NCBI GenBank assembly: GCA_947631855.1
Contig: CANRMX010000007.1
Span: 1-54,803 of the forward strand
DNA from: an uncultured Clostridia bacterium
GTDB lineage: Bacteria; Bacillota; Clostridia; Oscillospirales; Acutalibacteraceae
Length of the DNA: 54,803 nucleotides
Reading direction: 5' to 3'
Shown here one piece after another: positions 1-54,803 of the stretch; the stretch's first letter is position 1, and each line of letters begins with the position of its first letter. The notes beneath the pieces are model-generated. The model ran no database searches. It saw nothing but the letters and a program-made list of their open reading frames with translations, and was not told the DNA's origin. The translations under genes and the position numbers were made by a program.

Positions 1-35
1 AGTTTCAGACCCTGTGCCGAGGACAAAAGGACAAA

Positions 36-73
36 GAAAAATCGCGCAAACCCGCATGGTTACGCGATTTTTC
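36..73 (-). terminator. Intrinsic terminator of tRNA-Trp (bidirectional)
   Basis: A perfect 11-bp inverted repeat, GAAAAATCGCG (36-46) against CGCGATTTTTC (63-73), with a 16-nt loop. On the minus strand it lies just downstream of tRNA-Trp and ends in a T-run. Because the arms carry A and T runs on both sides it could also stop a plus-strand gene arriving from the left of the window. Confidence 0.75.
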
Positions 74-75
74 AG

Positions 76-151
76 TGGCAGGGGCAGAAGGACTTGAACC
101 CTCGGCACGCGGTTTTGGAGACCGCTGCTCTACCAACTGAGCTATACCCCT
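76..151 (-). tRNA. tRNA-Trp (anticodon CCA)
   Basis: A 76-nt cloverleaf on the minus strand. The acceptor stem AGGGGTA pairs with TGCCCCT, followed by discriminator G and an encoded CCA (plus-strand TGG at 76-78). The D-arm carries AGCTCAGTTGGTAGAGC, the anticodon loop reads CTCCAAA giving anticodon CCA, and the T-arm has GGTTCAAGTCC. A terminator hairpin follows directly. A tryptophan tRNA beside an aromatic biosynthesis operon is suggestive, but the two units are divergently transcribed. Confidence 0.97.
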
Positions 152-245
152 ATCTGGTGACAAGACAAAGTTTACCACGAAGGGGACGATCTGTCAAGAA
201 TTTTTTGCGGGAATCTTTCGCCGCTTTCTCCCCCCAAGAAAACCC

Positions 246-274
246 TTGACAAATGTCCCGTTTCGGTCTATCAT
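246..274 (+). promoter_or_regulatory. Promoter of the aro operon
   Basis: TTGACA (246-251), a 17-bp spacer and TATCAT (269-274) form a strong sigma-A-type promoter, with transcription predicted to begin near 281. It precedes the leader peptide at 308, so the transcript has a leader of about 230 nt before aroF. Confidence 0.8.
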
Positions 275-307
275 AGAAAAAACGTCCGAATCGGAAAGGG
301 TACCGCC

Positions 308-409
308 ATGAATGCTTCTCTCAGCAAGCGATTTACCAGCTGGTATTTTGGCCCGCGATTTTACGCACGGGCTGTTTGTGCTGGGAAACATGGTGGCTGT
401 GCCCTGTGA
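308..409 (+). CDS. Aromatic-rich leader peptide of the aro operon
   Basis: A 33-codon reading frame starting at ATG 308 behind a purine-rich ribosome site (GGAAAGGG, 293-300, spacing 7) and ending at TGA 407-409. Residues 9-19 read FTSWYFGPRFY: three Phe, two Tyr and one Trp in eleven codons (332-364), which are exactly the three end products of the pathway encoded downstream. It sits between a strong promoter and an intrinsic terminator (459-491) placed before aroF. This is the arrangement of a ribosome-stalling attenuator: starvation for a charged aromatic tRNA would stall ribosomes here and prevent termination. Presence of the frame and codons is seen directly; the control function is inferred. 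Confidence 0.8.
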   Translation: MNASLSKRFTSWYFGPRFYARAVCAGKHGGCAL

Positions 410-458
410 CCGCAAGGTCCTGTCCTTTCTGAGGACAGCCGGGGAATGCGTCTTTTGC

Positions 459-491
459 GCGGAGCCGTCCATGGCTCCGCTATTTTTTATT
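459..491 (+). terminator. Attenuator terminator before aroF
   Basis: GCGGAGCC (459-466) pairs perfectly with GGCTCCGC (473-480) around a 6-nt loop and is followed by TATTTTTTATT. It lies 50 nt after the leader peptide stop and 19 nt before aroF. Upstream are other pairing options: a GNRA-loop hairpin (GACC 408-411 with GGTC 416-419), CTGTCCT (420-426) with AGGACAG (432-438), and the competing GGCTGT (395-400) with ACAGCC (435-440). I could not identify a single convincing antiterminator helix by eye. Confidence 0.8.
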
Positions 492-509
492 CAAGGAGAG
501 TAAACCGTT

Positions 510-1523
510 ATGATCATCGTTCTCAAGCCCGGTCAAAAGCAGGCAGTGATCGAAGAATTTGTAGACAAGCTCACCAGCCGGTACGACGTCAAGGTGAACA
601 CCTGGGTGGGGGCCCACAGCACGGTGCTGGGGCTCATCGGCGACACCGTTTCCATCGACGCGGAATATATCGAGGCCCAGGATTTCGTGGAAAGCGTCAA
701 GCGGGTGCAGGAGCCCTATAAGAAGGCGAACCGCAAGTTCCATCCCGAGGACACCGCCGTGGTGCTGCCCAGCGGCGCGCACATCGGCGGGGGCGGGCTT
801 ACGTTGATCGCCGGGCCCTGCTCGGTGGAGAGCGAGGAGCAGATCGTCACCGTGGCCAAAAGCGTGAAGGCCTCCGGGGCCACGTTCCTCCGGGGCGGCG
901 CCTTTAAGCCCCGCACGTCCCCATATTCCTTCCAGGGGATGCAGGACGAGGGCCTGCGGCTTTTGAGCCTGGCCAAGCGGGAGACCGGCCTGCCCATCGT
1001 CACGGAGATCATGAGCATCGACCACCTGCCCCTTTTCGACGACGTGGATGTGATCCAGGTGGGCGCACGGAATATGCAGAATTTCGAGCTGCTCAAGGAG
1101 CTGGGCAAGATCCGCAAGCCCATTCTGCTCAAGCGGGGATTGGCCAACACCATTGAGGAGCTGCTGATGAGCGCCGAATACATCATGGCCGGCGGCAACG
1201 AGCAGGTGATCCTCTGCGAGCGGGGCATCCGCACCTTTGAGACCATCACCCGCAACACGCTGGATATCTCCGCCGTGCCGGTGCTCAAGCGCCTTTCCCA
1301 CCTGCCGGTGGTGGTGGATCCCAGCCATGCCTCCGGCCTCAATTGGCTCATCGAGCCCCTGGCGCTGGCGGCCGCGGCGGTGCAGGCCGACGGCCTGATC
1401 ATCGAAGTCCATAACGATCCCAGCCACGCCCTGTGCGATGGCGCCCAGTCCATCACACCGGCCCAGTTCGACGTGCTGGCCCAAAAAGTGAGCGCCGTTT
1501 CGGCTGCGGTGCACGCCCTATGA
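510..1523 (+). CDS. aroF: 3-deoxy-7-phosphoheptulonate synthase (DAHP synthase, type I beta)
   Basis: Condenses phosphoenolpyruvate and erythrose 4-phosphate, the committed step of the shikimate pathway, in the cytoplasm. The 337-residue protein has an N-terminal ferredoxin-like domain (about 1-75, starting MIIVLKPGQ), typical of the Bacillus/Thermotoga I-beta class where it can mediate feedback control. The barrel shows AGPCSVES (101-108, metal-binding Cys104), RGGAFKPRTSPYSFQG (128-143) and DPSHASG near 270. An AAGGAGAG site precedes ATG 510. It is the first enzyme of the operon and directly follows the leader-peptide attenuator; its TGA overlaps the ATG of tyrA. Confidence 0.96.
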   Translation: MIIVLKPGQKQAVIEEFVDKLTSRYDVKVNTWVGAHSTVLGLIGDTVSIDAEYIEAQDFVESVKRVQEPYKKANRKFHPEDTAVVLPSGAHIGGGGLTLIAGPCSVESEEQIVTVAKSVKASGATFLRGGAFKPRTSPYSFQGMQDEGLRLLSLAKRETGLPIVTEIMSIDHLPLFDDVDVIQVGARNMQNFELLKELGKIRKPILLKRGLANTIEELLMSAEYIMAGGNEQVILCERGIRTFETITRNTLDISAVPVLKRLSHLPVVVDPSHASGLNWLIEPLALAAAAVQADGLIIEVHNDPSHALCDGAQSITPAQFDVLAQKVSAVSAAVHAL

Positions 1524-2368
1524 GCGGGGCCGCGACCGGAGAAAAGATCGTCATTGTGGGCCTGGGGCTGATCGGCGGCTCCATGGCCAAGGCGCTGAAG
1601 CAGAATACCGATTGCCGGGTGCTGGGCGTGGATATCGACGAGGACGTGCTGCTGGACGCCTGTTCCTGCGGGGCCATCGACGGCAAGGCGGGGAAGGAAG
1701 ACCTGCAAACGGCAGACGTGGTGTATCTCTGCGTCTATCCCCGGGAGGCGCTGGCCTTTGCCCGGGATTTCGGCCCGCTGCTGAAAGAGGGCTGCATCCT
1801 CACCGATGCCTGCGGCGTCAAGGGGGAGATCGCCGCCGGGATGGAGGCACTCTCTGGAACGGGCAAATACGTGTTCGTGGGCGGGCACCCCATGGCGGGA
1901 AAGGAGCTCAACGGCTTTGCCGAGAGCACGCCGGGGCTCTTTGCCGGCGCGTCTTATTTGCTCACCCCTTGCGGTGCGCCGGATTGGGCGGTGGAGAAGG
2001 TGCGCGGCCTGGCCGAAAAGATGGGCTTTGGCCGGGTGGTGCTCACCGATCCGAAGCACCACGACCGGGAGATCGCCTTCACCAGCCAGACGCCTCACGT
2101 GCTGGCCTGCGCCTACGTGATGAGCCCACGGTGCCGGGAGCATCAGGGTTTTTCGGCGGGCAGCTACCGGGACGTGTCTCGGGTGGCGGATATCAACGGG
2201 GCGCTATGGAGCCGGCTTTTCCTGATGAACCGGGAGGCGCTGCTGGATGAATTGGACGAGCTTACGCAGAACATCACGCTTTTCCGGGAGGCCATCGCCC
2301 GGGAAGACGAGTACAGACTAAAGGAACTGCTGCAAACCGCAGGGGAGATCAAGCGCAGGTACCATTGA
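1520..2368 (+). CDS. tyrA: Prephenate dehydrogenase
   Basis: NAD(P)-dependent oxidative decarboxylation of prephenate to 4-hydroxyphenylpyruvate, on the way to tyrosine. The 282-residue protein opens with a Rossmann nucleotide site GLGLIGG (14-20) and contains GGHPMAGKE and TSQTPHVLA, characteristic of TyrA (the His of the latter is the usual catalytic residue). ATG 1520 is chosen because it makes a four-base ATGA overlap with aroF; an upstream in-frame start inside aroF would add residues unrelated to the family. There is no C-terminal ACT domain and no fused chorismate mutase, which is instead fused to pheA. Confidence 0.93.
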   Translation: MSGAATGEKIVIVGLGLIGGSMAKALKQNTDCRVLGVDIDEDVLLDACSCGAIDGKAGKEDLQTADVVYLCVYPREALAFARDFGPLLKEGCILTDACGVKGEIAAGMEALSGTGKYVFVGGHPMAGKELNGFAESTPGLFAGASYLLTPCGAPDWAVEKVRGLAEKMGFGRVVLTDPKHHDREIAFTSQTPHVLACAYVMSPRCREHQGFSAGSYRDVSRVADINGALWSRLFLMNREALLDELDELTQNITLFREAIAREDEYRLKELLQTAGEIKRRYH

Positions 2369-2389
2369 GCGGCCCAAAGGAGAGACCCT

Positions 2390-3433
2390 ATGAAGATCAA
2401 AGTCAACACCGCCCCGGCCTATGAGGTGGTGATCGAAAACGGCGTTCTGTCCCGGGTGGGGGAGATCGCGGCCAATCTGAAAAAGCCCGGGGCAAAGGCC
2501 ATGCTGTTCAGCGACAGCAACGTGTTCCCGCTGTATGGGGAGCGTGTGCAGGAGAGCCTTACGGCGGCGGGCTTCGCTGTGTGCACATTCGTCTTTCCCG
2601 CCGGGGAGGAGAATAAGCAGCTGGCCACCGTGATGGAGATGTACCGGGCCATGGCGGAGGCCGGCATCACCCGCACCGATTTTGCCGTGACCCTGGGCGG
2701 AGGCGTGACCGGCGACATGGGTGGATTCGCGGCGGCCACCTTCCTGCGGGGCATCCCGTTTTTGCAGGTGCCCACCACCCTCCTGGCCCAGGTGGACGCC
2801 AGTGTGGGCGGCAAGACGGCGGTGGACCTGCCCTTCGGCAAAAATCTGGTGGGGGCGTTTCACCAGCCCATGGGGGTGGCCGCCGACCCGGAGACCCTCC
2901 ACACCCTGCCTCCCCGGCAGCTGGGGAACGGCATGGGGGAGGTCATCAAGCACGGTGCCATCGGGGATGCGGCCCTGTTTGAATCTCTGGAAGAGGGCGC
3001 GGCGCTGGACGACATGGAGGCCCTGCTGGGCAGGAATATTCTGGTCAAGCGCCGGCTGGTGGAGGAGGACACTTTGGACACCGGGCGGCGGATGCTTCTC
3101 AATTTCGGCCACACCTTCGGCCACGCGCTGGAAAAGCTCCACGGGTTCACCGGCATCGCCCACGGAGAGGCGGTGGGCGTGGGGATGCTGCTGGCCTGCC
3201 GGGCCGGGGAGCGGCTGGGCGTCACTGCACCGGGAACGGGGGAGCGGATCAAAAAAGTGCTGGAACGCTATAACCTGCCCACGGAAACGGATTTTTCCAT
3301 GGCGGACATTCTCTCCGCCACGGCGCTGGACAAAAAGAGCGCGGGGGACACCCTGCGGCTGATCCTGCTGCGGCGGATCGGCGAAAGCCTGATCTATCCC
3401 ATCCGCCGGGAAGAGCTGCTGGAGGTGCTGTAA
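2390..3433 (+). CDS. aroB: 3-dehydroquinate synthase
   Basis: Converts DAHP to 3-dehydroquinate using NAD and a divalent metal. At 347 residues it has the family length. Visible motifs are GGGVTGDMGGF and PTTLLAQVDASVGGKTAV (NAD/substrate region, about residues 103-145), GEVIKHG, and the metal-binding HTFGHALE and HGEAVGVGM. A good AAAGGAGAG site precedes ATG 2390, 21 nt after tyrA. The operon lacks aroD/aroQ, aroE and aroK (dehydroquinase, shikimate dehydrogenase and kinase), which must lie elsewhere. Confidence 0.96.
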   Translation: MKIKVNTAPAYEVVIENGVLSRVGEIAANLKKPGAKAMLFSDSNVFPLYGERVQESLTAAGFAVCTFVFPAGEENKQLATVMEMYRAMAEAGITRTDFAVTLGGGVTGDMGGFAAATFLRGIPFLQVPTTLLAQVDASVGGKTAVDLPFGKNLVGAFHQPMGVAADPETLHTLPPRQLGNGMGEVIKHGAIGDAALFESLEEGAALDDMEALLGRNILVKRRLVEEDTLDTGRRMLLNFGHTFGHALEKLHGFTGIAHGEAVGVGMLLACRAGERLGVTAPGTGERIKKVLERYNLPTETDFSMADILSATALDKKSAGDTLRLILLRRIGESLIYPIRREELLEVL

Positions 3434-4744
3434 GTGGGCGGCGCGGTGATCTACGGCCCCGGCTTCTCCGGCGGCGATATCCTTGTGCCCGCCAGCAAGA
3501 GCGCGGCCCATCGGGCGCTGATCTGCGCGGCCCTTTCCGGCGGCCGGTGCGCGATCGACAACATCCAGGAAAGCGACGATATGCTGGCGACGCTGGGGGC
3601 GCTCCGGGCGCTGGGCGCGAAGGTTCAGTGCGACCCGGCGGCGCAGTCGGTTTTGTTGGACGCCTCCGGCGTGGGCGCGGTAGCGGGCGGCACGCTGGAC
3701 TGTCTGGCCTCCGGCTCCACCCTGCGGTTTTTGATTCCAGTGGCGGCGGCGCTGGGCGGCGAATTCACCTTCACCGGCCGGGACAGGCTGCCCCAGCGGC
3801 CCATCGGCATCTACGAAGATTTGCTGCCCGCCCACGGAGTGCGGGTGGAAACGGCGGGGGGCCTGCCCCTCACGATCTCCGGCAGGCTGCGGCCCGGCGA
3901 ATACCGCCTACCCGGGAATGTCAGCTCCCAGTTTATCACCGGGCTGCTGCTTGCCCTGCCCCTATTGGAGGGAGAGAGCCGCATTCGCCTCACGTCCCCG
4001 CTGGAATCGGCGGGCTATGTGGACCTGACTCTTTCCGTCTTGCGGGATTTCGGCGTGACTGCCCTGCCCGAAGCGGACGGCTGGCGGGTGCCCGGCGGGC
4101 AGCGCTTTACCGCCCGCAGCTATCGGGTGGAGGGGGACTGGTCGCAGGCGGCCTTTTTCCTCAGCATGGCGGCGCTGGACCCGCAGGGCAACAAGGTGCG
4201 CATCCACGGCCTCAAGCCCGATTCCGTGCAGGGCGACCGGGCCTGCGTGGAGCAGTTCGAGGCATTCGGCCTCCGCACCGCCTGGGAAGGGGACGCACTG
4301 GCGGCGTGGAATCCCCAGGCCCATAGGCCCTACGGCGGGCTGCGCGGGTGCAAGATCGACGCGGCCCAAATTCCCGATCTGGTGCCCGCCCTGGCGGTGA
4401 CGGCCGCCCTCGCCCAGGGTGAAACGGTGATCTCCGGCGCGGCGCGGCTGCGGATGAAGGAGAGCGACCGGCTGGCGGCCATGGAGGCTGCGCTGAACGC
4501 CCTGGGGGGCCGTGCCCGTGCCACTGCGGACGGGCTGATCCTCACCGGGGTGCCCGCCCTTGCCGGCGGCAAGGCCAATGGGGAAAAGGATCACCGGGTG
4601 GTGATGGCGCTGGCCGCGGCGGCCTTGCGCAGCACAGGGATGGTGCGGGTCACCGACCCGTGGAGCATCCGCAAATCCTACCCCGGATTTTTTGAAGATT
4701 TTAACCGTTTAGGAGGGAATGCCCATGTCGTCGATGTGGGGTGA
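3434..4744 (+). CDS. aroA: 3-phosphoshikimate 1-carboxyvinyltransferase (EPSP synthase)
   Basis: Transfers enolpyruvyl from PEP to shikimate 3-phosphate. The 436-residue protein shows the PASKSAAHRAL phosphate-binding motif near residues 18-28, the LASGSTLRFL loop (where most sensitive enzymes have NAGTA) and RMKESDRLAAM near 338. The LASGST variant is seen in several Firmicutes and can affect PEP/glyphosate binding, which is inference here. Start is GTG 3434, directly abutting the aroB stop, with GGAGGTG (3420-3426) upstream. The 3' end overlaps aroC by 20 nt, suggesting translational coupling. Confidence 0.93.
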   Translation: MGGAVIYGPGFSGGDILVPASKSAAHRALICAALSGGRCAIDNIQESDDMLATLGALRALGAKVQCDPAAQSVLLDASGVGAVAGGTLDCLASGSTLRFLIPVAAALGGEFTFTGRDRLPQRPIGIYEDLLPAHGVRVETAGGLPLTISGRLRPGEYRLPGNVSSQFITGLLLALPLLEGESRIRLTSPLESAGYVDLTLSVLRDFGVTALPEADGWRVPGGQRFTARSYRVEGDWSQAAFFLSMAALDPQGNKVRIHGLKPDSVQGDRACVEQFEAFGLRTAWEGDALAAWNPQAHRPYGGLRGCKIDAAQIPDLVPALAVTAALAQGETVISGAARLRMKESDRLAAMEAALNALGGRARATADGLILTGVPALAGGKANGEKDHRVVMALAAAALRSTGMVRVTDPWSIRKSYPGFFEDFNRLGGNAHVVDVG

Positions 4745-5822
4745 ACGCATCCGGCTGTCGATTTTCGGCGGCAGCCACACTCAGGCCATCGGTGTCACTA
4801 TAGACGGCCTGCCCGCCGGAGAGCCCATCGATCTGGAAGCTATATACGAGCAGATGGCCCGCCGTGCGCCGGGGCAGGATGCCACGGCCACCGCTCGGAA
4901 GGAGGCGGACATGCCCCGGATCCTCTGCGGCTATTTGAACGGCGTGACCACCGGCGCGCCGCTGACGGCGGTGATCGAAAACACCAACCAGCGCTCCAAA
5001 GATTATGAAGACCTCCGGGTGCATCCACGGCCCGGTCACGCGGATTACACGGCCTTTGTCAAATACGGCGGCCACAACGATGTGCGGGGCGGCGGGCATT
5101 TTTCCGGGCGGCTCACCGCGCCGCTGGTGTTCGCGGGGGCTGTCGCTCGGCAGATTCTGGCCCGCAGAGGGATCAAAGCCGCCTCCCATGTGCTGTCCGT
5201 GGGCGCCGTCCGGGAGGAGGGCTTCGACCCGGTTTGTCCGGAGGATGCCCTTTTGGAGCGCCTTTCCCGGGCGTATTTCCCGGTGATCGACGAAGCCGCC
5301 CGGGGCCGGATGCGTGCAGCCATCGAATGTGCCCGCCGGGACGGCGACAGCGTGGGCGGCGTGGTGGAGTGCATCGTCACCGGACTGCCCGCCGGGGCCG
5401 GAGAGCCCATGTTTGACGGCGCGGAGAATCTCATCGCGTCGCTGGTGTTCGGCATCCCTGCGGTGAAGGGTGTGGAATTCGGCGCAGGCTTCGGGGCCGC
5501 AGAAATGCGCGGCAGCGGGCACAACGACCCATTCTATATGGACGAGACCGGCGGGGTGCGCACCCGCACCAATCACGCCGGCGGGATTTTGGGCGGCATC
5601 ACCACGGGCATGCCCCTGGTGTTCCGGGCGGCGTTCAAGCCCACGCCGTCCATCGGCATCCCGCAGGATACGGTGACCCTGCCCGGCGGCGGGAGCGCCA
5701 AGCTCACCGTCACCGGGCGGCACGATCCCTGCATCGTGCCCCGGGCCGCGCCGGTGGTGGAGGCCGCCGCCTGTGTGGCGGTGCTGGAGCTGCTGGCCCG
5801 CAGCGGGCTGCTCAATGGATAA
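4725..5822 (+). CDS. aroC: Chorismate synthase
   Basis: FMN-dependent elimination of phosphate from EPSP to give chorismate. The 365-residue protein begins MSSMWGERIRLSIFGGSH, the family N-terminus with its catalytic His (GGSH in place of the common GESH), and contains RPGHADYT, RGGGHFSGRLT and GHNDPF. Two ATGs compete: AGGAGG at 4711-4716 is 2 nt from ATG 4719 but 8 nt from ATG 4725, so 4725 is taken. The RGGGHFSGRLT segment replaces the more common GGRSSARET and is the clostridial form as I recall it. It lies within aroA by 20 nt. Confidence 0.94.
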   Translation: MSSMWGERIRLSIFGGSHTQAIGVTIDGLPAGEPIDLEAIYEQMARRAPGQDATATARKEADMPRILCGYLNGVTTGAPLTAVIENTNQRSKDYEDLRVHPRPGHADYTAFVKYGGHNDVRGGGHFSGRLTAPLVFAGAVARQILARRGIKAASHVLSVGAVREEGFDPVCPEDALLERLSRAYFPVIDEAARGRMRAAIECARRDGDSVGGVVECIVTGLPAGAGEPMFDGAENLIASLVFGIPAVKGVEFGAGFGAAEMRGSGHNDPFYMDETGGVRTRTNHAGGILGGITTGMPLVFRAAFKPTPSIGIPQDTVTLPGGGSAKLTVTGRHDPCIVPRAAPVVEAAACVAVLELLARSGLLNG

Positions 5823-5839
5823 ATAAGGAGGACGGGCGC

Positions 5840-6979
5840 GTGGAGCGAGAGGAATATACGAAAAAGCTGGCCCAGGTGCGGGCGAAGATCGACGGCATCG
5901 ACCGGCAGCTGCTGCCCCTGTTTGTGGAGCGGATGCAGTGCAGCGAGCAGGTCGCCGCCCTGAAAAAGGAGGCGGGCGAGCCGGTGTTCAGCGCCAACCG
6001 GGAACAGGCGATTTTGGACTGGGCGCGGGAGCAGGGAGGTGCTTTCGGCGGCGAGGCCGCAGGATTCTATTCCGCCATCATGGCCATCAGCCGTGGCCGG
6101 CAGCATCGCTTGCTGCCCGGCGGCGAGCCCCTGCGGTCGATGGAGGCTTCCGCCGCCCGAGAAATGCCTGCGATCCCGCAAGGCGTCGTGTGCCAGGGGG
6201 TGGAGGGGGCTTATTCCCATCATGCGGCGCTGGATCTTTTCCCCGACGCGGCCATTTCCTTCCGGCCCAGCTGGCAGCAGGTGTTCGAGGACGTGCAGGC
6301 GGGCAAGGCGCAGTTTGGCGTGCTGCCGGTGGAGAATTCCGCCGCGGGCTCGGTGACGGCCGTGTACGATCTCATCCTCCGGTACCGCTTCTACATCGTG
6401 GGGGCAAAGGCGGTGAAGGTGGCCCATTGTCTGGCCACCGCCCGCCCGGATGCGCCCGTCCGCACCGTGATCTCCCATCCCCAGGCCCTTTCCCAGTGCC
6501 GGGGATATATCGCCGCCCACGGCTTTGAGATCCGGGAATTCTCCAACACCGCCGCCGCTGCGGAATACGTTGCGGAGCAGTCCCAGGAGGGCCTTGGGGC
6601 GATCTGCTCCATCGAGGCCGCGAAACAGTATGGGCTCACCGTGCTGGAGGAGGAAATTCAGGACGAGAAGAACAACCAGACCCGTTTTGTGGTGATCTCC
6701 CGGGCGCCCATCCTGCCCGAAGGGGCCAACAAGATCAGCCTGTGCTTTTCCCTTTCCCACGAGCCGGGCTCTCTGTACAGCGTGCTCCAGCGCTTCGCCT
6801 TCTGCGGCCTCAACATGACCAAGATCGAGTCCCGGCCCATCCCCGGCAGCGTGTTCGAGTACGATTTCTATCTGGATTTCACCGGCAACATCCACGAGCC
6901 GGTGACGCTGGAGTTGATCTGTTCGCTCTACGACGAGCTGCCCAGATTCTCGTTCCTGGGCAATTACAGTGAATCCTGA
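5840..6979 (+). CDS. pheA: Bifunctional chorismate mutase/prephenate dehydratase
   Basis: Makes prephenate and then phenylpyruvate for phenylalanine. The 379-residue fusion has an AroQ chorismate mutase domain (about 1-88, with IDGIDRQLLPLFVERM), a prephenate dehydratase domain (about 112-290, with ENSAAGSV and NNQTRFVVI) and a C-terminal ACT domain (about 295-375) containing the ESRP motif that in the E. coli enzyme family binds phenylalanine. GTG 5840 is the start, 8 nt after AAGGAGG (5825-5831). Allosteric phenylalanine inhibition is therefore likely, in addition to operon attenuation. Confidence 0.95.
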   Translation: MEREEYTKKLAQVRAKIDGIDRQLLPLFVERMQCSEQVAALKKEAGEPVFSANREQAILDWAREQGGAFGGEAAGFYSAIMAISRGRQHRLLPGGEPLRSMEASAAREMPAIPQGVVCQGVEGAYSHHAALDLFPDAAISFRPSWQQVFEDVQAGKAQFGVLPVENSAAGSVTAVYDLILRYRFYIVGAKAVKVAHCLATARPDAPVRTVISHPQALSQCRGYIAAHGFEIREFSNTAAAAEYVAEQSQEGLGAICSIEAAKQYGLTVLEEEIQDEKNNQTRFVVISRAPILPEGANKISLCFSLSHEPGSLYSVLQRFAFCGLNMTKIESRPIPGSVFEYDFYLDFTGNIHEPVTLELICSLYDELPRFSFLGNYSES

Positions 6980-6992
6980 GGAGGCAACGCCT

Positions 6993-7505
6993 ATGGAACT
7001 GACTTTTCGGCGGGTGGAGACCCAGGCCGATATCGACGCGGTGGTGCAGATTGCGAAGATCGTGTGGCCCCTGGCCTACGACGCCCTGCTGCCGCCCGGC
7101 CAGGTGGCGTATATGCTGGAGAAATACCAGTCCGACCGGGCGGTGAAGGAGCAGATGGCCCACCAGAATTATCGGTATTTTCTGGCGCTGTTTGACGGCG
7201 TGCCCGGCGGCTTTGTGGGATTTTCTCCCCGCTACGAGGGGCGGGAGGAGATGTTCCTGAGCAAGCTGTATTTTCTCCCGGAATTCCGGCACAAAGGCGG
7301 GGCCCGGGCGGCGGTGGCGCTGGTGGAACGGGCCGCCCAGAAAGAGGGCCTGCCCTCGATCCGCCTGACGGTGAACCGGGGCAACACCCACGCCGTGGAG
7401 GTCTACCGGGCGCTGGGCTTTACGGTGAGCACCCTTGCCGTGACGGACATCGGCGGGGGATATGTGATGGACGATTATATCATGGTCAAAAAAGTCACGC
7501 TATAA
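6993..7505 (+). CDS. GNAT family N-acetyltransferase
   Basis: A 170-residue single-domain GCN5-related acetyltransferase. The acetyl-CoA site is recognisable around FLPEFRHKGGARAAVALV, and the C-terminal half has the usual N-x-x-A-x-x-x-Y pattern (NTHAVEVYRALGF). The substrate is not identifiable. ATG 6993 lies 8 nt after GAGGAGG (6978-6984), whereas an in-frame GTG at 6969 would be inside pheA with no ribosome site. It is cotranscribed with the aro operon by position (13-nt gap to pheA), which does not by itself show a role in aromatic metabolism. Confidence 0.85.
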   Translation: MELTFRRVETQADIDAVVQIAKIVWPLAYDALLPPGQVAYMLEKYQSDRAVKEQMAHQNYRYFLALFDGVPGGFVGFSPRYEGREEMFLSKLYFLPEFRHKGGARAAVALVERAAQKEGLPSIRLTVNRGNTHAVEVYRALGFTVSTLAVTDIGGGYVMDDYIMVKKVTL

Positions 7506-7521
7506 CAGAAAGGAGATCGCC

Positions 7522-8088
7522 ATGGAAAAACCCTGTATTGTCTGTATTGCCGGCGGCAGCGCCAGCGGGAAGACCACCTTTACCGGCCAGCTGGAGGAGG
7601 CCCTTGCCGGGTGCAGATTGCTCAGCCTCCACATGGACCGGTACTTTAAGTCCAAGGACATTCGCCCCAGGGCCAACGCGCCTATCACCGGGATCGAATA
7701 TCTGGACGACAACCACCCCAATTCCTTCGACCTGCCCCAGCTCCGGGAAGACCTGCAGGCGGCCGTGGCCAGCGGCGACTATCAGGTGATCCTCATCGAG
7801 GGGCTGCTGACCCTGTGGGATCGGGAGATCAGCAATCAGGCGGATCTCAAGCTCTTCATCGAGTGCCGCCCGGACGAGCGGATCGTGCGCAGGCTGCGCA
7901 GAAACATGGGCTACGGCCTGGGCTTCGACGAGATCGCCAGCGTCTATCTGGACCTGGTGCGCTACCGGCACGATGAATTCGTGGAGCCCAGCAAGTGGCG
8001 GGCCGACTTGATCCTGAACGGCTCCAATCCGTCGCCCACGGCGCTGGAAATGGTGGTCCGGCAGATCAAAGAGAAGGCCGGGATTTGA
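7522..8088 (+). CDS. Uridine kinase-like P-loop kinase
   Basis: A 188-residue kinase of the phosphoribulokinase/uridine kinase family. The P-loop GGSASGKTT is at residues 11-19, followed by HMDRYFKSKD, the substrate-binding Asp/Tyr region of uridine kinases, and IEGLLTLWD (Walker B-like). It is shorter than Udk (about 210 residues) and lacks its standard C-terminus, so the real substrate (uridine, another nucleoside, or a sugar) is uncertain. AAAGGAG (7509-7515) precedes ATG 7522, 16 nt after the acetyltransferase, so it is probably the last gene of the operon. Confidence 0.8.
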   Translation: MEKPCIVCIAGGSASGKTTFTGQLEEALAGCRLLSLHMDRYFKSKDIRPRANAPITGIEYLDDNHPNSFDLPQLREDLQAAVASGDYQVILIEGLLTLWDREISNQADLKLFIECRPDERIVRRLRRNMGYGLGFDEIASVYLDLVRYRHDEFVEPSKWRADLILNGSNPSPTALEMVVRQIKEKAGI

Positions 8089-8128
8089 TCCCTCGACCGG
8101 CAAACTATGAATTTATTTTAGATAAATC

Positions 8129-8157
8129 TTGCAAAACAGCCGGGATCGGAGTACAAT
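8129..8157 (+). promoter_or_regulatory. Promoter of tldD
   Basis: TTGCAA (8129-8134), a 17-bp spacer, TACAAT (8152-8157). It lies 60 nt before the tldD start and separates tldD from the aro operon. The TTGCAA form of the -35 box recurs at several promoters of this window. Confidence 0.7.
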
Positions 8158-8216
8158 GGAGAAGCGGAAAACGATAAGTTCCTCTGCTGGAAAACTCACA
8201 GAAAAGGAGTGCAAAC

Positions 8217-9599
8217 ATGATTTCAAGAGCAGTTTGTGAAGCGGTCCTGCAAAAGGCCGCTTCCACCGGCGCAGATTACGCCGAGATCTTCGCGGAACAT
8301 TCCCTGGACCATTCCATCAACATGGTGGGCGGTTCCGTGGAATCCGTCAACGACACCGTCATCGCCGGCGTGGGCATCCGGGTGTATAAGGGCCTGCGCA
8401 GCGTCATGGCCACCACCACCGACACCAGCGAGAGCGGTCTGCTGCGCTGTGCCGCCCAGGCCGCCGAGGCTCTGGGCCAGGGCACCGCGCAGATCGAGAT
8501 CGTCCTGCGGGAGCGCCTCTATGGCGACATCCATCCCGTGAAGATCGTCCCCGCCACCGTGCCCAATAAGGAGAAGGTGGACGTGCTCAAGGAGGGCGTT
8601 TTCGCCGCCAAGGAGTATTCCGACGCGATCAAGCAGGTCACCGGCACCTTGCTGGACATCGACCACAACATCCTCATCGCCAATTCCGACGGCGTGTACG
8701 CCCAGGATCGCCAGATCCGCACCCGCCTGATGGTCACCGCCGTGGCGGAGAAGAACGGCGAGACCCAGACCGGCGCTGCCCGTCCCGGCCGGAGAATGGG
8801 CATGGAAATGTTCGAGCACGAGGTCAACGCCAAGGAGGCGGGCATCCACGCGGCCAAGCAGGCCATCACCATGGCCGGGGCCAGCTATTGCAAGGCCGGG
8901 GTCATGCCCGTGGCCATCGGCAACGGCTTCGGCGGCGTGATTTTCCACGAGGCCTGCGGCCACTCTCTGGAGGCCAGCAGCGTGGCCTACGGCATGTCCG
9001 AATTTACCGGCAAGCTGGGCCAGCAGATCGCCAATCCCAAGGTCACCGCCATCGACGACGGCACCATCCCCAATGCCTGGGGCTCCATCAACGTGGACGA
9101 CGAGGGCACGCCCGCCCAGAAGAACGTGCTGATCGAGAACGGCATCCTCAAGTCCTATATGATCGACAAGATGGGCGGCCGCCGGATGGGCATGGCTCCC
9201 ACCGGCAATGCCCGCCGCCAGAGCTATGCGTTCACCACCACCTCCCGCATGACCAATACCTACATCGCCGAGGGCACCGACAACAACGACGACATCATCG
9301 CCTCCATGGAGTACGGCCTCTTTGCCAAGGAGATGGGCGGCGGCTCCGTGAATCCCGTCACCGGCGCGTTCAACTTCGCGGTGAACGAGGGCTACATCGT
9401 CCGCAACGGCAAGATTTGCGAGCCCGTCCGCGGCGCTGCCCTGGTGGGCAAGGGCTCCGAGGTCATTCAGAACATCGACATGGTGGGCACCAATCTGGAT
9501 ATGGGCCAGGGCATGTGCGGCTCCTCCAGCGGATCCATCCCCACCAACGTGGGCCAGCCGCTGATCCGTGTGTCCTCCATCACTGTAGGCGGCAGATAA
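8217..9599 (+). CDS. tldD: TldD family metalloprotease
   Basis: Catalytic subunit of the TldD/TldE heterodimeric zinc protease, which in enterobacteria degrades unfolded peptides and trims the microcin B17 precursor. The 460-residue protein carries the family metal motif HEACGH (His244, Glu245, His248). GGFGGVIFHEACGHSLE and the C-terminal MCGSSSGSIP are characteristic. SD AAAAGGAG is 7-8 nt upstream of ATG 8217. Its partner tldE follows at 9891, but a hairpin and a repeated element lie between, and tldE may have its own weak promoter. No peptide precursor gene is visible nearby, so a housekeeping proteolytic role is more likely than RiPP maturation. Confidence 0.95.
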   Translation: MISRAVCEAVLQKAASTGADYAEIFAEHSLDHSINMVGGSVESVNDTVIAGVGIRVYKGLRSVMATTTDTSESGLLRCAAQAAEALGQGTAQIEIVLRERLYGDIHPVKIVPATVPNKEKVDVLKEGVFAAKEYSDAIKQVTGTLLDIDHNILIANSDGVYAQDRQIRTRLMVTAVAEKNGETQTGAARPGRRMGMEMFEHEVNAKEAGIHAAKQAITMAGASYCKAGVMPVAIGNGFGGVIFHEACGHSLEASSVAYGMSEFTGKLGQQIANPKVTAIDDGTIPNAWGSINVDDEGTPAQKNVLIENGILKSYMIDKMGGRRMGMAPTGNARRQSYAFTTTSRMTNTYIAEGTDNNDDIIASMEYGLFAKEMGGGSVNPVTGAFNFAVNEGYIVRNGKICEPVRGAALVGKGSEVIQNIDMVGTNLDMGQGMCGSSSGSIPTNVGQPLIRVSSITVGGR

Positions 9600-9632
9600 A
9601 TCATAGGAAATTATTCTAATTTCCTATGATTT
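9598..9632 (+). terminator. Perfect hairpin after tldD
   Basis: AAATCATAGGAAATTA (9598-9613) pairs with its exact complement at 9617-9632 around a 3-nt loop, 16 bp in all, starting at the tldD stop codon. It is AT-rich and ends in TTT, so it may act as a weak terminator or as an mRNA 3'-end stabiliser between tldD and tldE. Confidence 0.6.
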
Positions 9633-9638
9633 TATCGG

Positions 9639-9819
9639 CAAATTTTGCTTTCGGTGCGAAGCACCGAATTTCGCAAAGCGAAAGCGCAAAAGTTTGCGTT
9701 GCCATAACAACAACGGCATGGATATTTCCAATCCATCGACAAATTTTGCTTTCGGTGCGAAGCACCGAATTTCGCGAAGCGAAAGCGCAAAAGTTTGCGT
9801 TGCCATAACAACAACGGCA
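9639..9819. repeat. Two direct copies of an 80-bp branched palindromic element
   Basis: Copy 1 is 9639-9718 and copy 2 is 9740-9819 (period 101 bp), identical over 80 bp except one base (A or G in the second hairpin loop). Each copy contains two perfect triloop hairpins, TTCGGTGC[GAA]GCACCGAA and TTTCGC[RAA]GCGAAA, enclosed by an imperfect outer stem in which GCAAA at the left end pairs with TTTGC at the right. Folded, each copy is a three-way junction. No protein is encoded. It resembles a small palindromic repeat (REP or MITE-like), not an insertion sequence. Confidence 0.85.
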
Positions 9820-9844
9820 CAGATGAAACCAAATTGAATCTTTA

Positions 9845-9872
9845 TTGAAACTTTCTATTCAGCGCCTAGATA
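9845..9872 (+). promoter_or_regulatory. Possible promoter of tldE
   Basis: TTGAAA (9845-9850), 16-bp spacer, TAGATA (9867-9872), ending 18 nt before tldE. The -10 box is poor, so this is tentative; tldE could also be read from the tldD promoter. Confidence 0.35.
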
Positions 9873-9890
9873 ACATAAGGAGAGTGAATT

Positions 9891-11237
9891 ATGAATTTTG
9901 ATTCTTTCAAAGAGGCTGTCGTTCGCGCCGCCAAGGCGCAGGGCATCGAAGAATATGAGCTGTACTATCAGGCCGGCGAAAGCGTCAGCGTGAGCGTGTT
10001 CAAGCACGAGATCAACGAATTCTCCAGCAACGTCAATGGCGGCGTGTGTTTCCGCTGCATCGTGGGCGGCCACATGGGCTACGCCTCCACCGAAGATCTC
10101 AGCGAAGCCTCCGCCCAGGATGTGGTGCGCCGTGCCGCCGATAACGCGGGCATCTTGGAGACCCAGGAGCAGGAGTTCCTGGTAGAGGGCGGCCAGACCT
10201 ATCATCCGCTGGAGCTGCACCCCTATGAGCTGCCCACCACCGACAAGCTGGTGGAGACCGTGCTGGCAGGGGAGAAGGCCGTGTACGACGCCGATCCCGC
10301 CGTGATCGACGGCTCCAGTGCCTCCGCCCGCACCAATAAGCGCACCGTGGCCATCTTCAATTCCAAGGGCTTGGACCTCCATTATGAGAACAATTCCTCC
10401 GTTTTCTCTGCGGAAGCGGTGGTCTCCAACGGCCAGGAAATGGCCAACGCCTTCAAGATGGAGGCAGGCTCCTTCGACAAGCTGGACCTGGCCGAGTTCG
10501 TGAAGGAGCCCGTGGAGGACGCCAAGTCCCAGCTGGGCGCGGATGTGGCCCCCACCGGCGCGTATCCCGTGGTATTTGCCCCCAAGGCCATGGCCAGCAT
10601 GCTGCGCACCTTTGCCGCCATCTTCTCCAGCGAGAGCACCCAGCGCGGGCTGTCCCAGCTGGGCGGCAAGGAGGGCGAGACCATCGCCGCAGAGATCGTC
10701 ACGCTGATCGACGACCCCTTCTATCCGGAAAGCGGCACCCCCATCAACTTTGACGCCGAGGGGTCTCCGGCCGTGACGAAAAAGGTGGTGGAGAACGGCA
10801 AGCTGTGCACCCTGCTGTATAATTTGAAGACCGCCGCCGCGGCGGGCGTGAAGACCACGGGCAACGCGGCCAAGGCGTCCTACAATTCCGCGGTGACCGT
10901 GCAGCCCTTTACCATGTATCTGGCTCCCGGCGATATCACCGAGGAGGAGCTGCTGAAAAAGGCTGGCAACGGCGTGTACATCAATTCTTTGGGCGGGATG
11001 CACGCCGGCGCCAACGTGATCTCCGGCGACTTCTCCCTCCAGAGCGCGGGCTTCATGATCGAGAACGGCGTAAAGACCAAAGCGGTGAAATCCTTCACCG
11101 TGGCGGGCAATTTCTATTCCCTGCTCAAGCAGATCACCGCGATCAGCGACAAGGTGGAGCTACCCGGCTTCGGCGGCATCACCGCCTTCGGCGCCCCCGC
11201 CGTGCTGGTGGAGGGCCTGACCATCGCGGGCAAGTGA
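9891..11237 (+). CDS. tldE: TldE/PmbA family protein
   Basis: A 448-residue homologue of TldD that lacks the HExxxH metal motif and in the known heterodimer acts as the non-catalytic partner of TldD. The N-terminal half parallels TldD (YELYYQAGESVSVSVFKHEI), and the C-terminal region has GMHAGANVISGDFSLQSAGF, diagnostic of PmbA/TldE. ATAAGGAGAG precedes ATG 9891. Stable TldD/TldE pairing is expected from the adjacent order. A strong bidirectional terminator follows at 11274-11307. Confidence 0.93.
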   Translation: MNFDSFKEAVVRAAKAQGIEEYELYYQAGESVSVSVFKHEINEFSSNVNGGVCFRCIVGGHMGYASTEDLSEASAQDVVRRAADNAGILETQEQEFLVEGGQTYHPLELHPYELPTTDKLVETVLAGEKAVYDADPAVIDGSSASARTNKRTVAIFNSKGLDLHYENNSSVFSAEAVVSNGQEMANAFKMEAGSFDKLDLAEFVKEPVEDAKSQLGADVAPTGAYPVVFAPKAMASMLRTFAAIFSSESTQRGLSQLGGKEGETIAAEIVTLIDDPFYPESGTPINFDAEGSPAVTKKVVENGKLCTLLYNLKTAAAAGVKTTGNAAKASYNSAVTVQPFTMYLAPGDITEEELLKKAGNGVYINSLGGMHAGANVISGDFSLQSAGFMIENGVKTKAVKSFTVAGNFYSLLKQITAISDKVELPGFGGITAFGAPAVLVEGLTIAGK

Positions 11238-11273
11238 TTTGCCCTGACCCCAGCTCATAAGATTCCTACACTG

Positions 11274-11307
11274 AAAAATCCCTCCTGTGCAAGCAGGAGG
11301 GATTTTT
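11274..11307. terminator. Bidirectional terminator between tldE and the PHP gene
   Basis: A 14-bp perfect stem, AAAAATCCCTCCTG (11274-11287) with its complement 11294-11307, loop of 6 nt, with A-run and T-run at the two ends. It serves the converging tldE (plus) and PHP phosphatase (minus) transcripts. Confidence 0.9.
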
Positions 11308-11315
11308 GCATCGTA

Positions 11316-12086
11316 TCATTCCACCATCCCCATCGCCTCGGGGATCAGCAGCCCCACATCCTCGGGGGTGTGGGCGTCGGAGGCGGTGAGGAGCCGCACG
11401 CCCCGGCGCTTCATGGCGGCTAAAAGGCCCGGGGCCATGCCAATGGGCGCTCCTGTTCGGCGGGCGATCCCGGTACTCTGCTCGGCGTAAAGCCCGTTTT
11501 CCGCCACCGCCTGGGCCAGCGCCTCATACCAGGGGACGAGGGAAAAGGACGGCGCGTGGCCGAACAGCTTGATGCAGTCCGGGTGGGCGATGCCATCGAA
11601 CAGCCGGGATTGGGCCAATTGCACGGACAGCGCAAAGTACCGGCGGTACAGGGCGTCGATATCCCGTCCCGCCCAGTGCTCGGCCCGGTGGTCAAAGGCG
11701 AAGCCGTCCACATAGTGCACGCTGCCCACCAGAAAATCCAGCCCCAGATTTTCGGTGAGCCTGCGGATCATGTCCTCGTGCTCCGGAAAATAGCAGACCT
11801 CCAGCCCGAAGCGCAGCTGGATGGGCCACTGGGCGGCCCGGGCCTTTTCCACCAGCGCCAGGTATTCCTGCAAATCGCGGTGCCCGTTTGTCCGCGCATA
11901 CCACTGATCGACATACGCCGACTTGCCCAGAATGCCGTCGTACAGGGGCAGGAATTCCGGGAACATATAGCAGTGCTCCAGCAGGCACAGCTCCTGGATA
12001 TTCCGGGATATCGCCGTTTGGACGAATTCGCCCACCCAGTCCAGGGTATAGGGGCCCCGTTCCAGATGCACATGCGCGTCGATCAT
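11316..12086 (-). CDS. PHP-domain phosphatase, histidinol-phosphatase-like
   Basis: A 256-residue PHP metal-dependent phosphoesterase, most like HisK-type histidinol-phosphatases. The N-terminus MIDAHVHLE gives the first HxH metal motif (residues 5-7), LLEHCYMFPEF the second, GSVHYVDGF and IAHPDCIKL later His ligands, and TASDAHTPEDVG the terminal DxH. No other his genes are near, so another phosphate ester could be the substrate. The ATG at 12086 follows an AAAGGGTGA site; a much longer open frame reading back to 13190 is on the opposite strand of erm and is not coding. Confidence 0.82.
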   Translation of the reverse strand: MIDAHVHLERGPYTLDWVGEFVQTAISRNIQELCLLEHCYMFPEFLPLYDGILGKSAYVDQWYARTNGHRDLQEYLALVEKARAAQWPIQLRFGLEVCYFPEHEDMIRRLTENLGLDFLVGSVHYVDGFAFDHRAEHWAGRDIDALYRRYFALSVQLAQSRLFDGIAHPDCIKLFGHAPSFSLVPWYEALAQAVAENGLYAEQSTGIARRTGAPIGMAPGLLAAMKRRGVRLLTASDAHTPEDVGLLIPEAMGMVE

Positions 12087-12119
12087 GTCCGTCACCCTTT
12101 CTGATTTGAAATCGTACCG

Positions 12120-12148
12120 ATTATACCGCAAAGGCAGGGGAGTGTCAA
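12120..12148 (-). promoter_or_regulatory. Promoter of the PHP phosphatase gene
   Basis: On the minus strand TTGACA (complement of 12143-12148), 17-bp spacer and TATAAT (complement of 12120-12125): a full sigma-A consensus, 33 nt before the ATG. Confidence 0.82.
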
Positions 12149-12167
12149 GGATGAAGCAAATCACCAG

Positions 12168-12196
12168 TTGACGGCAGGGAGCAAATCTGCTATACT
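12168..12196 (+). promoter_or_regulatory. Promoter of the erm gene
   Basis: TTGACG (12168-12173), 17-bp spacer, TATACT (12191-12196). It is divergent from the PHP promoter. Transcription should start near 12203, about 32 nt upstream of the leader peptide and 136 nt upstream of erm. Confidence 0.78.
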
Positions 12197-12234
12197 GGGA
12201 GGGAACCGAATCAAAAAGGAGCATAAAACATCTC

Positions 12235-12261
12235 ATGATCGTAATTCGCATTCGCAAGTAA
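12235..12261 (+). CDS. Erm leader peptide MIVIRIRK
   Basis: Eight codons, ATG 12235 to TAA 12259-12261, reading MIVIRIRK. AAGGAG lies at 12216-12221, a rather long 13 nt upstream. The Arg-Ile-Arg segment fits the +X+ motif (Arg/Lys-X-Arg/Lys) at which macrolide-bound ribosomes are known to arrest, as in the ErmD-type leader peptide. A ribosome halted with codon 7 (12253-12255) in its P site would cover roughly to 12269 and so mask the left arm of the terminator starting at 12264. The frame and its position are seen; drug-dependent stalling is inferred. Confidence 0.72.
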   Translation: MIVIRIRK

Positions 12262-12263
12262 AA

Positions 12264-12306
12264 GCGCAGTTTGCCAAATTTTTGCCTGGTATAACTGCGC
12301 CTTTTT
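12264..12306 (+). terminator. Attenuator terminator before erm
   Basis: GCGCAGTT (12264-12271) pairs with AACTGCGC (12293-12300), followed by CTTTTTGCG. A weaker inner pairing (GCCA with TGGT) and an outer one (CGCAA 12253-12257 with TTGCG 12305-12309) could extend the stem into the leader peptide codons. It lies 3 nt after the leader stop and 33 nt before erm. Confidence 0.75.
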
Positions 12307-12338
12307 GCGTCTGTTGGAAGCAAATGAGGTGTATTTTT

Positions 12339-13130
12339 ATGTCCAAAAATCAAAATCTGCCCGCCGAACGGCCCTATTCCGTTTCCCAAAATTTCCTCAC
12401 CAGCCGCCGGCTGATCCACCGGCTGCTCCAAAAAGCCGACCTTGCGCCCACCGATACCGTGGTGGAGATCGGCGCGGGGAAGGGGCACATCACCCGGGCA
12501 CTGTCGGAGCGCTGCAAAAAGGTGCTCGCCTACGAGATCGACCGATCGCTTTGCGAGAAACTGGCGGGCAGGCTGGGGGACAACGTGCGGCTCTTTTGCG
12601 GGGATTTCCTCCGGGCGCCGCTGCCCGCCGAGCCCTACAAGGTGTTCGCGAATATTCCCTTCTCCATCACCACCGAGATCGTGCGCAAGCTGACCGCGGC
12701 CGATCCGCTGCCGGAGGGGATGTGGCTGGTGATGGAAAAAGGGGCCGCCAAACGGTTTTGCGGCCTCCCGCGCCCGAACCTCACTTCCCTCAAGCTGCGG
12801 CCCTTTTATGATCTGCGCATCCGCCATACCTTCCGCCGGGAGGATTTCCATCCCGCACCCCGGGTGGATGCGGTGCTGCTGGAATTCAAGCGGAAGCCGC
12901 AGCCCGACATCCAACCTTCTCAAAGGCGGGCCTATGACGATTTCCTGACCTACAGCTTCGCCCACGGACTGTTTGGGCCCCGGGCGCTGCTCACGAAAAA
13001 GCAGATCGCCACCGCCCTCCGCCTGGCAGGCTTGCCCGGCATCGCGCCCACCGGAGAGATTCTCTACGTCCAGTGGCTGTGCCTTTTCCGATGCTGGGCC
13101 CAGTTCGGGCAGAGGCAAGCGCGCAAATAA
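12339..13130 (+). CDS. erm: Erm-type 23S rRNA adenine-N6 methyltransferase
   Basis: A 263-residue SAM-dependent rRNA adenine dimethyltransferase. It shows the Erm N-terminus SVSQNFLTSRRLIHRLL, SAM motif EIGAGKG (43-49), and the catalytic NIPF (105-108), which is the Erm form rather than the NLPY typical of KsgA. Members dimethylate A2058 of 23S rRNA and give macrolide-lincosamide-streptogramin B resistance. ATG 12339 follows GAGGTG (12326-12331) by 7 nt; a longer in-frame start at 12168 runs through the promoter and terminator. Expression appears inducible through the leader peptide and terminator. The exact Erm class is not assigned, and resistance is a prediction. Confidence 0.9.
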   Translation: MSKNQNLPAERPYSVSQNFLTSRRLIHRLLQKADLAPTDTVVEIGAGKGHITRALSERCKKVLAYEIDRSLCEKLAGRLGDNVRLFCGDFLRAPLPAEPYKVFANIPFSITTEIVRKLTAADPLPEGMWLVMEKGAAKRFCGLPRPNLTSLKLRPFYDLRIRHTFRREDFHPAPRVDAVLLEFKRKPQPDIQPSQRRAYDDFLTYSFAHGLFGPRALLTKKQIATALRLAGLPGIAPTGEILYVQWLCLFRCWAQFGQRQARK

Positions 13131-13149
13131 GCAAATAAACACGCATAGG

Positions 13150-13176
13150 AAAATCCCCCGCCCAACAGGACAGGGG
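13150..13176 (-). terminator. Terminator of the M28 peptidase gene
   Basis: On the minus strand CCCCTGTCC pairs with GGGCGGGGG (two G-T pairs, 4-nt loop) and is followed by ATTTT. It lies 26 nt past the peptidase stop codon. Confidence 0.7.
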
Positions 13177-13202
13177 ACTTGCGCATTCAAGCAGTCAGAA
13201 GT

Positions 13203-14534
13203 TTATTCGGCCTTGGATTCTTCCTTCTTTTCTTCGGCCTTTTCTTCCTTCTTCTCGGCTTCCTTCTTCTCCATCTCGGCCATTCTCTTCTTGCGCTCTT
13301 CCATCTTCTTCTCCAGATCGGGCGCGAACTTCCGCGGGATCACGTTGACGGGGGCGTTGAGGATCTGCTCGGACAGGAGCACCACAAAGTTGAGGGTGAT
13401 CATAAAGGAATCGGGATCCAGATGCTCCATGGTGTCGTGGCGGTTATGGATGGTCGCGCCGCCCATGGGATTCAGACGGGCAAAGGAGCAGGAGGGCACG
13501 CCGGCATTGGCGAAGCTGGTGGAATCCGAAGCATACAGATCCATCTTGGCGGTGAGGGGATACCCGTTGAGCTTGGCCACATACTCGATGGCGTGCATTA
13601 CGTCCTCGCTGGCGGAGCAGCACAGGTATTCATAGCCCAGGGTGACGCCGGTCATGTCGAAGTTGATGTTGAAGATGTAATTCTCCAGCTCGTCCTTGTG
13701 GGCCTTGCAGTATTCGCGGGAGCCCACCAGGCCGATCTCCTCGCTGCCGCACCACACGAACTTCACGGTACGCTTGGCGGGATTCTCGGCGAAGTGATGG
13801 AGCAGCTCCAGGATGGTGATGGAGCCGGTCATGTTGTCCCACGCGCCGGAGGAGTACCGCACGGAATCATAGTGGGCGGTGAAGACCAGCACTTCCTTCT
13901 TCAGCACGGGATCGGTGCCTTCCACGGTGGCGACCACGTTCTGGCTCTGGCCCTTGGCCTCGCCGTCCTGCTTGACGATGACCTTCACCTTGGCGGGGTG
14001 CATCCGCACCAGCTCTTCGGCGTCCTTGATGTGGATGGAGAGGGCGGGCACCTGCACGTCGCTCTTGCCAAACACGCTGCCGGGCCGCAGCTCGGTCTTC
14101 ATGGCGGGATCCTCATAGAAATTGCCGCGCATAGTCACATAGGCCAGGGCGCCGCGGTCGGCCAGCTTCTTGGTGAAGTCGGGGCCGGTGCGTCCCTGTA
14201 CCAGGCAGATCTTGCCGGCGACGTCGATGAGATTCGCGTCCACGGCGTTCTCGATGTACACCAGCGGAGCCTCGATGCCCTCGTCGGGAGTCTCGCCGCT
14301 CTTGCCCAGGGCAATGCAGACATACTCCTTATACTCGGGCTCGGTGACGGCGAAGAACGCCTTGGTGATCTGGGGCATATCGATCTCATAGCTCTCCAGA
14401 TGGGCCTCCACGCCGGACTTGGCGCACTCGGCGATGATCATTTCGGCGGCCTTCTTTTCATCGGGCGTGCCGGTGACACGCTCGAAGCTCAGGTCGGTGA
14501 GCGCCTTCCACGCTCTTTCCTTGCAAACAGACAT
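13203..14534 (-). CDS. M28 family metallopeptidase
   Basis: A 443-residue zinc aminopeptidase of the M28 family. Metal-binding signatures are in order: TAHYDSV (first His and the following Asp), GAWDNMTGS (bridging Asp), GSEEIGLVGS (catalytic and metal Glu), the Asp of NFDMTGV and the His of TIHNRHDT. An inserted PA-like segment precedes the catalytic part. No signal peptide is visible, so it is likely cytoplasmic and acts on oligopeptides. The last 45 residues are an extremely Lys/Glu-rich, probably helical tail. AAGGAGG lies upstream of the ATG at 14534. Confidence 0.88.
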   Translation of the reverse strand: MSVCKERAWKALTDLSFERVTGTPDEKKAAEMIIAECAKSGVEAHLESYEIDMPQITKAFFAVTEPEYKEYVCIALGKSGETPDEGIEAPLVYIENAVDANLIDVAGKICLVQGRTGPDFTKKLADRGALAYVTMRGNFYEDPAMKTELRPGSVFGKSDVQVPALSIHIKDAEELVRMHPAKVKVIVKQDGEAKGQSQNVVATVEGTDPVLKKEVLVFTAHYDSVRYSSGAWDNMTGSITILELLHHFAENPAKRTVKFVWCGSEEIGLVGSREYCKAHKDELENYIFNINFDMTGVTLGYEYLCCSASEDVMHAIEYVAKLNGYPLTAKMDLYASDSTSFANAGVPSCSFARLNPMGGATIHNRHDTMEHLDPDSFMITLNFVVLLSEQILNAPVNVIPRKFAPDLEKKMEERKKRMAEMEKKEAEKKEEKAEEKKEESKAE

Positions 14535-14562
14535 GGTGATCCTCCTTAAAAAAGATATTCAT

Positions 14563-14591
14563 ATCATAGTGCCTTTGGCCTGGATTTGCAA
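14563..14591 (-). promoter_or_regulatory. Promoter of the M28 peptidase gene
   Basis: Minus strand TTGCAA (14586-14591), 17-bp spacer, TATGAT (complement of 14563-14568), about 30 nt before the start codon. Confidence 0.7.
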
Positions 14592-14679
14592 GTCTTTTTG
14601 CGGATTTTATCAAAAAAAGATTTCATTTTTTTCAAATTCCCCTGCCCGCAAGATTTTGCTTCACCCATCGCTTGTAGGC

Positions 14680-14708
14680 TTGCAATTGCCGTTCTGCGGG
14701 CTTATAAT
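14680..14708 (+). promoter_or_regulatory. Promoter of the TIM-barrel protein gene
   Basis: TTGCAA (14680-14685), 17-bp spacer, TATAAT (14703-14708), 45 nt before the ATG. Confidence 0.78.
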
Positions 14709-14752
14709 AGCAGTAGAAGGGGACAATCCCCAAATAAAAAGGAGCGGTGAAC

Positions 14753-15673
14753 ATGCGGCTGGCAATACAGAGCGGCAACGTGGTAAACGACCTGGGGCTG
14801 GAAGCCGGATATAAATTGATCCGGGAGACCGGCTTTGAGGCGGTGGATTGGAACATCGACCAGGCCTGGGACGGCCGGAAGATCCGGGAAGGCAAGCTGA
14901 CGGGATGCATCTTCGAGAAGTCTCCCGAGGAAGTATTGGCCCACTACCGGCGGGAGCTGGAGATCATCCGGGAGAACGGGCTGGTCATCACCCAGGCCCA
15001 CGCGCCCTTCCCGGCGTATCTGGAAAACGTGCCGGGGCTGCTGGATTACGCCATCAAGATCTATCAGGCGTGCATCCGGCTGTGCCACGCGGCAGGGTGC
15101 AAAAATCTGGTGGTGCACGGCATCTCCATGACGCCGGGCAGCCCGGCCCTCACCCGGCAGCGGGTGGACGAACTGAACCGCAAGCTCTATGGGGAGCTGA
15201 TCCCCGTGCTGCGGGAGACGGACGTGACCGTCTGTCTGGAGAATCTTTTCACCGGCGCGGGCGGGCAGATCTACGAGGGGAACTGCTCCGACGCCGCCGA
15301 GGCCGTGGAGTACATCGATACCCTGAACGAGGCAGCCGGGAAGCAGTGCTTCGGGCTGTGCGTGGATACCGGCCACCTGAATCTCCTGCGTAAGAACATG
15401 ACCCGGTATATCCACACGGTGGGCAGCAGGATCAAGTGCCTCCACGTCCACGACAACGACGGCCGGGACGATCTGCACCGGATGCCCTTCACCGGCACGG
15501 TGCGCTGGGAGGAACTGCTGGAGGCCCTCCGGGAAGTGGGCTACGATGGGGACTTCAGCTTTGAGACCTTCGCCCAGGTCTCCCGGGACCGTATGCCGCC
15601 GGAGTACATCCCCATCTACCTGACGGCCATCGCCCAGGTGGGGCGCATCTTCATCCAAAAGCTGGCGGGCTAA
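14753..15673 (+). CDS. Sugar phosphate isomerase/epimerase family protein
   Basis: A 306-residue xylose isomerase-like TIM barrel (AP endonuclease 2 fold). Metal-ligand type motifs are visible: ITQAHAPFPAY, VVHGISMTPG, VCLENLFTGAG (Glu), CVDTGHLNLL (Asp-x-x-His), LHVHDNDGRDDLHRMPFTG and FSFETFAQ. The HVHDNDGRDDxH stretch is the common divalent-metal site of this family. The substrate cannot be told from sequence, and neighbours give no hint since the gene has its own promoter and terminator. ATG 14753 is 8 nt after AAAGGAG; an in-frame GTG at 14747 is too close to it. Confidence 0.85.
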   Translation: MRLAIQSGNVVNDLGLEAGYKLIRETGFEAVDWNIDQAWDGRKIREGKLTGCIFEKSPEEVLAHYRRELEIIRENGLVITQAHAPFPAYLENVPGLLDYAIKIYQACIRLCHAAGCKNLVVHGISMTPGSPALTRQRVDELNRKLYGELIPVLRETDVTVCLENLFTGAGGQIYEGNCSDAAEAVEYIDTLNEAAGKQCFGLCVDTGHLNLLRKNMTRYIHTVGSRIKCLHVHDNDGRDDLHRMPFTGTVRWEELLEALREVGYDGDFSFETFAQVSRDRMPPEYIPIYLTAIAQVGRIFIQKLAG

Positions 15674-15696
15674 CGCATCCCACCCACCACGGCGCA

Positions 15697-15727
15697 AGGA
15701 AAGGCTCCTGTTTCGGAGCCTTTTCCT
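15697..15727 (+). terminator. Terminator after the TIM-barrel gene
   Basis: AGGAAAGGCTCC pairs with GGAGCCTTTTCCT (one bulged T), loop TGTTTC; it begins 24 nt after the stop codon. Confidence 0.75.
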
Positions 15728-15732
15728 GTGGG

Positions 15733-15799
15733 CCGGGTTTTTACATTTCGTTTACACTTCCATGATTACTTGATGACTTCCCCCAGGGTATGCTATGAT
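15733..15799 (+). promoter_or_regulatory. Promoter with 11-bp-phased direct repeats (site A)
   Basis: Half-sites at exact 11-bp intervals: TTTACA at 15740, TTTACA at 15751, ATGATT at 15762, ATGACT at 15773. They run into a promoter TTGATG (15770-15775), 18-bp spacer, TATGAT (15794-15799). TTTACA-N5-TTTACA has the geometry of PhoP/OmpR-family binding boxes. A near-identical layout (site B) lies before the ABC exporter, with 13/13 identity in the left block and 15/17 in the right block at the same spacing. The two-component genes lie between the two sites. Confidence 0.68.
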
Positions 15800-15824
15800 A
15801 AAAGAACCCACAGGAGGTCATCCC

Positions 15825-17414
15825 ATGAAAACACTGAAAGCCCTTGCTGCGTGCCTATGCGCCCTTTCGTTGCTGTGCTCTCTCTCGGCCTGCCTAAAAG
15901 ACCCGGAGGGGTCCATCGTGGTGCACAAGAGTTTGGAGGGTCTGATCCAAGCCGCCCAAACGGAGGACGACGGCCGGGTGAACGCCGCCGGACTGCGGGA
16001 ATCCGCCGCCGAAACGGGTTTCAGCTATGTCGGGCAGTTTGCGGACCAGGAGCTGGGCGTGACGGTGAACGTCAACGCCTCCATCGAAATTCCCGAGACA
16101 GAGTTGGGGGTTTACCGCGTGCGGCAGAAGCCCTTCGAGCAGGATTTCATCGACCGGGTGCGAGCGGCGCTGATGGGCGACGCGCCGGTGTATGAGGGCG
16201 GCGCGCTGCGCATCCTGCTCCGGGAGGACGTGGAGACCATCCTCGCCACGGCCCGCAGCACCATCGCTTCGATGGAGGAGCTCCTGCGAGACCCCGAGGT
16301 GCAGGCGGACCCCGACCGGGTGCAGGAGCTGGAGGATTCCATCCAAGACTGGCAGGAAAGCCTGGACCACTACCAGCCCCTCTATGAAAACGCTCCCACC
16401 GAAGTGGACGTGACCGATTATCCTGCCGACGGGCAGCTGCACACCGACAGCGCCGTCTATGCACTGCATCCCGAGTTCTTTTCCCAGGCGCCCGAGGATA
16501 CGGCGGACGAAGCCCTGTTTGTAGTCTCCGATGGCGCCGACGGCAGCTATCGGACCCTGCGGGTGCGCAATTCGGAGCAGGACGGGAATCTGCTCTCCTA
16601 CCGCGCCTGCCCGGCGGAATATCTGGATACGGAGCCGGAAGTGACGGACTTCGATCTGGACCTTTCGCCCATGCCGGCCAACGACACGGTGCCGGAAGAT
16701 TTCCTTTACCGCGGCTTCTGCTACGACGGCAGCACGGTGTTCACGCCCTATGAGCACGACGAGACCACCGTTTCCCAGGAGGACGCGCTGGCCACCGCCC
16801 AGGCCTTCCTGGAAAAGCTGGGACTGGAAGATTTCGCATTCGAGCAGGGCGGGCTCTTTAACGAGCTGATCCCCACCGATAAGGCCAGAGAGGTGTGGCC
16901 CTATCGGCACTGCTTCATTTTCCGGTTTCGCCGCACGGTGGATGGGGTGATGGTCACCCAGGTCAGCGGCGAAAAGCGGGAGATCAACGACGATGCCGGC
17001 GAAGATTTCCTGCCCCGGGCATGGCCAGAGGAATTCATCGAGCTGAGGATCAACGACAGCGGAGTGGTGGGATTTGACTACTCCGCGCCGCTGGAGATCA
17101 CCGAGACCGTGGCGGAAAACGCAGCCCTGCGGCCGCTCGCCGAAATTCAGAACACCTTCGAGACCATGGTGTGCTACGTCAACGCCGTGACGGACCCCAA
17201 CCTGACCTATCAGATCGACGTGGACAAAATGCGCCTGAGCTACACCCGCATCAGCGAGCAGGACAGCTTCGACACCGGGCTGATCGTGCCGGTGTGGAGC
17301 TTTGAGGGCGCCCGGGCCATGCTCTTTAGCGGCGCCGCCGATGTGACCCACGGCAGCTTCCTGGAGATCAACGCCGTGGACGGCTCCATCATCGACGGCC
17401 AACTGGGATACTAA
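15825..17414 (+). CDS. Lipoprotein upstream of the two-component system
   Basis: A 529-residue secreted lipoprotein: Lys-containing N-terminus, hydrophobic core and a lipobox SLSAC with the lipidated Cys at residue 23. ATG 15825 follows AGGAGGT by 6 nt; a start at 15795 would lie in the -10 box. The mature part is acidic, with a helical Glu/Asp-rich section (about 140-185) and a C-terminal region reminiscent of DUF6034-like clostridial lipoproteins; I do not recognise an enzyme. It lies upstream of the response regulator and has a promoter with the same repeats as the exporter operon, so it is likely part of the same envelope-sensing regulon. Confidence 0.8.
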   Translation: MKTLKALAACLCALSLLCSLSACLKDPEGSIVVHKSLEGLIQAAQTEDDGRVNAAGLRESAAETGFSYVGQFADQELGVTVNVNASIEIPETELGVYRVRQKPFEQDFIDRVRAALMGDAPVYEGGALRILLREDVETILATARSTIASMEELLRDPEVQADPDRVQELEDSIQDWQESLDHYQPLYENAPTEVDVTDYPADGQLHTDSAVYALHPEFFSQAPEDTADEALFVVSDGADGSYRTLRVRNSEQDGNLLSYRACPAEYLDTEPEVTDFDLDLSPMPANDTVPEDFLYRGFCYDGSTVFTPYEHDETTVSQEDALATAQAFLEKLGLEDFAFEQGGLFNELIPTDKAREVWPYRHCFIFRFRRTVDGVMVTQVSGEKREINDDAGEDFLPRAWPEEFIELRINDSGVVGFDYSAPLEITETVAENAALRPLAEIQNTFETMVCYVNAVTDPNLTYQIDVDKMRLSYTRISEQDSFDTGLIVPVWSFEGARAMLFSGAADVTHGSFLEINAVDGSIIDGQLGY

Positions 17415-17480
17415 CGGCAAGCTGCCGTTCCCACGACGCGGGTGGTACCGCGGTAAAAAGCCGAAAGGATATCGCCCGCG
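17413..17480 (+). other. T-box-like 3' module (probably incomplete)
   Basis: GGGTGGTACCGCGG (17440-17453) matches the T-box hallmark. It is preceded by a triloop hairpin AACGGCA[AGC]TGCCGTT (17413-17429) in the place of Stem III, and followed by CCCGCG (17475-17480), which can pair with CGCGGG (17437-17442) as the right arm of a terminator would. There is no T-run and no room for a Stem I, because the lipoprotein gene ends at 17414. The rest of the 170-nt gap before the response regulator holds no clear promoter. Confidence 0.35.
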
Positions 17481-17584
17481 CTGCACGCTGTGAAAACATA
17501 TACCAACTCGCCGCACCTGTGGCCTGCGTGCAAATTTGAGGATTCACAGGCAAATCGAAAGCCAAATAAAAAGGAAGTGAGCCA

Positions 17585-18244
17585 ATGCCCAACCGCATCC
17601 TGATCGTCGAGGACGAAGCCCCCATCGCCCGGATGATCGCCATGAATCTCCGGGCCGCAGGGATGGAGCCGGTGGTGTTCACCGATCCCATCCGGGCCCG
17701 GGAGACGCTTGCCGCCGACCACGATTACGATCTGGCCCTGCTGGATGTGATGATGCCCGGGCTCTCCGGCTTCGAGCTGATGGAGGCGCTGAAGCCCTAC
17801 GGGGTGCCGGTGATCTTCCTCACCGCCCGGGACGATCTGGAGGCCAAGCTGACCGGGCTCACCGGCGGCGCCGAGGATTACATCGTCAAGCCCTTTCAGG
17901 TGCCGGAGCTGCTGGTGCGCATGGAGAAGGTGCTGGCCCGGGGCCGGGGCCGGGAGGACGTGATCCGCTTTCGCGATCTGGAGGTGAACCTGGCCCAGCG
18001 CCGGGTGCTCAAGGCCGGGGAGGAGGTCGCCCTCAAGCCCATGGAATTCGACCTGCTGGCGGCGCTGCTGAAAAACCGCAACCGGGCGGTCTCCCGGGAG
18101 GATTTGATCGCCCTGGTGTGGGGCGCGAATTATCTGGGTGAGACCCGCACGGTGGACGTGCACATCGGGCAGCTGCGGAAAAAGCTGGGGCTTGCCGAGA
18201 GTATCCGCACGGTGCCCAAGGTGGGCTACCGGCTGGAGGACTGA
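17585..18244 (+). CDS. OmpR/PhoB-family response regulator
   Basis: A 219-residue regulator with an N-terminal receiver domain (acidic pocket Glu9/Asp10/Glu11, phosphoacceptor Asp54 in LLDVMMPG, Lys102 in VKPFQ) and a C-terminal winged-helix DNA-binding domain (about 125-218, with LLAALLKNRNRAVSREDL and TVDVHIGQLRKKLG). AAAAAGGAAGTG precedes ATG 17585. The histidine kinase starts 3 nt after its stop, so both are one translational unit. OmpR-family regulators bind direct repeats about 11 bp apart; such repeats occur before the lipoprotein and the ABC exporter. Confidence 0.95.
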   Translation: MPNRILIVEDEAPIARMIAMNLRAAGMEPVVFTDPIRARETLAADHDYDLALLDVMMPGLSGFELMEALKPYGVPVIFLTARDDLEAKLTGLTGGAEDYIVKPFQVPELLVRMEKVLARGRGREDVIRFRDLEVNLAQRRVLKAGEEVALKPMEFDLLAALLKNRNRAVSREDLIALVWGANYLGETRTVDVHIGQLRKKLGLAESIRTVPKVGYRLED

Positions 18245-18247
18245 CGG

Positions 18248-19615
18248 ATGAGAGAGCACAGAAAAAGCCTCAAGCTGCGCACCCGCATCGCCCTCATTGC
18301 CGGGGCGGTGATCTTGCTCACCGCCCTTTTGAACGATTGGGCGCTGCTGGGCATCGTCCGGAACGCCTTTTTCGAGCAGGCCAGACTGGCCGCGGCGTCG
18401 GAAAGCGCGGCGGTCTTCCGGGAGTATGAAGATTTTTTGTCCCATCTGCCCGAGACTTCCGCCGTCCCTCAGACGGAATACTTTTTCAAATCCCGGGCCG
18501 ACGACTACACGCTGGTGACCTGCTCCGGCGAGACCTGGTACAACCGCACGGTGCTGGACGCCGCGCAGCTTGCTGGGCGCGTCCGGCGGGGGGAAGATTC
18601 CTTCCGGCTCACTGCCGGCGGGCGCAGCCTGCTGGTTTTCCCGAAGGACATGGGCGGCGGCATCGTGGCCTACCGGGTGGCCGATATCACCGAAGTCTCC
18701 TTAAGGGTCTACCGGCTGGGCGCGGCCCTGATCGGGATATCCCTGGGAGTGGCCGCCCTGGCGATCTTTGCCCTGACCTGGATGCTGCGCAGATCACTAA
18801 AGCCCCTGCAGGCCCTTTCGGAGGGGGCCCAGGCCATCGCAGAGGGCGCATACGACCGGCGGGTGGCGGAGACCCGTGGGGATGAGATCGGCGCGCTGGG
18901 CCGGGATTTCAACCGCATGGCCCGGGCGGTGGAGGAGCACATCGGGGAAGTGGAGGCCAGCGAGGAGAAAAAGACCCGCTTCATGGCCGCACTGACCCAC
19001 GAGATGAAGACGCCCCTGACGGCTATTTCCGGCTACGCCCAGACCCTGCGCACGGTGCGATTGTCCGAGGAGGACCGGGCCGAGGCGCTGGAGACCATCG
19101 CGGAGGAGAGCCGGCGGCTGGACCGGCTGGCCAAGAAGATGTCCCATTTGCTGGAGCTGGAGCGGGACACGGAGCTGCCCTTTGAAACGGTGGCCATCGA
19201 AACGCTGCTGGAGGCGGCGCAGCGCATCTGCGGGGCCGCGGCGGAGGCCCATGGGGTGCGGCTCCTTGTGGGCGAAGGCCAGGGCACGCTTTGGGGCGAT
19301 CCCGATCTCCTGACGGAGGTGCTGGTGAATCTCACGGAAAACGCGGTGCGGGCCAGCCCGCCTGGCGGCGCTGTGCGCCTCTACGCCGAGGACGGCAGTC
19401 TGGTGGTGGAGGACGAGGGCTGCGGCATCCCGCCGGAGGAGCTGGCAAAGATCACCGAACCCTTCTACACGGTGGATCGTTCCCGCAGCCGGCAGAACGG
19501 CGGCATGGGGCTGGGTCTGGCGATCACCACACAGATTCTGCGGCGGCACGGGATGGAGATGGAGATCGACAGCGCGCCGGGCAGAGGCACGAAAGTCCGG
19601 GTTTTTACAATTTGA
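18248..19615 (+). CDS. Sensor histidine kinase
   Basis: A 455-residue membrane kinase. Two transmembrane segments (about 12-36 and 157-180) bracket an extracytoplasmic sensor domain of about 120 residues. A HAMP linker follows, then the HisKA domain with AALTHEMKTPL (phosphorylated His251) and a HATPase domain with N-box NLTENAVRASPPG, G1 box EDEGCGIPPEE and G2 box GMGLGLAI. It starts 3 nt after the response regulator. Its last codons overlap the first half of regulatory site B, so the 3' end of this gene doubles as the control region of the next operon. Confidence 0.95.
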   Translation: MREHRKSLKLRTRIALIAGAVILLTALLNDWALLGIVRNAFFEQARLAAASESAAVFREYEDFLSHLPETSAVPQTEYFFKSRADDYTLVTCSGETWYNRTVLDAAQLAGRVRRGEDSFRLTAGGRSLLVFPKDMGGGIVAYRVADITEVSLRVYRLGAALIGISLGVAALAIFALTWMLRRSLKPLQALSEGAQAIAEGAYDRRVAETRGDEIGALGRDFNRMARAVEEHIGEVEASEEKKTRFMAALTHEMKTPLTAISGYAQTLRTVRLSEEDRAEALETIAEESRRLDRLAKKMSHLLELERDTELPFETVAIETLLEAAQRICGAAAEAHGVRLLVGEGQGTLWGDPDLLTEVLVNLTENAVRASPPGGAVRLYAEDGSLVVEDEGCGIPPEELAKITEPFYTVDRSRSRQNGGMGLGLAITTQILRRHGMEMEIDSAPGRGTKVRVFTI

Positions 19616-19658
19616 TGATCTTTTCATGAGGACTTGATGACAAAAAAGATGCTAGGAT
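19597..19658 (+). promoter_or_regulatory. 11-bp-phased direct repeats before the ABC exporter (site B)
   Basis: TTTACA at 19604, ATGATC at 19615, ATGAGG at 19626 and ATGACA at 19637 repeat every 11 bp. The block CCGGGTTTTTACA (19597-19609) is identical to 15733-15745, and CATGAGGACTTGATGAC (19625-19641) matches 15761-15777 at 15 of 17 bases with the same separation. A TAGGAT sequence (19653-19658) may be the -10 box; no normal -35 box is present at proper spacing, which would suit an activated promoter. Confidence 0.62.
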
Positions 19659-19721
19659 TTTCTTGTGATCCCGGTGTCTTTTTTTGTTGCGGGAGCATTT
19701 TGCAGGGATAGGGGGAAGGTT

Positions 19722-20345
19722 GTGAATTCCTTTGCGTCCGATCTCAAACGGGCGGTTGGCTCCGTCCGCTTTCCGCTGGCGGTGCTGATCCAGCTGGCGG
19801 CCCTCTGGGTCGGGGGATTTGCTTCCCAGGCCTACCGCATGACCGTGCCCTTTGTCTGCACGTTGCCCTATGCCTGCGGCTGGCTGGAGGAATATACCGG
19901 CAGCTTCACCCGCCTCATGCTGATCCGCTCCACCCGCCGCGGGTACATCCTCTCCAAGTTCTTTGCCTGCGGGCTGGCGGGCGGCGGGGCGGAGGCGCTG
20001 GCCGGGTGGGTGTTCACCCTTTGCGCCGGGCCGGAGGCCGCCTGTCCGCTGGGCAGGATGTTCCTTTCGGGATTCTTCTGGGCCTCGGCAGGGGCCCTGC
20101 TGACGGCGGCCTTTTCCAGCCGGTATCTGGCCTGGGGCGGGCCCTTCGTGGCGTATTATTTTCTGGTGATCCTCCACGAGCGCTATTGGCCGGCCCTCTA
20201 CTGCCTGTACCCGCCCGAGTGGATCGACTTCACCCACACCTGGATGTTCGGCGAAGCCGGCCTCTGGCTGATGCTGCTGGGCGGTGTGGCTGCGATGGCC
20301 CTGGGGTACGCGGCCCTTTTGGAAAGGAAGATGGAAGATGCGTAA
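19722..20345 (+). CDS. ABC exporter permease subunit 1
   Basis: A 207-residue integral membrane protein with about five to six hydrophobic segments (for example residues 14-30, 44-62, 85-102, 114-132, 138-155 and 170-200). It is paired with a second permease and an ATPase, the layout of ABC-2-type exporters for lantibiotics or other envelope-active compounds. Start is uncertain: GTG 19722 follows a G-rich site TAGGGGGAAGG, while the in-frame GTG at 19665 lies close to the expected transcription start. Substrate unknown. Confidence 0.72.
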   Translation: MNSFASDLKRAVGSVRFPLAVLIQLAALWVGGFASQAYRMTVPFVCTLPYACGWLEEYTGSFTRLMLIRSTRRGYILSKFFACGLAGGGAEALAGWVFTLCAGPEAACPLGRMFLSGFFWASAGALLTAAFSSRYLAWGGPFVAYYFLVILHERYWPALYCLYPPEWIDFTHTWMFGEAGLWLMLLGGVAAMALGYAALLERKMEDA

Positions 20346-21222
20346 ATTGCGGCAGATTCGTTTGACGGCCATGGCCGCCTTCGGGCGGTGGCGGCGCAGC
20401 CCGCAGGTGTGGCTGGCCTTTGGGCTGGGGTTCGTGGCCTGCTTTCTCCTTTCCAACAAAGTGATCCTCTTTGCCAGGGATCACGGCACGGCGCTGCAGC
20501 TCTGCGAGCCTTTCATCTGGACTTTCGGCGACGCCCGCTCCATCCTGCTGATCTCCCTTTGCCTGCTGCTCCTGTTCGGGGATATGCCCCACCTGGGCAG
20601 CGAGACGCCGCTGTTTCTGGTGCGCACCGGCCGGGGCTGCTGGTTTGCGGGGCAGGTGGTGTATCTCACGGCGGCCACGGCCCTTTTCGCCGGGTTTATC
20701 CTGCTGGCCACCTGTCTGCTGGCGGGCCCCGGCGCCTATACCGCCGGGGTGTGGAGCGACACGGCGGCGGTGCTGGGGTATTCCGGGCTGGGCGAATCCC
20801 TCCAGGTGCCGGCGCTGGTGAAGGTGCTGGAGCTCACCTTTCCCTATGCTTGCGCGGCCCATGTCTTCGGGCTCTTGCTGGGCTATTCCCTGACCCTCGC
20901 GGCGCTGATCTTCCTGTTCAATCTCTGCAAATCCCGGCTGGGCATGGCCGCCGGGATGGTGTACAGCGGTTATGGATTCCTTCTCACACCCCAGGGGATC
21001 GTCCAAGGGCTGGGGGTGCGGGACAGCACGGCAAATCTCCTTTGCGGCTGGCTTTCGCCCCTCAATCACGCGGCCTATCCCATGCACAGCTTTGGCTTCG
21101 ACGGCCTGCCCAGACTGTGGGTCTCCTACTGCGTTTTCGCAGGGCTGGGAATTTTGCTCTTTGCCCTGGCCTTTCTGCGGGTGCGGCGGTATTCTTTCAA
21201 TTTCACGGGAACGGAGCGGTGA
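20338..21222 (+). CDS. ABC exporter permease subunit 2
   Basis: A 294-residue membrane protein with about six transmembrane helices (among them residues 20-40, 61-80, 97-130, 165-200 and 265-285). ATG 20338 overlaps the end of permease 1 by 8 nt and follows AAAGGAAG. Codons before 20338 in the same frame lie inside permease 1 and are not used. Together with the neighbouring ATPase it probably forms the membrane channel of an exporter. No family-specific catalytic motif is visible. Confidence 0.75.
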   Translation: MRKLRQIRLTAMAAFGRWRRSPQVWLAFGLGFVACFLLSNKVILFARDHGTALQLCEPFIWTFGDARSILLISLCLLLLFGDMPHLGSETPLFLVRTGRGCWFAGQVVYLTAATALFAGFILLATCLLAGPGAYTAGVWSDTAAVLGYSGLGESLQVPALVKVLELTFPYACAAHVFGLLLGYSLTLAALIFLFNLCKSRLGMAAGMVYSGYGFLLTPQGIVQGLGVRDSTANLLCGWLSPLNHAAYPMHSFGFDGLPRLWVSYCVFAGLGILLFALAFLRVRRYSFNFTGTER

Positions 21223-21224
21223 AC

Positions 21225-21857
21225 ATGGACGGCATGGGCATTCGGGTGGAGCACCTGTACAAATCATTCGGCAAGGAGCGGGTGCTGACGGACGTAAACC
21301 TCACCGTGGAGCCGGGAGAGGTCGTGGGGCTGGTAGGGGAAAACGGCAGCGGCAAGACCGTGCTGATGAAGTGCGTCTGCGGATTTCTGCGGCCCGACCG
21401 GGGCAGCGTCACCGTGGGCGGCAAGCGGGTGGGGAAGGACTGCGATTTTCCCGAGAGCCTGGGCGTCATCATCGAAACCCCGGGCTTCCTCCCGTATAGG
21501 AGCGGCTACCGCAATCTGAAAACCCTGGCGGCCCTCCGGGGCCGGATCGGTCGCAGGGAGATCGACGAGGCGCTGCGGGCCGTGGGGCTCTATGAGAGCC
21601 GCCGCAAGGCGGTGGCCAAATATTCTCTGGGGATGCGGCAGCGGCTGGGCATCGCCCAGGCCATCATGGAAGACCCGGCGGTGCTGGTGCTGGACGAGCC
21701 CTTTAACGGCCTGGACAAGGTCGCGGCGGCCCGGGTGCGGGCGATTTTGCTTGCCCTGCGGGACAGGGGCAAGGCGATCCTGCTGGCCAGCCACAATCCG
21801 CTGGACATCGCAGAGCTTTGCGGCAGGATCTTGGAAATGGAGGTGCAACCTGCATGA
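21225..21857 (+). CDS. ABC transporter ATP-binding protein
   Basis: A 210-residue nucleotide-binding subunit. Walker A is GENGSGKT (38-45), the Q-loop region GVIIETPGF follows, the signature reads YSLGMRQRLG (about 133-142), Walker B VLVLDEPFNGLD and the switch His lies in LLASHN. The IETPGF Q-loop region is typical of bacitracin/lantibiotic-type exporters (BcrA/NatA relatives) rather than nutrient importers. ATG 21225 lies 2 nt after the permease stop with GGAG 8 nt upstream. A much longer open frame in this phase upstream overlaps permease 2 and is ignored. Confidence 0.93.
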   Translation: MDGMGIRVEHLYKSFGKERVLTDVNLTVEPGEVVGLVGENGSGKTVLMKCVCGFLRPDRGSVTVGGKRVGKDCDFPESLGVIIETPGFLPYRSGYRNLKTLAALRGRIGRREIDEALRAVGLYESRRKAVAKYSLGMRQRLGIAQAIMEDPAVLVLDEPFNGLDKVAAARVRAILLALRDRGKAILLASHNPLDIAELCGRILEMEVQPA

Positions 21858-23323
21858 AACGCGGCGTATCGGTTTTGCTTGTTCTGTTGTTTTTTGGATT
21901 TGGCTTCGCCCATCCCGTCTGCGGCGAGGAGACCCAGCCGGAGCCCACAGAGCCCGCGGCGGAGGCCAGCCCATCGCCCGACCTCAGCCCGGAACCTGCC
22001 GTCCCGGTGACGCTTACCATCGACAATGCCAGCGTCTACGAGGGGATGGAGAAAAGCTACGCCCAGGGGTACATCCCTACGGTGCAGGATGGGTGCGCCC
22101 TGGTGGTGCTGCCCCTCAAAGGCTCCGTGCCCTTTGCGGAGGACAGTCTCCGGGCCTCGGTGGAGTTGGGAGACGACAGCGCGTCGCCCTTTGTCAGCAA
22201 GAATTACGAAAAGACCGTTCCCTTGGCCCGGCATACGGTCAAGGGAGGAAACACCGTGGAAAGCTACTGCGTCCGGTTTGATCTGCAGCTGAAAGCCGAC
22301 CGCTATCTGGGCGCGTATCCCGTCACGGTGCGCATTGCCGCCGAGACCCTTGGGGGAGAGCCGGTGCGGGAAGCGTTCACCGTGTATGTCACCGTTGCCG
22401 ACGGCAAAGACCCCAACGCCACGCCCACGCCGGAACCCACGCCTGCGCCCACGCCCACACCCACCGAGGAGCCGGTGATCCTGCCGCCCAAGGTGCTGGT
22501 GGCGTCCTGTGAGGCGGTCGCCTTTGAAGACGGCGCACAGCCGGGCGCGGTGGACGCCGGGCAGAGCGTCCGGGTGCGGATCACCCTGAAAAACGCCAGC
22601 GAGACCCAGGCGGTGGAGAATCTCACGGTCAGCGCGGCTTCTCCCGGCGACGGCTTTATTTTCGAGAGCCCTGCCGACAGCGTGTACCTGGGTCGCATGG
22701 AGGCCGGGGCAGAGGCGGAGGTGGCGTACGACTACACCATCCGCCCCGACACGCCCGCCGGGCAGTATGAGATCCCCCTGTCTTTTGATTTTGCCTATGG
22801 CAAGGGCATTTCCGGCTCCGGCACGGGCACCGCCCGCATCGAGGTGAGCCAGCCCCTCCGGCTGGAATTCTCCCTCCTGCAATTGCCCGCCGAAGCGGTG
22901 GTTTCCGACACGGTGGAGGTCAATTTCCAGGCGGTCAATCTCAGCCATGCCGCCGCGTATAATGTCCGGGCAACGCTTACCGGCGACGGCCTGCTGCCGG
23001 CTGGGGACGCGTATATCGGCGATCTGGAGAGCGGCAGCCTGCAGCAGGCGCCCATGCAGGTGCGTGTCACCGGATTGACCGGGGCCACGCCCTACGGCCG
23101 CACCACCGCCACCGTGGTCTACCGCTATCAGGACGGCGCAGGCGTCGACCACGAGGAAGAGGAGAGTTTCACGGTGCAGATCGTCTCGCCTTTTTCCGAT
23201 TCGCCCACCCAGGAGCCGGATGAGCCGGGACAGTGGTGGGCCGTCATGGGGGCCATCGGCGGGCTGCTTTTGCTATTGGGCGGGTACCTCCTTTTCCGGC
23301 GGCTCCGGGTGCGCAGACCGTGA
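21854..23323 (+). CDS. Secreted membrane-anchored protein with NEW3/CARDB-like domains
   Basis: A 489-residue exported protein. The N-terminus is a signal peptide (MKRGVSVLLVLLFFGFGF then an A/C-containing cleavage region). The body has beta-sandwich-like repeats, and a Pro/Thr-rich linker of TPEPTPAPTPTPTE type lies at about 190-210. Near the C-terminus a single transmembrane helix (about 461-480) is followed by an Arg-rich cytoplasmic tail. ATG 21854 makes a four-base overlap with the ATPase stop and follows GGAGGT by 9 nt. Such proteins are found next to ABC exporters in clostridia (COG1361-like); an adaptor or periplasmic-side role is inference. Confidence 0.78.
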   Translation: MKRGVSVLLVLLFFGFGFAHPVCGEETQPEPTEPAAEASPSPDLSPEPAVPVTLTIDNASVYEGMEKSYAQGYIPTVQDGCALVVLPLKGSVPFAEDSLRASVELGDDSASPFVSKNYEKTVPLARHTVKGGNTVESYCVRFDLQLKADRYLGAYPVTVRIAAETLGGEPVREAFTVYVTVADGKDPNATPTPEPTPAPTPTPTEEPVILPPKVLVASCEAVAFEDGAQPGAVDAGQSVRVRITLKNASETQAVENLTVSAASPGDGFIFESPADSVYLGRMEAGAEAEVAYDYTIRPDTPAGQYEIPLSFDFAYGKGISGSGTGTARIEVSQPLRLEFSLLQLPAEAVVSDTVEVNFQAVNLSHAAAYNVRATLTGDGLLPAGDAYIGDLESGSLQQAPMQVRVTGLTGATPYGRTTATVVYRYQDGAGVDHEEEESFTVQIVSPFSDSPTQEPDEPGQWWAVMGAIGGLLLLLGGYLLFRRLRVRRP

Positions 23324-24054
23324 ACCGGCTCGCCGCGTTCTATGCCCGGTACCGGCAGGAGGGCCGGGTGAAATTGGCGCTGGTGTTTTTCCTGCTGGCG
23401 GGGCATCTGGTGTGGCAGGCAGCGGCTGGATTGGCCTCTTTTGCCGCCGAGGCCCGCCAGCCGGTGGAATACGTGCTGGACACCGAAGCCCAAGGCGCGG
23501 TGCGGGCGGAAAGGATCACCGAACTCCGCCTGATGGAGGGCGTGGTAGCGGTCAGCCGCCAGAAGCCCTGCACGCTGGAGATCGGCAGTCAATCGCTCAA
23601 CGTCACGGCGCTGGAAAGCGGGTACCTGGCCCGCTGCTATGGAATCGCGCCTGCCGAAGGGACGGTCTGGTTGGGCGAAAAAGCGTTCCGCCGCATAGCG
23701 GGCGGGGAAGCGAGCCCTTCGGTGCGCAAGCTGTGCACGCTGGACGACCGCACCGGCACTTTGGAACTGACGCTGCTCAAGGCCCTGCCCGACGAGATGG
23801 CGGTGGCCCTGGGCGCCAGCGCCACGCTGGGGGACGATGCCCAGCTCCGGGTGCGCTTTGACGGGCGGGCCCTTTCCGGGGCGCGCATCGAGCGGCTGGA
23901 GGCCCTGGGCTTCTCCGTGGCGGACCGGGAATCCCTGCTTGCCGAAGAATTCGAGACCCGGCTGCTGCTCACCCGGCTGGGCTATGGGGGCGGCGCGGCG
24001 CTGTTGGCGGCGCTGCTGGGCCGGGCATATCTGCAAAGGCCCGGCGGGGCGTGA
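23320..24054 (+). CDS. Membrane protein of the exporter operon, function unknown
   Basis: A 244-residue protein with one N-terminal transmembrane helix (about 17-38) and a hydrophobic C-terminal segment (about 218-235) around an extracytoplasmic domain of about 180 residues. GTG 23320 overlaps the previous stop codon (GTGA), so translation is coupled. The outside domain has some resemblance to MacB/FtsX-type periplasmic domains (a strand reading VEYVLDTEAQGAV), but the four-helix permease core is absent. It is probably an accessory subunit of the exporter. I do not recognise a family. Confidence 0.68.
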   Translation: MNRLAAFYARYRQEGRVKLALVFFLLAGHLVWQAAAGLASFAAEARQPVEYVLDTEAQGAVRAERITELRLMEGVVAVSRQKPCTLEIGSQSLNVTALESGYLARCYGIAPAEGTVWLGEKAFRRIAGGEASPSVRKLCTLDDRTGTLELTLLKALPDEMAVALGASATLGDDAQLRVRFDGRALSGARIERLEALGFSVADRESLLAEEFETRLLLTRLGYGGGAALLAALLGRAYLQRPGGA

Positions 24055-24065
24055 ATCACAAACCC

Positions 24066-24094
24066 TTGCATCCCGGCGCAAAGGGCGCTATAAT
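24066..24094 (+). promoter_or_regulatory. Promoter of the 2-hydroxyacid dehydrogenase gene
   Basis: TTGCAT (24066-24071), 17-bp spacer, TATAAT (24089-24094); 32 nt before the start. Confidence 0.75.
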
Positions 24095-24125
24095 ACAGGA
24101 AAAAGCGGCAAAGGAGCGTCCTGTT

Positions 24126-25088
24126 ATGGAAAAGCCCGCCCTGGTTTTGGCCCGCCCGCTGCCCGTGGCGGCAGCCCACATTCTGCGAGATTCCTACACC
24201 CTGCTGGAGATCGACCCCTCCGATCCCGCCTCTCTGGCGGAAGCCCTTTCCCGGGCGGAAGCGTTCATCCCAAACGGCCAGCGGATCGACGAAGCGCTGC
24301 TCAGTGGCGCACCCAATCTGCGCATCGTCAGCGACATCAGCGTGGGGTATGACAATTTCGAGCTCACCGCCATGGCGGCCCGGGGCGTGCTGGGCACCCA
24401 CACGCCCAGCGTGCTGGACGATTCCGTGGCGGACACCATCCTGGGCCTGATGCTGGCCTGTGCCCGGCGGATCAGCGAGCTGGACCGCTATGTGAAGGCG
24501 GGCCGCTGGACGGGCCGGGAGGACAGCGCACTCTTCGGGGTGGAGATGAGCCGCAAAACGCTGGGCATCATCGGCATGGGGCGCATCGGGCAGGCGGTGG
24601 CCCGGCGGTGCCGGCTGGGCTTCTCCATGGAGATCCTCTACCACAATCGCCGCCCCGTCCCCGATGTGGACGCCACCTATATGGCACTGCCCGACCTGCT
24701 GGCAGCTTCGGATTTCGTGCTGGTGATGACGCCTCTCACACCCGAGACCCGTGGGATGATCGGCCTTTCGGAATTCCGGCAGATGAAGCCCACGGCGATC
24801 TTCATCAATGCCTCCCGGGGCCCGGTGGTGCGGGAGGAGGAGCTGATCCAGGCGCTGCGGGAAAAGCGCATCTACGGGGCGGGGCTGGACGTGTACGACC
24901 GGGAGCCGGTGGAGCCCGGGAATCCCCTGCTCCAATTCCCCAACGTGGTGACCACGCCCCATATCGGGTCGGCCACCCGGGAGACCCGGGACGCCATGGC
25001 CATGCGGGCGGCGGAGAATCTGCTGGCCTTCGCCCGAGGGGAAATGCCGCCGGACGTGGTGCCGGAGCTGCGGCAGAAAGCACAATAA
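24126..25088 (+). CDS. D-2-hydroxyacid dehydrogenase (glyoxylate/hydroxypyruvate reductase-like)
   Basis: A 320-residue NAD(P)-dependent D-isomer-specific dehydrogenase. It shows the Rossmann motif GIIGMGRIGQAVA, the catalytic Arg in NASRGPVV, the Glu in DVYDREPVEPGN and the catalytic His in TPHIGSAT. Arg-rich HNRRPVP after the second strand suggests NADP use, though this is inference. It has no ACT or serine-binding C-terminal domain, so phosphoglycerate dehydrogenase is less likely than glyoxylate or hydroxypyruvate reductase. ATG 24126 follows AAGGAG by 9 nt. It forms a single-gene unit with its own promoter and terminator. Confidence 0.88.
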   Translation: MEKPALVLARPLPVAAAHILRDSYTLLEIDPSDPASLAEALSRAEAFIPNGQRIDEALLSGAPNLRIVSDISVGYDNFELTAMAARGVLGTHTPSVLDDSVADTILGLMLACARRISELDRYVKAGRWTGREDSALFGVEMSRKTLGIIGMGRIGQAVARRCRLGFSMEILYHNRRPVPDVDATYMALPDLLAASDFVLVMTPLTPETRGMIGLSEFRQMKPTAIFINASRGPVVREEELIQALREKRIYGAGLDVYDREPVEPGNPLLQFPNVVTTPHIGSATRETRDAMAMRAAENLLAFARGEMPPDVVPELRQKAQ

Positions 25089-25091
25089 CAC

Positions 25092-25129
25092 AAAAAAGGC
25101 AGGGCCTGCACGAAGCGGGCCCTGTTTTT
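25092..25129. terminator. Bidirectional terminator
   Basis: CAGGGCC (25100-25106) pairs with GGCCCTG (25118-25124), with AAAAAA to the left and TTTTT to the right; it ends both the hydroxyacid dehydrogenase and the converging amidohydrolase transcripts. Confidence 0.85.
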
Positions 25130-25140
25130 CTATATGCTGT

Positions 25141-26754
25141 TTATTCGCCGCGCCGATAGACTTCCCGGCCGCCCAGATAGGTGGCCATAACCGGGATCGA
25201 TGCGATCTTCTCCGGCGGCACCGCAAAGGGATTCGCCCCCAGGATCACAAAATCCGCCAGCATCCCCGGCGCGATCCGGCCTTTGAGATTTTCCTCAAAA
25301 CTGGCCTCTGCGCCCCGGATGGTGAAGGAATCCAGCGCCTCCTGCACCGTGAAAGCCTGCTCCTCGAGATAGGGCTTGCCGCCCGCGAGGCTTTTCCGGG
25401 TCACCGCGCACTGGATGCCCGCCAGCACGTCGGGCCGTTCCACCGGGCAGTCGCTGCCGTTGCTCACCGACACCCCGCCGGAAAGCAGCGTCTTCCAGCA
25501 GTAACTGGTGGCCGCCAGCGCCGGGCCCACACGGTCTTCCACAATGCGGGTATCGTAATCCAGAAAAATGCTCTGGGCATAGACGTGCAGTCCCAGCGCA
25601 CGAATCTTCTCCAGCTGGTCGGGCCGGGTGATCTGGCAGTGGACGATCCCATGGCGGTGGTCTGCCCGGGGATGGGCCATGAGCGCTTTTTCATAGGCCG
25701 CCAGCACCCGATCCAGACAGGCGTCGCCGATGGCGTGCACTGCCGCCTGCATTCCCGAGCGGTGGGCCAGGCCGATCATGTCGTCCAGCGTCTCCTGGGA
25801 GAACACCGGGATACCCCGGGTGGACGGATCGTCGGCGTAGGGCCGGGACAGATAGGCCGTGCGCGGCCCCAGCGCGCCGTCGCCCAGCATTTTCAGCGGC
25901 CCGATGCGAAACATCTCGCTGCCATCGCCCGTCCGATTGCCCGCCGCCAGAAAGCCCTCCAGCGCCGGCAGGGAGGCAAAATTGCACTGCTCATACACCC
26001 GCACCGTCAGTTTCCCTTCGGCCTCCAGCTCCCGGTAGGCTTCGTTCACTGTCTCCCAGGGCAGGCCCCGGAACACGCAGTAGTCGTCGGTCTGGCTGCC
26101 GGTGATCCCATAGGAATTGAGAGTTTTGCAGGCGGCCCGCAGCATTTCCTTCACTTCGTCTTTGGTGGGGACGGGCATGGCGTTGTAGATCAGATCCATG
26201 GCGCTGTCGAAGAACCGCCCGTCGGGCTCGCCGTGCTCCATGCCGATCCGCCCGCCCTCCGGCTGCGGGGTATTGCCGTCGATGCCCACTAGCGCCAGCG
26301 CCCGGGAATTCACCGCCAGGCAGTGGCCGCAGGCCCGAATGGCGCACACCGGCCGGGTGAGTGAGACCCGATCCAGATCGTACCGGTCGGGCATTTTGCG
26401 GGTATCAGCAAAGTAATCCTGATTCCACCCCCGGCCTTTGATCCACCCGTCGCCGGGGTGGCGCTCGCCGAAGGCCCGCAGGCAGTCCAGCAGATCGGCC
26501 AAAGAGCCGGTGTGTCCGGCCAATTCCGCCGTAAACAGCGTGCTGCCCAGGGAGAGCAGGTGCATGTGACTGTCGATGAAACCGCTGCACACGAACTGCC
26601 CGGCCAAATCAACCACCCGGGCGTCCGGCCCGGCCGCCGATCGCGCCGCCTGTTCCGGCCCGGCAAAGAGGAAGCGGCCGTCCTCCTCCACAAAGCTGTC
26701 GGTGAGCGGCAGCGTCCCGGTATAGACCGCGCCGTTTTTGTATAGCGTCCTCAT
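25141..26754 (-). CDS. Amidohydrolase family protein (YtcJ type)
   Basis: A 537-residue metal-dependent hydrolase of the amidohydrolase 3 (YtcJ-like) family. The first metal motif is GFIDSHMHLLSLG near residue 60-72, with later His/Asp ligands in AVHAIGDACLD, HGIVHCQ and SNGSDCPVE. These enzymes hydrolyse C-N bonds in amides, N-formyl compounds or exoenzyme inducers; the substrate is not known. No signal peptide. The ATG at 26754 is 7 nt after AAGGAGG; a start 21 nt further upstream would include that ribosome site. Confidence 0.88.
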   Translation of the reverse strand: MRTLYKNGAVYTGTLPLTDSFVEEDGRFLFAGPEQAARSAAGPDARVVDLAGQFVCSGFIDSHMHLLSLGSTLFTAELAGHTGSLADLLDCLRAFGERHPGDGWIKGRGWNQDYFADTRKMPDRYDLDRVSLTRPVCAIRACGHCLAVNSRALALVGIDGNTPQPEGGRIGMEHGEPDGRFFDSAMDLIYNAMPVPTKDEVKEMLRAACKTLNSYGITGSQTDDYCVFRGLPWETVNEAYRELEAEGKLTVRVYEQCNFASLPALEGFLAAGNRTGDGSEMFRIGPLKMLGDGALGPRTAYLSRPYADDPSTRGIPVFSQETLDDMIGLAHRSGMQAAVHAIGDACLDRVLAAYEKALMAHPRADHRHGIVHCQITRPDQLEKIRALGLHVYAQSIFLDYDTRIVEDRVGPALAATSYCWKTLLSGGVSVSNGSDCPVERPDVLAGIQCAVTRKSLAGGKPYLEEQAFTVQEALDSFTIRGAEASFEENLKGRIAPGMLADFVILGANPFAVPPEKIASIPVMATYLGGREVYRRGE

Positions 26755-26789
26755 GGGCGATCCTCCTTGATCCAATCGTTTCTGTCCGC

Positions 26790-26818
26790 ATCATACAACA
26801 AAACGCCGGCGATTGCAA
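26790..26818 (-). promoter_or_regulatory. Promoter of the amidohydrolase gene
   Basis: Minus strand TTGCAA (26813-26818), 17-bp spacer, TATGAT (complement of 26790-26795). Confidence 0.7.
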
Positions 26819-26844
26819 GTTTTTCCGGCCCGATGGAAAAACCG

Positions 26845-26873
26845 TTGCAATCCGCAGAAAAGGATGGTATAAT
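26845..26873 (+). promoter_or_regulatory. Promoter of the MATE transporter gene
   Basis: TTGCAA (26845-26850), 17-bp spacer, TATAAT (26868-26873). It is divergent from the amidohydrolase promoter, only 27 bp away. Confidence 0.78.
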
Positions 26874-26937
26874 TTTCTACGTATGCGAGTGAACCGGATG
26901 CGTCCGGACAAAAAAGCGAATCGGGGAAGGTGCTCAA

Positions 26938-28326
26938 ATGCAGTTTGTCAACGCCCAGAAGATCTGTAAGGGCATGGAAATGGGGGATATTCCCCCCACA
27001 AGGGAGATCGTGAAAAACGCCGTGGGCGTGGCCTGGCCGTCGGTGCTGGAGTCCTTTTTCGTCTGCCTGGCGGGACTGGTGGATACCATCATGGTGGGCT
27101 CCATGGGCTCCTATGCCATCGCGGCGGTGGGCCTGACCACCCAGCCCAAGTTTTTGGGATTGGCGATCTTCCTCTCCCTCAACGTGGCGGTGTCGGCCAT
27201 CGTGGCCCGGCGCAAGGGCGCGGGGGATCGGGAAAGCGCCAACCGGGTGGTGCGGATGCTGCTGCTGGTGACGCTGCTGCTGGCGGCGGTGATCAGCGTC
27301 CTGTTTGTGATCTTTGCCAGCCCCATCGTGCGGCTGGTGGGCTCTCAGCCCGATACCCATGAGGCCGCGGTGCAGTACCTCCAGATCATCATGGGCGGGT
27401 CGGTGTTCAACGTGGTGTCTTTGGTGCTCAACGCCGCCCAGCGGGGCGCGGGGAATACCCGCATCGCCATGACCACCAACATCATCTCCAACACGGTCAA
27501 CGTGATCTTCAATTATCTGCTCATCGGCGGCAACTTCGGCTTTCCCAAGCTGGGGATTCGCGGCGCCGCCATCGCCACGGTGCTGGGCACGGTGTGTGCG
27601 TGCGCCCTGAGCGTGCGGTCGGTGCTGCACCGGGACGGCTTTATCTACCTGGGCGCCGTCAAGGGATGGATCGCCGACAAGCTGAGCATCCGCTCGGTAT
27701 TCAGCGTGGGCTCCAGCGCCTTTGTGGAGCAGATTTGCCTGCGCATCGGATTCCTGCTGTTCTCCATGACAGTGGCCCGGCTGGGCACCACGGAAATGGC
27801 CGCGCACCAGGTGGGCATGAATCTGATGAGCATGTCCTTCTCCATCGGCGACGGCTTCTCCGTGGCGTCGGTCACGCTGATCGGTCAGAGCCTGGGCCGC
27901 CAGCGGGCGGACTTGGCGAAGATATACGGCAACGTGTGCCAGAAGATCGGCCTGCTGTGCGCCTGCGTGATCTCCACGGTGTACTTCATTTTCGGCAGGA
28001 ACATCTTCACCCTGTTCAGCACCGAGCAGCCGATCCTGGATTACGGTGCCACCATCATGCGCATCCTGAGCCTGATGCTGTTCCTGCAGATCGAGCAGGT
28101 GGTGCTGTTCGGCTGCCTGCGGGGCGCGGGAGATACCAAGTTTACGGCGTTTGTTTCGCTGATCAGCGTCACCCTCATCCGTCCGGCCATGAGCTGGCTG
28201 CTGTGCTACCCGCTGGGGCTGGGGCTCATCGGCGCATGGCTGGGGATCTTCTGCGACCAGGCGCTGCGCTTCACCATGACCTTCGTCCGCTTCCGCAAGG
28301 GCAACTGGACCCGGTTGAAGCTGTAG
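26938..28326 (+). CDS. MATE family efflux transporter
   Basis: A 462-residue inner-membrane protein with about 12 transmembrane helices in two similar halves, as in multidrug and toxic compound extrusion transporters that use sodium or proton gradients. The N-half contains AWPSVLESFFVCLAGLVDT and MVGSMGSYAIAAVGL, the family start; the C-half shows QVGMNLMSMSFSIGDGFSVA. GGGGAAGG precedes ATG 26938. Substrates cannot be predicted. A single-gene transcript is likely. Confidence 0.93.
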   Translation: MQFVNAQKICKGMEMGDIPPTREIVKNAVGVAWPSVLESFFVCLAGLVDTIMVGSMGSYAIAAVGLTTQPKFLGLAIFLSLNVAVSAIVARRKGAGDRESANRVVRMLLLVTLLLAAVISVLFVIFASPIVRLVGSQPDTHEAAVQYLQIIMGGSVFNVVSLVLNAAQRGAGNTRIAMTTNIISNTVNVIFNYLLIGGNFGFPKLGIRGAAIATVLGTVCACALSVRSVLHRDGFIYLGAVKGWIADKLSIRSVFSVGSSAFVEQICLRIGFLLFSMTVARLGTTEMAAHQVGMNLMSMSFSIGDGFSVASVTLIGQSLGRQRADLAKIYGNVCQKIGLLCACVISTVYFIFGRNIFTLFSTEQPILDYGATIMRILSLMLFLQIEQVVLFGCLRGAGDTKFTAFVSLISVTLIRPAMSWLLCYPLGLGLIGAWLGIFCDQALRFTMTFVRFRKGNWTRLKL

Positions 28327-28407
28327 CGTTCGGCACTCCGTTCATTCTAAAGGATTTGCAGCCCGCCCTCACCTCCGTGCCTTTCCGCGCGCTTGCAAAA
28401 ATTGTCA

Positions 28408-28436
28408 TTCATAAGCGAGGAACATCGAGTTAGAAT
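28408..28436 (+). promoter_or_regulatory. Candidate promoter of the SASP gene
   Basis: TTCATA (28408-28413), 17-bp spacer, TAGAAT (28431-28436). SASP genes are usually read by the forespore sigma-G factor, and a clear sigma-G box was not found here, so this assignment is weak. Confidence 0.35.
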
Positions 28437-28486
28437 ACTTATTGCAAACGCGAAAAGAAACCATTTTGAATGAAGGAGAGAGCGAA

Positions 28487-28678
28487 ATGAAGAACAATTC
28501 TGTTATGGTCCCCGAGGCCAAGGACGCCATGGAGCGTTTTAAGATGGAAGCCGCCAACGAAGTGGGCGTCAACCTGAAGCAGGGCTACAACGGCGATATC
28601 ACCGCCCGTCAGGCCGGCTCCGTGGGCGGCCAGATGGTCAAGAAGATGATCGAGAGCTACGAGAACAGCCTGAAGTAA
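28487..28678 (+). CDS. Alpha/beta-type small acid-soluble spore protein
   Basis: A 63-residue DNA-binding protein that coats and protects spore DNA. It has the conserved family core: KMEAANEVGVNL (the region around the spore protease site), GDITARQAGSVGGQMVKKMI and a short Lys-rich end. ATG 28487 lies 6 nt after AAGGAGAG; a start 45 nt upstream lies before that site. Its presence is the best sign in this window that the organism forms endospores. A strong terminator follows. Confidence 0.95.
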   Translation: MKNNSVMVPEAKDAMERFKMEAANEVGVNLKQGYNGDITARQAGSVGGQMVKKMIESYENSLK

Positions 28679-28694
28679 ATCTGATGGCGGAGAG

Positions 28695-28722
28695 GCGCCC
28701 TGTCTTCGGACGGGGCGCTTTC
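28695..28722 (+). terminator. Terminator of the SASP gene
   Basis: GCGCCCTGTC (28695-28704) pairs with GACGGGGCGC (28709-28718) around a TTCG tetraloop and is followed by TTTCT. Confidence 0.85.
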
Positions 28723-28727
28723 TCGTT

Positions 28728-29156
28728 TCATTCATAATCCTCCAGCACCGCCCGGGCCCGGGAGAGATTTTCGGTCCAGATGCCCGCTTTCAGGATCGCC
28801 ACATCCTCCTGGGGCAGCAGGGCAACGTCCGCGCTGGATGTGAGCACCGGGCTGCCCCGGCCGTTTTCAAAGACGCATATCTTCCCGTTGGACAGGGTGA
28901 TCAGGTAGGCAGGCCCGGCGGAAGCGGCGGGTTTGGGGGCGGAGGCGGACGAAACCGCCGGGGAAGGAGAAGGTTTTTTCGCGGTTTCTTGACTTGAGGC
29001 AGAATTTGGGATATAATAGCTTGCAGCCACCTCTTGGGCCGCGTGGATGTCCCGCCGAAGGGCCAGTGCTGCCGCGGAGATCACCAGCGCCGCCACCGTG
29101 AGGAGCAGCAGGACCAACGTGTATTTCCTGTAGATTTTGGAGGACTCTTTTTCCAT
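28728..29156 (-). CDS. BofC-like membrane-anchored protein
   Basis: A 142-residue protein with an N-terminal transmembrane helix (about 13-33), a Ser/Pro/Ala-rich linker (about 50-80) and a C-terminal domain of about 60 residues. The latter, with ITLSNGKICVFENG, LLPQEDVAILKAGI and RARAVLEDYE, resembles the BofC C-terminal domain (forespore checkpoint factor in Bacillus). GGAGGTGAT lies 5-6 nt before the ATG at 29156. It is divergent from the penicillin-binding protein gene. The name is by resemblance; function in this organism is unproven. Confidence 0.68.
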   Translation of the reverse strand: MEKESSKIYRKYTLVLLLLTVAALVISAAALALRRDIHAAQEVAASYYIPNSASSQETAKKPSPSPAVSSASAPKPAASAGPAYLITLSNGKICVFENGRGSPVLTSSADVALLPQEDVAILKAGIWTENLSRARAVLEDYE

Positions 29157-29170
29157 AAAATATCACCTCC

Positions 29171-29206
29171 GGCATAGTATGCGTCCCTTTTTCCCGTTCT
29201 ATGCCA
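29171..29206. promoter_or_regulatory. Inverted repeat and sigma-G-like promoter in the BofC/PBP gap
   Basis: GGCATAG (29171-29177) and CTATGCC (29200-29206) form an inverted repeat 22 nt apart between the divergent genes. The same bases on the minus strand read GCATA, 18 nt, CATACTA, which fits the Bacillus sigma-G pattern. Transcription would then begin at the edge of the ribosome site, which argues against it, so an operator is an alternative. Confidence 0.4.
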
Positions 29207-29241
29207 GAGCTTTAGCCGATCACAGGCGAAAGGAGACAGAT

Positions 29242-31806
29242 ATGGCCAGACGTGCAGATATGAACCGATACACCACACCCCAGCGTGGGCAGACTTCCCA
29301 GTGCACCGAGGGCGAATTGGCCCAGACCGCCGGCGCTACCGCCGCCAGCGTAGGGGGCATGGTCTGGAAAGCGATCAAGACCGTCCTCTGGGTGGGGCTC
29401 ATCGCCGGGGTGCTGGTGATGCTTTCCGTGGCGTCCTATATTTTCAGCTTCCGCAATTCCGCTCCGCCCAACATCTATGCCATGAGCCTGAGCTATTCCA
29501 GCATCGTCTATCTGGATCACAACGACGGCACCTCGGAGGAATACCTCTCTCTGTATGGCAACGAGAACCGGGTGTGGGTGCCCTTAAGCGACATCCCCGT
29601 GTATATGACCACCGCCCAGATCGCCATCGAAGATCACCGCTTCATGGAGCACAAGGGCGTGGACTGGCGCGGCACTTTGGGGGCCGTGGCCGGTCTGGTG
29701 GGGTATGGCAATAACCGGGGCGGCTCCACCCTGACCCAGCAGCTCATCAAGAACATCACCGGCGAGACCCAGGTGAGCATCAAGCGGAAGATCAAGGAGA
29801 TATTCACCGCGCTGAACCTGGAGGGCGGCTATACCGACGAAAACGGCGTGCATCACGCGGGCTACAGCAAGGAAGAAATTCTGGAAGCCTACCTGAACAT
29901 CGTCAACTATGGCGGTACCTGTCAGGGCGTGGAAGCTGCCGCCAACTACTATTTCAATAAATCTATCAGCCAGTGCTCTCTGGCCGAGTGCGCTCTCATC
30001 GCCGGGATCACCCAAAATCCCTGGCAGTACAATCCCATGATCTTCCCGGAGGATTCCAAGGAGCGCGCCGAGGTGGTGCTGGACCGCATGCTGGAGCTCT
30101 CCGAGGGCGGCGAGCTGGTGAGCAGGCTCACCGCGCCCATCACCCAGAGCGAGCACGACGCCGCAGTGGCCGAGCTGGAAAGCATGGACTTCCTGGGCGT
30201 GGAAGACACCAGTGGGGAAGAGGAAGACGAGAAGCAGGATAGCTGGAACTGGTATATCGACCTGATGTTCGAGGACGTGGTGGAGGACTTGCAGGCCAAG
30301 TTTGGCTATTCCGAAGCCGTGGCCGTGGACATGATGTACAACGCCGGTCTGGAGATTCACAGCGCCATGGACCTGGAGCTCCAGGAGGACGTGGAGAATT
30401 TCTTCCTCACCACCGATTCTCTGGCGGAAGACCCCGCCGTGGAGCTGGGCTTTTATATGATCGACCCCTACACCGGGCGCACCATGGCCGTGGTGGGCGG
30501 CCGGTATGAGAAGCAGGGCAACCGTCTGTATGATTTCGCCACCGACGCCGCCCGGCCCTCGGGCTCTTCCATCAAGCCCATCGGGCCCTATTCCGTGGGC
30601 ATCATGACCCGGGAGATCACCTTCGGCTCCGTGCTCAAGGACGAGCCGCTGCCCAATTATCCCAACGGCGGCCCGCAGAACTTCAGCCGCACCTACGAGA
30701 AAAACATGAATGTGGATATCGCCATCGCCAAGTCCCAGAATGCTCCGGCGGCTTGGCTGTGCAACACGGTGTCGCCCGAGTCCTGCTATGATTTCCTCAC
30801 CCAGTCCCTGCACATGACCTCCTTCACCGAGGAAGATTCCCACAGCATTTCGGCCATGGCGCTGGGCGGCCAGAGCTGGGGCGTGAAGGTGGAGGAGATG
30901 GCCGCCGCGTTCAGCATCTTTGCCAATGGCGGCGTGTACCACAAGCCCATGACCTACTACTATGTGAAGGATCACGACGGCAACGTGATCTTGGACAACC
31001 GGGCCGATGCGAATCCCGGCGAACAGGTGATGACTTTGGAGCAGGCCACCGTGATGAATCATCTGCTCCAGTGCCCGGTGTACTATCCCCAGGGGACGCT
31101 CTATGGCTTCTCCGGGTATAACATGACCCTCTATGGCAAGACCGGTACCACCGACGACAGCAAGGACCTGTGGACTATGCTGGGCACGCCCTTCGGGGTG
31201 ATGGGCCTTTGGGCCGGCTATGAGAATCCCAGGGAGCTGTGGGATTCCAGAAGCTCCGCCCGGCCGCTGCAGGCGCTGCTGGATCACCTGCTGGAAAAAT
31301 ACGACTGGTCCAGCGCGCCGGGGTACACTCTCAGCGACAACGTGGTTTCCCGCACCTTCTGCCGGGACAGCGGCAAGCTGGCCGGGCCCAAGTGCTTCTC
31401 CACCGCCACCGGCTGGTACGAGCTCTCCAACGTCCCCGGCACCTGCAACGGCGGCTCCGACCACATCACCGGCAAGAACACCCTGTCGCCGTCCCCGTCG
31501 GCTTCGCCCTCCGCGTCGCCGTCTCCGTCGCCGTCACCTTCGCCCACGGTGAGCGTAGCTCCCTCCATTACGCCTCCGCCGCCCAGCGAATCGCCCACAC
31601 CGACACCGCCTCCGCCCACGGAAGAACCCACACCGCCGCCTACGGAGCCGCCTACGGAGCCGCCTACGCCTACGCCGCCTCCGGCCACGGAAGAACCTAC
31701 GCCCACGCCTACGCCGCCGCCGCCGACCGATCCGCCGCAGACGGAACCGCCTGTGGAAAGTCAGGAGGACCCCAATGTTCAGGCGGCCGACCCGGGAGAG
31801 GGTTGA
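29242..31806 (+). CDS. Class A penicillin-binding protein (bifunctional transglycosylase/transpeptidase)
   Basis: An 854-residue peptidoglycan synthase. A short cytoplasmic tail and one transmembrane helix (about 45-68) anchor it. The GT51 glycosyltransferase domain contains EDHRFMEHKGVDWRG with catalytic Glu130 and GGSTLTQQLIKN. The transpeptidase domain has SSIK (active Ser442), the SQN motif and GKTGTT. The last 110 residues are a Ser/Pro then Thr/Pro/Glu-rich low-complexity tail outside the membrane. ATG 29242 follows AAGGAGA by 5-6 nt. It is a relative of PonA/MrcA; the tail may attach to or span the wall. Confidence 0.95.
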   Translation: MARRADMNRYTTPQRGQTSQCTEGELAQTAGATAASVGGMVWKAIKTVLWVGLIAGVLVMLSVASYIFSFRNSAPPNIYAMSLSYSSIVYLDHNDGTSEEYLSLYGNENRVWVPLSDIPVYMTTAQIAIEDHRFMEHKGVDWRGTLGAVAGLVGYGNNRGGSTLTQQLIKNITGETQVSIKRKIKEIFTALNLEGGYTDENGVHHAGYSKEEILEAYLNIVNYGGTCQGVEAAANYYFNKSISQCSLAECALIAGITQNPWQYNPMIFPEDSKERAEVVLDRMLELSEGGELVSRLTAPITQSEHDAAVAELESMDFLGVEDTSGEEEDEKQDSWNWYIDLMFEDVVEDLQAKFGYSEAVAVDMMYNAGLEIHSAMDLELQEDVENFFLTTDSLAEDPAVELGFYMIDPYTGRTMAVVGGRYEKQGNRLYDFATDAARPSGSSIKPIGPYSVGIMTREITFGSVLKDEPLPNYPNGGPQNFSRTYEKNMNVDIAIAKSQNAPAAWLCNTVSPESCYDFLTQSLHMTSFTEEDSHSISAMALGGQSWGVKVEEMAAAFSIFANGGVYHKPMTYYYVKDHDGNVILDNRADANPGEQVMTLEQATVMNHLLQCPVYYPQGTLYGFSGYNMTLYGKTGTTDDSKDLWTMLGTPFGVMGLWAGYENPRELWDSRSSARPLQALLDHLLEKYDWSSAPGYTLSDNVVSRTFCRDSGKLAGPKCFSTATGWYELSNVPGTCNGGSDHITGKNTLSPSPSASPSASPSPSPSPSPTVSVAPSITPPPPSESPTPTPPPPTEEPTPPPTEPPTEPPTPTPPPATEEPTPTPTPPPPTDPPQTEPPVESQEDPNVQAADPGEG

Positions 31807-31867
31807 CAGGCTTTCCCGATTTGCATATTCTGTGGTAGGCTGTCCTGTGTCCTGGGCAGCCCTACCA
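31803..31867 (+). promoter_or_regulatory. Promoter and 5' leader hairpin of aspartokinase
   Basis: TTGACA (31803-31808), 17-bp spacer, TATTCT (31826-31831) starts inside the last codons of the PBP gene. Immediately after, TGGTAGG (31833-31839) with an inner CTG pairs with CAG and CCTACCA (31861-31867), a long stem at the very 5' end of the predicted transcript. There is no T-run, so an mRNA-stabilising hairpin is likelier than an attenuator. No lysine riboswitch is present. Confidence 0.6.
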
Positions 31868-31893
31868 TGCTGTAAAAAGAGGTTTTGCGAATT

Positions 31894-33105
31894 ATGGCAC
31901 TGATCGTGCAGAAGTTCGGCGGCTCCTCGGTGAAGGACGCCGAACAGATCAATAACGTGGCGGAGATCGTGACCTCCGCCTACCGGGCCGGCAACCGGGT
32001 GGTGGCGGTGGTCTCCGCCCAGGGAGACACCACCGACGAGCTGGAAGCCCAGGGACTGGCGATCAATCCCAGCCCCTCCAAGCGGGAAATGGATATGCTG
32101 CTCTCCGCCGGGGAGCAGATTTCTGCCGCGCTGCTGGCCATGGCCATCGAGGAGCTGGGGTGCCCGGTAGTCTCCCTTTTGGGCTGGCAGGCGGGATTTG
32201 AGACCACCTCCACCCACGGGGAGGCCCGCATCCGCCGGGTGCGGGTGGAGCGGATTTTGAAGGAGCTGGATCAGCGGCGCATCGTGGTGGTGACGGGCTT
32301 TCAGGGCGTCGACCGCTACGGCGACATGACCACCCTGGGCCGGGGCGGCTCGGACACCAGCGCGGTGGCCATAGCCGCGGCCCTCAAGGCGGACCTGTGC
32401 CAGTTCTACAAGGACGTGGACGGGGTGTACACCGCCGATCCCAGAAAAGTCCCCGGCGCCCGCAAGCTGGATTTTATCTCCTACGATGAGATGCTGGAGC
32501 TGGCCACGCTGGGCGCGCAGGTGCTCCACAACCGTGCGGTGGAGATGGCCAAGAAGTACAACATCCGGCTGGAGATGCTTTCCAGCCTGACCCGCACCCG
32601 CGGTACCATCGTGAAAGGGGAACGTAAAATGGAAGAAATGCTGCTCAGCGGCGTGACAAAAGACGACAACACCGCCCGCATCTCGGTGATCGGCGTGCCC
32701 GACCGCCCCGGCATGGCCTTTAAGATTTTTTCCACGCTGGCGGCCAAGGGCATCAACGTGGATGTGATCCTCCAGTCCATCGGCCGCAACGGCACCAAGG
32801 ACATCAGCTTTACCGTGCCCAGCCCGAAGATGGAGGAGGCCGTGGCCCTGATCGAGGAGCAGCGGGAAAACTGGGGCGTGACCGACATCATTTCCGATGA
32901 GGACGTGGCAAAGGTTTCCATCGTGGGCGCGGGGATGGAGACCCATCCCGGCGTGGCGGCGGAGATGTTCGAGGCGCTGTTCAGCCAGAACATCAACATC
33001 CGCATGATCTCCACCAGCGAGATCAAGATCACCGTGCTGCTGGACAAGGCCGACGGGGATCGGGCGGTCAAGGCGATCCACGACAAATTCTTCGGCGACG
33101 TGTGA
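31894..33105 (+). CDS. lysC: Aspartate kinase
   Basis: Phosphorylates aspartate, opening the lysine, threonine and methionine pathways. The 403-residue protein begins MALIVQKFGGSSV, the family signature, has GFQGVD, GRGGSDTSA (nucleotide site) and DVDGVYTADPR, and ends with two ACT domains (about 265-403) for amino acid feedback. Within the gene, AAAGGGGAACG and ATG at 32630 (MEEMLLSG) may allow an internal start giving the small ACT-domain subunit, as happens in Bacillus aspartokinase II; this is inference. ATG 31894 lies about 10 nt after AAGAGGT. Confidence 0.95.
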   Translation: MALIVQKFGGSSVKDAEQINNVAEIVTSAYRAGNRVVAVVSAQGDTTDELEAQGLAINPSPSKREMDMLLSAGEQISAALLAMAIEELGCPVVSLLGWQAGFETTSTHGEARIRRVRVERILKELDQRRIVVVTGFQGVDRYGDMTTLGRGGSDTSAVAIAAALKADLCQFYKDVDGVYTADPRKVPGARKLDFISYDEMLELATLGAQVLHNRAVEMAKKYNIRLEMLSSLTRTRGTIVKGERKMEEMLLSGVTKDDNTARISVIGVPDRPGMAFKIFSTLAAKGINVDVILQSIGRNGTKDISFTVPSPKMEEAVALIEEQRENWGVTDIISDEDVAKVSIVGAGMETHPGVAAEMFEALFSQNINIRMISTSEIKITVLLDKADGDRAVKAIHDKFFGDV

Positions 33106-33156
33106 TTTTCCGGATCCCGGCAGTCGCGCCAGCGATTGCACAAAAACCCAAAGCGT

Positions 33157-33198
33157 AAATCGACCCCTGACGGCAAGAATAAGTCAGGGGTGATTTTT
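33157..33198 (+). terminator. Terminator of lysC overlapping the next ribosome site
   Basis: AAATC, bulged G, ACCCCTGAC (33157-33171) pairs with GTCAGGGGT and GATTT (33183 onward), then TTT. The right arm AGGGGTGA is also the only ribosome site for the small gene starting at 33199, so the stem would both stop lysC transcription and hide that site. Confidence 0.8.
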
Positions 33199-33390
33199 AT
33201 GGTGAATCCTTATTATCTCAGCGCCGGGCCCATCATGGATCCCATGCCCATGGGGATGATCCCCCTGATCGATTTTGACCTGCGGGATTACCCCGAGGAG
33301 ATTCGCGAGGCCCTGGAGCAGCGCCGGAACGAGATCGGCAGCGCGGAGGACTTAAAGCGCATCGCCTTTGAATTGATGTACCGCCGGTGA
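33199..33390 (+). CDS. Small protein of unknown function
   Basis: A 63-residue protein from ATG 33199, read after AGGGGTGA. It starts with a Met/Pro-rich hydrophobic segment (YYLSAGPIMDPMPMGMIPL) and ends with an acidic, amphipathic helix of about 35 residues (EEIREALEQRRNEI). I do not recognise it. A strong terminator directly after its stop codon (33393-33425), and its position between two terminators, support a real, separate gene. A start at 33136 is possible in frame but has no ribosome site. Confidence 0.55.
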   Translation: MVNPYYLSAGPIMDPMPMGMIPLIDFDLRDYPEEIREALEQRRNEIGSAEDLKRIAFELMYRR

Positions 33391-33392
33391 GC

Positions 33393-33425
33393 AAAAGCGG
33401 ACAGGGTTGCACCTGCCCGCTTTTT
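33393..33425 (+). terminator. Terminator after the small gene
   Basis: AAAAGCGGACAGG (33393-33405) pairs, with one A-C mismatch, with CCTGCCCGC and TTTT (33412 onward), ending in five T residues. Confidence 0.8.
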
Positions 33426-33447
33426 GCCGGTTTTTCCGGAAAAGTAC

Positions 33448-33476
33448 TTGCAATTTTCCCCGCAACGGAGTATAAT
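33448..33476 (+). promoter_or_regulatory. Promoter of tRNA-Leu
   Basis: TTGCAA (33448-33453), 17-bp spacer, TATAAT (33471-33476), 18 nt before the tRNA. Confidence 0.8.
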
Positions 33477-33494
33477 GATTTTCACGATCCATAC

Positions 33495-33581
33495 GCCGGA
33501 ATGATGGAATTGGCAGACGTGCTGGACTCAAAATCCAGTGGTAGCGATACCGTGCGGGTTCGACCCCCGCTTCCGGCACCA
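33495..33581 (+). tRNA. tRNA-Leu (anticodon CAA)
   Basis: An 87-nt class II tRNA. The acceptor stem GCCGGAA pairs with TTCCGGC, then A and an encoded CCA (33579-33581). The anticodon stem CTGGA/TCCAG encloses CTCAAAA, giving CAA, and a long variable arm (TGGTAGCGATACCG) precedes the T-arm CGGGTTCGACCCCCG. A terminator follows at once. Its last 13-nt block TCGACCCCCGCTT (33560-33572) recurs at the end of each unit of the downstream array. Confidence 0.97.
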
Positions 33582-33618
33582 AAAGAAACACCTCCCCTTT
33601 TGGGGAGGTATTTCTTTT
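33582..33618 (+). terminator. Terminator of tRNA-Leu
   Basis: AAAGAAACACCTCCCC (33582-33597) pairs with GGGGAGGT and ATTTCTTT around TTTT; one mismatch. Ends in T-rich sequence. Confidence 0.85.
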
Positions 33619-33646
33619 GGCCGAGGGGTCGAACCCGAGAGGGTCC

Positions 33647-34287
33647 GAGCGTAAAGAAAATGTCCCGGTGGGACATTTTTAGCGAAGAGCGGCGAATCCG
33701 GTACTGCGGTGCGCAGCACCGGGGTGGATGAGCCGGCAAGCCGCGCAGCGGCTTGTCGACCCCCGCTTTTTTGCATGGACAGGATTTTAGCCTAGAAGGG
33801 GTGCTGGTCGCCAGTGGCGACCGTTTAGCGCCGTTCTACGCTCCGCTTCGGTCGGTCCTGGGCGCGTCCCGCCGGGACGCAGGACCCGAGCCGGCAGGCG
33901 GGAATCGAGCGTAAAGAAAATGTCCCGGTGGGACATTTTTAGCGAGGAGCGGCGAGACCGAGACCCCACAGCGAAGCTGTGGGGTGGGCGAGCCGGCAGG
34001 CCGCACAGCGGCTTGTCGACCCCGCTTTTTTGCATGGACAGGATTTGAGCCTAGAAGGGGCGCTGGTCGCCGGCGGCGACCGTTTAGCGCCGTTCTACGC
34101 TCCGCTTCGGTCGGTCCTGGGCGCGTCCCACCGGGACGCAGGACCCGAGCCAGCAGACGAGACCTGTACGTTAAGAAAACGTGCCTGTGGCACGTTTTTA
34201 GCGAAGAGCTGCGAAGCCGGTACCACGGCGCGCAGCGCCGGGGTGGATGAGCCGGCAAGCCGCGCAGCGGCTTGTCGACCCCCGCTT
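33647..34287. repeat. Tandem array of about 260-bp multi-hairpin units
   Basis: Two full units (33647-33906, 33907-34165) and a partial third (34166-34287), with no protein frame. Each unit has a T/A-flanked hairpin AAAATGTCCC[GGT] with GGGACATTTT, a GC hairpin (33707-33721, 33963-33985, 34226-34240), AAGCCGC[GCA]GCGGCTT, the block TCGACCCC(C)GCTT shared with the tRNA-Leu 3' end, GGTCGCC[NNN]GGCGACC, and a long stem with GCGTCCC[GNC]GGGACGC-type core. Unit 3 changes both arms of the first hairpin to AAAACGTGCC and GGCACGTTTT, keeping it paired. The array ends exactly at the stop codon of the methyltransferase gene. Confidence 0.85.
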
Positions 34288-34940
34288 CACGCTTCGCCCA
34301 CCCCCATCGCAACAAGAAACCCATTTTCACGGGAGGGCACTATCTCGTATGCCATCCCACCTGCAAGCTTTCCGATCTCCTGGGCAGAATACGGATGGAA
34401 CACCATCCCGTCCCATTTCCCGCGCATGAACCGATAGTCTCCGTCTTCGCTGGTTTCGTGCGGCTCCGACTCATATTCGCTGTCTGTCTCGTCCAAAGTC
34501 AGCAGCACGCAGCCGCCGGGCCGAACGATACGCATGAGCTCCTTCACTGCGTCCATGCCTTGCCGTATAGGCGTGTGGTCAATGACGTCCCTGATGACAA
34601 CCGCGTCAAAAGATTGGGAGGGATACCCTGTTGACAGGACAGAAGCCTGCTTAAAACTCGTTACCGAATATCCATTCTCTGCAAGCAGTTTTTTCGTCAA
34701 CGACACAGCGTCTTCCGCAATATCAAAGCCGGAGACCGAAAAGCCGAACCGTGCCAGTTTAAGCGCATAGACGCCACATCCACATCCGGCGTCGCAGACA
34801 GAATGAACCTCCCGCTTCAGTAGAAAATCAATGATCTCATCTTTTTCCGGGTCTAAACCGGCGGCGTAGGATGCGATGCGATCCGGGGCGATCGCTCCCC
34901 ATGTGCGATCCCAAAACGCTTGATTCGTATCTGCTTTCAT
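34287..34940 (-). CDS. Class I SAM-dependent methyltransferase
   Basis: A 217-residue methyltransferase. The SAM motif I reads VCDAGCGCGVYALKLA (about residues 46-61), followed by the acidic GFDIAED and a motif IV-like DAVVIRDVIDH; RIVRPGGCVLL is the usual post-motif. The substrate is unknown; small-molecule or lipid methylation is plausible. The ATG at 34940 is 7 nt after the stop of the glycosyltransferase, and AGGAGGGGTGAGG spans that junction, so the two form an operon. The stop codon touches the end of the repeat array. Confidence 0.85.
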   Translation of the reverse strand: MKADTNQAFWDRTWGAIAPDRIASYAAGLDPEKDEIIDFLLKREVHSVCDAGCGCGVYALKLARFGFSVSGFDIAEDAVSLTKKLLAENGYSVTSFKQASVLSTGYPSQSFDAVVIRDVIDHTPIRQGMDAVKELMRIVRPGGCVLLTLDETDSEYESEPHETSEDGDYRFMRGKWDGMVFHPYSAQEIGKLAGGMAYEIVPSRENGFLVAMGVGEA

Positions 34941-34947
34941 CCTTTCC

Positions 34948-36063
34948 TCACCCCTCCTTTGCATATTCCCTTTCCATCAGCGCGCAAATGGCCCCAGCCG
35001 CGTTTGCCGGGATGACCCGCCGCTGGTTTGCCCGCATGGTCTCCCGGCGGCCTTCGTCCATCAGCTGTTCACAGGCGTCCAGCAGCTGCTTCTTGGGAAA
35101 GTTGACCGCGCAGCACATGCCGTTCTTTTCAAAAAAGGCCATGTTGCGGGTCTCGCAGCCCGGGATCGGCGTGATGTGGATCAGCGCGGTGCCGATCACC
35201 GCCGCCTCCGTGGAGGACAATCCTCCCGGCTTGGAGAGAAAGAGATCGCAGGCGCGCATATATTCCGCCATCCGGGGCGTATAACCCAAAAGCGTACAGC
35301 GCTGCCCGTAGGCCCGATCCAGCTGTTGATACAGGGCGTGATTGTTGCCGCAGACCACGATCAGCCGCACCGCGTCCACATAATGGTCCAGCAGCAGGGA
35401 GACGATCTGCTCGATCTGTCCCGCGCCGATGCTGCCGCCGGCGATCAGGATGTACCGGGCGTCGGGATCCAACCCCAGCCGCCGCCGTGCCTCCGCCCGA
35501 TCCATGGGCTCCCGGAACTGCCGCCCCACGGGGATGCCCAGGGGCACGATGCGCTCTCTGGGCACGCCCCGGGACACGTATTCTTCGGTGAGCGCCTCGG
35601 CAGGAGTCACGTAGTAGTCGCAGTCGGTCTCCTCCGTAAAGGGGATGCAGGTATAATCCGTGGCGATGAAGTAGGTGGTCGGTACCGCGATCCCGCTCCG
35701 CTTCATATTGGTGATGATCTCCACCGGGAAGAGGTGGGTCGCCGCGATGGCATCAAAACGGTTTTCGCGGAGAAACTTTTCCAGCAGCGGCACCATGCCT
35801 TTGTTCAGATGATAGACTGGCGAGGAGACCGGCAGCTTGCGGTAGACGTTCCCCAACCGATACGCCATGCCAAAGGCGGAAGGCGCCCTCTGCGCCACGA
35901 TATTGTAGGCGTTGTTGACCACTTCGGCGGTCTTTTCGCCTTTCAGCAGATATGGATTCAGCATTTTTACGCTGTGGCCCCTGGCGGCCAGCTCCTGTTC
36001 CACCGCCGAGCACGCGCTGTTGTGGCCTCCGCCTGTCCCGCAGGAGAGGAGCAACACATTCAT
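34948..36063 (-). CDS. Glycosyltransferase of the MGDG synthase/UgtP family
   Basis: A 371-residue GT28-like glycosyltransferase, related to processive diacylglycerol glucosyltransferase UgtP and plant MGDG synthase. It begins MNVLLLSCGTGGGHNSA, the lipid-acceptor loop of this family, and has AATHLFPVEI, FIATDYTCIPF, the donor-binding LIAGGSIGAG and a C-terminal LSKPGGLSSTEA that binds the UDP-sugar. It probably makes membrane glycolipids or lipoteichoic-acid anchors at the cytoplasmic face. The ATG at 36063 is followed on the minus strand by the methyltransferase. Confidence 0.9.
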   Translation of the reverse strand: MNVLLLSCGTGGGHNSACSAVEQELAARGHSVKMLNPYLLKGEKTAEVVNNAYNIVAQRAPSAFGMAYRLGNVYRKLPVSSPVYHLNKGMVPLLEKFLRENRFDAIAATHLFPVEIITNMKRSGIAVPTTYFIATDYTCIPFTEETDCDYYVTPAEALTEEYVSRGVPRERIVPLGIPVGRQFREPMDRAEARRRLGLDPDARYILIAGGSIGAGQIEQIVSLLLDHYVDAVRLIVVCGNNHALYQQLDRAYGQRCTLLGYTPRMAEYMRACDLFLSKPGGLSSTEAAVIGTALIHITPIPGCETRNMAFFEKNGMCCAVNFPKKQLLDACEQLMDEGRRETMRANQRRVIPANAAGAICALMEREYAKEG

Positions 36064-36128
36064 AGCTTATCCCTCGAATCTTTCAGATTTCTCACAAGCC
36101 TCTCAAAATTCGCACCCAAGTATATGGG

Positions 36129-36158
36129 AGTATACCACAAGAGGGGAAACCTCGTCAA
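36129..36158 (-). promoter_or_regulatory. Promoter of the glycosyltransferase operon
   Basis: Minus strand TTGACG (complement of 36153-36158), 18-bp spacer, TATACT (complement of 36129-36134), 66 nt before the start. Confidence 0.68.
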
Positions 36159-36204
36159 GGCGGGGAGGCAAAATCAATGGGGAGCGGCGCATCCTTTTTC
36201 CCTC

Positions 36205-36233
36205 TTTATTTTTTCGGCGGATTCGTATATAAT
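36205..36233 (+). promoter_or_regulatory. Candidate promoter of hprK
   Basis: TATAAT (36228-36233) with a poor -35 TTTATT (36205-36210) at 17 bp. The 234-nt gap between glycosyltransferase and hprK holds this and the divergent promoter, and nothing else was recognised. Confidence 0.5.
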
Positions 36234-36297
36234 AGGGATAGACAGCACGCGCCGCATTATGCGCGGCCCGCGACTCCCCGAAGAAAGGTTGGTTTCA

Positions 36298-37263
36298 ATG
36301 CCTGAGGAATACTCTATCCCGTTGAGCAATGTCATCCGGGAGCTGGCCCTCACCGAATGTTATCTGCCCCGCAGCGCCGAGGAGATCATGCTCACCTCCC
36401 GGGACATCAACCGTCCCGGCGTGGAATTCAGCGGCTTTTTCGATCTGTACGATCCCCGGCGTATCAGCATCCTGGGCCTGGGCGAGCTGAGCCTGCTGAG
36501 CAGCTACACCCCGGAGAAGGCTTCCGAGATCATCGACCACTTCTTTTCCATGCGGCCTGTCACCGTGATCTTCGCCCGGGACCTGGAGCCCAGCCCCATG
36601 ATCGAGGAGAAGGCGGAGAAGTACGGCGTGCCGCTGCTCCTCTCCGCGGACTCCACCTCCAACGTGATGGCCGACCTGATCTCCTACTTAAACGTGGCCC
36701 TTGCGCCGCGGGTCACCCGCCACGGGGTGCTGGTGGAGGTGTACGGCGAAGGGGTGCTGCTGCTGGGCGACAGCGGCGTGGGCAAAAGCGAGACCGCCGT
36801 GGAACTGGTCAAGCGCGGGCACCGATTGATCGCCGACGACGCGGTGGAGATTCGCCGCACCTCCCGGCGCACGCTGGTGGGCCAGGCCCCGGCAAATATC
36901 CGGCATTTCATCGAGATGCGGGGTATCGGCATCATCAACGCCCGGCGCATTTTCGGCATGGGCGCGGTGAAGGATTCCGAGAAGATCAATATGTGCATCA
37001 ACATGGAGCTGTGGGATTCCACCAAGGTTTACGACCGCATGGGTATCGACAGCGAATACACCGAGATTTTGGGCATCCGGGTGCCGGTGGTCACCATCCC
37101 GGTGAAGCCCGGCCGCAACCTGGCCATCATCATCGAGGTGGCCGCCATGAACAACCGCCAGAAGCGCATGGGCTATAACGCCGCCCACGAGCTGCTGGTG
37201 GCGCTGGGGATGGACCCCAACGAACTGCAAAGCCAGGAAGTGCTCAAGGAACTGGACGTATAA
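36298..37263 (+). CDS. hprK: HPr kinase/phosphorylase
   Basis: Phosphorylates and dephosphorylates Ser46 of HPr in response to sugar status, the master switch of carbon catabolite control in Firmicutes. The 321-residue protein has an N-terminal domain (1-130), Walker A GDSGVGKS (158-165), IADDAVEI and the HPrK/P signature IEMRGIGIINARRIFG, with the C-terminal PVKPGRN capping. ATG 36298 follows AGAAAGG. In frame upstream codons to 35176 cross the divergent promoter and are not coding. murB follows after 76 nt. Confidence 0.96.
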   Translation: MPEEYSIPLSNVIRELALTECYLPRSAEEIMLTSRDINRPGVEFSGFFDLYDPRRISILGLGELSLLSSYTPEKASEIIDHFFSMRPVTVIFARDLEPSPMIEEKAEKYGVPLLLSADSTSNVMADLISYLNVALAPRVTRHGVLVEVYGEGVLLLGDSGVGKSETAVELVKRGHRLIADDAVEIRRTSRRTLVGQAPANIRHFIEMRGIGIINARRIFGMGAVKDSEKINMCINMELWDSTKVYDRMGIDSEYTEILGIRVPVVTIPVKPGRNLAIIIEVAAMNNRQKRMGYNAAHELLVALGMDPNELQSQEVLKELDV

Positions 37264-37339
37264 ACGGGGCGGTATGGCGCTGCACGCGCATAATTTTCCC
37301 GGCCTCGCGTACATTTACCCGAGAGAGGGAGGCGCTCCC

Positions 37340-38260
37340 ATGAAACCGGATTACACTCGATTGGATCAACTCACCCAGGCCCTGGACTGCCCGTGCCTTG
37401 TCCGGGAGCCCATGGGGCGGCACACCACCTTCCGCATCGGCGGCCCGGCGGACCGTTTTGTCACCGTGGGCACCCGAGAGCAGCTTTTGGCGCTGGTGGG
37501 CCTGCTGGAGGCGGACCGCCTGCCCTGGATGATCGTGGGCAACGGCTCCGATCTGCTGGTGTCGGACGCCGGTTACCGGGGATGTGTCCTGGCCCTTGGG
37601 GGCGAATTCAAGGCGGTGAAGCTGCTGCCCGACGGCCGCACGCTGCGGGCCGGGGCCGGCGCGAATCTGGCGGCGGCGTGCACTTTTGCCCGGGACCACA
37701 GCCTTTCCGGGCTGGAATTCGCCTGGGGGATCCCCGGGACCGTAGGCGGCGCGGTGTATATGAACGCCGGGGCGTACGGCGGAGAGATGCGGGATGTGCT
37801 GGTGCAGACGGGCCACCTTGCCCGGCCCGGGGCGATCGAGACTGTCCCGGCGGAGCAGCTGGCGCTGGGGTACCGCAGCAGCCGCTACCGGGAGAGCGGG
37901 GAGATCGTCTTGTTTGCCGATCTGCAGCTGACTCCCGGCGACCCCGTGGAGATCGCCGCCCGGATGGACGACCTGATGGCCCGCCGCAAGGCGAAGCAGC
38001 CCTATGACCTGCCCAGCGCGGGCAGCGTGTTCAAGCGGCCCAAGGAGGGCTATGCGGCGGCGCTGATCGAGAGCTGCGGCCTTAAGGGCCGAAGGGTGGG
38101 GGGAGCGCAAGTCAGCCCCAAGCACGCAGGTTTTATTGTGAACACCGGCGGCGCCACCTGCGCCAATGTGCAGGAACTTATCGAGATCGTTCGGCAGGAA
38201 GTGCGCGAAAAAACCGGCGTAGCGCTGGAATGCGAAGTCATCCCGGTGGGCGAAGAATAG
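37340..38260 (+). CDS. murB: UDP-N-acetylenolpyruvoylglucosamine reductase
   Basis: NADPH and FAD-dependent reduction of UDP-GlcNAc-enolpyruvate to UDP-MurNAc in peptidoglycan synthesis. The 306-residue type II enzyme has HTTFRIGGPAD, the FAD motifs LVGNGSDLLVSDAG and WGIPGTVGGAVYMNAGAYGG, YRSSRYRESGE and PSAGSVFKRP (active Ser). ATG 37340 follows GGGAGG by 7 nt. Its C-terminal 45 codons are partly duplicated directly downstream (38284-38415). Confidence 0.96.
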   Translation: MKPDYTRLDQLTQALDCPCLVREPMGRHTTFRIGGPADRFVTVGTREQLLALVGLLEADRLPWMIVGNGSDLLVSDAGYRGCVLALGGEFKAVKLLPDGRTLRAGAGANLAAACTFARDHSLSGLEFAWGIPGTVGGAVYMNAGAYGGEMRDVLVQTGHLARPGAIETVPAEQLALGYRSSRYRESGEIVLFADLQLTPGDPVEIAARMDDLMARRKAKQPYDLPSAGSVFKRPKEGYAAALIESCGLKGRRVGGAQVSPKHAGFIVNTGGATCANVQELIEIVRQEVREKTGVALECEVIPVGEE

Positions 38261-38439
38261 GCCGTGCTTGGGCCCGTCCCAGACACGCAGGCTTTATTGT
38301 GAACACGGGCGGCGCTACTTGCACCAATGTGCAGGAACTTATCGAGATCGTTCGGCAGGAAGTGCGCGAAAAAACCGGCATCGAAATGGAATGTGAAGTC
38401 ATCCCGGTGGGCGAAGGGCAGCCGGGAGCGGAAGGATAA
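38247..38439 (+). pseudogene. Duplicated 3' fragment of murB
   Basis: Bases 38284-38415 repeat murB bases 38123-38254 with an offset of 161 nt, including a central block of over 50 identical bases. The frame reads RHAGFIVNTGGATC and CEVIPVGEG, matching the murB C-terminus with conservative changes (VALECE against IEMECE), and continues to TAA 38437-38439. There is no start codon with a ribosome site, and the frame differs from murB, so it is not translated as a separate gene. Weak similarity reaches back over the murB stop codon. Confidence 0.85.
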
Positions 38440-38460
38440 AACGGAAAGGGAAGAGGAACT

Positions 38461-39321
38461 ATGGAATTCGTCATCGTCACCGGACTTTCCGGCGCGGGCA
38501 AGACCCAGGCCATGCACGCGCTGGAGGACATCGGCTTTTTCTGCGTGGACAACCTGCCTCCGGCGCTGATCCCCGTGTTTTATGACCTGTGCACCCAGTC
38601 CGAGGGATTCCGCAGCCGCATCGCGGTGGTCACCGATACCCGGGGCGGCGAGCTGTTCAAATCCTTCTTTGCCGCGCTGGAGACCCTCAAGCGGGATCAC
38701 AAGCCCTACAAGATCTTGTTTTTGGATTCTTCCGACCCGGTGCTGGTGCGCAGGTTCAAGGAGACCCGCCGGCGGCATCCCCTTTCGGATGATCTGGGCG
38801 GGGCGCTGGAGCAGGCGGTGAAGCTGGAGCGGGATATGCTGGGCCCGGTGAAGGACTGCGCGGATTACGTCATCGACACCTCCGGGGTATCGCCGACCCA
38901 GCTGCGGGTGCGGGTCTCTCAGTTGTTTCTGGAAGGGGCAAGCGATTCCCTTTCGGTGCACTGCATCAGCTTCGGATTCAAATTCGGCATCCCCATGGAG
39001 GCGGATCTGGTGTTCGATGTGCGCTGCCTGCCCAATCCCTTTTACGAGGACGCCCTGCGGCCCCTGACGGGATTGGATCCTCAGGTGCGGGATTACGTGA
39101 TGGACAGCGACGACACCCGGGGATTCCTCACCCGTTTCACCGACATGGTGGATTATCTCCTGCCCCTTTACGGCAAGGAGGGCAAGAGCCAGCTGGTGAT
39201 CGCCGTGGGCTGCACCGGCGGGCATCACCGGTCGGTGGCGTTGGCCCAGTATATGTGCGACCACCTGGCGGGGCAGGGGATCCGCGCCAGCGTGACCCAC
39301 CGGGACATTCAGAAGTCGTAA
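38461..39321 (+). CDS. rapZ: RNase adapter protein RapZ (YvcJ family)
   Basis: A 286-residue nucleotide-binding protein. Walker A GLSGAGKT (8-15), DNLPPALI, and near the C-terminus AVGCTGGHHRSVALA, all diagnostic. In E. coli RapZ guides RNase E to the GlmZ small RNA; in Bacillus the role of YvcJ is in competence and cell wall/sugar signalling. The gene normally lies in rapZ-yvcK-whiA order; here yvcK is absent and a palindromic element fills the gap to whiA. ATG 38461 is preceded by GGGAAGAGG. Confidence 0.94.
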   Translation: MEFVIVTGLSGAGKTQAMHALEDIGFFCVDNLPPALIPVFYDLCTQSEGFRSRIAVVTDTRGGELFKSFFAALETLKRDHKPYKILFLDSSDPVLVRRFKETRRRHPLSDDLGGALEQAVKLERDMLGPVKDCADYVIDTSGVSPTQLRVRVSQLFLEGASDSLSVHCISFGFKFGIPMEADLVFDVRCLPNPFYEDALRPLTGLDPQVRDYVMDSDDTRGFLTRFTDMVDYLLPLYGKEGKSQLVIAVGCTGGHHRSVALAQYMCDHLAGQGIRASVTHRDIQKS

Positions 39322-39338
39322 GCGGGTGCTCCGCCCAA

Positions 39339-39418
39339 CCCGCACCGCATCCCGCGCTCCGCGCGGCGCGGCCTCTCTGCGAGAGGGCGCCGTCCCTTCC
39401 GGGACGATGCGGTGCGGG
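39339..39418. repeat. Cloverleaf-like palindromic element 1
   Basis: A perfect 13-bp outer stem, CCCGCACCGCATC (39339-39351) with GATGCGGTGCGGG (39406-39418), encloses three hairpins: CCGCGC[TCC]GCGCGG (39352-39366), CCTCTC[TGC]GAGAGG (39372-39386) and GTCCC[TTCC]GGGAC (39392-39405). No protein frame. It lies between rapZ and whiA, in the place where yvcK normally sits. The same architecture with different sequence occurs at 43606 and 45861. Confidence 0.85.
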
Positions 39419-39453
39419 CCCGGCGGCCCTGCAATAGCCGAAGGAACAAGCCT

Positions 39454-40380
39454 ATGTCATTTTCAGCCAGGACCAAAGCGGAGCTCTGCGAGATCGAGCC
39501 CAAAAAAGACTGCTGCCTGCGGGCCGAATGCTACGGCGCGTGGCTTTTTTCCCGCTGCTTCACGCTGCTGGACGCCGCCTTTACCACCGAAAGCGCTCCT
39601 GCCGCCCGCAGGATGCTGGAGCTTGCCGGGGCTGCCGCAGGCGTCTCCGGGGAATTGACCTACGCCTTCAGCCGCCGGAAAAAGCCCTCCTACCGTGTGA
39701 CCCTGCCCGACGCTGCCGCCCGCCGCCAGCTGCTGGAAACCTTTGGCCACACCGGGCGGGAATCCAGCCTGGGCATCAACCGGGCGGTGCTGGAAAACGA
39801 CTGCTGCACCGCGTCCTTCCTCCGAGGCGCTTTTCTGTCCTGCGGGGCCGCCACGGACCCACAAAAGGACTACCGACTGGAATTCAGCGTCCCCTATCAG
39901 AAGCTGGCAAACGGCCTGTACACCCTGCTCCGGGAAGTGGAAGTATTCTCCGCCCAGCCGCTGTTGGCCAGCCGCCGGGGCGGGTACGCGGTCTATTGGA
40001 AGGACGGCGGCCAGATCGAGGACTTCCTCACCTGGATCGGCGCGCCCAAGGCGGCCATGGAGCTGATGCAGGTGCGGATGTACAAGGAAGCCCGCAACGA
40101 CATCAACCGCAAGGCCAATTTCGAGACCGCCAACATGGACAAGACCTATTCCGCCTCCGCCCGGCAGATCGCCGCCATCGCGGCCATCAGCGACGGTATG
40201 GGGCTGGGGGCGCTGCCCGAGGAGCTGGCGCAGCTGGCCCGGCTGCGCCTGGAGCATCCCGACATGACCCTGCGGGAACTGAGCGCGGCCCTGGGCATCA
40301 GCCGCAGCGGCGCGAATCACCGGATGCAGCGGCTGCTGGAATTGGGAGAAAAACTGCTAAAAGACCAGATCAGCGAATAA
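39454..40380 (+). CDS. whiA: DNA-binding protein WhiA
   Basis: A 308-residue regulator. The N-terminal part is a degenerate LAGLIDADG homing-endonuclease fold (CYGAWLFSRCF and SCGAATDPQKDY regions); the C-terminal 80 residues hold a helix-turn-helix (MTLRELSAALGISRSGANHRMQRL). In Actinobacteria and Bacillus it affects cell division and chromosome segregation. ATG 39454 follows GAAGGAAC by 6 nt. The cluster rapZ-whiA-dnaE-pfkA is conserved in Firmicutes. Confidence 0.95.
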   Translation: MSFSARTKAELCEIEPKKDCCLRAECYGAWLFSRCFTLLDAAFTTESAPAARRMLELAGAAAGVSGELTYAFSRRKKPSYRVTLPDAAARRQLLETFGHTGRESSLGINRAVLENDCCTASFLRGAFLSCGAATDPQKDYRLEFSVPYQKLANGLYTLLREVEVFSAQPLLASRRGGYAVYWKDGGQIEDFLTWIGAPKAAMELMQVRMYKEARNDINRKANFETANMDKTYSASARQIAAIAAISDGMGLGALPEELAQLARLRLEHPDMTLRELSAALGISRSGANHRMQRLLELGEKLLKDQISE

Positions 40381-40408
40381 CGGGAATCCAACGAAAGGGG
40401 GTGGGGAC

Positions 40409-43400
40409 ATGGGGTTTGTCCATCTGCACGTGCACACGGAATACAGCCTTCTGGACGGCGCCTGCCGCATCGAGCAGCTGCTGGACCGGGTGGGAGAGCT
40501 GGGGCAGGAGGCGGTGGCCATCACCGACCACGGCGTGATGTACGGCGTGATCGATTTCTACAAGGCCGCCAAAAAGCGCGGCATCCGGCCCATCCTTGGG
40601 TGCGAGGTGTATGTGGCTCCCCGCACCCGTTTGGATATGGTGCACGAGCTGGATCGGGAAAACCGTCATCTGGTGCTGCTCTGCGAGAACGGCACGGGGT
40701 ACCGCAATCTCATGGCGCTGGTGTCCCGCGGCTTCACCGAGGGATTTTATAACCGCCCGCGGGTGGACATGGAGCTGCTGCAGCAGTACCACGAGGGGCT
40801 CATCGCCCTGTCGGCCTGTCTGGCGGGGGAAGTGGCCCGGGACCTGTCCCGTGGGGAGTATTCCGCCGCCAAGGAGGCCGCCCTGCGGTACGACGCCATT
40901 TTCGGCCGTGGGAATTTCTATCTGGAGCTGCAGGATCACGGCCTTGCCCAGCAGAAAGAAGTGAACGCCGGCATCCTCCGCATCGCCCAGGAGACGGGCA
41001 TCCCGCTGGTGGCCACCAACGACTGCCACTACATCCGGCAGGAGGATCACGAGATGCACAACGTGCTGCTGTGCATCCAGACCGGCCGCACCTTGGAGGA
41101 CGAGACGGGCATGGGCTTCGAGACCCAGGAATTTTATGTAAAGAGCGAAGCAGAGATGCGCGCCCTGTTCCCGGAGATCCCCGAGGCCATCGAGAACACG
41201 GAGCGCATCGCCCGGCGGTGCAATGTGGAGATCGAATTCGGCGTCACCCGCCTGCCCCGGTTCGACCCGCCGGACGGCTCTGACAGTGAGACCTTCTTCC
41301 AAAACCTCTGCTGGGAGGGCCTTGCCCGAAGATATGGAGACGATCCTCCGCCCGCCGTGAAAGAGCGGCTTTCCTACGAGCTGGACGTGATCACCCGCAT
41401 GGGTTATGTAAACTACTATCTCATTGTGTGGGATTTCATCCGCTACGCCCGCAGCGTGGAGATTCCCGTGGGCCCGGGCAGAGGCTCGGGGGCAGCCAGT
41501 CTGGCGGCCTATTGCGTGGGCATCACCAACGTGGACCCCATCCGCTACAATCTGATCTTCGAGCGATTCCTCAACGCCGAGCGTGTGAGCATGCCTGATT
41601 TTGACATCGATTTCTCCGACGAGCGCCGGGACGAGATCATCCGCTATGTGGTGGACAAGTACGGCGCGGACCATGTGGCCCAGATCGTCACCTTCGGCAC
41701 CATGGCGGCCCGGGGCGCGGTGCGGGACGTGGGCCGGGTGATGGGCATGCCCTACAGCGCGGTGGATCAGGTGGCGAAGCTCATCCCCATGGAGCTGGGC
41801 ATCACGCTGGAGGAGGCCATCCGCCGCTCCAAGGACCTGCGCCAGCGGATGGAGGACGACAGCCGCATCGAGGCGCTGATCCGCATGGCCCAAAAGCTGG
41901 AGGGGATGCCCAGGCACGCTTCCACCCACGCGGCGGGGGTGCTGATCACCGACCGGCCCGTCACCGACTACGTGCCCCTGGCCAAGAACGACGACGCGGT
42001 GGTGGCCCAGTTCACCATGAACGCCATCGCCGACCTGGGGCTGCTGAAGATGGACTTCCTGGGCCTGCGGAATCTGTCGGTGATCGACAATGCCCAGAAG
42101 CTCATCCGCCGCCGCCAGCCGGATTTCAACATCGAGACGGTGCCCGACGACGACCCGGATGTGTTCGCCATGCTGTCCGCCGGGGAGACCTCCGGGGTGT
42201 TCCAGCTGGAAAGCGCGGGGATGCGCAGGCTCACCATGCAGGCCGGGTGCAGGAGCATCGAGGATATCACCGCGGTGATCGCCCTGTACCGTCCCGGCCC
42301 CATGCAGTTTATTCCGCAGTATCTGGAGAACAAGCGAATCCCGGGCAAGACCGCCTATCTCTGCGAGGAACTGCGGCCGATTTTGGAAGTGACCAGCGGG
42401 TGCATCATCTATCAGGAGCAGGTGATGCAGATTTTCCGGGACCTGGCGGGGTACTCCATGGGCCGGGCGGATATCGTGCGCCGGGCCATGTCCAAAAAGA
42501 AACGGGACGTGCTGGAGCAGGAGCGCAAAGTGTTTCTCTACGGCGAGCAGCGGGAGGACGGCTCCTACGCGGTGGACGGGTGCATCCGCCGGGGCATCCC
42601 GGAGGCCGTGGCCGAGGAGCTTTTCCGGGAGATCGGGGATTTTGCCTCCTACGCCTTCAACAAGGCTCACGCGGCCTGCTACGCCGTGGTGGCCTACGAG
42701 ACGGCCTATCTCAAGCGCCATTGGCCCCGGGAGTACATGGCGGCGCTGCTTTCCAGCGTGCTGGGCTGGACGGGCAAGGCCGTGGAATATATGGAGGAAT
42801 GCCGCCGGCTGGGCATCCGGGTGCTGCCGCCCCATGTGAACGACAGCGGGCCGGGCTTCTCTGTGGAGGAGGGCGGCATCCGCTACGGGCTGCTGGCGGT
42901 GAAAAATCTCGGGCGGAACATGATCGCCAATATCGTTGCCCAGCGGGAGGCGGGGGGAAGGTACGATTCTTTTTGGGATTTCTGCCGCCGCACCGCCGGG
43001 AAGGAGCTGAACCGCCGGGCGCTGGAGAGCCTGATCCTCTGTGGCGCACTGGACGGGCTGGGCAATAACCGCCGGGAGATGCTGCTGGGTCTGGACGATG
43101 TGCTGGCGGCGCTGGAGGCCGACAAACGGCGGAACCTGGAGGGGCAGATCGGATTTTTCGACACCGGAGGCGGCATGGGCTCCGGGGACCCGGAGCTGGC
43201 CCACGTGGAGGAATTTTCCGCCGCCGACCTGCTGGCCCGGGAAAAGGAAGTGACCGGGATGTACCTTTCCGGCCACCCCATGATGGATTATACGGAGCAG
43301 TACCGCAGTGGGGCATACGCCCGCACCGACGAGATCGCCGAATCCGCCCGGGAGGGCACGGGCCCCTACCGGGACGGCCAGCGGGTGCGGGTGCTGGCGC

Positions 43401-43951
43401 TGATCACCGAACTGCGGGACAAATACACCAAATCCGGCGGGCGGATGGCCTTCCTCACGCTGGAAGATATGTACGGCGCCTTGACGGGGCTGGTGTTCCC
43501 CAAGGTGCTGGAGGAAAACCGGGATCGGATCGCGGTTGGGCAGGCCGTGGCGGTGACCGGCCGGCTGAGCTTCACCGAGGATCAGGAGCCCGAACTGCTC
43601 TGCGAGGGGTTTTCCGCCCCGGCTGCGCCGGGGCGGCCTCCCGCGCCTTCGGCGCGGGGGGCCGGTCTGCCCCCTGGGGCAGACCGGAAAACCCCCGCCG
43701 GGAAGGCCGCCCGCCCCGGCCTCTACCTCAAGGTGGCGTCCAGGGATGACCCCAAGGTGGAAAAAGCCCTGCGGTTTACCGCTATCTTTGACGAAGGGCA
43801 GGACGACCTGTACCTGTTCTACCGGGACGAGGGCCGGCTGATGAAAGCCCCGGCCCGGCTGCGCACCCGGTGCAATCCGGTGCTGCTGGCGGCGCTGCGG
43901 GAACTGCTGGGGGAAGAAAACGTGGCATTTGTGCCGGCTGGCAGGAATTAG
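40409..43951 (+). CDS. dnaE: DNA polymerase III subunit alpha (DnaE)
   Basis: A 1180-residue C-family replicative polymerase. The PHP domain starts at FVHLHVHTEYSLLDG (3-17). The catalytic Asp triad lies in PDFDIDF (Asp397, Asp399, Asp401), followed by the helix-hairpin-helix region near 840-900 and an OB-fold domain (about 985-1060). Residues 1066-1096 (GFSAPAAPGRPP...) are Pro/Ala-rich and coincide exactly with cloverleaf element 2, 90 bp in frame, between the OB fold and the C-terminal domain. ATG 40409 follows AAAGGGGG. The protein is otherwise of normal length. The stop lies at 43949-43951. Confidence 0.96.
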   Translation: MGFVHLHVHTEYSLLDGACRIEQLLDRVGELGQEAVAITDHGVMYGVIDFYKAAKKRGIRPILGCEVYVAPRTRLDMVHELDRENRHLVLLCENGTGYRNLMALVSRGFTEGFYNRPRVDMELLQQYHEGLIALSACLAGEVARDLSRGEYSAAKEAALRYDAIFGRGNFYLELQDHGLAQQKEVNAGILRIAQETGIPLVATNDCHYIRQEDHEMHNVLLCIQTGRTLEDETGMGFETQEFYVKSEAEMRALFPEIPEAIENTERIARRCNVEIEFGVTRLPRFDPPDGSDSETFFQNLCWEGLARRYGDDPPPAVKERLSYELDVITRMGYVNYYLIVWDFIRYARSVEIPVGPGRGSGAASLAAYCVGITNVDPIRYNLIFERFLNAERVSMPDFDIDFSDERRDEIIRYVVDKYGADHVAQIVTFGTMAARGAVRDVGRVMGMPYSAVDQVAKLIPMELGITLEEAIRRSKDLRQRMEDDSRIEALIRMAQKLEGMPRHASTHAAGVLITDRPVTDYVPLAKNDDAVVAQFTMNAIADLGLLKMDFLGLRNLSVIDNAQKLIRRRQPDFNIETVPDDDPDVFAMLSAGETSGVFQLESAGMRRLTMQAGCRSIEDITAVIALYRPGPMQFIPQYLENKRIPGKTAYLCEELRPILEVTSGCIIYQEQVMQIFRDLAGYSMGRADIVRRAMSKKKRDVLEQERKVFLYGEQREDGSYAVDGCIRRGIPEAVAEELFREIGDFASYAFNKAHAACYAVVAYETAYLKRHWPREYMAALLSSVLGWTGKAVEYMEECRRLGIRVLPPHVNDSGPGFSVEEGGIRYGLLAVKNLGRNMIANIVAQREAGGRYDSFWDFCRRTAGKELNRRALESLILCGALDGLGNNRREMLLGLDDVLAALEADKRRNLEGQIGFFDTGGGMGSGDPELAHVEEFSAADLLAREKEVTGMYLSGHPMMDYTEQYRSGAYARTDEIAESAREGTGPYRDGQRVRVLALITELRDKYTKSGGRMAFLTLEDMYGALTGLVFPKVLEENRDRIAVGQAVAVTGRLSFTEDQEPELLCEGFSAPAAPGRPPAPSARGAGLPPGADRKTPAGKAARPGLYLKVASRDDPKVEKALRFTAIFDEGQDDLYLFYRDEGRLMKAPARLRTRCNPVLLAALRELLGEENVAFVPAGRN
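43606..43695. repeat. Cloverleaf-like palindromic element 2, inside dnaE
   Basis: The outer stem GGGGTTTTCC (43606-43615) and GGAAAACCCC (43686-43695) is perfect. Inside are GCCCCGGC[TGC]GCCGGGGC (43616-43634), a 13-bp stem with loop TTC (43635-43663) and a 9-bp stem GGTCTGCCC with GGGCAGACC, loop CCTG (43664-43685). It is exactly 90 bp, 30 codons, with no stop codon in the dnaE frame. Other DnaE proteins known to me have a short linker there, so it looks like an inserted element kept as a coding insert. Confidence 0.82.
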
Positions 43952-43983
43952 TGGAGAATCGAGAAAATATTGCCCAAAACCTC

Positions 43984-44011
43984 TTGATATTTTCCCCCGG
44001 TTTGGTATAAT
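43984..44011 (+). promoter_or_regulatory. Promoter of pfkA
   Basis: TTGATA (43984-43989), 16-bp spacer, TATAAT (44006-44011), 72 nt before the start. Confidence 0.7.
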
Positions 44012-44083
44012 GAATCCATACAACAGATTCGTCCGGTCGGGCGTATCCGTCCGATCCTACTATGAATGATGGAGGCGGCAACT

Positions 44084-45052
44084 ATGGGTGCAAAAAGTAT
44101 TGCGGTATTGACCAGTGGGGGCGACGCTCCCGGGATGAACGCTGCGGTGCGTGCGGTGGTGCGTTCGGCGATCAGCGCAGGGATGAAGGTCTACGGCGTG
44201 AAGCGCGGGTTTAACGGCCTGCTGCACAGCGATTTGGTAGAGATGAACCTGCGCAGCGTGTCGGACATCATCCAGGATGGCGGCACGGTGCTGTTCACCG
44301 CCCGCAGCCCGGAATTCAATACGCCCGAGGGCGTGGCGAAGGCTGCGGAAAATTGCAGGAAGCTGGGGATCGACGGCGTGGTGGTCATCGGCGGCGACGG
44401 CTCGTTCCGCGGCGCGCGGGATCTCACCGGCGCTGGGGTGCTGTGCATCGGCATGCCCGGCACCATCGACAACGACATTGCCTGCACGGATTTCACCATC
44501 GGCTACGACACGGCGCTGAACACCGCCATGGAGATGATCGACCGCCTGCAGGACACTTCCGAATCCCATGACCGGTGCAGCGTCGTGGAGGTCATGGGCC
44601 GTCACTGCGGCGACATCGCCCTGCAGGTGGGCATCGCCACCGGGGCCGTGGCCACGCTGGTGCCCGAAGTCCCCTATGATTTTGACCGGGACATCGTGCA
44701 GAAGATCGAGATGGTGCGCGCCACCGGCAAGACCCACTTCATCGTGGTGGTGGCCGAGGGCGTGGGCCACACCGAGGCCCTGGCGCGGAAGATCGAGGAG
44801 ACCACGGGCGTGGAGAGCCGTGCGACGATCCTGGGCCATGTGCAGCGCGGCGGGCATCCCACCGTGCGGGACCGTGTGCTGGCTGGCCGCATGGGCTATC
44901 ATGCGGTGCAGCTGCTGGAGCAGGGCGTGGGCAACCGGGTGGTGGCCGTCAAGGGCGACACCATCGTGGACTACGACATCACCGAGGCGCTGGATATGCC
45001 CCGGGTCTTTGACGAGAAGCTGCTGGAGATATCCGGCAAGCTGTCGCTGTAA
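44084..45052 (+). CDS. pfkA: 6-phosphofructokinase
   Basis: Phosphorylates fructose 6-phosphate with ATP in glycolysis; a 322-residue group A enzyme. It shows TSGGDAPGMNA (N-terminal nucleotide loop), GGDGSFRGA (ATP/Mg), PGTIDNDI (catalytic Asp), MGRHCGDIA and GHVQRGGHP (effector/substrate site). ATG 44084 lies 8 nt after GGAGG; an in-frame ATG at 44066 has no ribosome site. The residue after GGDG favours ATP rather than pyrophosphate as donor. Usual allosteric regulation by PEP/ADP is expected from the family. Confidence 0.96.
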   Translation: MGAKSIAVLTSGGDAPGMNAAVRAVVRSAISAGMKVYGVKRGFNGLLHSDLVEMNLRSVSDIIQDGGTVLFTARSPEFNTPEGVAKAAENCRKLGIDGVVVIGGDGSFRGARDLTGAGVLCIGMPGTIDNDIACTDFTIGYDTALNTAMEMIDRLQDTSESHDRCSVVEVMGRHCGDIALQVGIATGAVATLVPEVPYDFDRDIVQKIEMVRATGKTHFIVVVAEGVGHTEALARKIEETTGVESRATILGHVQRGGHPTVRDRVLAGRMGYHAVQLLEQGVGNRVVAVKGDTIVDYDITEALDMPRVFDEKLLEISGKLSL

Positions 45053-45070
45053 AATCTGCATACATACGGA

Positions 45071-45097
45071 AAGCCGCCCAGTTTCGGGCGGCTTTTT
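45071..45097 (+). terminator. Terminator of pfkA
   Basis: AAGCCGCCC (45071-45079) pairs with GGGCGGCTT (45086-45094), followed by TTT. Confidence 0.8.
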
Positions 45098-45122
45098 CGC
45101 GCTTTTTGGATCGCCGGATCCC

Positions 45123-45797
45123 TCACAGCCGGACTGGCACCTCCCGGTCGAGGGCCATGCTGTTTGGCGTGACCAGGCAGTCCACCGCCAGCACCTGCAC
45201 GCCGTTTGCCGCGGCCTCCCGCAGCGCGGCCGCAAAGGCGGGATCGGTGGCGGCGTTTGGCTCGAACCGGGTGACGCCCTTCATTTGCACCACGAAAAGC
45301 GCCATGGCGCGATAGCCCTCCCGCACCGCACGCATCAGCTCCCGCAGGTGCTTTTCGCCCCGCTGGGTGGGCGCGTCCGGGAACCGGGCAACACCGTCTT
45401 CCTCCAGCGTCACGCCCTTCACCTCGATAAATCCCCGGGCCTCTCCGGCCTCGGCGTAGAAATCGAACCGGGAGTCGCCGTAGACGGTTTCCGGCCTAAG
45501 CAAAGTCAGCCCGGGAATCAGCCTTGGGAGCGCCTCTTTCGCGGCGGCATTGGGGGCCTGGCTGTCCATGTTGATGAGCAAACTCCCCTTTTCCACTGCG
45601 ATCAGGTCGTACCGAGTCTTCCTGGTTGGATTTTTCCCCTCCGCCAGATAGACCGTTGCGCCGGGCACCAGCAATTCCCTGCACCGGCCGGTGTTCTTCA
45701 CATGGACGGTCTCCACCTTGCCGTGCAGCTCCACCCGGGCGATGAACCGGTTTGGCCGGGCCAGAAACCGCGCTTTTTCCACTGTGCCGTATTCCAT
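45123..45797 (-). CDS. sfsA: SfsA family DNA-binding protein
   Basis: A 224-residue homologue of E. coli sugar fermentation stimulation protein, a DNA-binding protein tied to maltose metabolism; the biochemical role is still poorly defined. Family features are FIARVELHG, HVKNTGRCRELL, DSQAPN, SRFDFY, FIEVKGVTLEEDGVARFPDAPT (a PD-(D/E)xK-like core) and HLRELM. The ATG at 45797 is used; the longer upstream frame is within the palindromic element. GGGGGATCACT precedes it. It converges on pfkA. Confidence 0.9.
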   Translation of the reverse strand: MEYGTVEKARFLARPNRFIARVELHGKVETVHVKNTGRCRELLVPGATVYLAEGKNPTRKTRYDLIAVEKGSLLINMDSQAPNAAAKEALPRLIPGLTLLRPETVYGDSRFDFYAEAGEARGFIEVKGVTLEEDGVARFPDAPTQRGEKHLRELMRAVREGYRAMALFVVQMKGVTRFEPNAATDPAFAAALREAAANGVQVLAVDCLVTPNSMALDREVPVRL

Positions 45798-45820
45798 AGT
45801 GATCCCCCGCTTTCCCGTGT

Positions 45821-45849
45821 ATTGTACCATTGAACCGGCACAAATGCAA
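45821..45849 (-). promoter_or_regulatory. Promoter of sfsA
   Basis: Minus strand TTGCAT (complement of 45844-45849), 17-bp spacer, TACAAT (complement of 45821-45826), 24 nt before the start. Confidence 0.72.
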
Positions 45850-45860
45850 CGCCCCACCTC

Positions 45861-45938
45861 CGCGCCTCCCGGCCCGCCCCTGCGGGGCGGGCCGCCTTCC
45901 TTCGGGAGGCCGCCGGGCTCCGCCCGGCGGGAGGCGCG
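45861..45938. repeat. Cloverleaf-like palindromic element 3
   Basis: Outer stem CGCGCCTCC (45861-45869) with GGAGGCGCG (45930-45938). Inside, three hairpins in a row: a 10-bp stem GGCCCGCCCC with loop TGC (45871-45893), GCCTTCC[TTC]GGGAGGC (45894-45910) and CGCCGGGC[TCC]GCCCGGCG (45911-45929). Loops TGC and TTC occur in the same order as in element 2. It lies between the divergent sfsA and GH120-like genes. Confidence 0.83.
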
Positions 45939-45967
45939 CTGCTTGCCGTACATTTTACCAAATCCCC

Positions 45968-45996
45968 TTGCGCCCGGGCAGAAAAAAGAGTATACT
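45968..45996 (+). promoter_or_regulatory. Promoter of the beta-helix glycosidase gene
   Basis: TTGCGC (45968-45973), 17-bp spacer, TATACT (45991-45996), 39 nt before the start. Confidence 0.7.
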
Positions 45997-46035
45997 GATG
46001 CCAGAATGACCGCAACCTCAGAAAGGAGAAGTCAA

Positions 46036-48075
46036 ATGAATCTGTATGTTTCCTGCACCGCGGGCCGCGCCGGCGACGGCACCCGCGAACACCCCTTCAA
46101 GACGATCTCTCAGGCGGCGGATGCAGCCCGCCCCGGCGATACCGTCTGGGTGGCGCCCGGTGTGTACCGGGAATGGGTGGACCCCAAAATCGGCGGCACG
46201 GACGCCCAGCATCCCGTTACCTACCGCTCCACCGAGCCTCTGGCTGCGGTGATCACCGGCGCGGAGGAGGTCAAGTGCTGGCAGCCTTTGGGCGGCGGCG
46301 TGTGGACGGCGCGTATTGCCAACGGTGTTTTTGGGGAGTATAATCCCTATACCACGCTGGTCTCCGGCGACTGGTTTATCGCCTCCATGGTCGCCCACAC
46401 CGGCGATGTCTATCTGAACCGCAAGTCCCTCTACGAGGTCACGGACTTGGAGAAGGTCTACCACCCGGAGATCTCCAAAGCCTCCTGGGATCCGGAATTC
46501 TCCGTCTACACCTGGTACACCGAGCAGGACGAGACCCGGAACGAAACGGTGCTCTACGCCAATTTCCACGATTTCGACCCCAATCGGGAAAACGTGGAGA
46601 TCAGCGTCCGCCCGGCCTGCTTCTATCCCAAACAGGAGGGTATCGGCTTCATCACCCTCAGCGGCTTCACCGTCTGCCAGGCGGCCACCCAGTGGGCGCC
46701 GCCCACCGCCTATCAGGAGGGCATGATCGGCCCCCACTGGTCCAAGGGCTGGGTGATCGAGGACTGCGAAATCTTTGAATCCAAATGCTCCGGCATCTCC
46801 CTGGGCAAGTACCGCCAGCAGGGCAACGACAACAAGTGGCTCCACTGGAAGTATAAGGACGGCACCCAGACCGAGCGGGAGTGCATCCTGCAGGCCCAGC
46901 GGGAGGGCTGGACGAAGGAGCGCATCGGCTCCCACATCGTGCGCAGGTGCAATATCCACGATTGCGGCCAGACCGGCATCGTGGGCCACCTGGGCGGAGT
47001 TTTCTCGCTCATCGAGGACAACCACATCCACCACATCAACAACAAGCAGAATCTGGCGGGGGCCGAGATCGGCGGCATCAAGATGCACGCCGCTATCGAC
47101 GTGATTTTCCGCCGCAACCACATCCACCACTGCACCCGTGGCATCTGGCTGGATTGGCAGGCCCAGGGCACCCGTGTCACCCAGAACCTGTTCCACCACA
47201 ACACCCTGCCCAACCTCAGCGAAACGGAATCGCCCAGCATGGAGGCCATGGCGGGCATGGGGGAGGACGTGTTTATCGAAGTCTCCCACGGCCCCACGCT
47301 GCTGGACAACAACCTGTTCCTGTCGGCCCGGGCGCTGAAACTGGCCACCCAGGGCGTGGCGCTGGTGCACAATCTGATCGCCGGCGCTTTCACCACGGTG
47401 GGCCAGGGCACCGATAACGGCGCCAAGACCCTGAATTCTCCCCGCTACACGCCCTATCATGTGCCCCACCGCACCGAGGTGGCGGGCTTCATGACCTTCC
47501 TCCACGGGGATATGCGCTTCTACAACAACATCTTCGTCCAGCAGCCCATGCACCCGGTGCTGAAGGCCGCCATGGACGCCGCCGCCTCCGGCCCGCCCAA
47601 CGGCTGGGATGACGCCAACATCGCCGTGGGCACCTTCCCCTATAACGGCTATCCCACCCAGGCGGAGTGGGAGCGGGAATTCGAGGGCTACTGCGGCATG
47701 GGCAGCGCCCCCAGCGACCGGTACTATATGCACCTGCCTATGTGGGCGGCCGGCAACGTCTATATGAACGGCGCCCGCCCCTGGGAGAAGGAGGAAAACC
47801 CCGTGCTGGCGGAGGGCGAAGTCACCCTCGACCTGCGGGAAGAAAACGGGCAGATCACGCTGGACACCAACCTCTACGACCTCCTGCCGGAGGTACATCT
47901 CCCGCTGATCGCCACTGAGACTCTGGGCATGGCCTTCGAGCCGGAGGAGCGCTTTGAATCTCCCGACGGCGCGCCCATCCTCTTTGACCGGGATTATTTC
48001 GGCGAGCCCCGGGGCGTCAGCGCCCTGCCCGGGCCCTTTGCCGATGGCCATGACGCCGCCCGCGATCTCCTGTGA
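46036..48075 (+). CDS. Right-handed beta-helix glycosidase, GH120-like (beta-xylosidase family)
   Basis: A 679-residue protein with parallel beta-helix repeats from about 20 to 580. The N-terminal motif GTREHPFKTISQAADAA is the DUF1565-like cap, and GDTVWVAPGVYREWVDP, ATQWAPPTAYQ, HWSKGWVIEDC, HIHHINNKQN and GIWLDWQAQG (Asp373 a candidate nucleophile) recall GH120 beta-xylosidases such as Thermoanaerobacterium XylC. No signal peptide: it would act on imported xylo-oligosaccharides in the cytoplasm. ATG 46036 follows AAAGGAGA by 6 nt. GH assignment is by memory of the family, not alignment. Confidence 0.7.
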   Translation: MNLYVSCTAGRAGDGTREHPFKTISQAADAARPGDTVWVAPGVYREWVDPKIGGTDAQHPVTYRSTEPLAAVITGAEEVKCWQPLGGGVWTARIANGVFGEYNPYTTLVSGDWFIASMVAHTGDVYLNRKSLYEVTDLEKVYHPEISKASWDPEFSVYTWYTEQDETRNETVLYANFHDFDPNRENVEISVRPACFYPKQEGIGFITLSGFTVCQAATQWAPPTAYQEGMIGPHWSKGWVIEDCEIFESKCSGISLGKYRQQGNDNKWLHWKYKDGTQTERECILQAQREGWTKERIGSHIVRRCNIHDCGQTGIVGHLGGVFSLIEDNHIHHINNKQNLAGAEIGGIKMHAAIDVIFRRNHIHHCTRGIWLDWQAQGTRVTQNLFHHNTLPNLSETESPSMEAMAGMGEDVFIEVSHGPTLLDNNLFLSARALKLATQGVALVHNLIAGAFTTVGQGTDNGAKTLNSPRYTPYHVPHRTEVAGFMTFLHGDMRFYNNIFVQQPMHPVLKAAMDAAASGPPNGWDDANIAVGTFPYNGYPTQAEWEREFEGYCGMGSAPSDRYYMHLPMWAAGNVYMNGARPWEKEENPVLAEGEVTLDLREENGQITLDTNLYDLLPEVHLPLIATETLGMAFEPEERFESPDGAPILFDRDYFGEPRGVSALPGPFADGHDAARDLL

Positions 48076-48117
48076 TCTTGACCGAATGCAATTACAATTA
48101 GAAAGAAGGTGCTGTGC

Positions 48118-48585
48118 GTGCAGCTGAACGACATCATGGAGTATGTCTGGCTGGGGGTCACCATCCTGGCCGCCATCGTGGAGGCCGCCGTGCCCGCGCT
48201 GGTCTCCATCTGGTTTGTGCCCGGCGGTCTTGCCGCGCTGATCTGCGCTCTGGCGGGCGGCTCGGTGGGATTGCAGGTCACACTGTTCTTTGTGTTCTCT
48301 GCGGCGGCTCTGGCCGTCACCCGACCCCTTTATAAAAAGGTGCGGGGCCGCGCGCCCGTCAGCACCAACGCCGACCGGGTCTTGGGCCGGGAAGCCGTCG
48401 TCACCGAAGCCATCGATAATCTCCGCGCCCTGGGCCGGGTCGATGTGCTGGGGGCCAGCTGGGCCGCCCGTGCAGAAGAGCCCGAGGGGAAAATCCCCGC
48501 CGGACAGACGGTGCAGGTGGTGCGCATCGAGGGCGTCAAGCTGGTGGTGCGCGAAAGCCCCGCCCCGCCGCCCGCCGACCGTTGA
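48118..48585 (+). CDS. NfeD family membrane protein
   Basis: A 155-residue protein with two or three transmembrane helices (about 9-28, 30-50 and 52-72) followed by a small OB-fold NfeD domain (about 90-150) with GREAVVTEAIDNLRALGRVDVLGASWAARAE. Such proteins partner with SPFH/stomatin proteins in membrane microdomains; the stomatin gene follows at 48617. GTG 48118 is used, since GAAGGTG lies 6 nt upstream; an in-frame GTG at 48109 overlaps that site. It is likely the first gene of a two-gene unit. Confidence 0.85.
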   Translation: MQLNDIMEYVWLGVTILAAIVEAAVPALVSIWFVPGGLAALICALAGGSVGLQVTLFFVFSAAALAVTRPLYKKVRGRAPVSTNADRVLGREAVVTEAIDNLRALGRVDVLGASWAARAEEPEGKIPAGQTVQVVRIEGVKLVVRESPAPPPADR

Positions 48586-48616
48586 CCGAATCAATCATCA
48601 AAAAGGAGTGTTTTTC

Positions 48617-49540
48617 ATGCTGGATTTCCAAGCCTTTGCCACGGCCATCGTGGTCATCGCCCTGCTGGCCTTTGCGCTGGGCATCATCATTTCCAATATC
48701 AAGATCGTCCCCCAGGCCCACGCTTTTGTGGTGGAGCGCCTGGGCGCGTTCCACGCCGCCTGGGGCACCGGCCTGCACCTGAAGATCCCCTTCATCGACC
48801 GCATCGCCAAGAAGGTGAGCCTCAAGGAGCAGGTGCTGGATTTCCCGCCCCAGCCGGTGATCACCAAGGACAACGTCACCATGCAGATCGACACCGTGGT
48901 GTATTTCCAGATCACCGACCCCAAGCTCTATGCCTATGGCGTGGAGAGCCCCATTTCCGCCATTGAGAATCTCAGCGCTACCACCCTGCGCAACATCATC
49001 GGCGAGATGGAGCTGGACCACACCCTCACCTCCCGGGACCTGATCAACTCCAAAATCCGCGTGATCTTGGACGAGGCCACCGATCCCTGGGGCATCAAGG
49101 TGAACCGGGTGGAGCTGAAAAACATCATCCCGCCCCGGGAGATTCAAGATTCCATGGAGAAACAGATGAAGGCCGAGCGCGAGCGCCGCGCCAAAATTCT
49201 GGACGCCGAGGGCGAGAAGCGCAGCGCCATCCTCATCGCCGAGGGTCAGAAGGAATCGGCGGTGCTCAAGGCCGAGGCCGTAAAGGAGACCAAAATCCGG
49301 GAGGCTCAGGGCGAAGCCGAGGCCATCCTCACCGTGCAGAAGGCCAGAGCCGAGGCCGTGCGCCTGATGAACGAGGCGCATCCCTCCGAGCAGGTCATCG
49401 CCATCAAGAGTCTGGAGGCTTTCGAGAAGGCCGCCGACGGCAAGGCCACGAAGATCATCGTGCCCAGCAACATCCAAGGCCTGGCGGGCCTGGCCGTGTC
49501 CCTCAAGGAACTGATGACTGGCGACGCCGCGCAGAAGTAG
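48617..49540 (+). CDS. SPFH/stomatin family protein (QmcA-like)
   Basis: A 307-residue band-7 protein. One N-terminal membrane anchor (about 7-27), an SPFH domain (about 30-195, with VVERLGAFHAAWGTGLHLKIPFID and LLSATTLRNIIGEMELD-like core) and a coiled-coil segment (about 190-250) rich in Ala/Glu/Lys. AAAGGAG precedes ATG 48617 by 9 nt. It probably forms oligomeric scaffolds in the membrane with NfeD. The last 23 codons and the following terminator are repeated three more times downstream (49646-50150). Confidence 0.9.
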   Translation: MLDFQAFATAIVVIALLAFALGIIISNIKIVPQAHAFVVERLGAFHAAWGTGLHLKIPFIDRIAKKVSLKEQVLDFPPQPVITKDNVTMQIDTVVYFQITDPKLYAYGVESPISAIENLSATTLRNIIGEMELDHTLTSRDLINSKIRVILDEATDPWGIKVNRVELKNIIPPREIQDSMEKQMKAERERRAKILDAEGEKRSAILIAEGQKESAVLKAEAVKETKIREAQGEAEAILTVQKARAEAVRLMNEAHPSEQVIAIKSLEAFEKAADGKATKIIVPSNIQGLAGLAVSLKELMTGDAAQK

Positions 49541-50150
49541 GGTTTTGATTTTGGGCCGAGATAGAATGTTTTTTTGATTTCCGCCCCCGCACAGTTGCTA
49601 TTTATAATGGCCTCCCCGCCTGCGGCGGGGAGGCCGTGTTTTCTGCATCCAGGGCCTGGCGGGCCTGGCCGTGTCCCTCAAGGAACTGATGACTGGCGAC
49701 GCCGCGCAGAAGTAGGGCTTTGATTTCGCGCCGAGATAGGATTGTTTATTGATCTCCGCGCCCGAGCAGTTGTTATTTTTATTGCCCTCCCCGCCTTCGG
49801 CGGGGAGGCCGTGTTTTCTGCATCCAGGGCCTGGCCGTGTCCCTCAAGGAGCTGATGACCGGCGACGCCGCGCAGAAGTAGGGTTTTGATTTTGCGCCGA
49901 GATAGAATTGTTTATTGATTTCCACCCCCGAGCATTTGCTATTTATAATGGCCTCCCCGCCTGCGGCGGGGAGACCGTGTTTTCTGCATCCAGAGGCTGG
50001 CGGGCTTGGCCGTGTCCCTCAAGGAGCTGATGACCGGCGACGCCGCGCAGAAGTAGGGCTTTGATTTTGCGCCGAAATAGAATCGTTTATTGATCTCCGC
50101 CCCGAGCATTTGCTATTTTTGTTGCCCTCCCCGCCTTCGGCGGGGAGGGC
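49471..50150 (+). repeat. Tandem 175-bp repeats of the stomatin gene 3' end plus terminator
   Basis: The gene's last codons start at 49471 (CATCC) and are repeated at 49646, 49821 and 49987 (periods 175, 175 and 166 bp; the third copy has a 9-base deletion GGCGGGCCT). Each unit carries the tail coding GLAVSLKELMTGDAAQK-stop, an AT-rich spacer and a triloop terminator CCTCCCCGCC with GGCGGGGAGG. The loop is TGC in units 1 and 3 and TTC in units 2 and 4, and other bases alternate in the same way. Only the first unit belongs to an intact gene. Confidence 0.9.
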
Positions 50151-50260
50151 ATCGTTTGTACGGCGAGGAGAAGAGCGGTAAAGCATAACTACCGAAACCC
50201 TTCCCAAGATTGCTCCCAGTCCCGGGCGAAACGCCGAAAACCGTAAAAAAAGCGGGGAAA

Positions 50261-50314
50261 AAGGGCCGATTTCAAACATCGGCCCTTGATTATTTTCCCG
50301 TTCCAGTGTATACT
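50261..50314 (+). promoter_or_regulatory. Terminator and promoter before purE
   Basis: AAGGGCCGAT (50261-50270) pairs with ATCGGCCCTT (50278-50287), followed by GATTATTTT, ending the stomatin region. Its right arm overlaps the -35 TTGATT (50286-50291) of a promoter with 17-bp spacer and TATACT (50309-50314). The start would be near 50321, 61 nt before purE. No PurR box or purine riboswitch was recognised. Confidence 0.7.
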
Positions 50315-50381
50315 TCACATTGGTACGTTGTCCCTTCATCCATGGGAAACGGCACAGTGACTCAGGAAAGGAAGAGTTCCC

Positions 50382-50882
50382 ATGAACAAAAAAGTAGCGC
50401 TGATCCTTGGCAGCGACAGCGATCTGCCCGTGGCCGCCCCGGCCATCAAGCGGCTCAAGGCGCTGGGGATCGGCTTCGAGGCCCACGTGATGAGCGCCCA
50501 CCGCACGCCCGCCGCTGCCGCGGAATTCGCCAAAAACGCCGCGTCCCAGGGGTTCGGCGCGATCATCGCCTTTGCGGGCAAGGCCGCCCATCTGGCGGGG
50601 GCCATGGCCGCCAACACCGTGCTGCCGGTGATCGGCGTGCCGGTGAAGTCCTCCACGCTGGACGGGCTGGACGCCCTGCTGGCCACGGTGCAGATGCCCT
50701 CCGGCGTGCCGGTGGCCACGGTGGCTATCGACGGCGGCGACAACGCCGCGCTGCTGGCGGCGCAGATCTTGGCGGTGTCGGACGGGGAGCTTATGGAGAA
50801 GCTCGCCGCCATGAAAGACGAAATGGCCCGGGGCGTGGCGGAAAAGGACAAAGCCCTGGCGGAAAAGCTCGCCGCGCTGTAA
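50382..50882 (+). CDS. purE: N5-carboxyaminoimidazole ribonucleotide mutase
   Basis: Rearranges N5-CAIR to CAIR in de novo purine synthesis. The 166-residue protein shows [12 protein letters not shown] (10-21), [10 protein letters not shown] with the catalytic His (37-46), the [13 protein letters not shown] segment (family form AGGAAHLPGMVAA) and LLAAQIL near the C-terminus. Family length is 160-170. ATG 50382 follows AGGAAGAG. A class I PurE normally works with PurK, which is absent here, so PurK may be encoded elsewhere. Next gene is an M29 peptidase. Confidence 0.95.
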
Positions 50883-50941
50883 GGCGGAAAAAATCAAAAC
50901 AAAAACCTGCCGAAAGGGCGGGAGAAAAGGAGAGGATCGAC

Positions 50942-52171
50942 ATGAAGAAAACGATCATGCGCAAGTATGCGCGGCTGGCCGTGCAGACCGGCGCGGCCCT
51001 GAAGAAGGGCCAGGGGTGTATCATCAACGCCTCGGTGGAGCAGCATGAATTCGCCGAAATGGTGGCCGAGGAGGCATACCGGGCCGGGGCCAAGTGGGTC
51101 ACGGTGAATTGGGGGGATTCCAAGCTGAACCGCCTGCAATACCGGAACGAATCTGTCACCCAGCTGTGCCGGGTGGAGGATTGGCAGATCGCCCGGATGA
51201 AGTTCTACGCCGAGACCCTGCCCGCCACCATCTCCATCGGCTCGGCCGATCCCGACGGCATGAAGGGCATCAATCCGGCCAAGATGCAGAAAGCCCGCAT
51301 CGCCCAGGGCACCGCCATGAAGCCCATCCGCGACAAGATGGCCGACAAGTATCAGTGGACGATCCTGGCCGTGCCCTCCAAGAAGTGGGCGAAGAAGGTC
51401 TTCCCGGAGGACCGCACCGGCACCGCCGTGGAGAAGCTGTGGAACGCCATCCTCAAGACCGCCCGAGTGGGGGAGAATAACGATCCCGTGGCGGATTGGG
51501 CAGCCCATCAGCATGCGCTGGAGGCCCGGGCCAAGAAGCTCACGGAGTTCGATTTTGACTACCTCCACTATGAATCCCCCAACGGTACGGATTTCAAAGT
51601 CTGGCTGATTCCCGGCAGCCAGTGGGTGGGCGGCGGCGAGACGCTGGCCGACGGCACGTTCTTCATGCCCAACATCCCCACCGAGGAGATCTTCAACACG
51701 CCCATCAAAGGCAAGTGCGAGGGCCGTCTGGTGAGCACGCTGCCCCTTTCGGTGCAGGGCACGCTGATCGAGAAATTCGCCCTCACCTTTGAAGATGGCA
51801 AAGTCACTGCGGTGGAGGCCGAGACCGGCAAAGAGATCCTGGAGCGGATGATCGGCACGGACGAGGGCGCCTGCATGCTGGGCGAAGTGGCGCTGGTGCC
51901 GGTGGATTCGCCCATCTCCAACTCGGGCATCCTGTTCTACAACACGCTGTTCGATGAGAACGCGGCCTGCCACATGGCGCTGGGCCGTGGCTTCAACGAG
52001 AACATCCCGGGCCACCACGACATGACCCGGGAGGAGCTGGCCGCCAAGGGCGTCAACGATTCCATGATCCACGTGGATTTCATGGTGGGCTCCAAGGAGC
52101 TGAACATCACCGGCTACACCCGGGACGGCAAGGCCGTGCAGGTGTTCAAGAACGGCAACTGGGCCTTTTAA
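50942..52171 (+). CDS. M29 family aminopeptidase
   Basis: A 409-residue metal-dependent aminopeptidase, like aminopeptidase T and staphylococcal AmpS. Motifs in order: NIPTEEIFNTP (metal Glu), EGRLVST, GACMLGEVALVP (Glu), HMALGRGF, and HVDFMVGS (His/Asp ligands). It is cytoplasmic; no signal. AAAGGAGAGG lies 7 nt before ATG 50942. It is placed between purE and purM, probably in the same transcript as purE (59-nt gap), but has no obvious role in purine synthesis. Confidence 0.9.
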   Translation: MKKTIMRKYARLAVQTGAALKKGQGCIINASVEQHEFAEMVAEEAYRAGAKWVTVNWGDSKLNRLQYRNESVTQLCRVEDWQIARMKFYAETLPATISIGSADPDGMKGINPAKMQKARIAQGTAMKPIRDKMADKYQWTILAVPSKKWAKKVFPEDRTGTAVEKLWNAILKTARVGENNDPVADWAAHQHALEARAKKLTEFDFDYLHYESPNGTDFKVWLIPGSQWVGGGETLADGTFFMPNIPTEEIFNTPIKGKCEGRLVSTLPLSVQGTLIEKFALTFEDGKVTAVEAETGKEILERMIGTDEGACMLGEVALVPVDSPISNSGILFYNTLFDENAACHMALGRGFNENIPGHHDMTREELAAKGVNDSMIHVDFMVGSKELNITGYTRDGKAVQVFKNGNWAF

Positions 52172-52251
52172 GTCTTTGCAGGATTTGCCACCCGCCTACT
52201 TGCTGCGGCGGAACCGGCTTATTCCTACCACCCAGTTCGGCCGAGCCAAGT

Positions 52252-52340
52252 AAAGTTCTTTTTGCGTACTTTTTCTTTCAAGAAAAAGTACGGAGAGGAA
52301 AGTTCTTTTTGCCCACTTTTTCTTTCCAAGAAAAAGTGGG
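52252..52340 (+). repeat. Tandem pair of 47-bp hairpin repeats before purM
   Basis: Each copy begins with AAAGTTCTTTTTG (52252-52264 and 52299-52311) and then forms a hairpin: CGTACTTTTTCTT with AAGAAAAAGTACG in copy 1 (52265-52292) and CCCACTTTTTCTT with AAGAAAAAGTGGG in copy 2 (52312-52340). The bases that differ between copies do so on both arms, so pairing is kept. The stems are rich in A and T on both sides; the second ends 30 nt before purM. The rest of the 198-nt gap (52172-52251) shows nothing clear. Confidence 0.8.
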
Positions 52341-52369
52341 AGAGAAAATCAACACAAAGGGGTAACCCT

Positions 52370-53413
52370 ATGAATCACATTGAAAGTCACAGTGAAAGCT
52401 ACAAGGCCGCCGGGGTGGACGTGGTGGCCGGATACAGATCGGTGGAGCTGATGCGCGAACACGTGCAGCGCACGGTGATCCCCGGCGTGGTGTCGGGCAT
52501 CGGCGGATTCGGCGGGCTGTTCGCGCCGGACGTCTCCGGGATGCAGGAGCCCGTGCTGGTCTCCGGCACCGACGGCGTGGGCACCAAGATCAAGATCGCC
52601 ATGCTGATGGACCGGCACGACACCATCGGCATCGACGCGGTTGCCATGTGCGTCAACGACGTGGTGTGCTGCGGCGCGAAGCCCCTGTTCTTTTTGGATT
52701 ATATCGCCTGCGGGCGGAACATCCCCGAAAAGATCGCCCAGATCGTGGGCGGTGTGGCGGAGGGATGCGTGCAGGCGGGCTGCGCCCTGATCGGCGGCGA
52801 GACCGCGGAGCATCCCGGCATGATGGCCGAGGAGGAGTACGATCTGGCGGGCTTCACCGTGGGCCTGGTGGATAAGCCCAAGATCGTGGACGGCGCCGCC
52901 CTCACCGCTGGGGACGTGCTGATCGGCCTCAAGTCCTCGGGGGTGCATTCCAACGGATTTTCGCTGGTGCGGAAAGTCTTCGGTATCAGCGAGGCCAATG
53001 TGGGCCGGTATTACGGGGAATTGGGCGCGTCCCTGGGGGATGTGCTGCTCACGCCCACGCGGATCTACGTGAAGGCCGTGCTGGCCGCTATGGAGGCCGC
53101 CCAGGTGAAGGCCGTGTCCCACATCACCGGCGGCGGATTCTATGAGAACGTCCCGCGGATGATGCAGCCCGGCCTCACCGCCAGGATCGAGAAAGCCGCC
53201 GTGCCCACCCAGCCCATCTTCACCTTGCTGCAAAGCGCGGGGAACATCCCGGAGCGGGATATGTTCAACACCTTTAACATGGGCGTGGGGCTGGTGATGG
53301 CCGTCTCCAAGGAGACCGCCCAGAAAGCCTGCGACGCCGTGGCGGCCGTGGGCGAGATCCCGGTGATTTTGGGCGAAGTGGTGCCGGGAGACGAGGGGGT
53401 CGTGCTGTGGTAA
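52370..53413 (+). CDS. purM: Phosphoribosylformylglycinamidine cyclo-ligase
   Basis: ATP-dependent ring closure to 5-aminoimidazole ribonucleotide. The 347-residue protein has ESYKAAGVDV, the glycine-rich loop GFGGLFA, GTDGVGTK, ALIGGETAEHPGM, SSGVHSNGFSL and HITGGGFYENVPR, all family motifs. ATG 52370 is 8 nt after AAGGGG; upstream codons in frame run through the hairpin repeats. GTG of purN overlaps its stop by 7 nt. Confidence 0.96.
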   Translation: MNHIESHSESYKAAGVDVVAGYRSVELMREHVQRTVIPGVVSGIGGFGGLFAPDVSGMQEPVLVSGTDGVGTKIKIAMLMDRHDTIGIDAVAMCVNDVVCCGAKPLFFLDYIACGRNIPEKIAQIVGGVAEGCVQAGCALIGGETAEHPGMMAEEEYDLAGFTVGLVDKPKIVDGAALTAGDVLIGLKSSGVHSNGFSLVRKVFGISEANVGRYYGELGASLGDVLLTPTRIYVKAVLAAMEAAQVKAVSHITGGGFYENVPRMMQPGLTARIEKAAVPTQPIFTLLQSAGNIPERDMFNTFNMGVGLVMAVSKETAQKACDAVAAVGEIPVILGEVVPGDEGVVLW

Positions 53414-54054
53414 ACATCGGCGTGCTGGTTTCCGGCGGCGGCACCAATCTGCAAAAGCTCATCGACGCCCAGCAGGCTGGGAAAATCCCCAACGGGCAGC
53501 TGCGGGTGGTGATCGCCAGCAAGCCCGGGGTGTACGCGCTGGAGCGGGCAAAATCCGCCGGGATCGAGGCCATTACCCTCTCCCGGAAGGACTATCCCGA
53601 CACGGAGAGCTACTCTCTGGCGTTGATCGAGGCCCTCAAGGCCCGCCAGGTGGAGCTGGTGGTGCTGGCGGGATTCCTCACCATCACCAGCGCGGAATTC
53701 GTGCGGGCCTTCCCCAATCGGATCATGAATGTGCACCCGGCGCTGCTGCCGGCCTTCGGCGGCAAGGGATACTACGGGCTGCACGTCCATGAGGCGGTGC
53801 TGGCCCGTGGGGTGAAAGTCACCGGGGCCACGGTGCACTTCGCCAACGAAGTCTGCGACGGCGGGCCCATCATCCTGCAAAAGGCGGTGGCAGTCCTGCC
53901 CGGCGACACGCCCGAGAGCTTGCAGAAACGGGTGATGGAGCAGGCCGAATGGGAGCTGCTGCCCAAAGCCGTGGCGCTGTTCTGCGCGGGACGGCTGAAG
54001 ATCGAAAACGAACTTGTGACGGTAATCGAGGAGGACGAGCATGAAGCCAATTGA
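53407..54054 (+). CDS. purN: Phosphoribosylglycinamide formyltransferase
   Basis: Transfers a formyl group from 10-formyl-tetrahydrofolate to GAR. The 215-residue protein begins MVNIGVLVSGGGTNLQKL and has the catalytic triad in NVHPALLPAF (Asn, His) and HFANEVCDGGPI (Asp). The long insert GGKGYYGLHVHEAVL is the Firmicutes form. Start is GTG 53407, overlapping the purM stop (7 nt). The enzyme carries out an earlier step than PurM despite the gene order. Confidence 0.95.
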   Translation: MVNIGVLVSGGGTNLQKLIDAQQAGKIPNGQLRVVIASKPGVYALERAKSAGIEAITLSRKDYPDTESYSLALIEALKARQVELVVLAGFLTITSAEFVRAFPNRIMNVHPALLPAFGGKGYYGLHVHEAVLARGVKVTGATVHFANEVCDGGPIILQKAVAVLPGDTPESLQKRVMEQAEWELLPKAVALFCAGRLKIENELVTVIEEDEHEAN

Positions 54055-54745
54055 TCTGTTTGAAGATTTGCAAGCCAACCGCTATCCCGGCCGGGGCATC
54101 GTGCTGGGGATGGACAAGGCGGGCGCCCACGGGGTCATCGCCTACTTTATCATGGGGCGCAGCGTGAATTCCCGCAACCGGGTGTTTGAGGCCCAGGGGG
54201 ACGCCCTGCGCACCAAGGCCTTTGAGCCGGAAAAGCTCACTGACCCCTCTTTGGTGATTTACTTCCCTGTCCGGGTGCACGGGGAGCAGGTGATCGTCAC
54301 CAACGGCGACCAGACGGACACCATCGACCAGTACCTGGCCCAGGGCAAGACCTTTGAGGACGCTTTGCGCACCCGCACCTTTGAGCCTGACCCGCCCATC
54401 TACACCCCGCGCATTTCGGGGATCATGAACGCCAAGGACGGCGGGTACAAGCTGTCCATCCTCAAGAGCACCCCGGCGCATCCCGAGGCCGCCCAGCGGC
54501 AGTTCTTCGAGTATGAACCGGTGGCGGGGCAGGGGCACCTGATCCACACCTATCTGGGCGACGGCGACCCGGTGCCCTCCTTTGAGGGTGAGCCCGTGCC
54601 GGTGACTATCGACGGGGCCATCGACGATTTCACCGCCGCGCTGTGGGCGAGCCTCAACGAGGACAACAAAGTCTCGCTGTTCGTGCGGTACATCGACCTT
54701 GCCACTGGCGAGGCGGAGACCCGCATCGTGAATAAGAATCAGTAA
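54041..54745 (+). CDS. IMP cyclohydrolase, archaeal PurO type
   Basis: Closes the second ring of IMP, the last step of the pathway. The 234-residue protein matches the PurO-like IMP cyclohydrolase (NTN-hydrolase fold), with NRYPGRGIVLGMDKAG, AYFIMGRSVNSRNRVF and TPRISGIMNAKDGGYKLSILKS. In most bacteria the step is done by the bifunctional PurH, so this points to a PurH-independent cyclohydrolase, with formyltransferase supplied elsewhere. GAGGAGG lies 7 nt before ATG 54041, which overlaps purN by 14 nt. Confidence 0.88.
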   Translation: MKPIDLFEDLQANRYPGRGIVLGMDKAGAHGVIAYFIMGRSVNSRNRVFEAQGDALRTKAFEPEKLTDPSLVIYFPVRVHGEQVIVTNGDQTDTIDQYLAQGKTFEDALRTRTFEPDPPIYTPRISGIMNAKDGGYKLSILKSTPAHPEAAQRQFFEYEPVAGQGHLIHTYLGDGDPVPSFEGEPVPVTIDGAIDDFTAALWASLNEDNKVSLFVRYIDLATGEAETRIVNKNQ

Positions 54746-54765
54746 GGATTCCGGCCTTGCCCGCC

Positions 54766-54800
54766 GCGCGTACCCGCCGCCAGCGGCGGCGGGTACGCGC
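54766..54800. repeat. GC-rich triloop hairpin at the window edge
   Basis: A 16-bp perfect stem, GCGCGTACCCGCCGCC (54766-54781) with its complement at 54785-54800, loop AGC, 21 nt after the IMP cyclohydrolase stop. There is no T-run in view; it may be a further palindromic element cut by the window end or a terminator stem. Confidence 0.6.
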
Positions 54801-54803
54801 CGG

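Follow-up and report, generated by a model that had tools for sequence, protein, structure and literature searches.

MITE-like repeat families of bacteria are recognised by sequence, and the palindromic hairpin elements of mitochondria have one or two hairpins (double-hairpin elements) rather than a closed four-way junction. The fungal and sponge mitochondrial elements are described as hairpin-forming and are called mobile or invading, and REP and BIME sequences are described as short dispersed palindromes, mostly intergenic, with the palindromy of REPs maintained through complementary mutations (PMC2817692). A review describes bacterial MITE-like repeats as short and non-coding, with terminal inverted repeats, lying between or inside genes, and Rickettsia palindromic elements as palindromes of 105–146 bp that form long stem-loops, end in terminal inverted repeats and can lie in frame inside conserved protein genes (PMC2229807). 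The elements reported here resemble each of these, the last through a copy inside dnaE (element 2). However, REPs are single palindromes of 20–40 bp tied to RAYT genes, whereas the present copies are about 75–110 bp long, with a closing stem around three hairpins whose tips are mostly 3 nt, and no Y1 match was found in the three genomes richest in them. Unlike MITEs, many of the copies lack a BLAST relative and were grouped by fold; inspection of the flanks by eye gave no target duplication, and no parent transposase was found among the Y1, IS110 and RVT families. In contrast with the Rickettsia elements, element 2 does not show as a clean 90-bp insertion in dnaE, where the net gain is 48 bp, and the mitochondrial elements are organellar whereas these are in a bacterial chromosome. 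No four-way-junction repeat family was described in any title or abstract text listed by the literature searches (open-licence PMC papers).

The window, a stretch of 54,803 nucleotides from an uncultured Clostridia bacterium, contains three elements (Table 1), which an earlier note had proposed as members of a dispersed family of four-way junctions. All three are present where it had placed them, and each folded into a closed junction with three hairpins whichever strand was used, with the hairpin loops that the note had listed. The DNA folds of the + strand had energies of −40.2, −48.4 and −40.7 kcal/mol for elements 1, 2 and 3 respectively (z −7.4, −8.0 and −5.3), none of 200 dinucleotide shuffles of each element folded equally well, and model R1 matched them with E-values of 0.025, 5.9e-5 and 8.9e-4 (cmsearch). 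The outer stems had been put at 9–13 bp, whereas the minimum-energy stems have 12, 8 and 8 bp, that of element 2 gaining 3 bp when flanking bases are included. The arms, said to pair perfectly, nearly do so, the exception being a single 1×1 mismatch in arm 2 of element 1. The distance from the rapZ stop codon to element 1 is 17 bp.

Table 1. Positions in the window of the three elements, their parts and the neighbouring genes
Feature	Position	Strand	Description
rapZ	38461..39321	+	Pfam RapZ domains; upstream of element 1
Element 1	39339..39418	.	80 bp, in rapZ/whiA gap
Element 1 outer stem	39339-39350 / 39407-39418		12 bp
Element 1 arms	arm 1 39352-39366; arm 2 39368-39390; arm 3 39391-39406		
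whiA	39454..40380	+	Pfam HTH_WhiA, LAGLIDADG_WhiA; downstream of element 1
dnaE (DNA polymerase III alpha)	40409..43951	+	Pfam DNA_pol3_alpha, PHP, others; host of element 2
Element 2	43606..43695	.	90 bp, within dnaE frame
Element 2 outer stem	43606-43613 / 43688-43695		
Element 2 arms	arm 1 43614-43636; arm 2 43637-43661; arm 3 43662-43687		
sfsA	45123..45797	-	Pfam SfsA; left of element 3
Element 3	45861..45938	.	78 bp, between divergent sfsA / GH120-like gene
Element 3 outer stem	45861-45868 / 45931-45938		
Element 3 arms	arm 1 45870-45894; arm 2 45895-45909; arm 3 45910-45930		
GH120-like gene	46036..48075	+	Pfam Glyco_hydro_120_ins; right of element 3

Further copies, whose absence from a genome scan the note had named as an argument against its reading, do exist. 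Fold scans over 855 kb of the source genome (G000) gave 25 raw matches and over 397 kb of a congener (G004) 39; once those paired to less than 78%, folding more weakly than −0.38 kcal per base or longer than 125 bp had been dropped, 15 clean copies remained in the source genome, the three of the window included, and 23 in G004. Junctions were also present in the congeners G043, G011 (2 in 80 kb) and G023, which bears out the proposed dispersed family. In 400 kb of the source genome outside the window, six further distinct junctions were detected at a 77%-paired cut-off (nine rows, three being nested duplicates), compared with none after dinucleotide shuffling of those 400 kb, and none appeared in 1.28 Mb scanned outside the genus. 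The first 85 kb of G043, chosen because the contigs already had matches, gave 10 clean copies; a single one came from the following 305 kb, together with weaker R1 matches, of which those inspected were hairpin strings or two-hairpin repeats. These 305 kb had a G+C content of 61–70% in every piece except one (L336), which is without any G or C and was treated as masked; since such G+C-rich DNA gave a single clean copy, G+C content alone is insufficient, and chance folding of G+C-rich DNA was ruled out by the scans, the shuffles, the outgroup and this stretch.

Searches with model R1 covered more genomes at lower sensitivity. On the fetched stretches of the source genome, cmsearch recovered 13 of the 15 clean copies at E ≤0.025 (L142:14892 and L144:9160 were missed), and a whole-genome search gave five places at E < 0.01 and one weak match. 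A lossy survey of the genus, in which 150 of up to 2895 candidates were scored, found matches in at least five of 29 genomes (G000, G004, G043, G022 and G007), those in G022 being two-hairpin repeats and that in G007 unclosed hairpins. The order-wide survey, with a match in at least one of 394 genomes (the source genome), carries little information because at most 12 candidates were scored per genome. Viral carriage was rejected, as a 16-mer of the G004 subfamily described below led to 39 stretches in IMG/VR with no convincing junction (best R1 E-value 0.64) and a second pattern had no matches there.

Over 81 aligned matches, 98.0% of 2472 pair cells were paired compared with 57.1% in shuffles, in agreement with the claim that pairing is strongly kept, and two-sided (compensatory) changes were seen at all 32 pairs. 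Under strict thresholds, the three element-rich genomes contained 52 closed junctions with three hairpins, five with two and none with four. The clean copies whose structures were examined measure 77–107 bp, and their outer stem was self-complementary over 8–22 pairs, forming a terminal inverted repeat. The note had described a common fold without common sequence; the fold is indeed shared, but some copies are 77–79% alike, both within the source genome and between it and G004. When the sampled loci were compared by BLAST at E 1e-4, 8 of the 15 source-genome copies (60-bp flanks added) had no match, and two of the remaining seven matched via the host gene or flank only. A sequence-conserved subfamily occupies at least 32 places in G004, its copies having the flank, arm 1 and arm 2 in common, although conservation of the outer stem and arm 2 is partly by construction because both the stem and the greater part of that arm were specified in the search pattern. 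One arm of this subfamily is hypervariable yet still self-complementary, and self-pairing of arm 3 was 96% compared with 70% with the halves swapped. Taken together, the data suggest that the shape of the junction, more than its letters, is what is kept.

Comparison with relatives showed presence and absence of junctions at orthologous sites between species. rapZ and whiA are usually adjacent, with no junction in the gap in congeners, and are separated by element 1 in the source genome; the sfsA–GH120 site has a junction in both the source genome and G004 and is empty in G014 and G016, so this copy is old, being common to two species. Fixation at orthologous places across a whole family, which the note had named as an argument against its reading, was not the pattern found: of eight testable sites, one was filled in another species too. 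The dnaE frame stays open through element 2, which sits in a variable linker of DnaE, as judged from the readable translated rows of relatives. Compared with G043, the linker has 16 additional aa (48 bp), versus 30 aa for the 90-bp element; a simple clean insertion is unsupported because of this net gain. By eye, no obvious target-site duplication was seen in the 30-bp flanks of the clean copies.

The note's reading of a mobile family thus stands in that the G004 subfamily has multiplied and most tested sites are empty in relatives, but its RAYT-like partner did not materialise. Neither Y1/RAYT (PF01797) nor reverse transcriptase (RVT) families had a match in the element-richest genomes G000, G004 and G043 (81%, about 97% and 85% complete), and both were rejected as partners; the exclusion rests on these three genomes because G011 has both. 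IS110 matched four times in the source genome and once, partially, at the edge of a contig in G004; in G043 no match passed the cut-off, and G022 and G005, with no junction in the stretches sampled, had many, a distribution inconsistent with junction occurrence. No partner gene was found among the Y1, IS110 and RVT families. Mobilisation of the copies, as REP-type repeats, by a RAYT/IS200-IS605 (Y1 HUH) transposase, a view already disfavoured, is highly improbable: the hairpins and intergenic dispersal do resemble REPs, and Y1 transposases occur in 9 of the 29 genus genomes, G011 with its two junctions among them, but a closed four-way junction differs from the single short palindrome of a REP, and PF01797 had no match in any of the three element-rich genomes.

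The placement of the copies bears on a different explanation, that they function as RNA at the ends of transcripts, either as stabilisers or, like some REP/BIME sequences, as bidirectional terminators, with the RNA fold selected and the spread secondary. The copies are mostly intergenic, often with a stop codon adjacent; with the G004 subfamily excluded, 13 of 34 intergenic copies had a stop codon no more than 15 bp away, where 5.0 would be expected (P 5e-5 by simulation), and 11 of 34 were between convergent genes compared with 105 of 657 gaps, on gene calls from a simple purpose-written caller with unreliable starts, which set the whiA start 159 bp too late and labelled G004 L163:5536 genic though it is located upstream of sfsA. 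GT pairs also favoured the sense over the antisense fold (11 versus 3, over 36 copies whose direction was inferred). However, a fold under selection in RNA would be expected to contain more GT pairs, and the few present overall (17 of 1955) count for a fold of DNA. None of the six terminator-like sites in 39200-46100 overlapped elements 1–3, for which intrinsic terminators were rejected, and Rfam searches gave two tRNAs only over the whole window at the gathering score, no match over the elements (39300-45980) at E up to 10 and none in seven further sources, so that a known Rfam RNA was rejected for both sets. Moreover, element 1 splits a usually adjacent gene pair, element 2 is within dnaE, element 3 lies between divergent genes and most sites are unconserved, and we consider an RNA role unlikely, though not negligible. 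Rather less probable still is a local origin, in which palindromes are made and repaired by replication template switching with no mobile family and the shape is a by-product. Such switching is known both to generate perfect stems and to preserve them (PMC8794818), the GNA/TNC tips of the elements recur in 54 of 102 hairpins (stems of at least 9 bp) found elsewhere in these genomes, and the left outer stem of element 2 overlaps codons aligning with conserved linker-edge residues of DnaE in relatives. This leaves unexplained, however, the preference for three hairpins, the residual homology between copies at different loci and a G004 subfamily with common flank, arm 1 and arm 2, in which no loop inversion was seen, the arm-2 loops keeping one direction; the arms are imperfect in the tandem copies of L170, and thus correction is not automatic.

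On balance, the elements are probably MITE/REP-like non-autonomous repeats, lineage-restricted, held to a four-way-junction fold and putatively spread in trans. The unit kept would be the closed junction, with the outer stem in the role of a terminal inverted repeat, and a recombination or transposition activity requiring folded DNA (an extruded cruciform or single strand) and a few bases near the junction may spread the copies. The distal arm sequence would drift while complementarity is kept by selection on the spreading function, template-switch repair or both, and insertions into genes or promoters would mostly be lost, so that copies remain between genes and beside stop codons. Against this reading, the Y1, IS110 and RVT families yielded no partner, the flanks inspected by eye had no target duplication, the sfsA–GH120 copy is common to two species, the net gain in dnaE is 48 bp and not 90, and closed repeats with two hairpins occur; the enrichment at stop codons and convergent genes and the GT asymmetry also fit an RNA role. 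It is conceivable, if doubtful, that the repeats are selfish or host-used DNA recognised by the four-way junction itself, a Holliday-junction mimic processed by shape by a resolvase- or integrase-type enzyme; processing by shape would let the sequence diversify almost freely, with one arm hypervariable within a genome. If confirmed, junction-held repeats spread in trans would be a family found by its fold, whose members sequence-based repeat finders would split or miss, would provide near-perfect DNA four-way junctions as a natural library, and would make it possible to test directly whether selection or replication underlies compensatory change in DNA palindromes.

Three hairpins are not the sole form of closed repeat, as closed two-hairpin repeats also exist, 21 of them at looser thresholds.

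DNA folding reproduced, on each of both strands, the fold that the earlier note had described for elements 1–3, namely an outer stem closing over three hairpins (a four-way junction), and the three elements lay in three differing contexts (see the Table). Scans of the genome and of other members of the genus extended the fold to a wider family. A first sliding scan for DNA folds covered 400 kb, in 20 stretches, of the genome (G000; 1.84 Mb, 81% complete, 59 contigs, the window being contig C7) and revealed six more distinct closed junctions; the identical scan of a shuffled copy of the same 400 kb revealed none. With a further 400 kb and the window included, the scan reached 854.8 kb (46% of the genome), and 15 junctions passed strict filters on paired fraction, energy per base and length, the window's three among them, so that by extrapolation the whole genome may hold approximately 30 copies. 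Among the congeners, clean copies numbered 23 in 396.6 kb of G004 and 11, unevenly distributed, in 390 kb of G043; two junctions were found in 80 kb of G011 and one in 35 kb of G023. Stretches scanned from 12 additional congeners showed no junction in 11 and a single weak candidate in G010. Outside the genus, 1.28 Mb in 80 loci contained no fold that reached the set cut-off, and the covariance model matched none of them at E ≤5.

Table. Junction elements and other repeats mentioned in the text
Stretch	Position	Feature	Setting or remark
Window	39339–39418	Element 1	Flanked by rapZ and whiA
Window	43606–43695	Element 2	Within dnaE reading frame
Window	45861–45938	Element 3	Flanked by sfsA and GH120-like gene, divergent pair
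Window	9638–9797	A+T-richer repeat, 58–60 bp, closed two-hairpin fold	Two copies ~102 bp apart
Window	33495–34300	Palindrome-rich units	Downstream of tRNA-Leu gene
L021	8810–9078	Arrangement like that at window 33495–34300	After sequence resembling tRNA-Leu (by eye)
L166 (G004)	1500–4900	Several short repeat families	Intergenic gaps
L253 (G043)	2664–2725	Two-hairpin closed repeat	One of five alike
L253 (G043)	15870–15933	Two-hairpin closed repeat	One of five alike
L326 (G043)	173–234	Two-hairpin closed repeat	One of five alike
L327 (G043)	4680–4750	Two-hairpin closed repeat	One of five alike
L334 (G043)	2794–2853	Two-hairpin closed repeat	One of five alike
L221 and L224 (G022)	1501–1558	Two-hairpin repeats	58–71 bp
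L318 (G043)	11816–11886	Two-hairpin repeat	58–71 bp
L326 (G043)	19790–19890	Four-hairpin (five-way) junction	First and last hairpins alike

The earlier note had proposed a covariance model and a scan of genome and relatives; fold scanning yielded additional copies in both. A covariance model (R1), built from the trimmed cores of seven elements, retrieved 13 of the 15 G000 copies. Over 81 matches, with most elements entered on both strands, 98.0% of cells were paired compared with 57.1% after shuffling; in this alignment, which favours structure by construction, all 32 pairs showed two-sided change, and pairing fell to 45–52% when partner columns were slid by 1–3. The fold is the feature that is kept in the family. 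GT pairs made up 17/1955, a count below expectation for an RNA-selected fold. Where a direction could be inferred (36 copies), GT pairs numbered 11 in the sense fold and three in the antisense fold, a weak hint pointing the opposite way, toward RNA selection. The earlier claim that the elements share fold and not sequence held for the fold, but not fully for the sequence: certain G000 copies were 77–79% identical to one another, and eight of the 15 had no BLAST match at 1e-4. Two of the seven with a match had it via host sequence (element 2 via G043 dnaE and L028:17511 via its flank). Element 3 was 78% identical to one G004 copy over 83 bp. By eye, many outer stems start with CCCGC or CCGCC, and CGCC, CTTTT/AAAAG and CCGCC recur in the arms.

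Changes on a short time scale can be viewed in a sequence-conserved subfamily of G004. Its query matched 32 places in that genome and, among the other 28 genomes of the genus, none in 27 and one weakly in G042. In 30 parsed copies, mean divergence was 0.8% for arm 2 and 4.7% for the 14-bp left flank, the conservation of arm 2 and of the outer stem being partly selected by a search pattern that fixed the outer stem along with most of arm 2. Arm 3 had a mean divergence of 34% and occurred as 29 different sequences, and its own halves paired at 96% (−16.2 kcal/mol) compared with 70% (−7.3 kcal/mol) for halves exchanged between copies. Because one-mismatch arm intermediates were present and the three tandem copies in L170 had imperfect arms, arm change seems to be stepwise, without immediate correction. 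The repeat-filled gaps of L166 include GCGAC-hairpin units (four members of a 56-nt family) and, in truncated form, one member of the junction subfamily.

Both neighbours of a copy were adjacent in another sampled genome at eight sites, three of which depend on one flank below 55% identity, and only the element 3 site, in G004, was filled there too. The mapping of empty sites suggested earlier left seven of the eight unfilled. The G004 arms were a better match to element 3 when read inverted, as could result from a flip at the outer repeats or from the two copies having arrived independently. The sfsA–GH120 site was empty in G014 and G016 (the GH120-like start being recognizable by eye), and five further congeners, with the genes on the other side not assigned, had no junction in the 400 bp upstream of sfsA. 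WhiA was present in 26 congeners; R1 detected no junction at E <0.7 around congener whiA and dnaE loci, nor did fold scanning of the rapZ–whiA gap at ten congener loci. This gap was merely 17–47 bp in eight congeners and longer in others, some with another gene inside, whiA starts being in part taken from the match start. The closest named relatives of DnaE (~55% identity) came from uncultured Clostridia/Oscillospiraceae; element 2 falls in a linker variable among relatives, which is 16 amino acids (48 bp) longer than in G043.

Of 52 clean copies, 45 were intergenic, six genic (at least one wrongly called) and one at an edge, according to a simple gene caller that called 82–88% of the DNA coding. 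Outside the G004 subfamily, a stop codon lay within 15 bp of 13 of the 34 copies (expected 5.0, simulated P 5e-5) and a start within 15 bp of two (expected 3.1), and 11 were between convergent genes. This pattern fits tolerated insertion at gene ends as well as a transcript-end role. Separately, in the window a hairpin downstream of the tRNA-Leu gene is followed by an inverted copy of part of the tRNA T-arm and then by three similar palindrome-rich units.

The repeats are most readily read as a MITE/REP-like non-autonomous family constrained to the four-way-junction fold. Multiplication and dispersal are seen in G004; the repeats may move by transposition and be recognized by shape. The RAYT-like partner that the earlier note suggested looking for found no support in the three element-rich genomes: in a search covering Y1/RAYT, reverse transcriptase and IS110 families, neither of the first two matched in G000, G004 or G043. 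Both were present in G011, and IS110 was present in G000, partial in G004 and without a match above the cut-off in G043. We classify the repeats as a novel variant of dispersed palindromic repeats and not as REPs; as MITEs they are candidates.

Three hairpins are the main form, not the sole one. Under strict thresholds, the three element-rich genomes held 52 closed junctions with three hairpins, five with two and none with four; looser thresholds and more of G043 gave 57, 21 and one respectively. Certain two-hairpin junctions form separate families, such as the five similar three-way-junction repeats of about 60–71 bp in G043. Loops of 3 nt accounted for 111 of 153 loops (51 copies), with a C–G closing pair in 106 of the 111 and GNA or its complement TNC in 72. 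C-GNA-G is a DNA mini-hairpin of unusual stability. Long hairpins (stem ≥9 bp) that these genomes carry apart from the elements showed the GNA/TNC trend too (54/102), and it was absent in those of element-poor congeners (3/17) and other Clostridia (2/22). The two-hairpin repeats of L224 and L318 have a TACCGG motif next to the second hairpin in common, and in the A+T-richer repeat of the window the sequence linking the two copies is also repeated.
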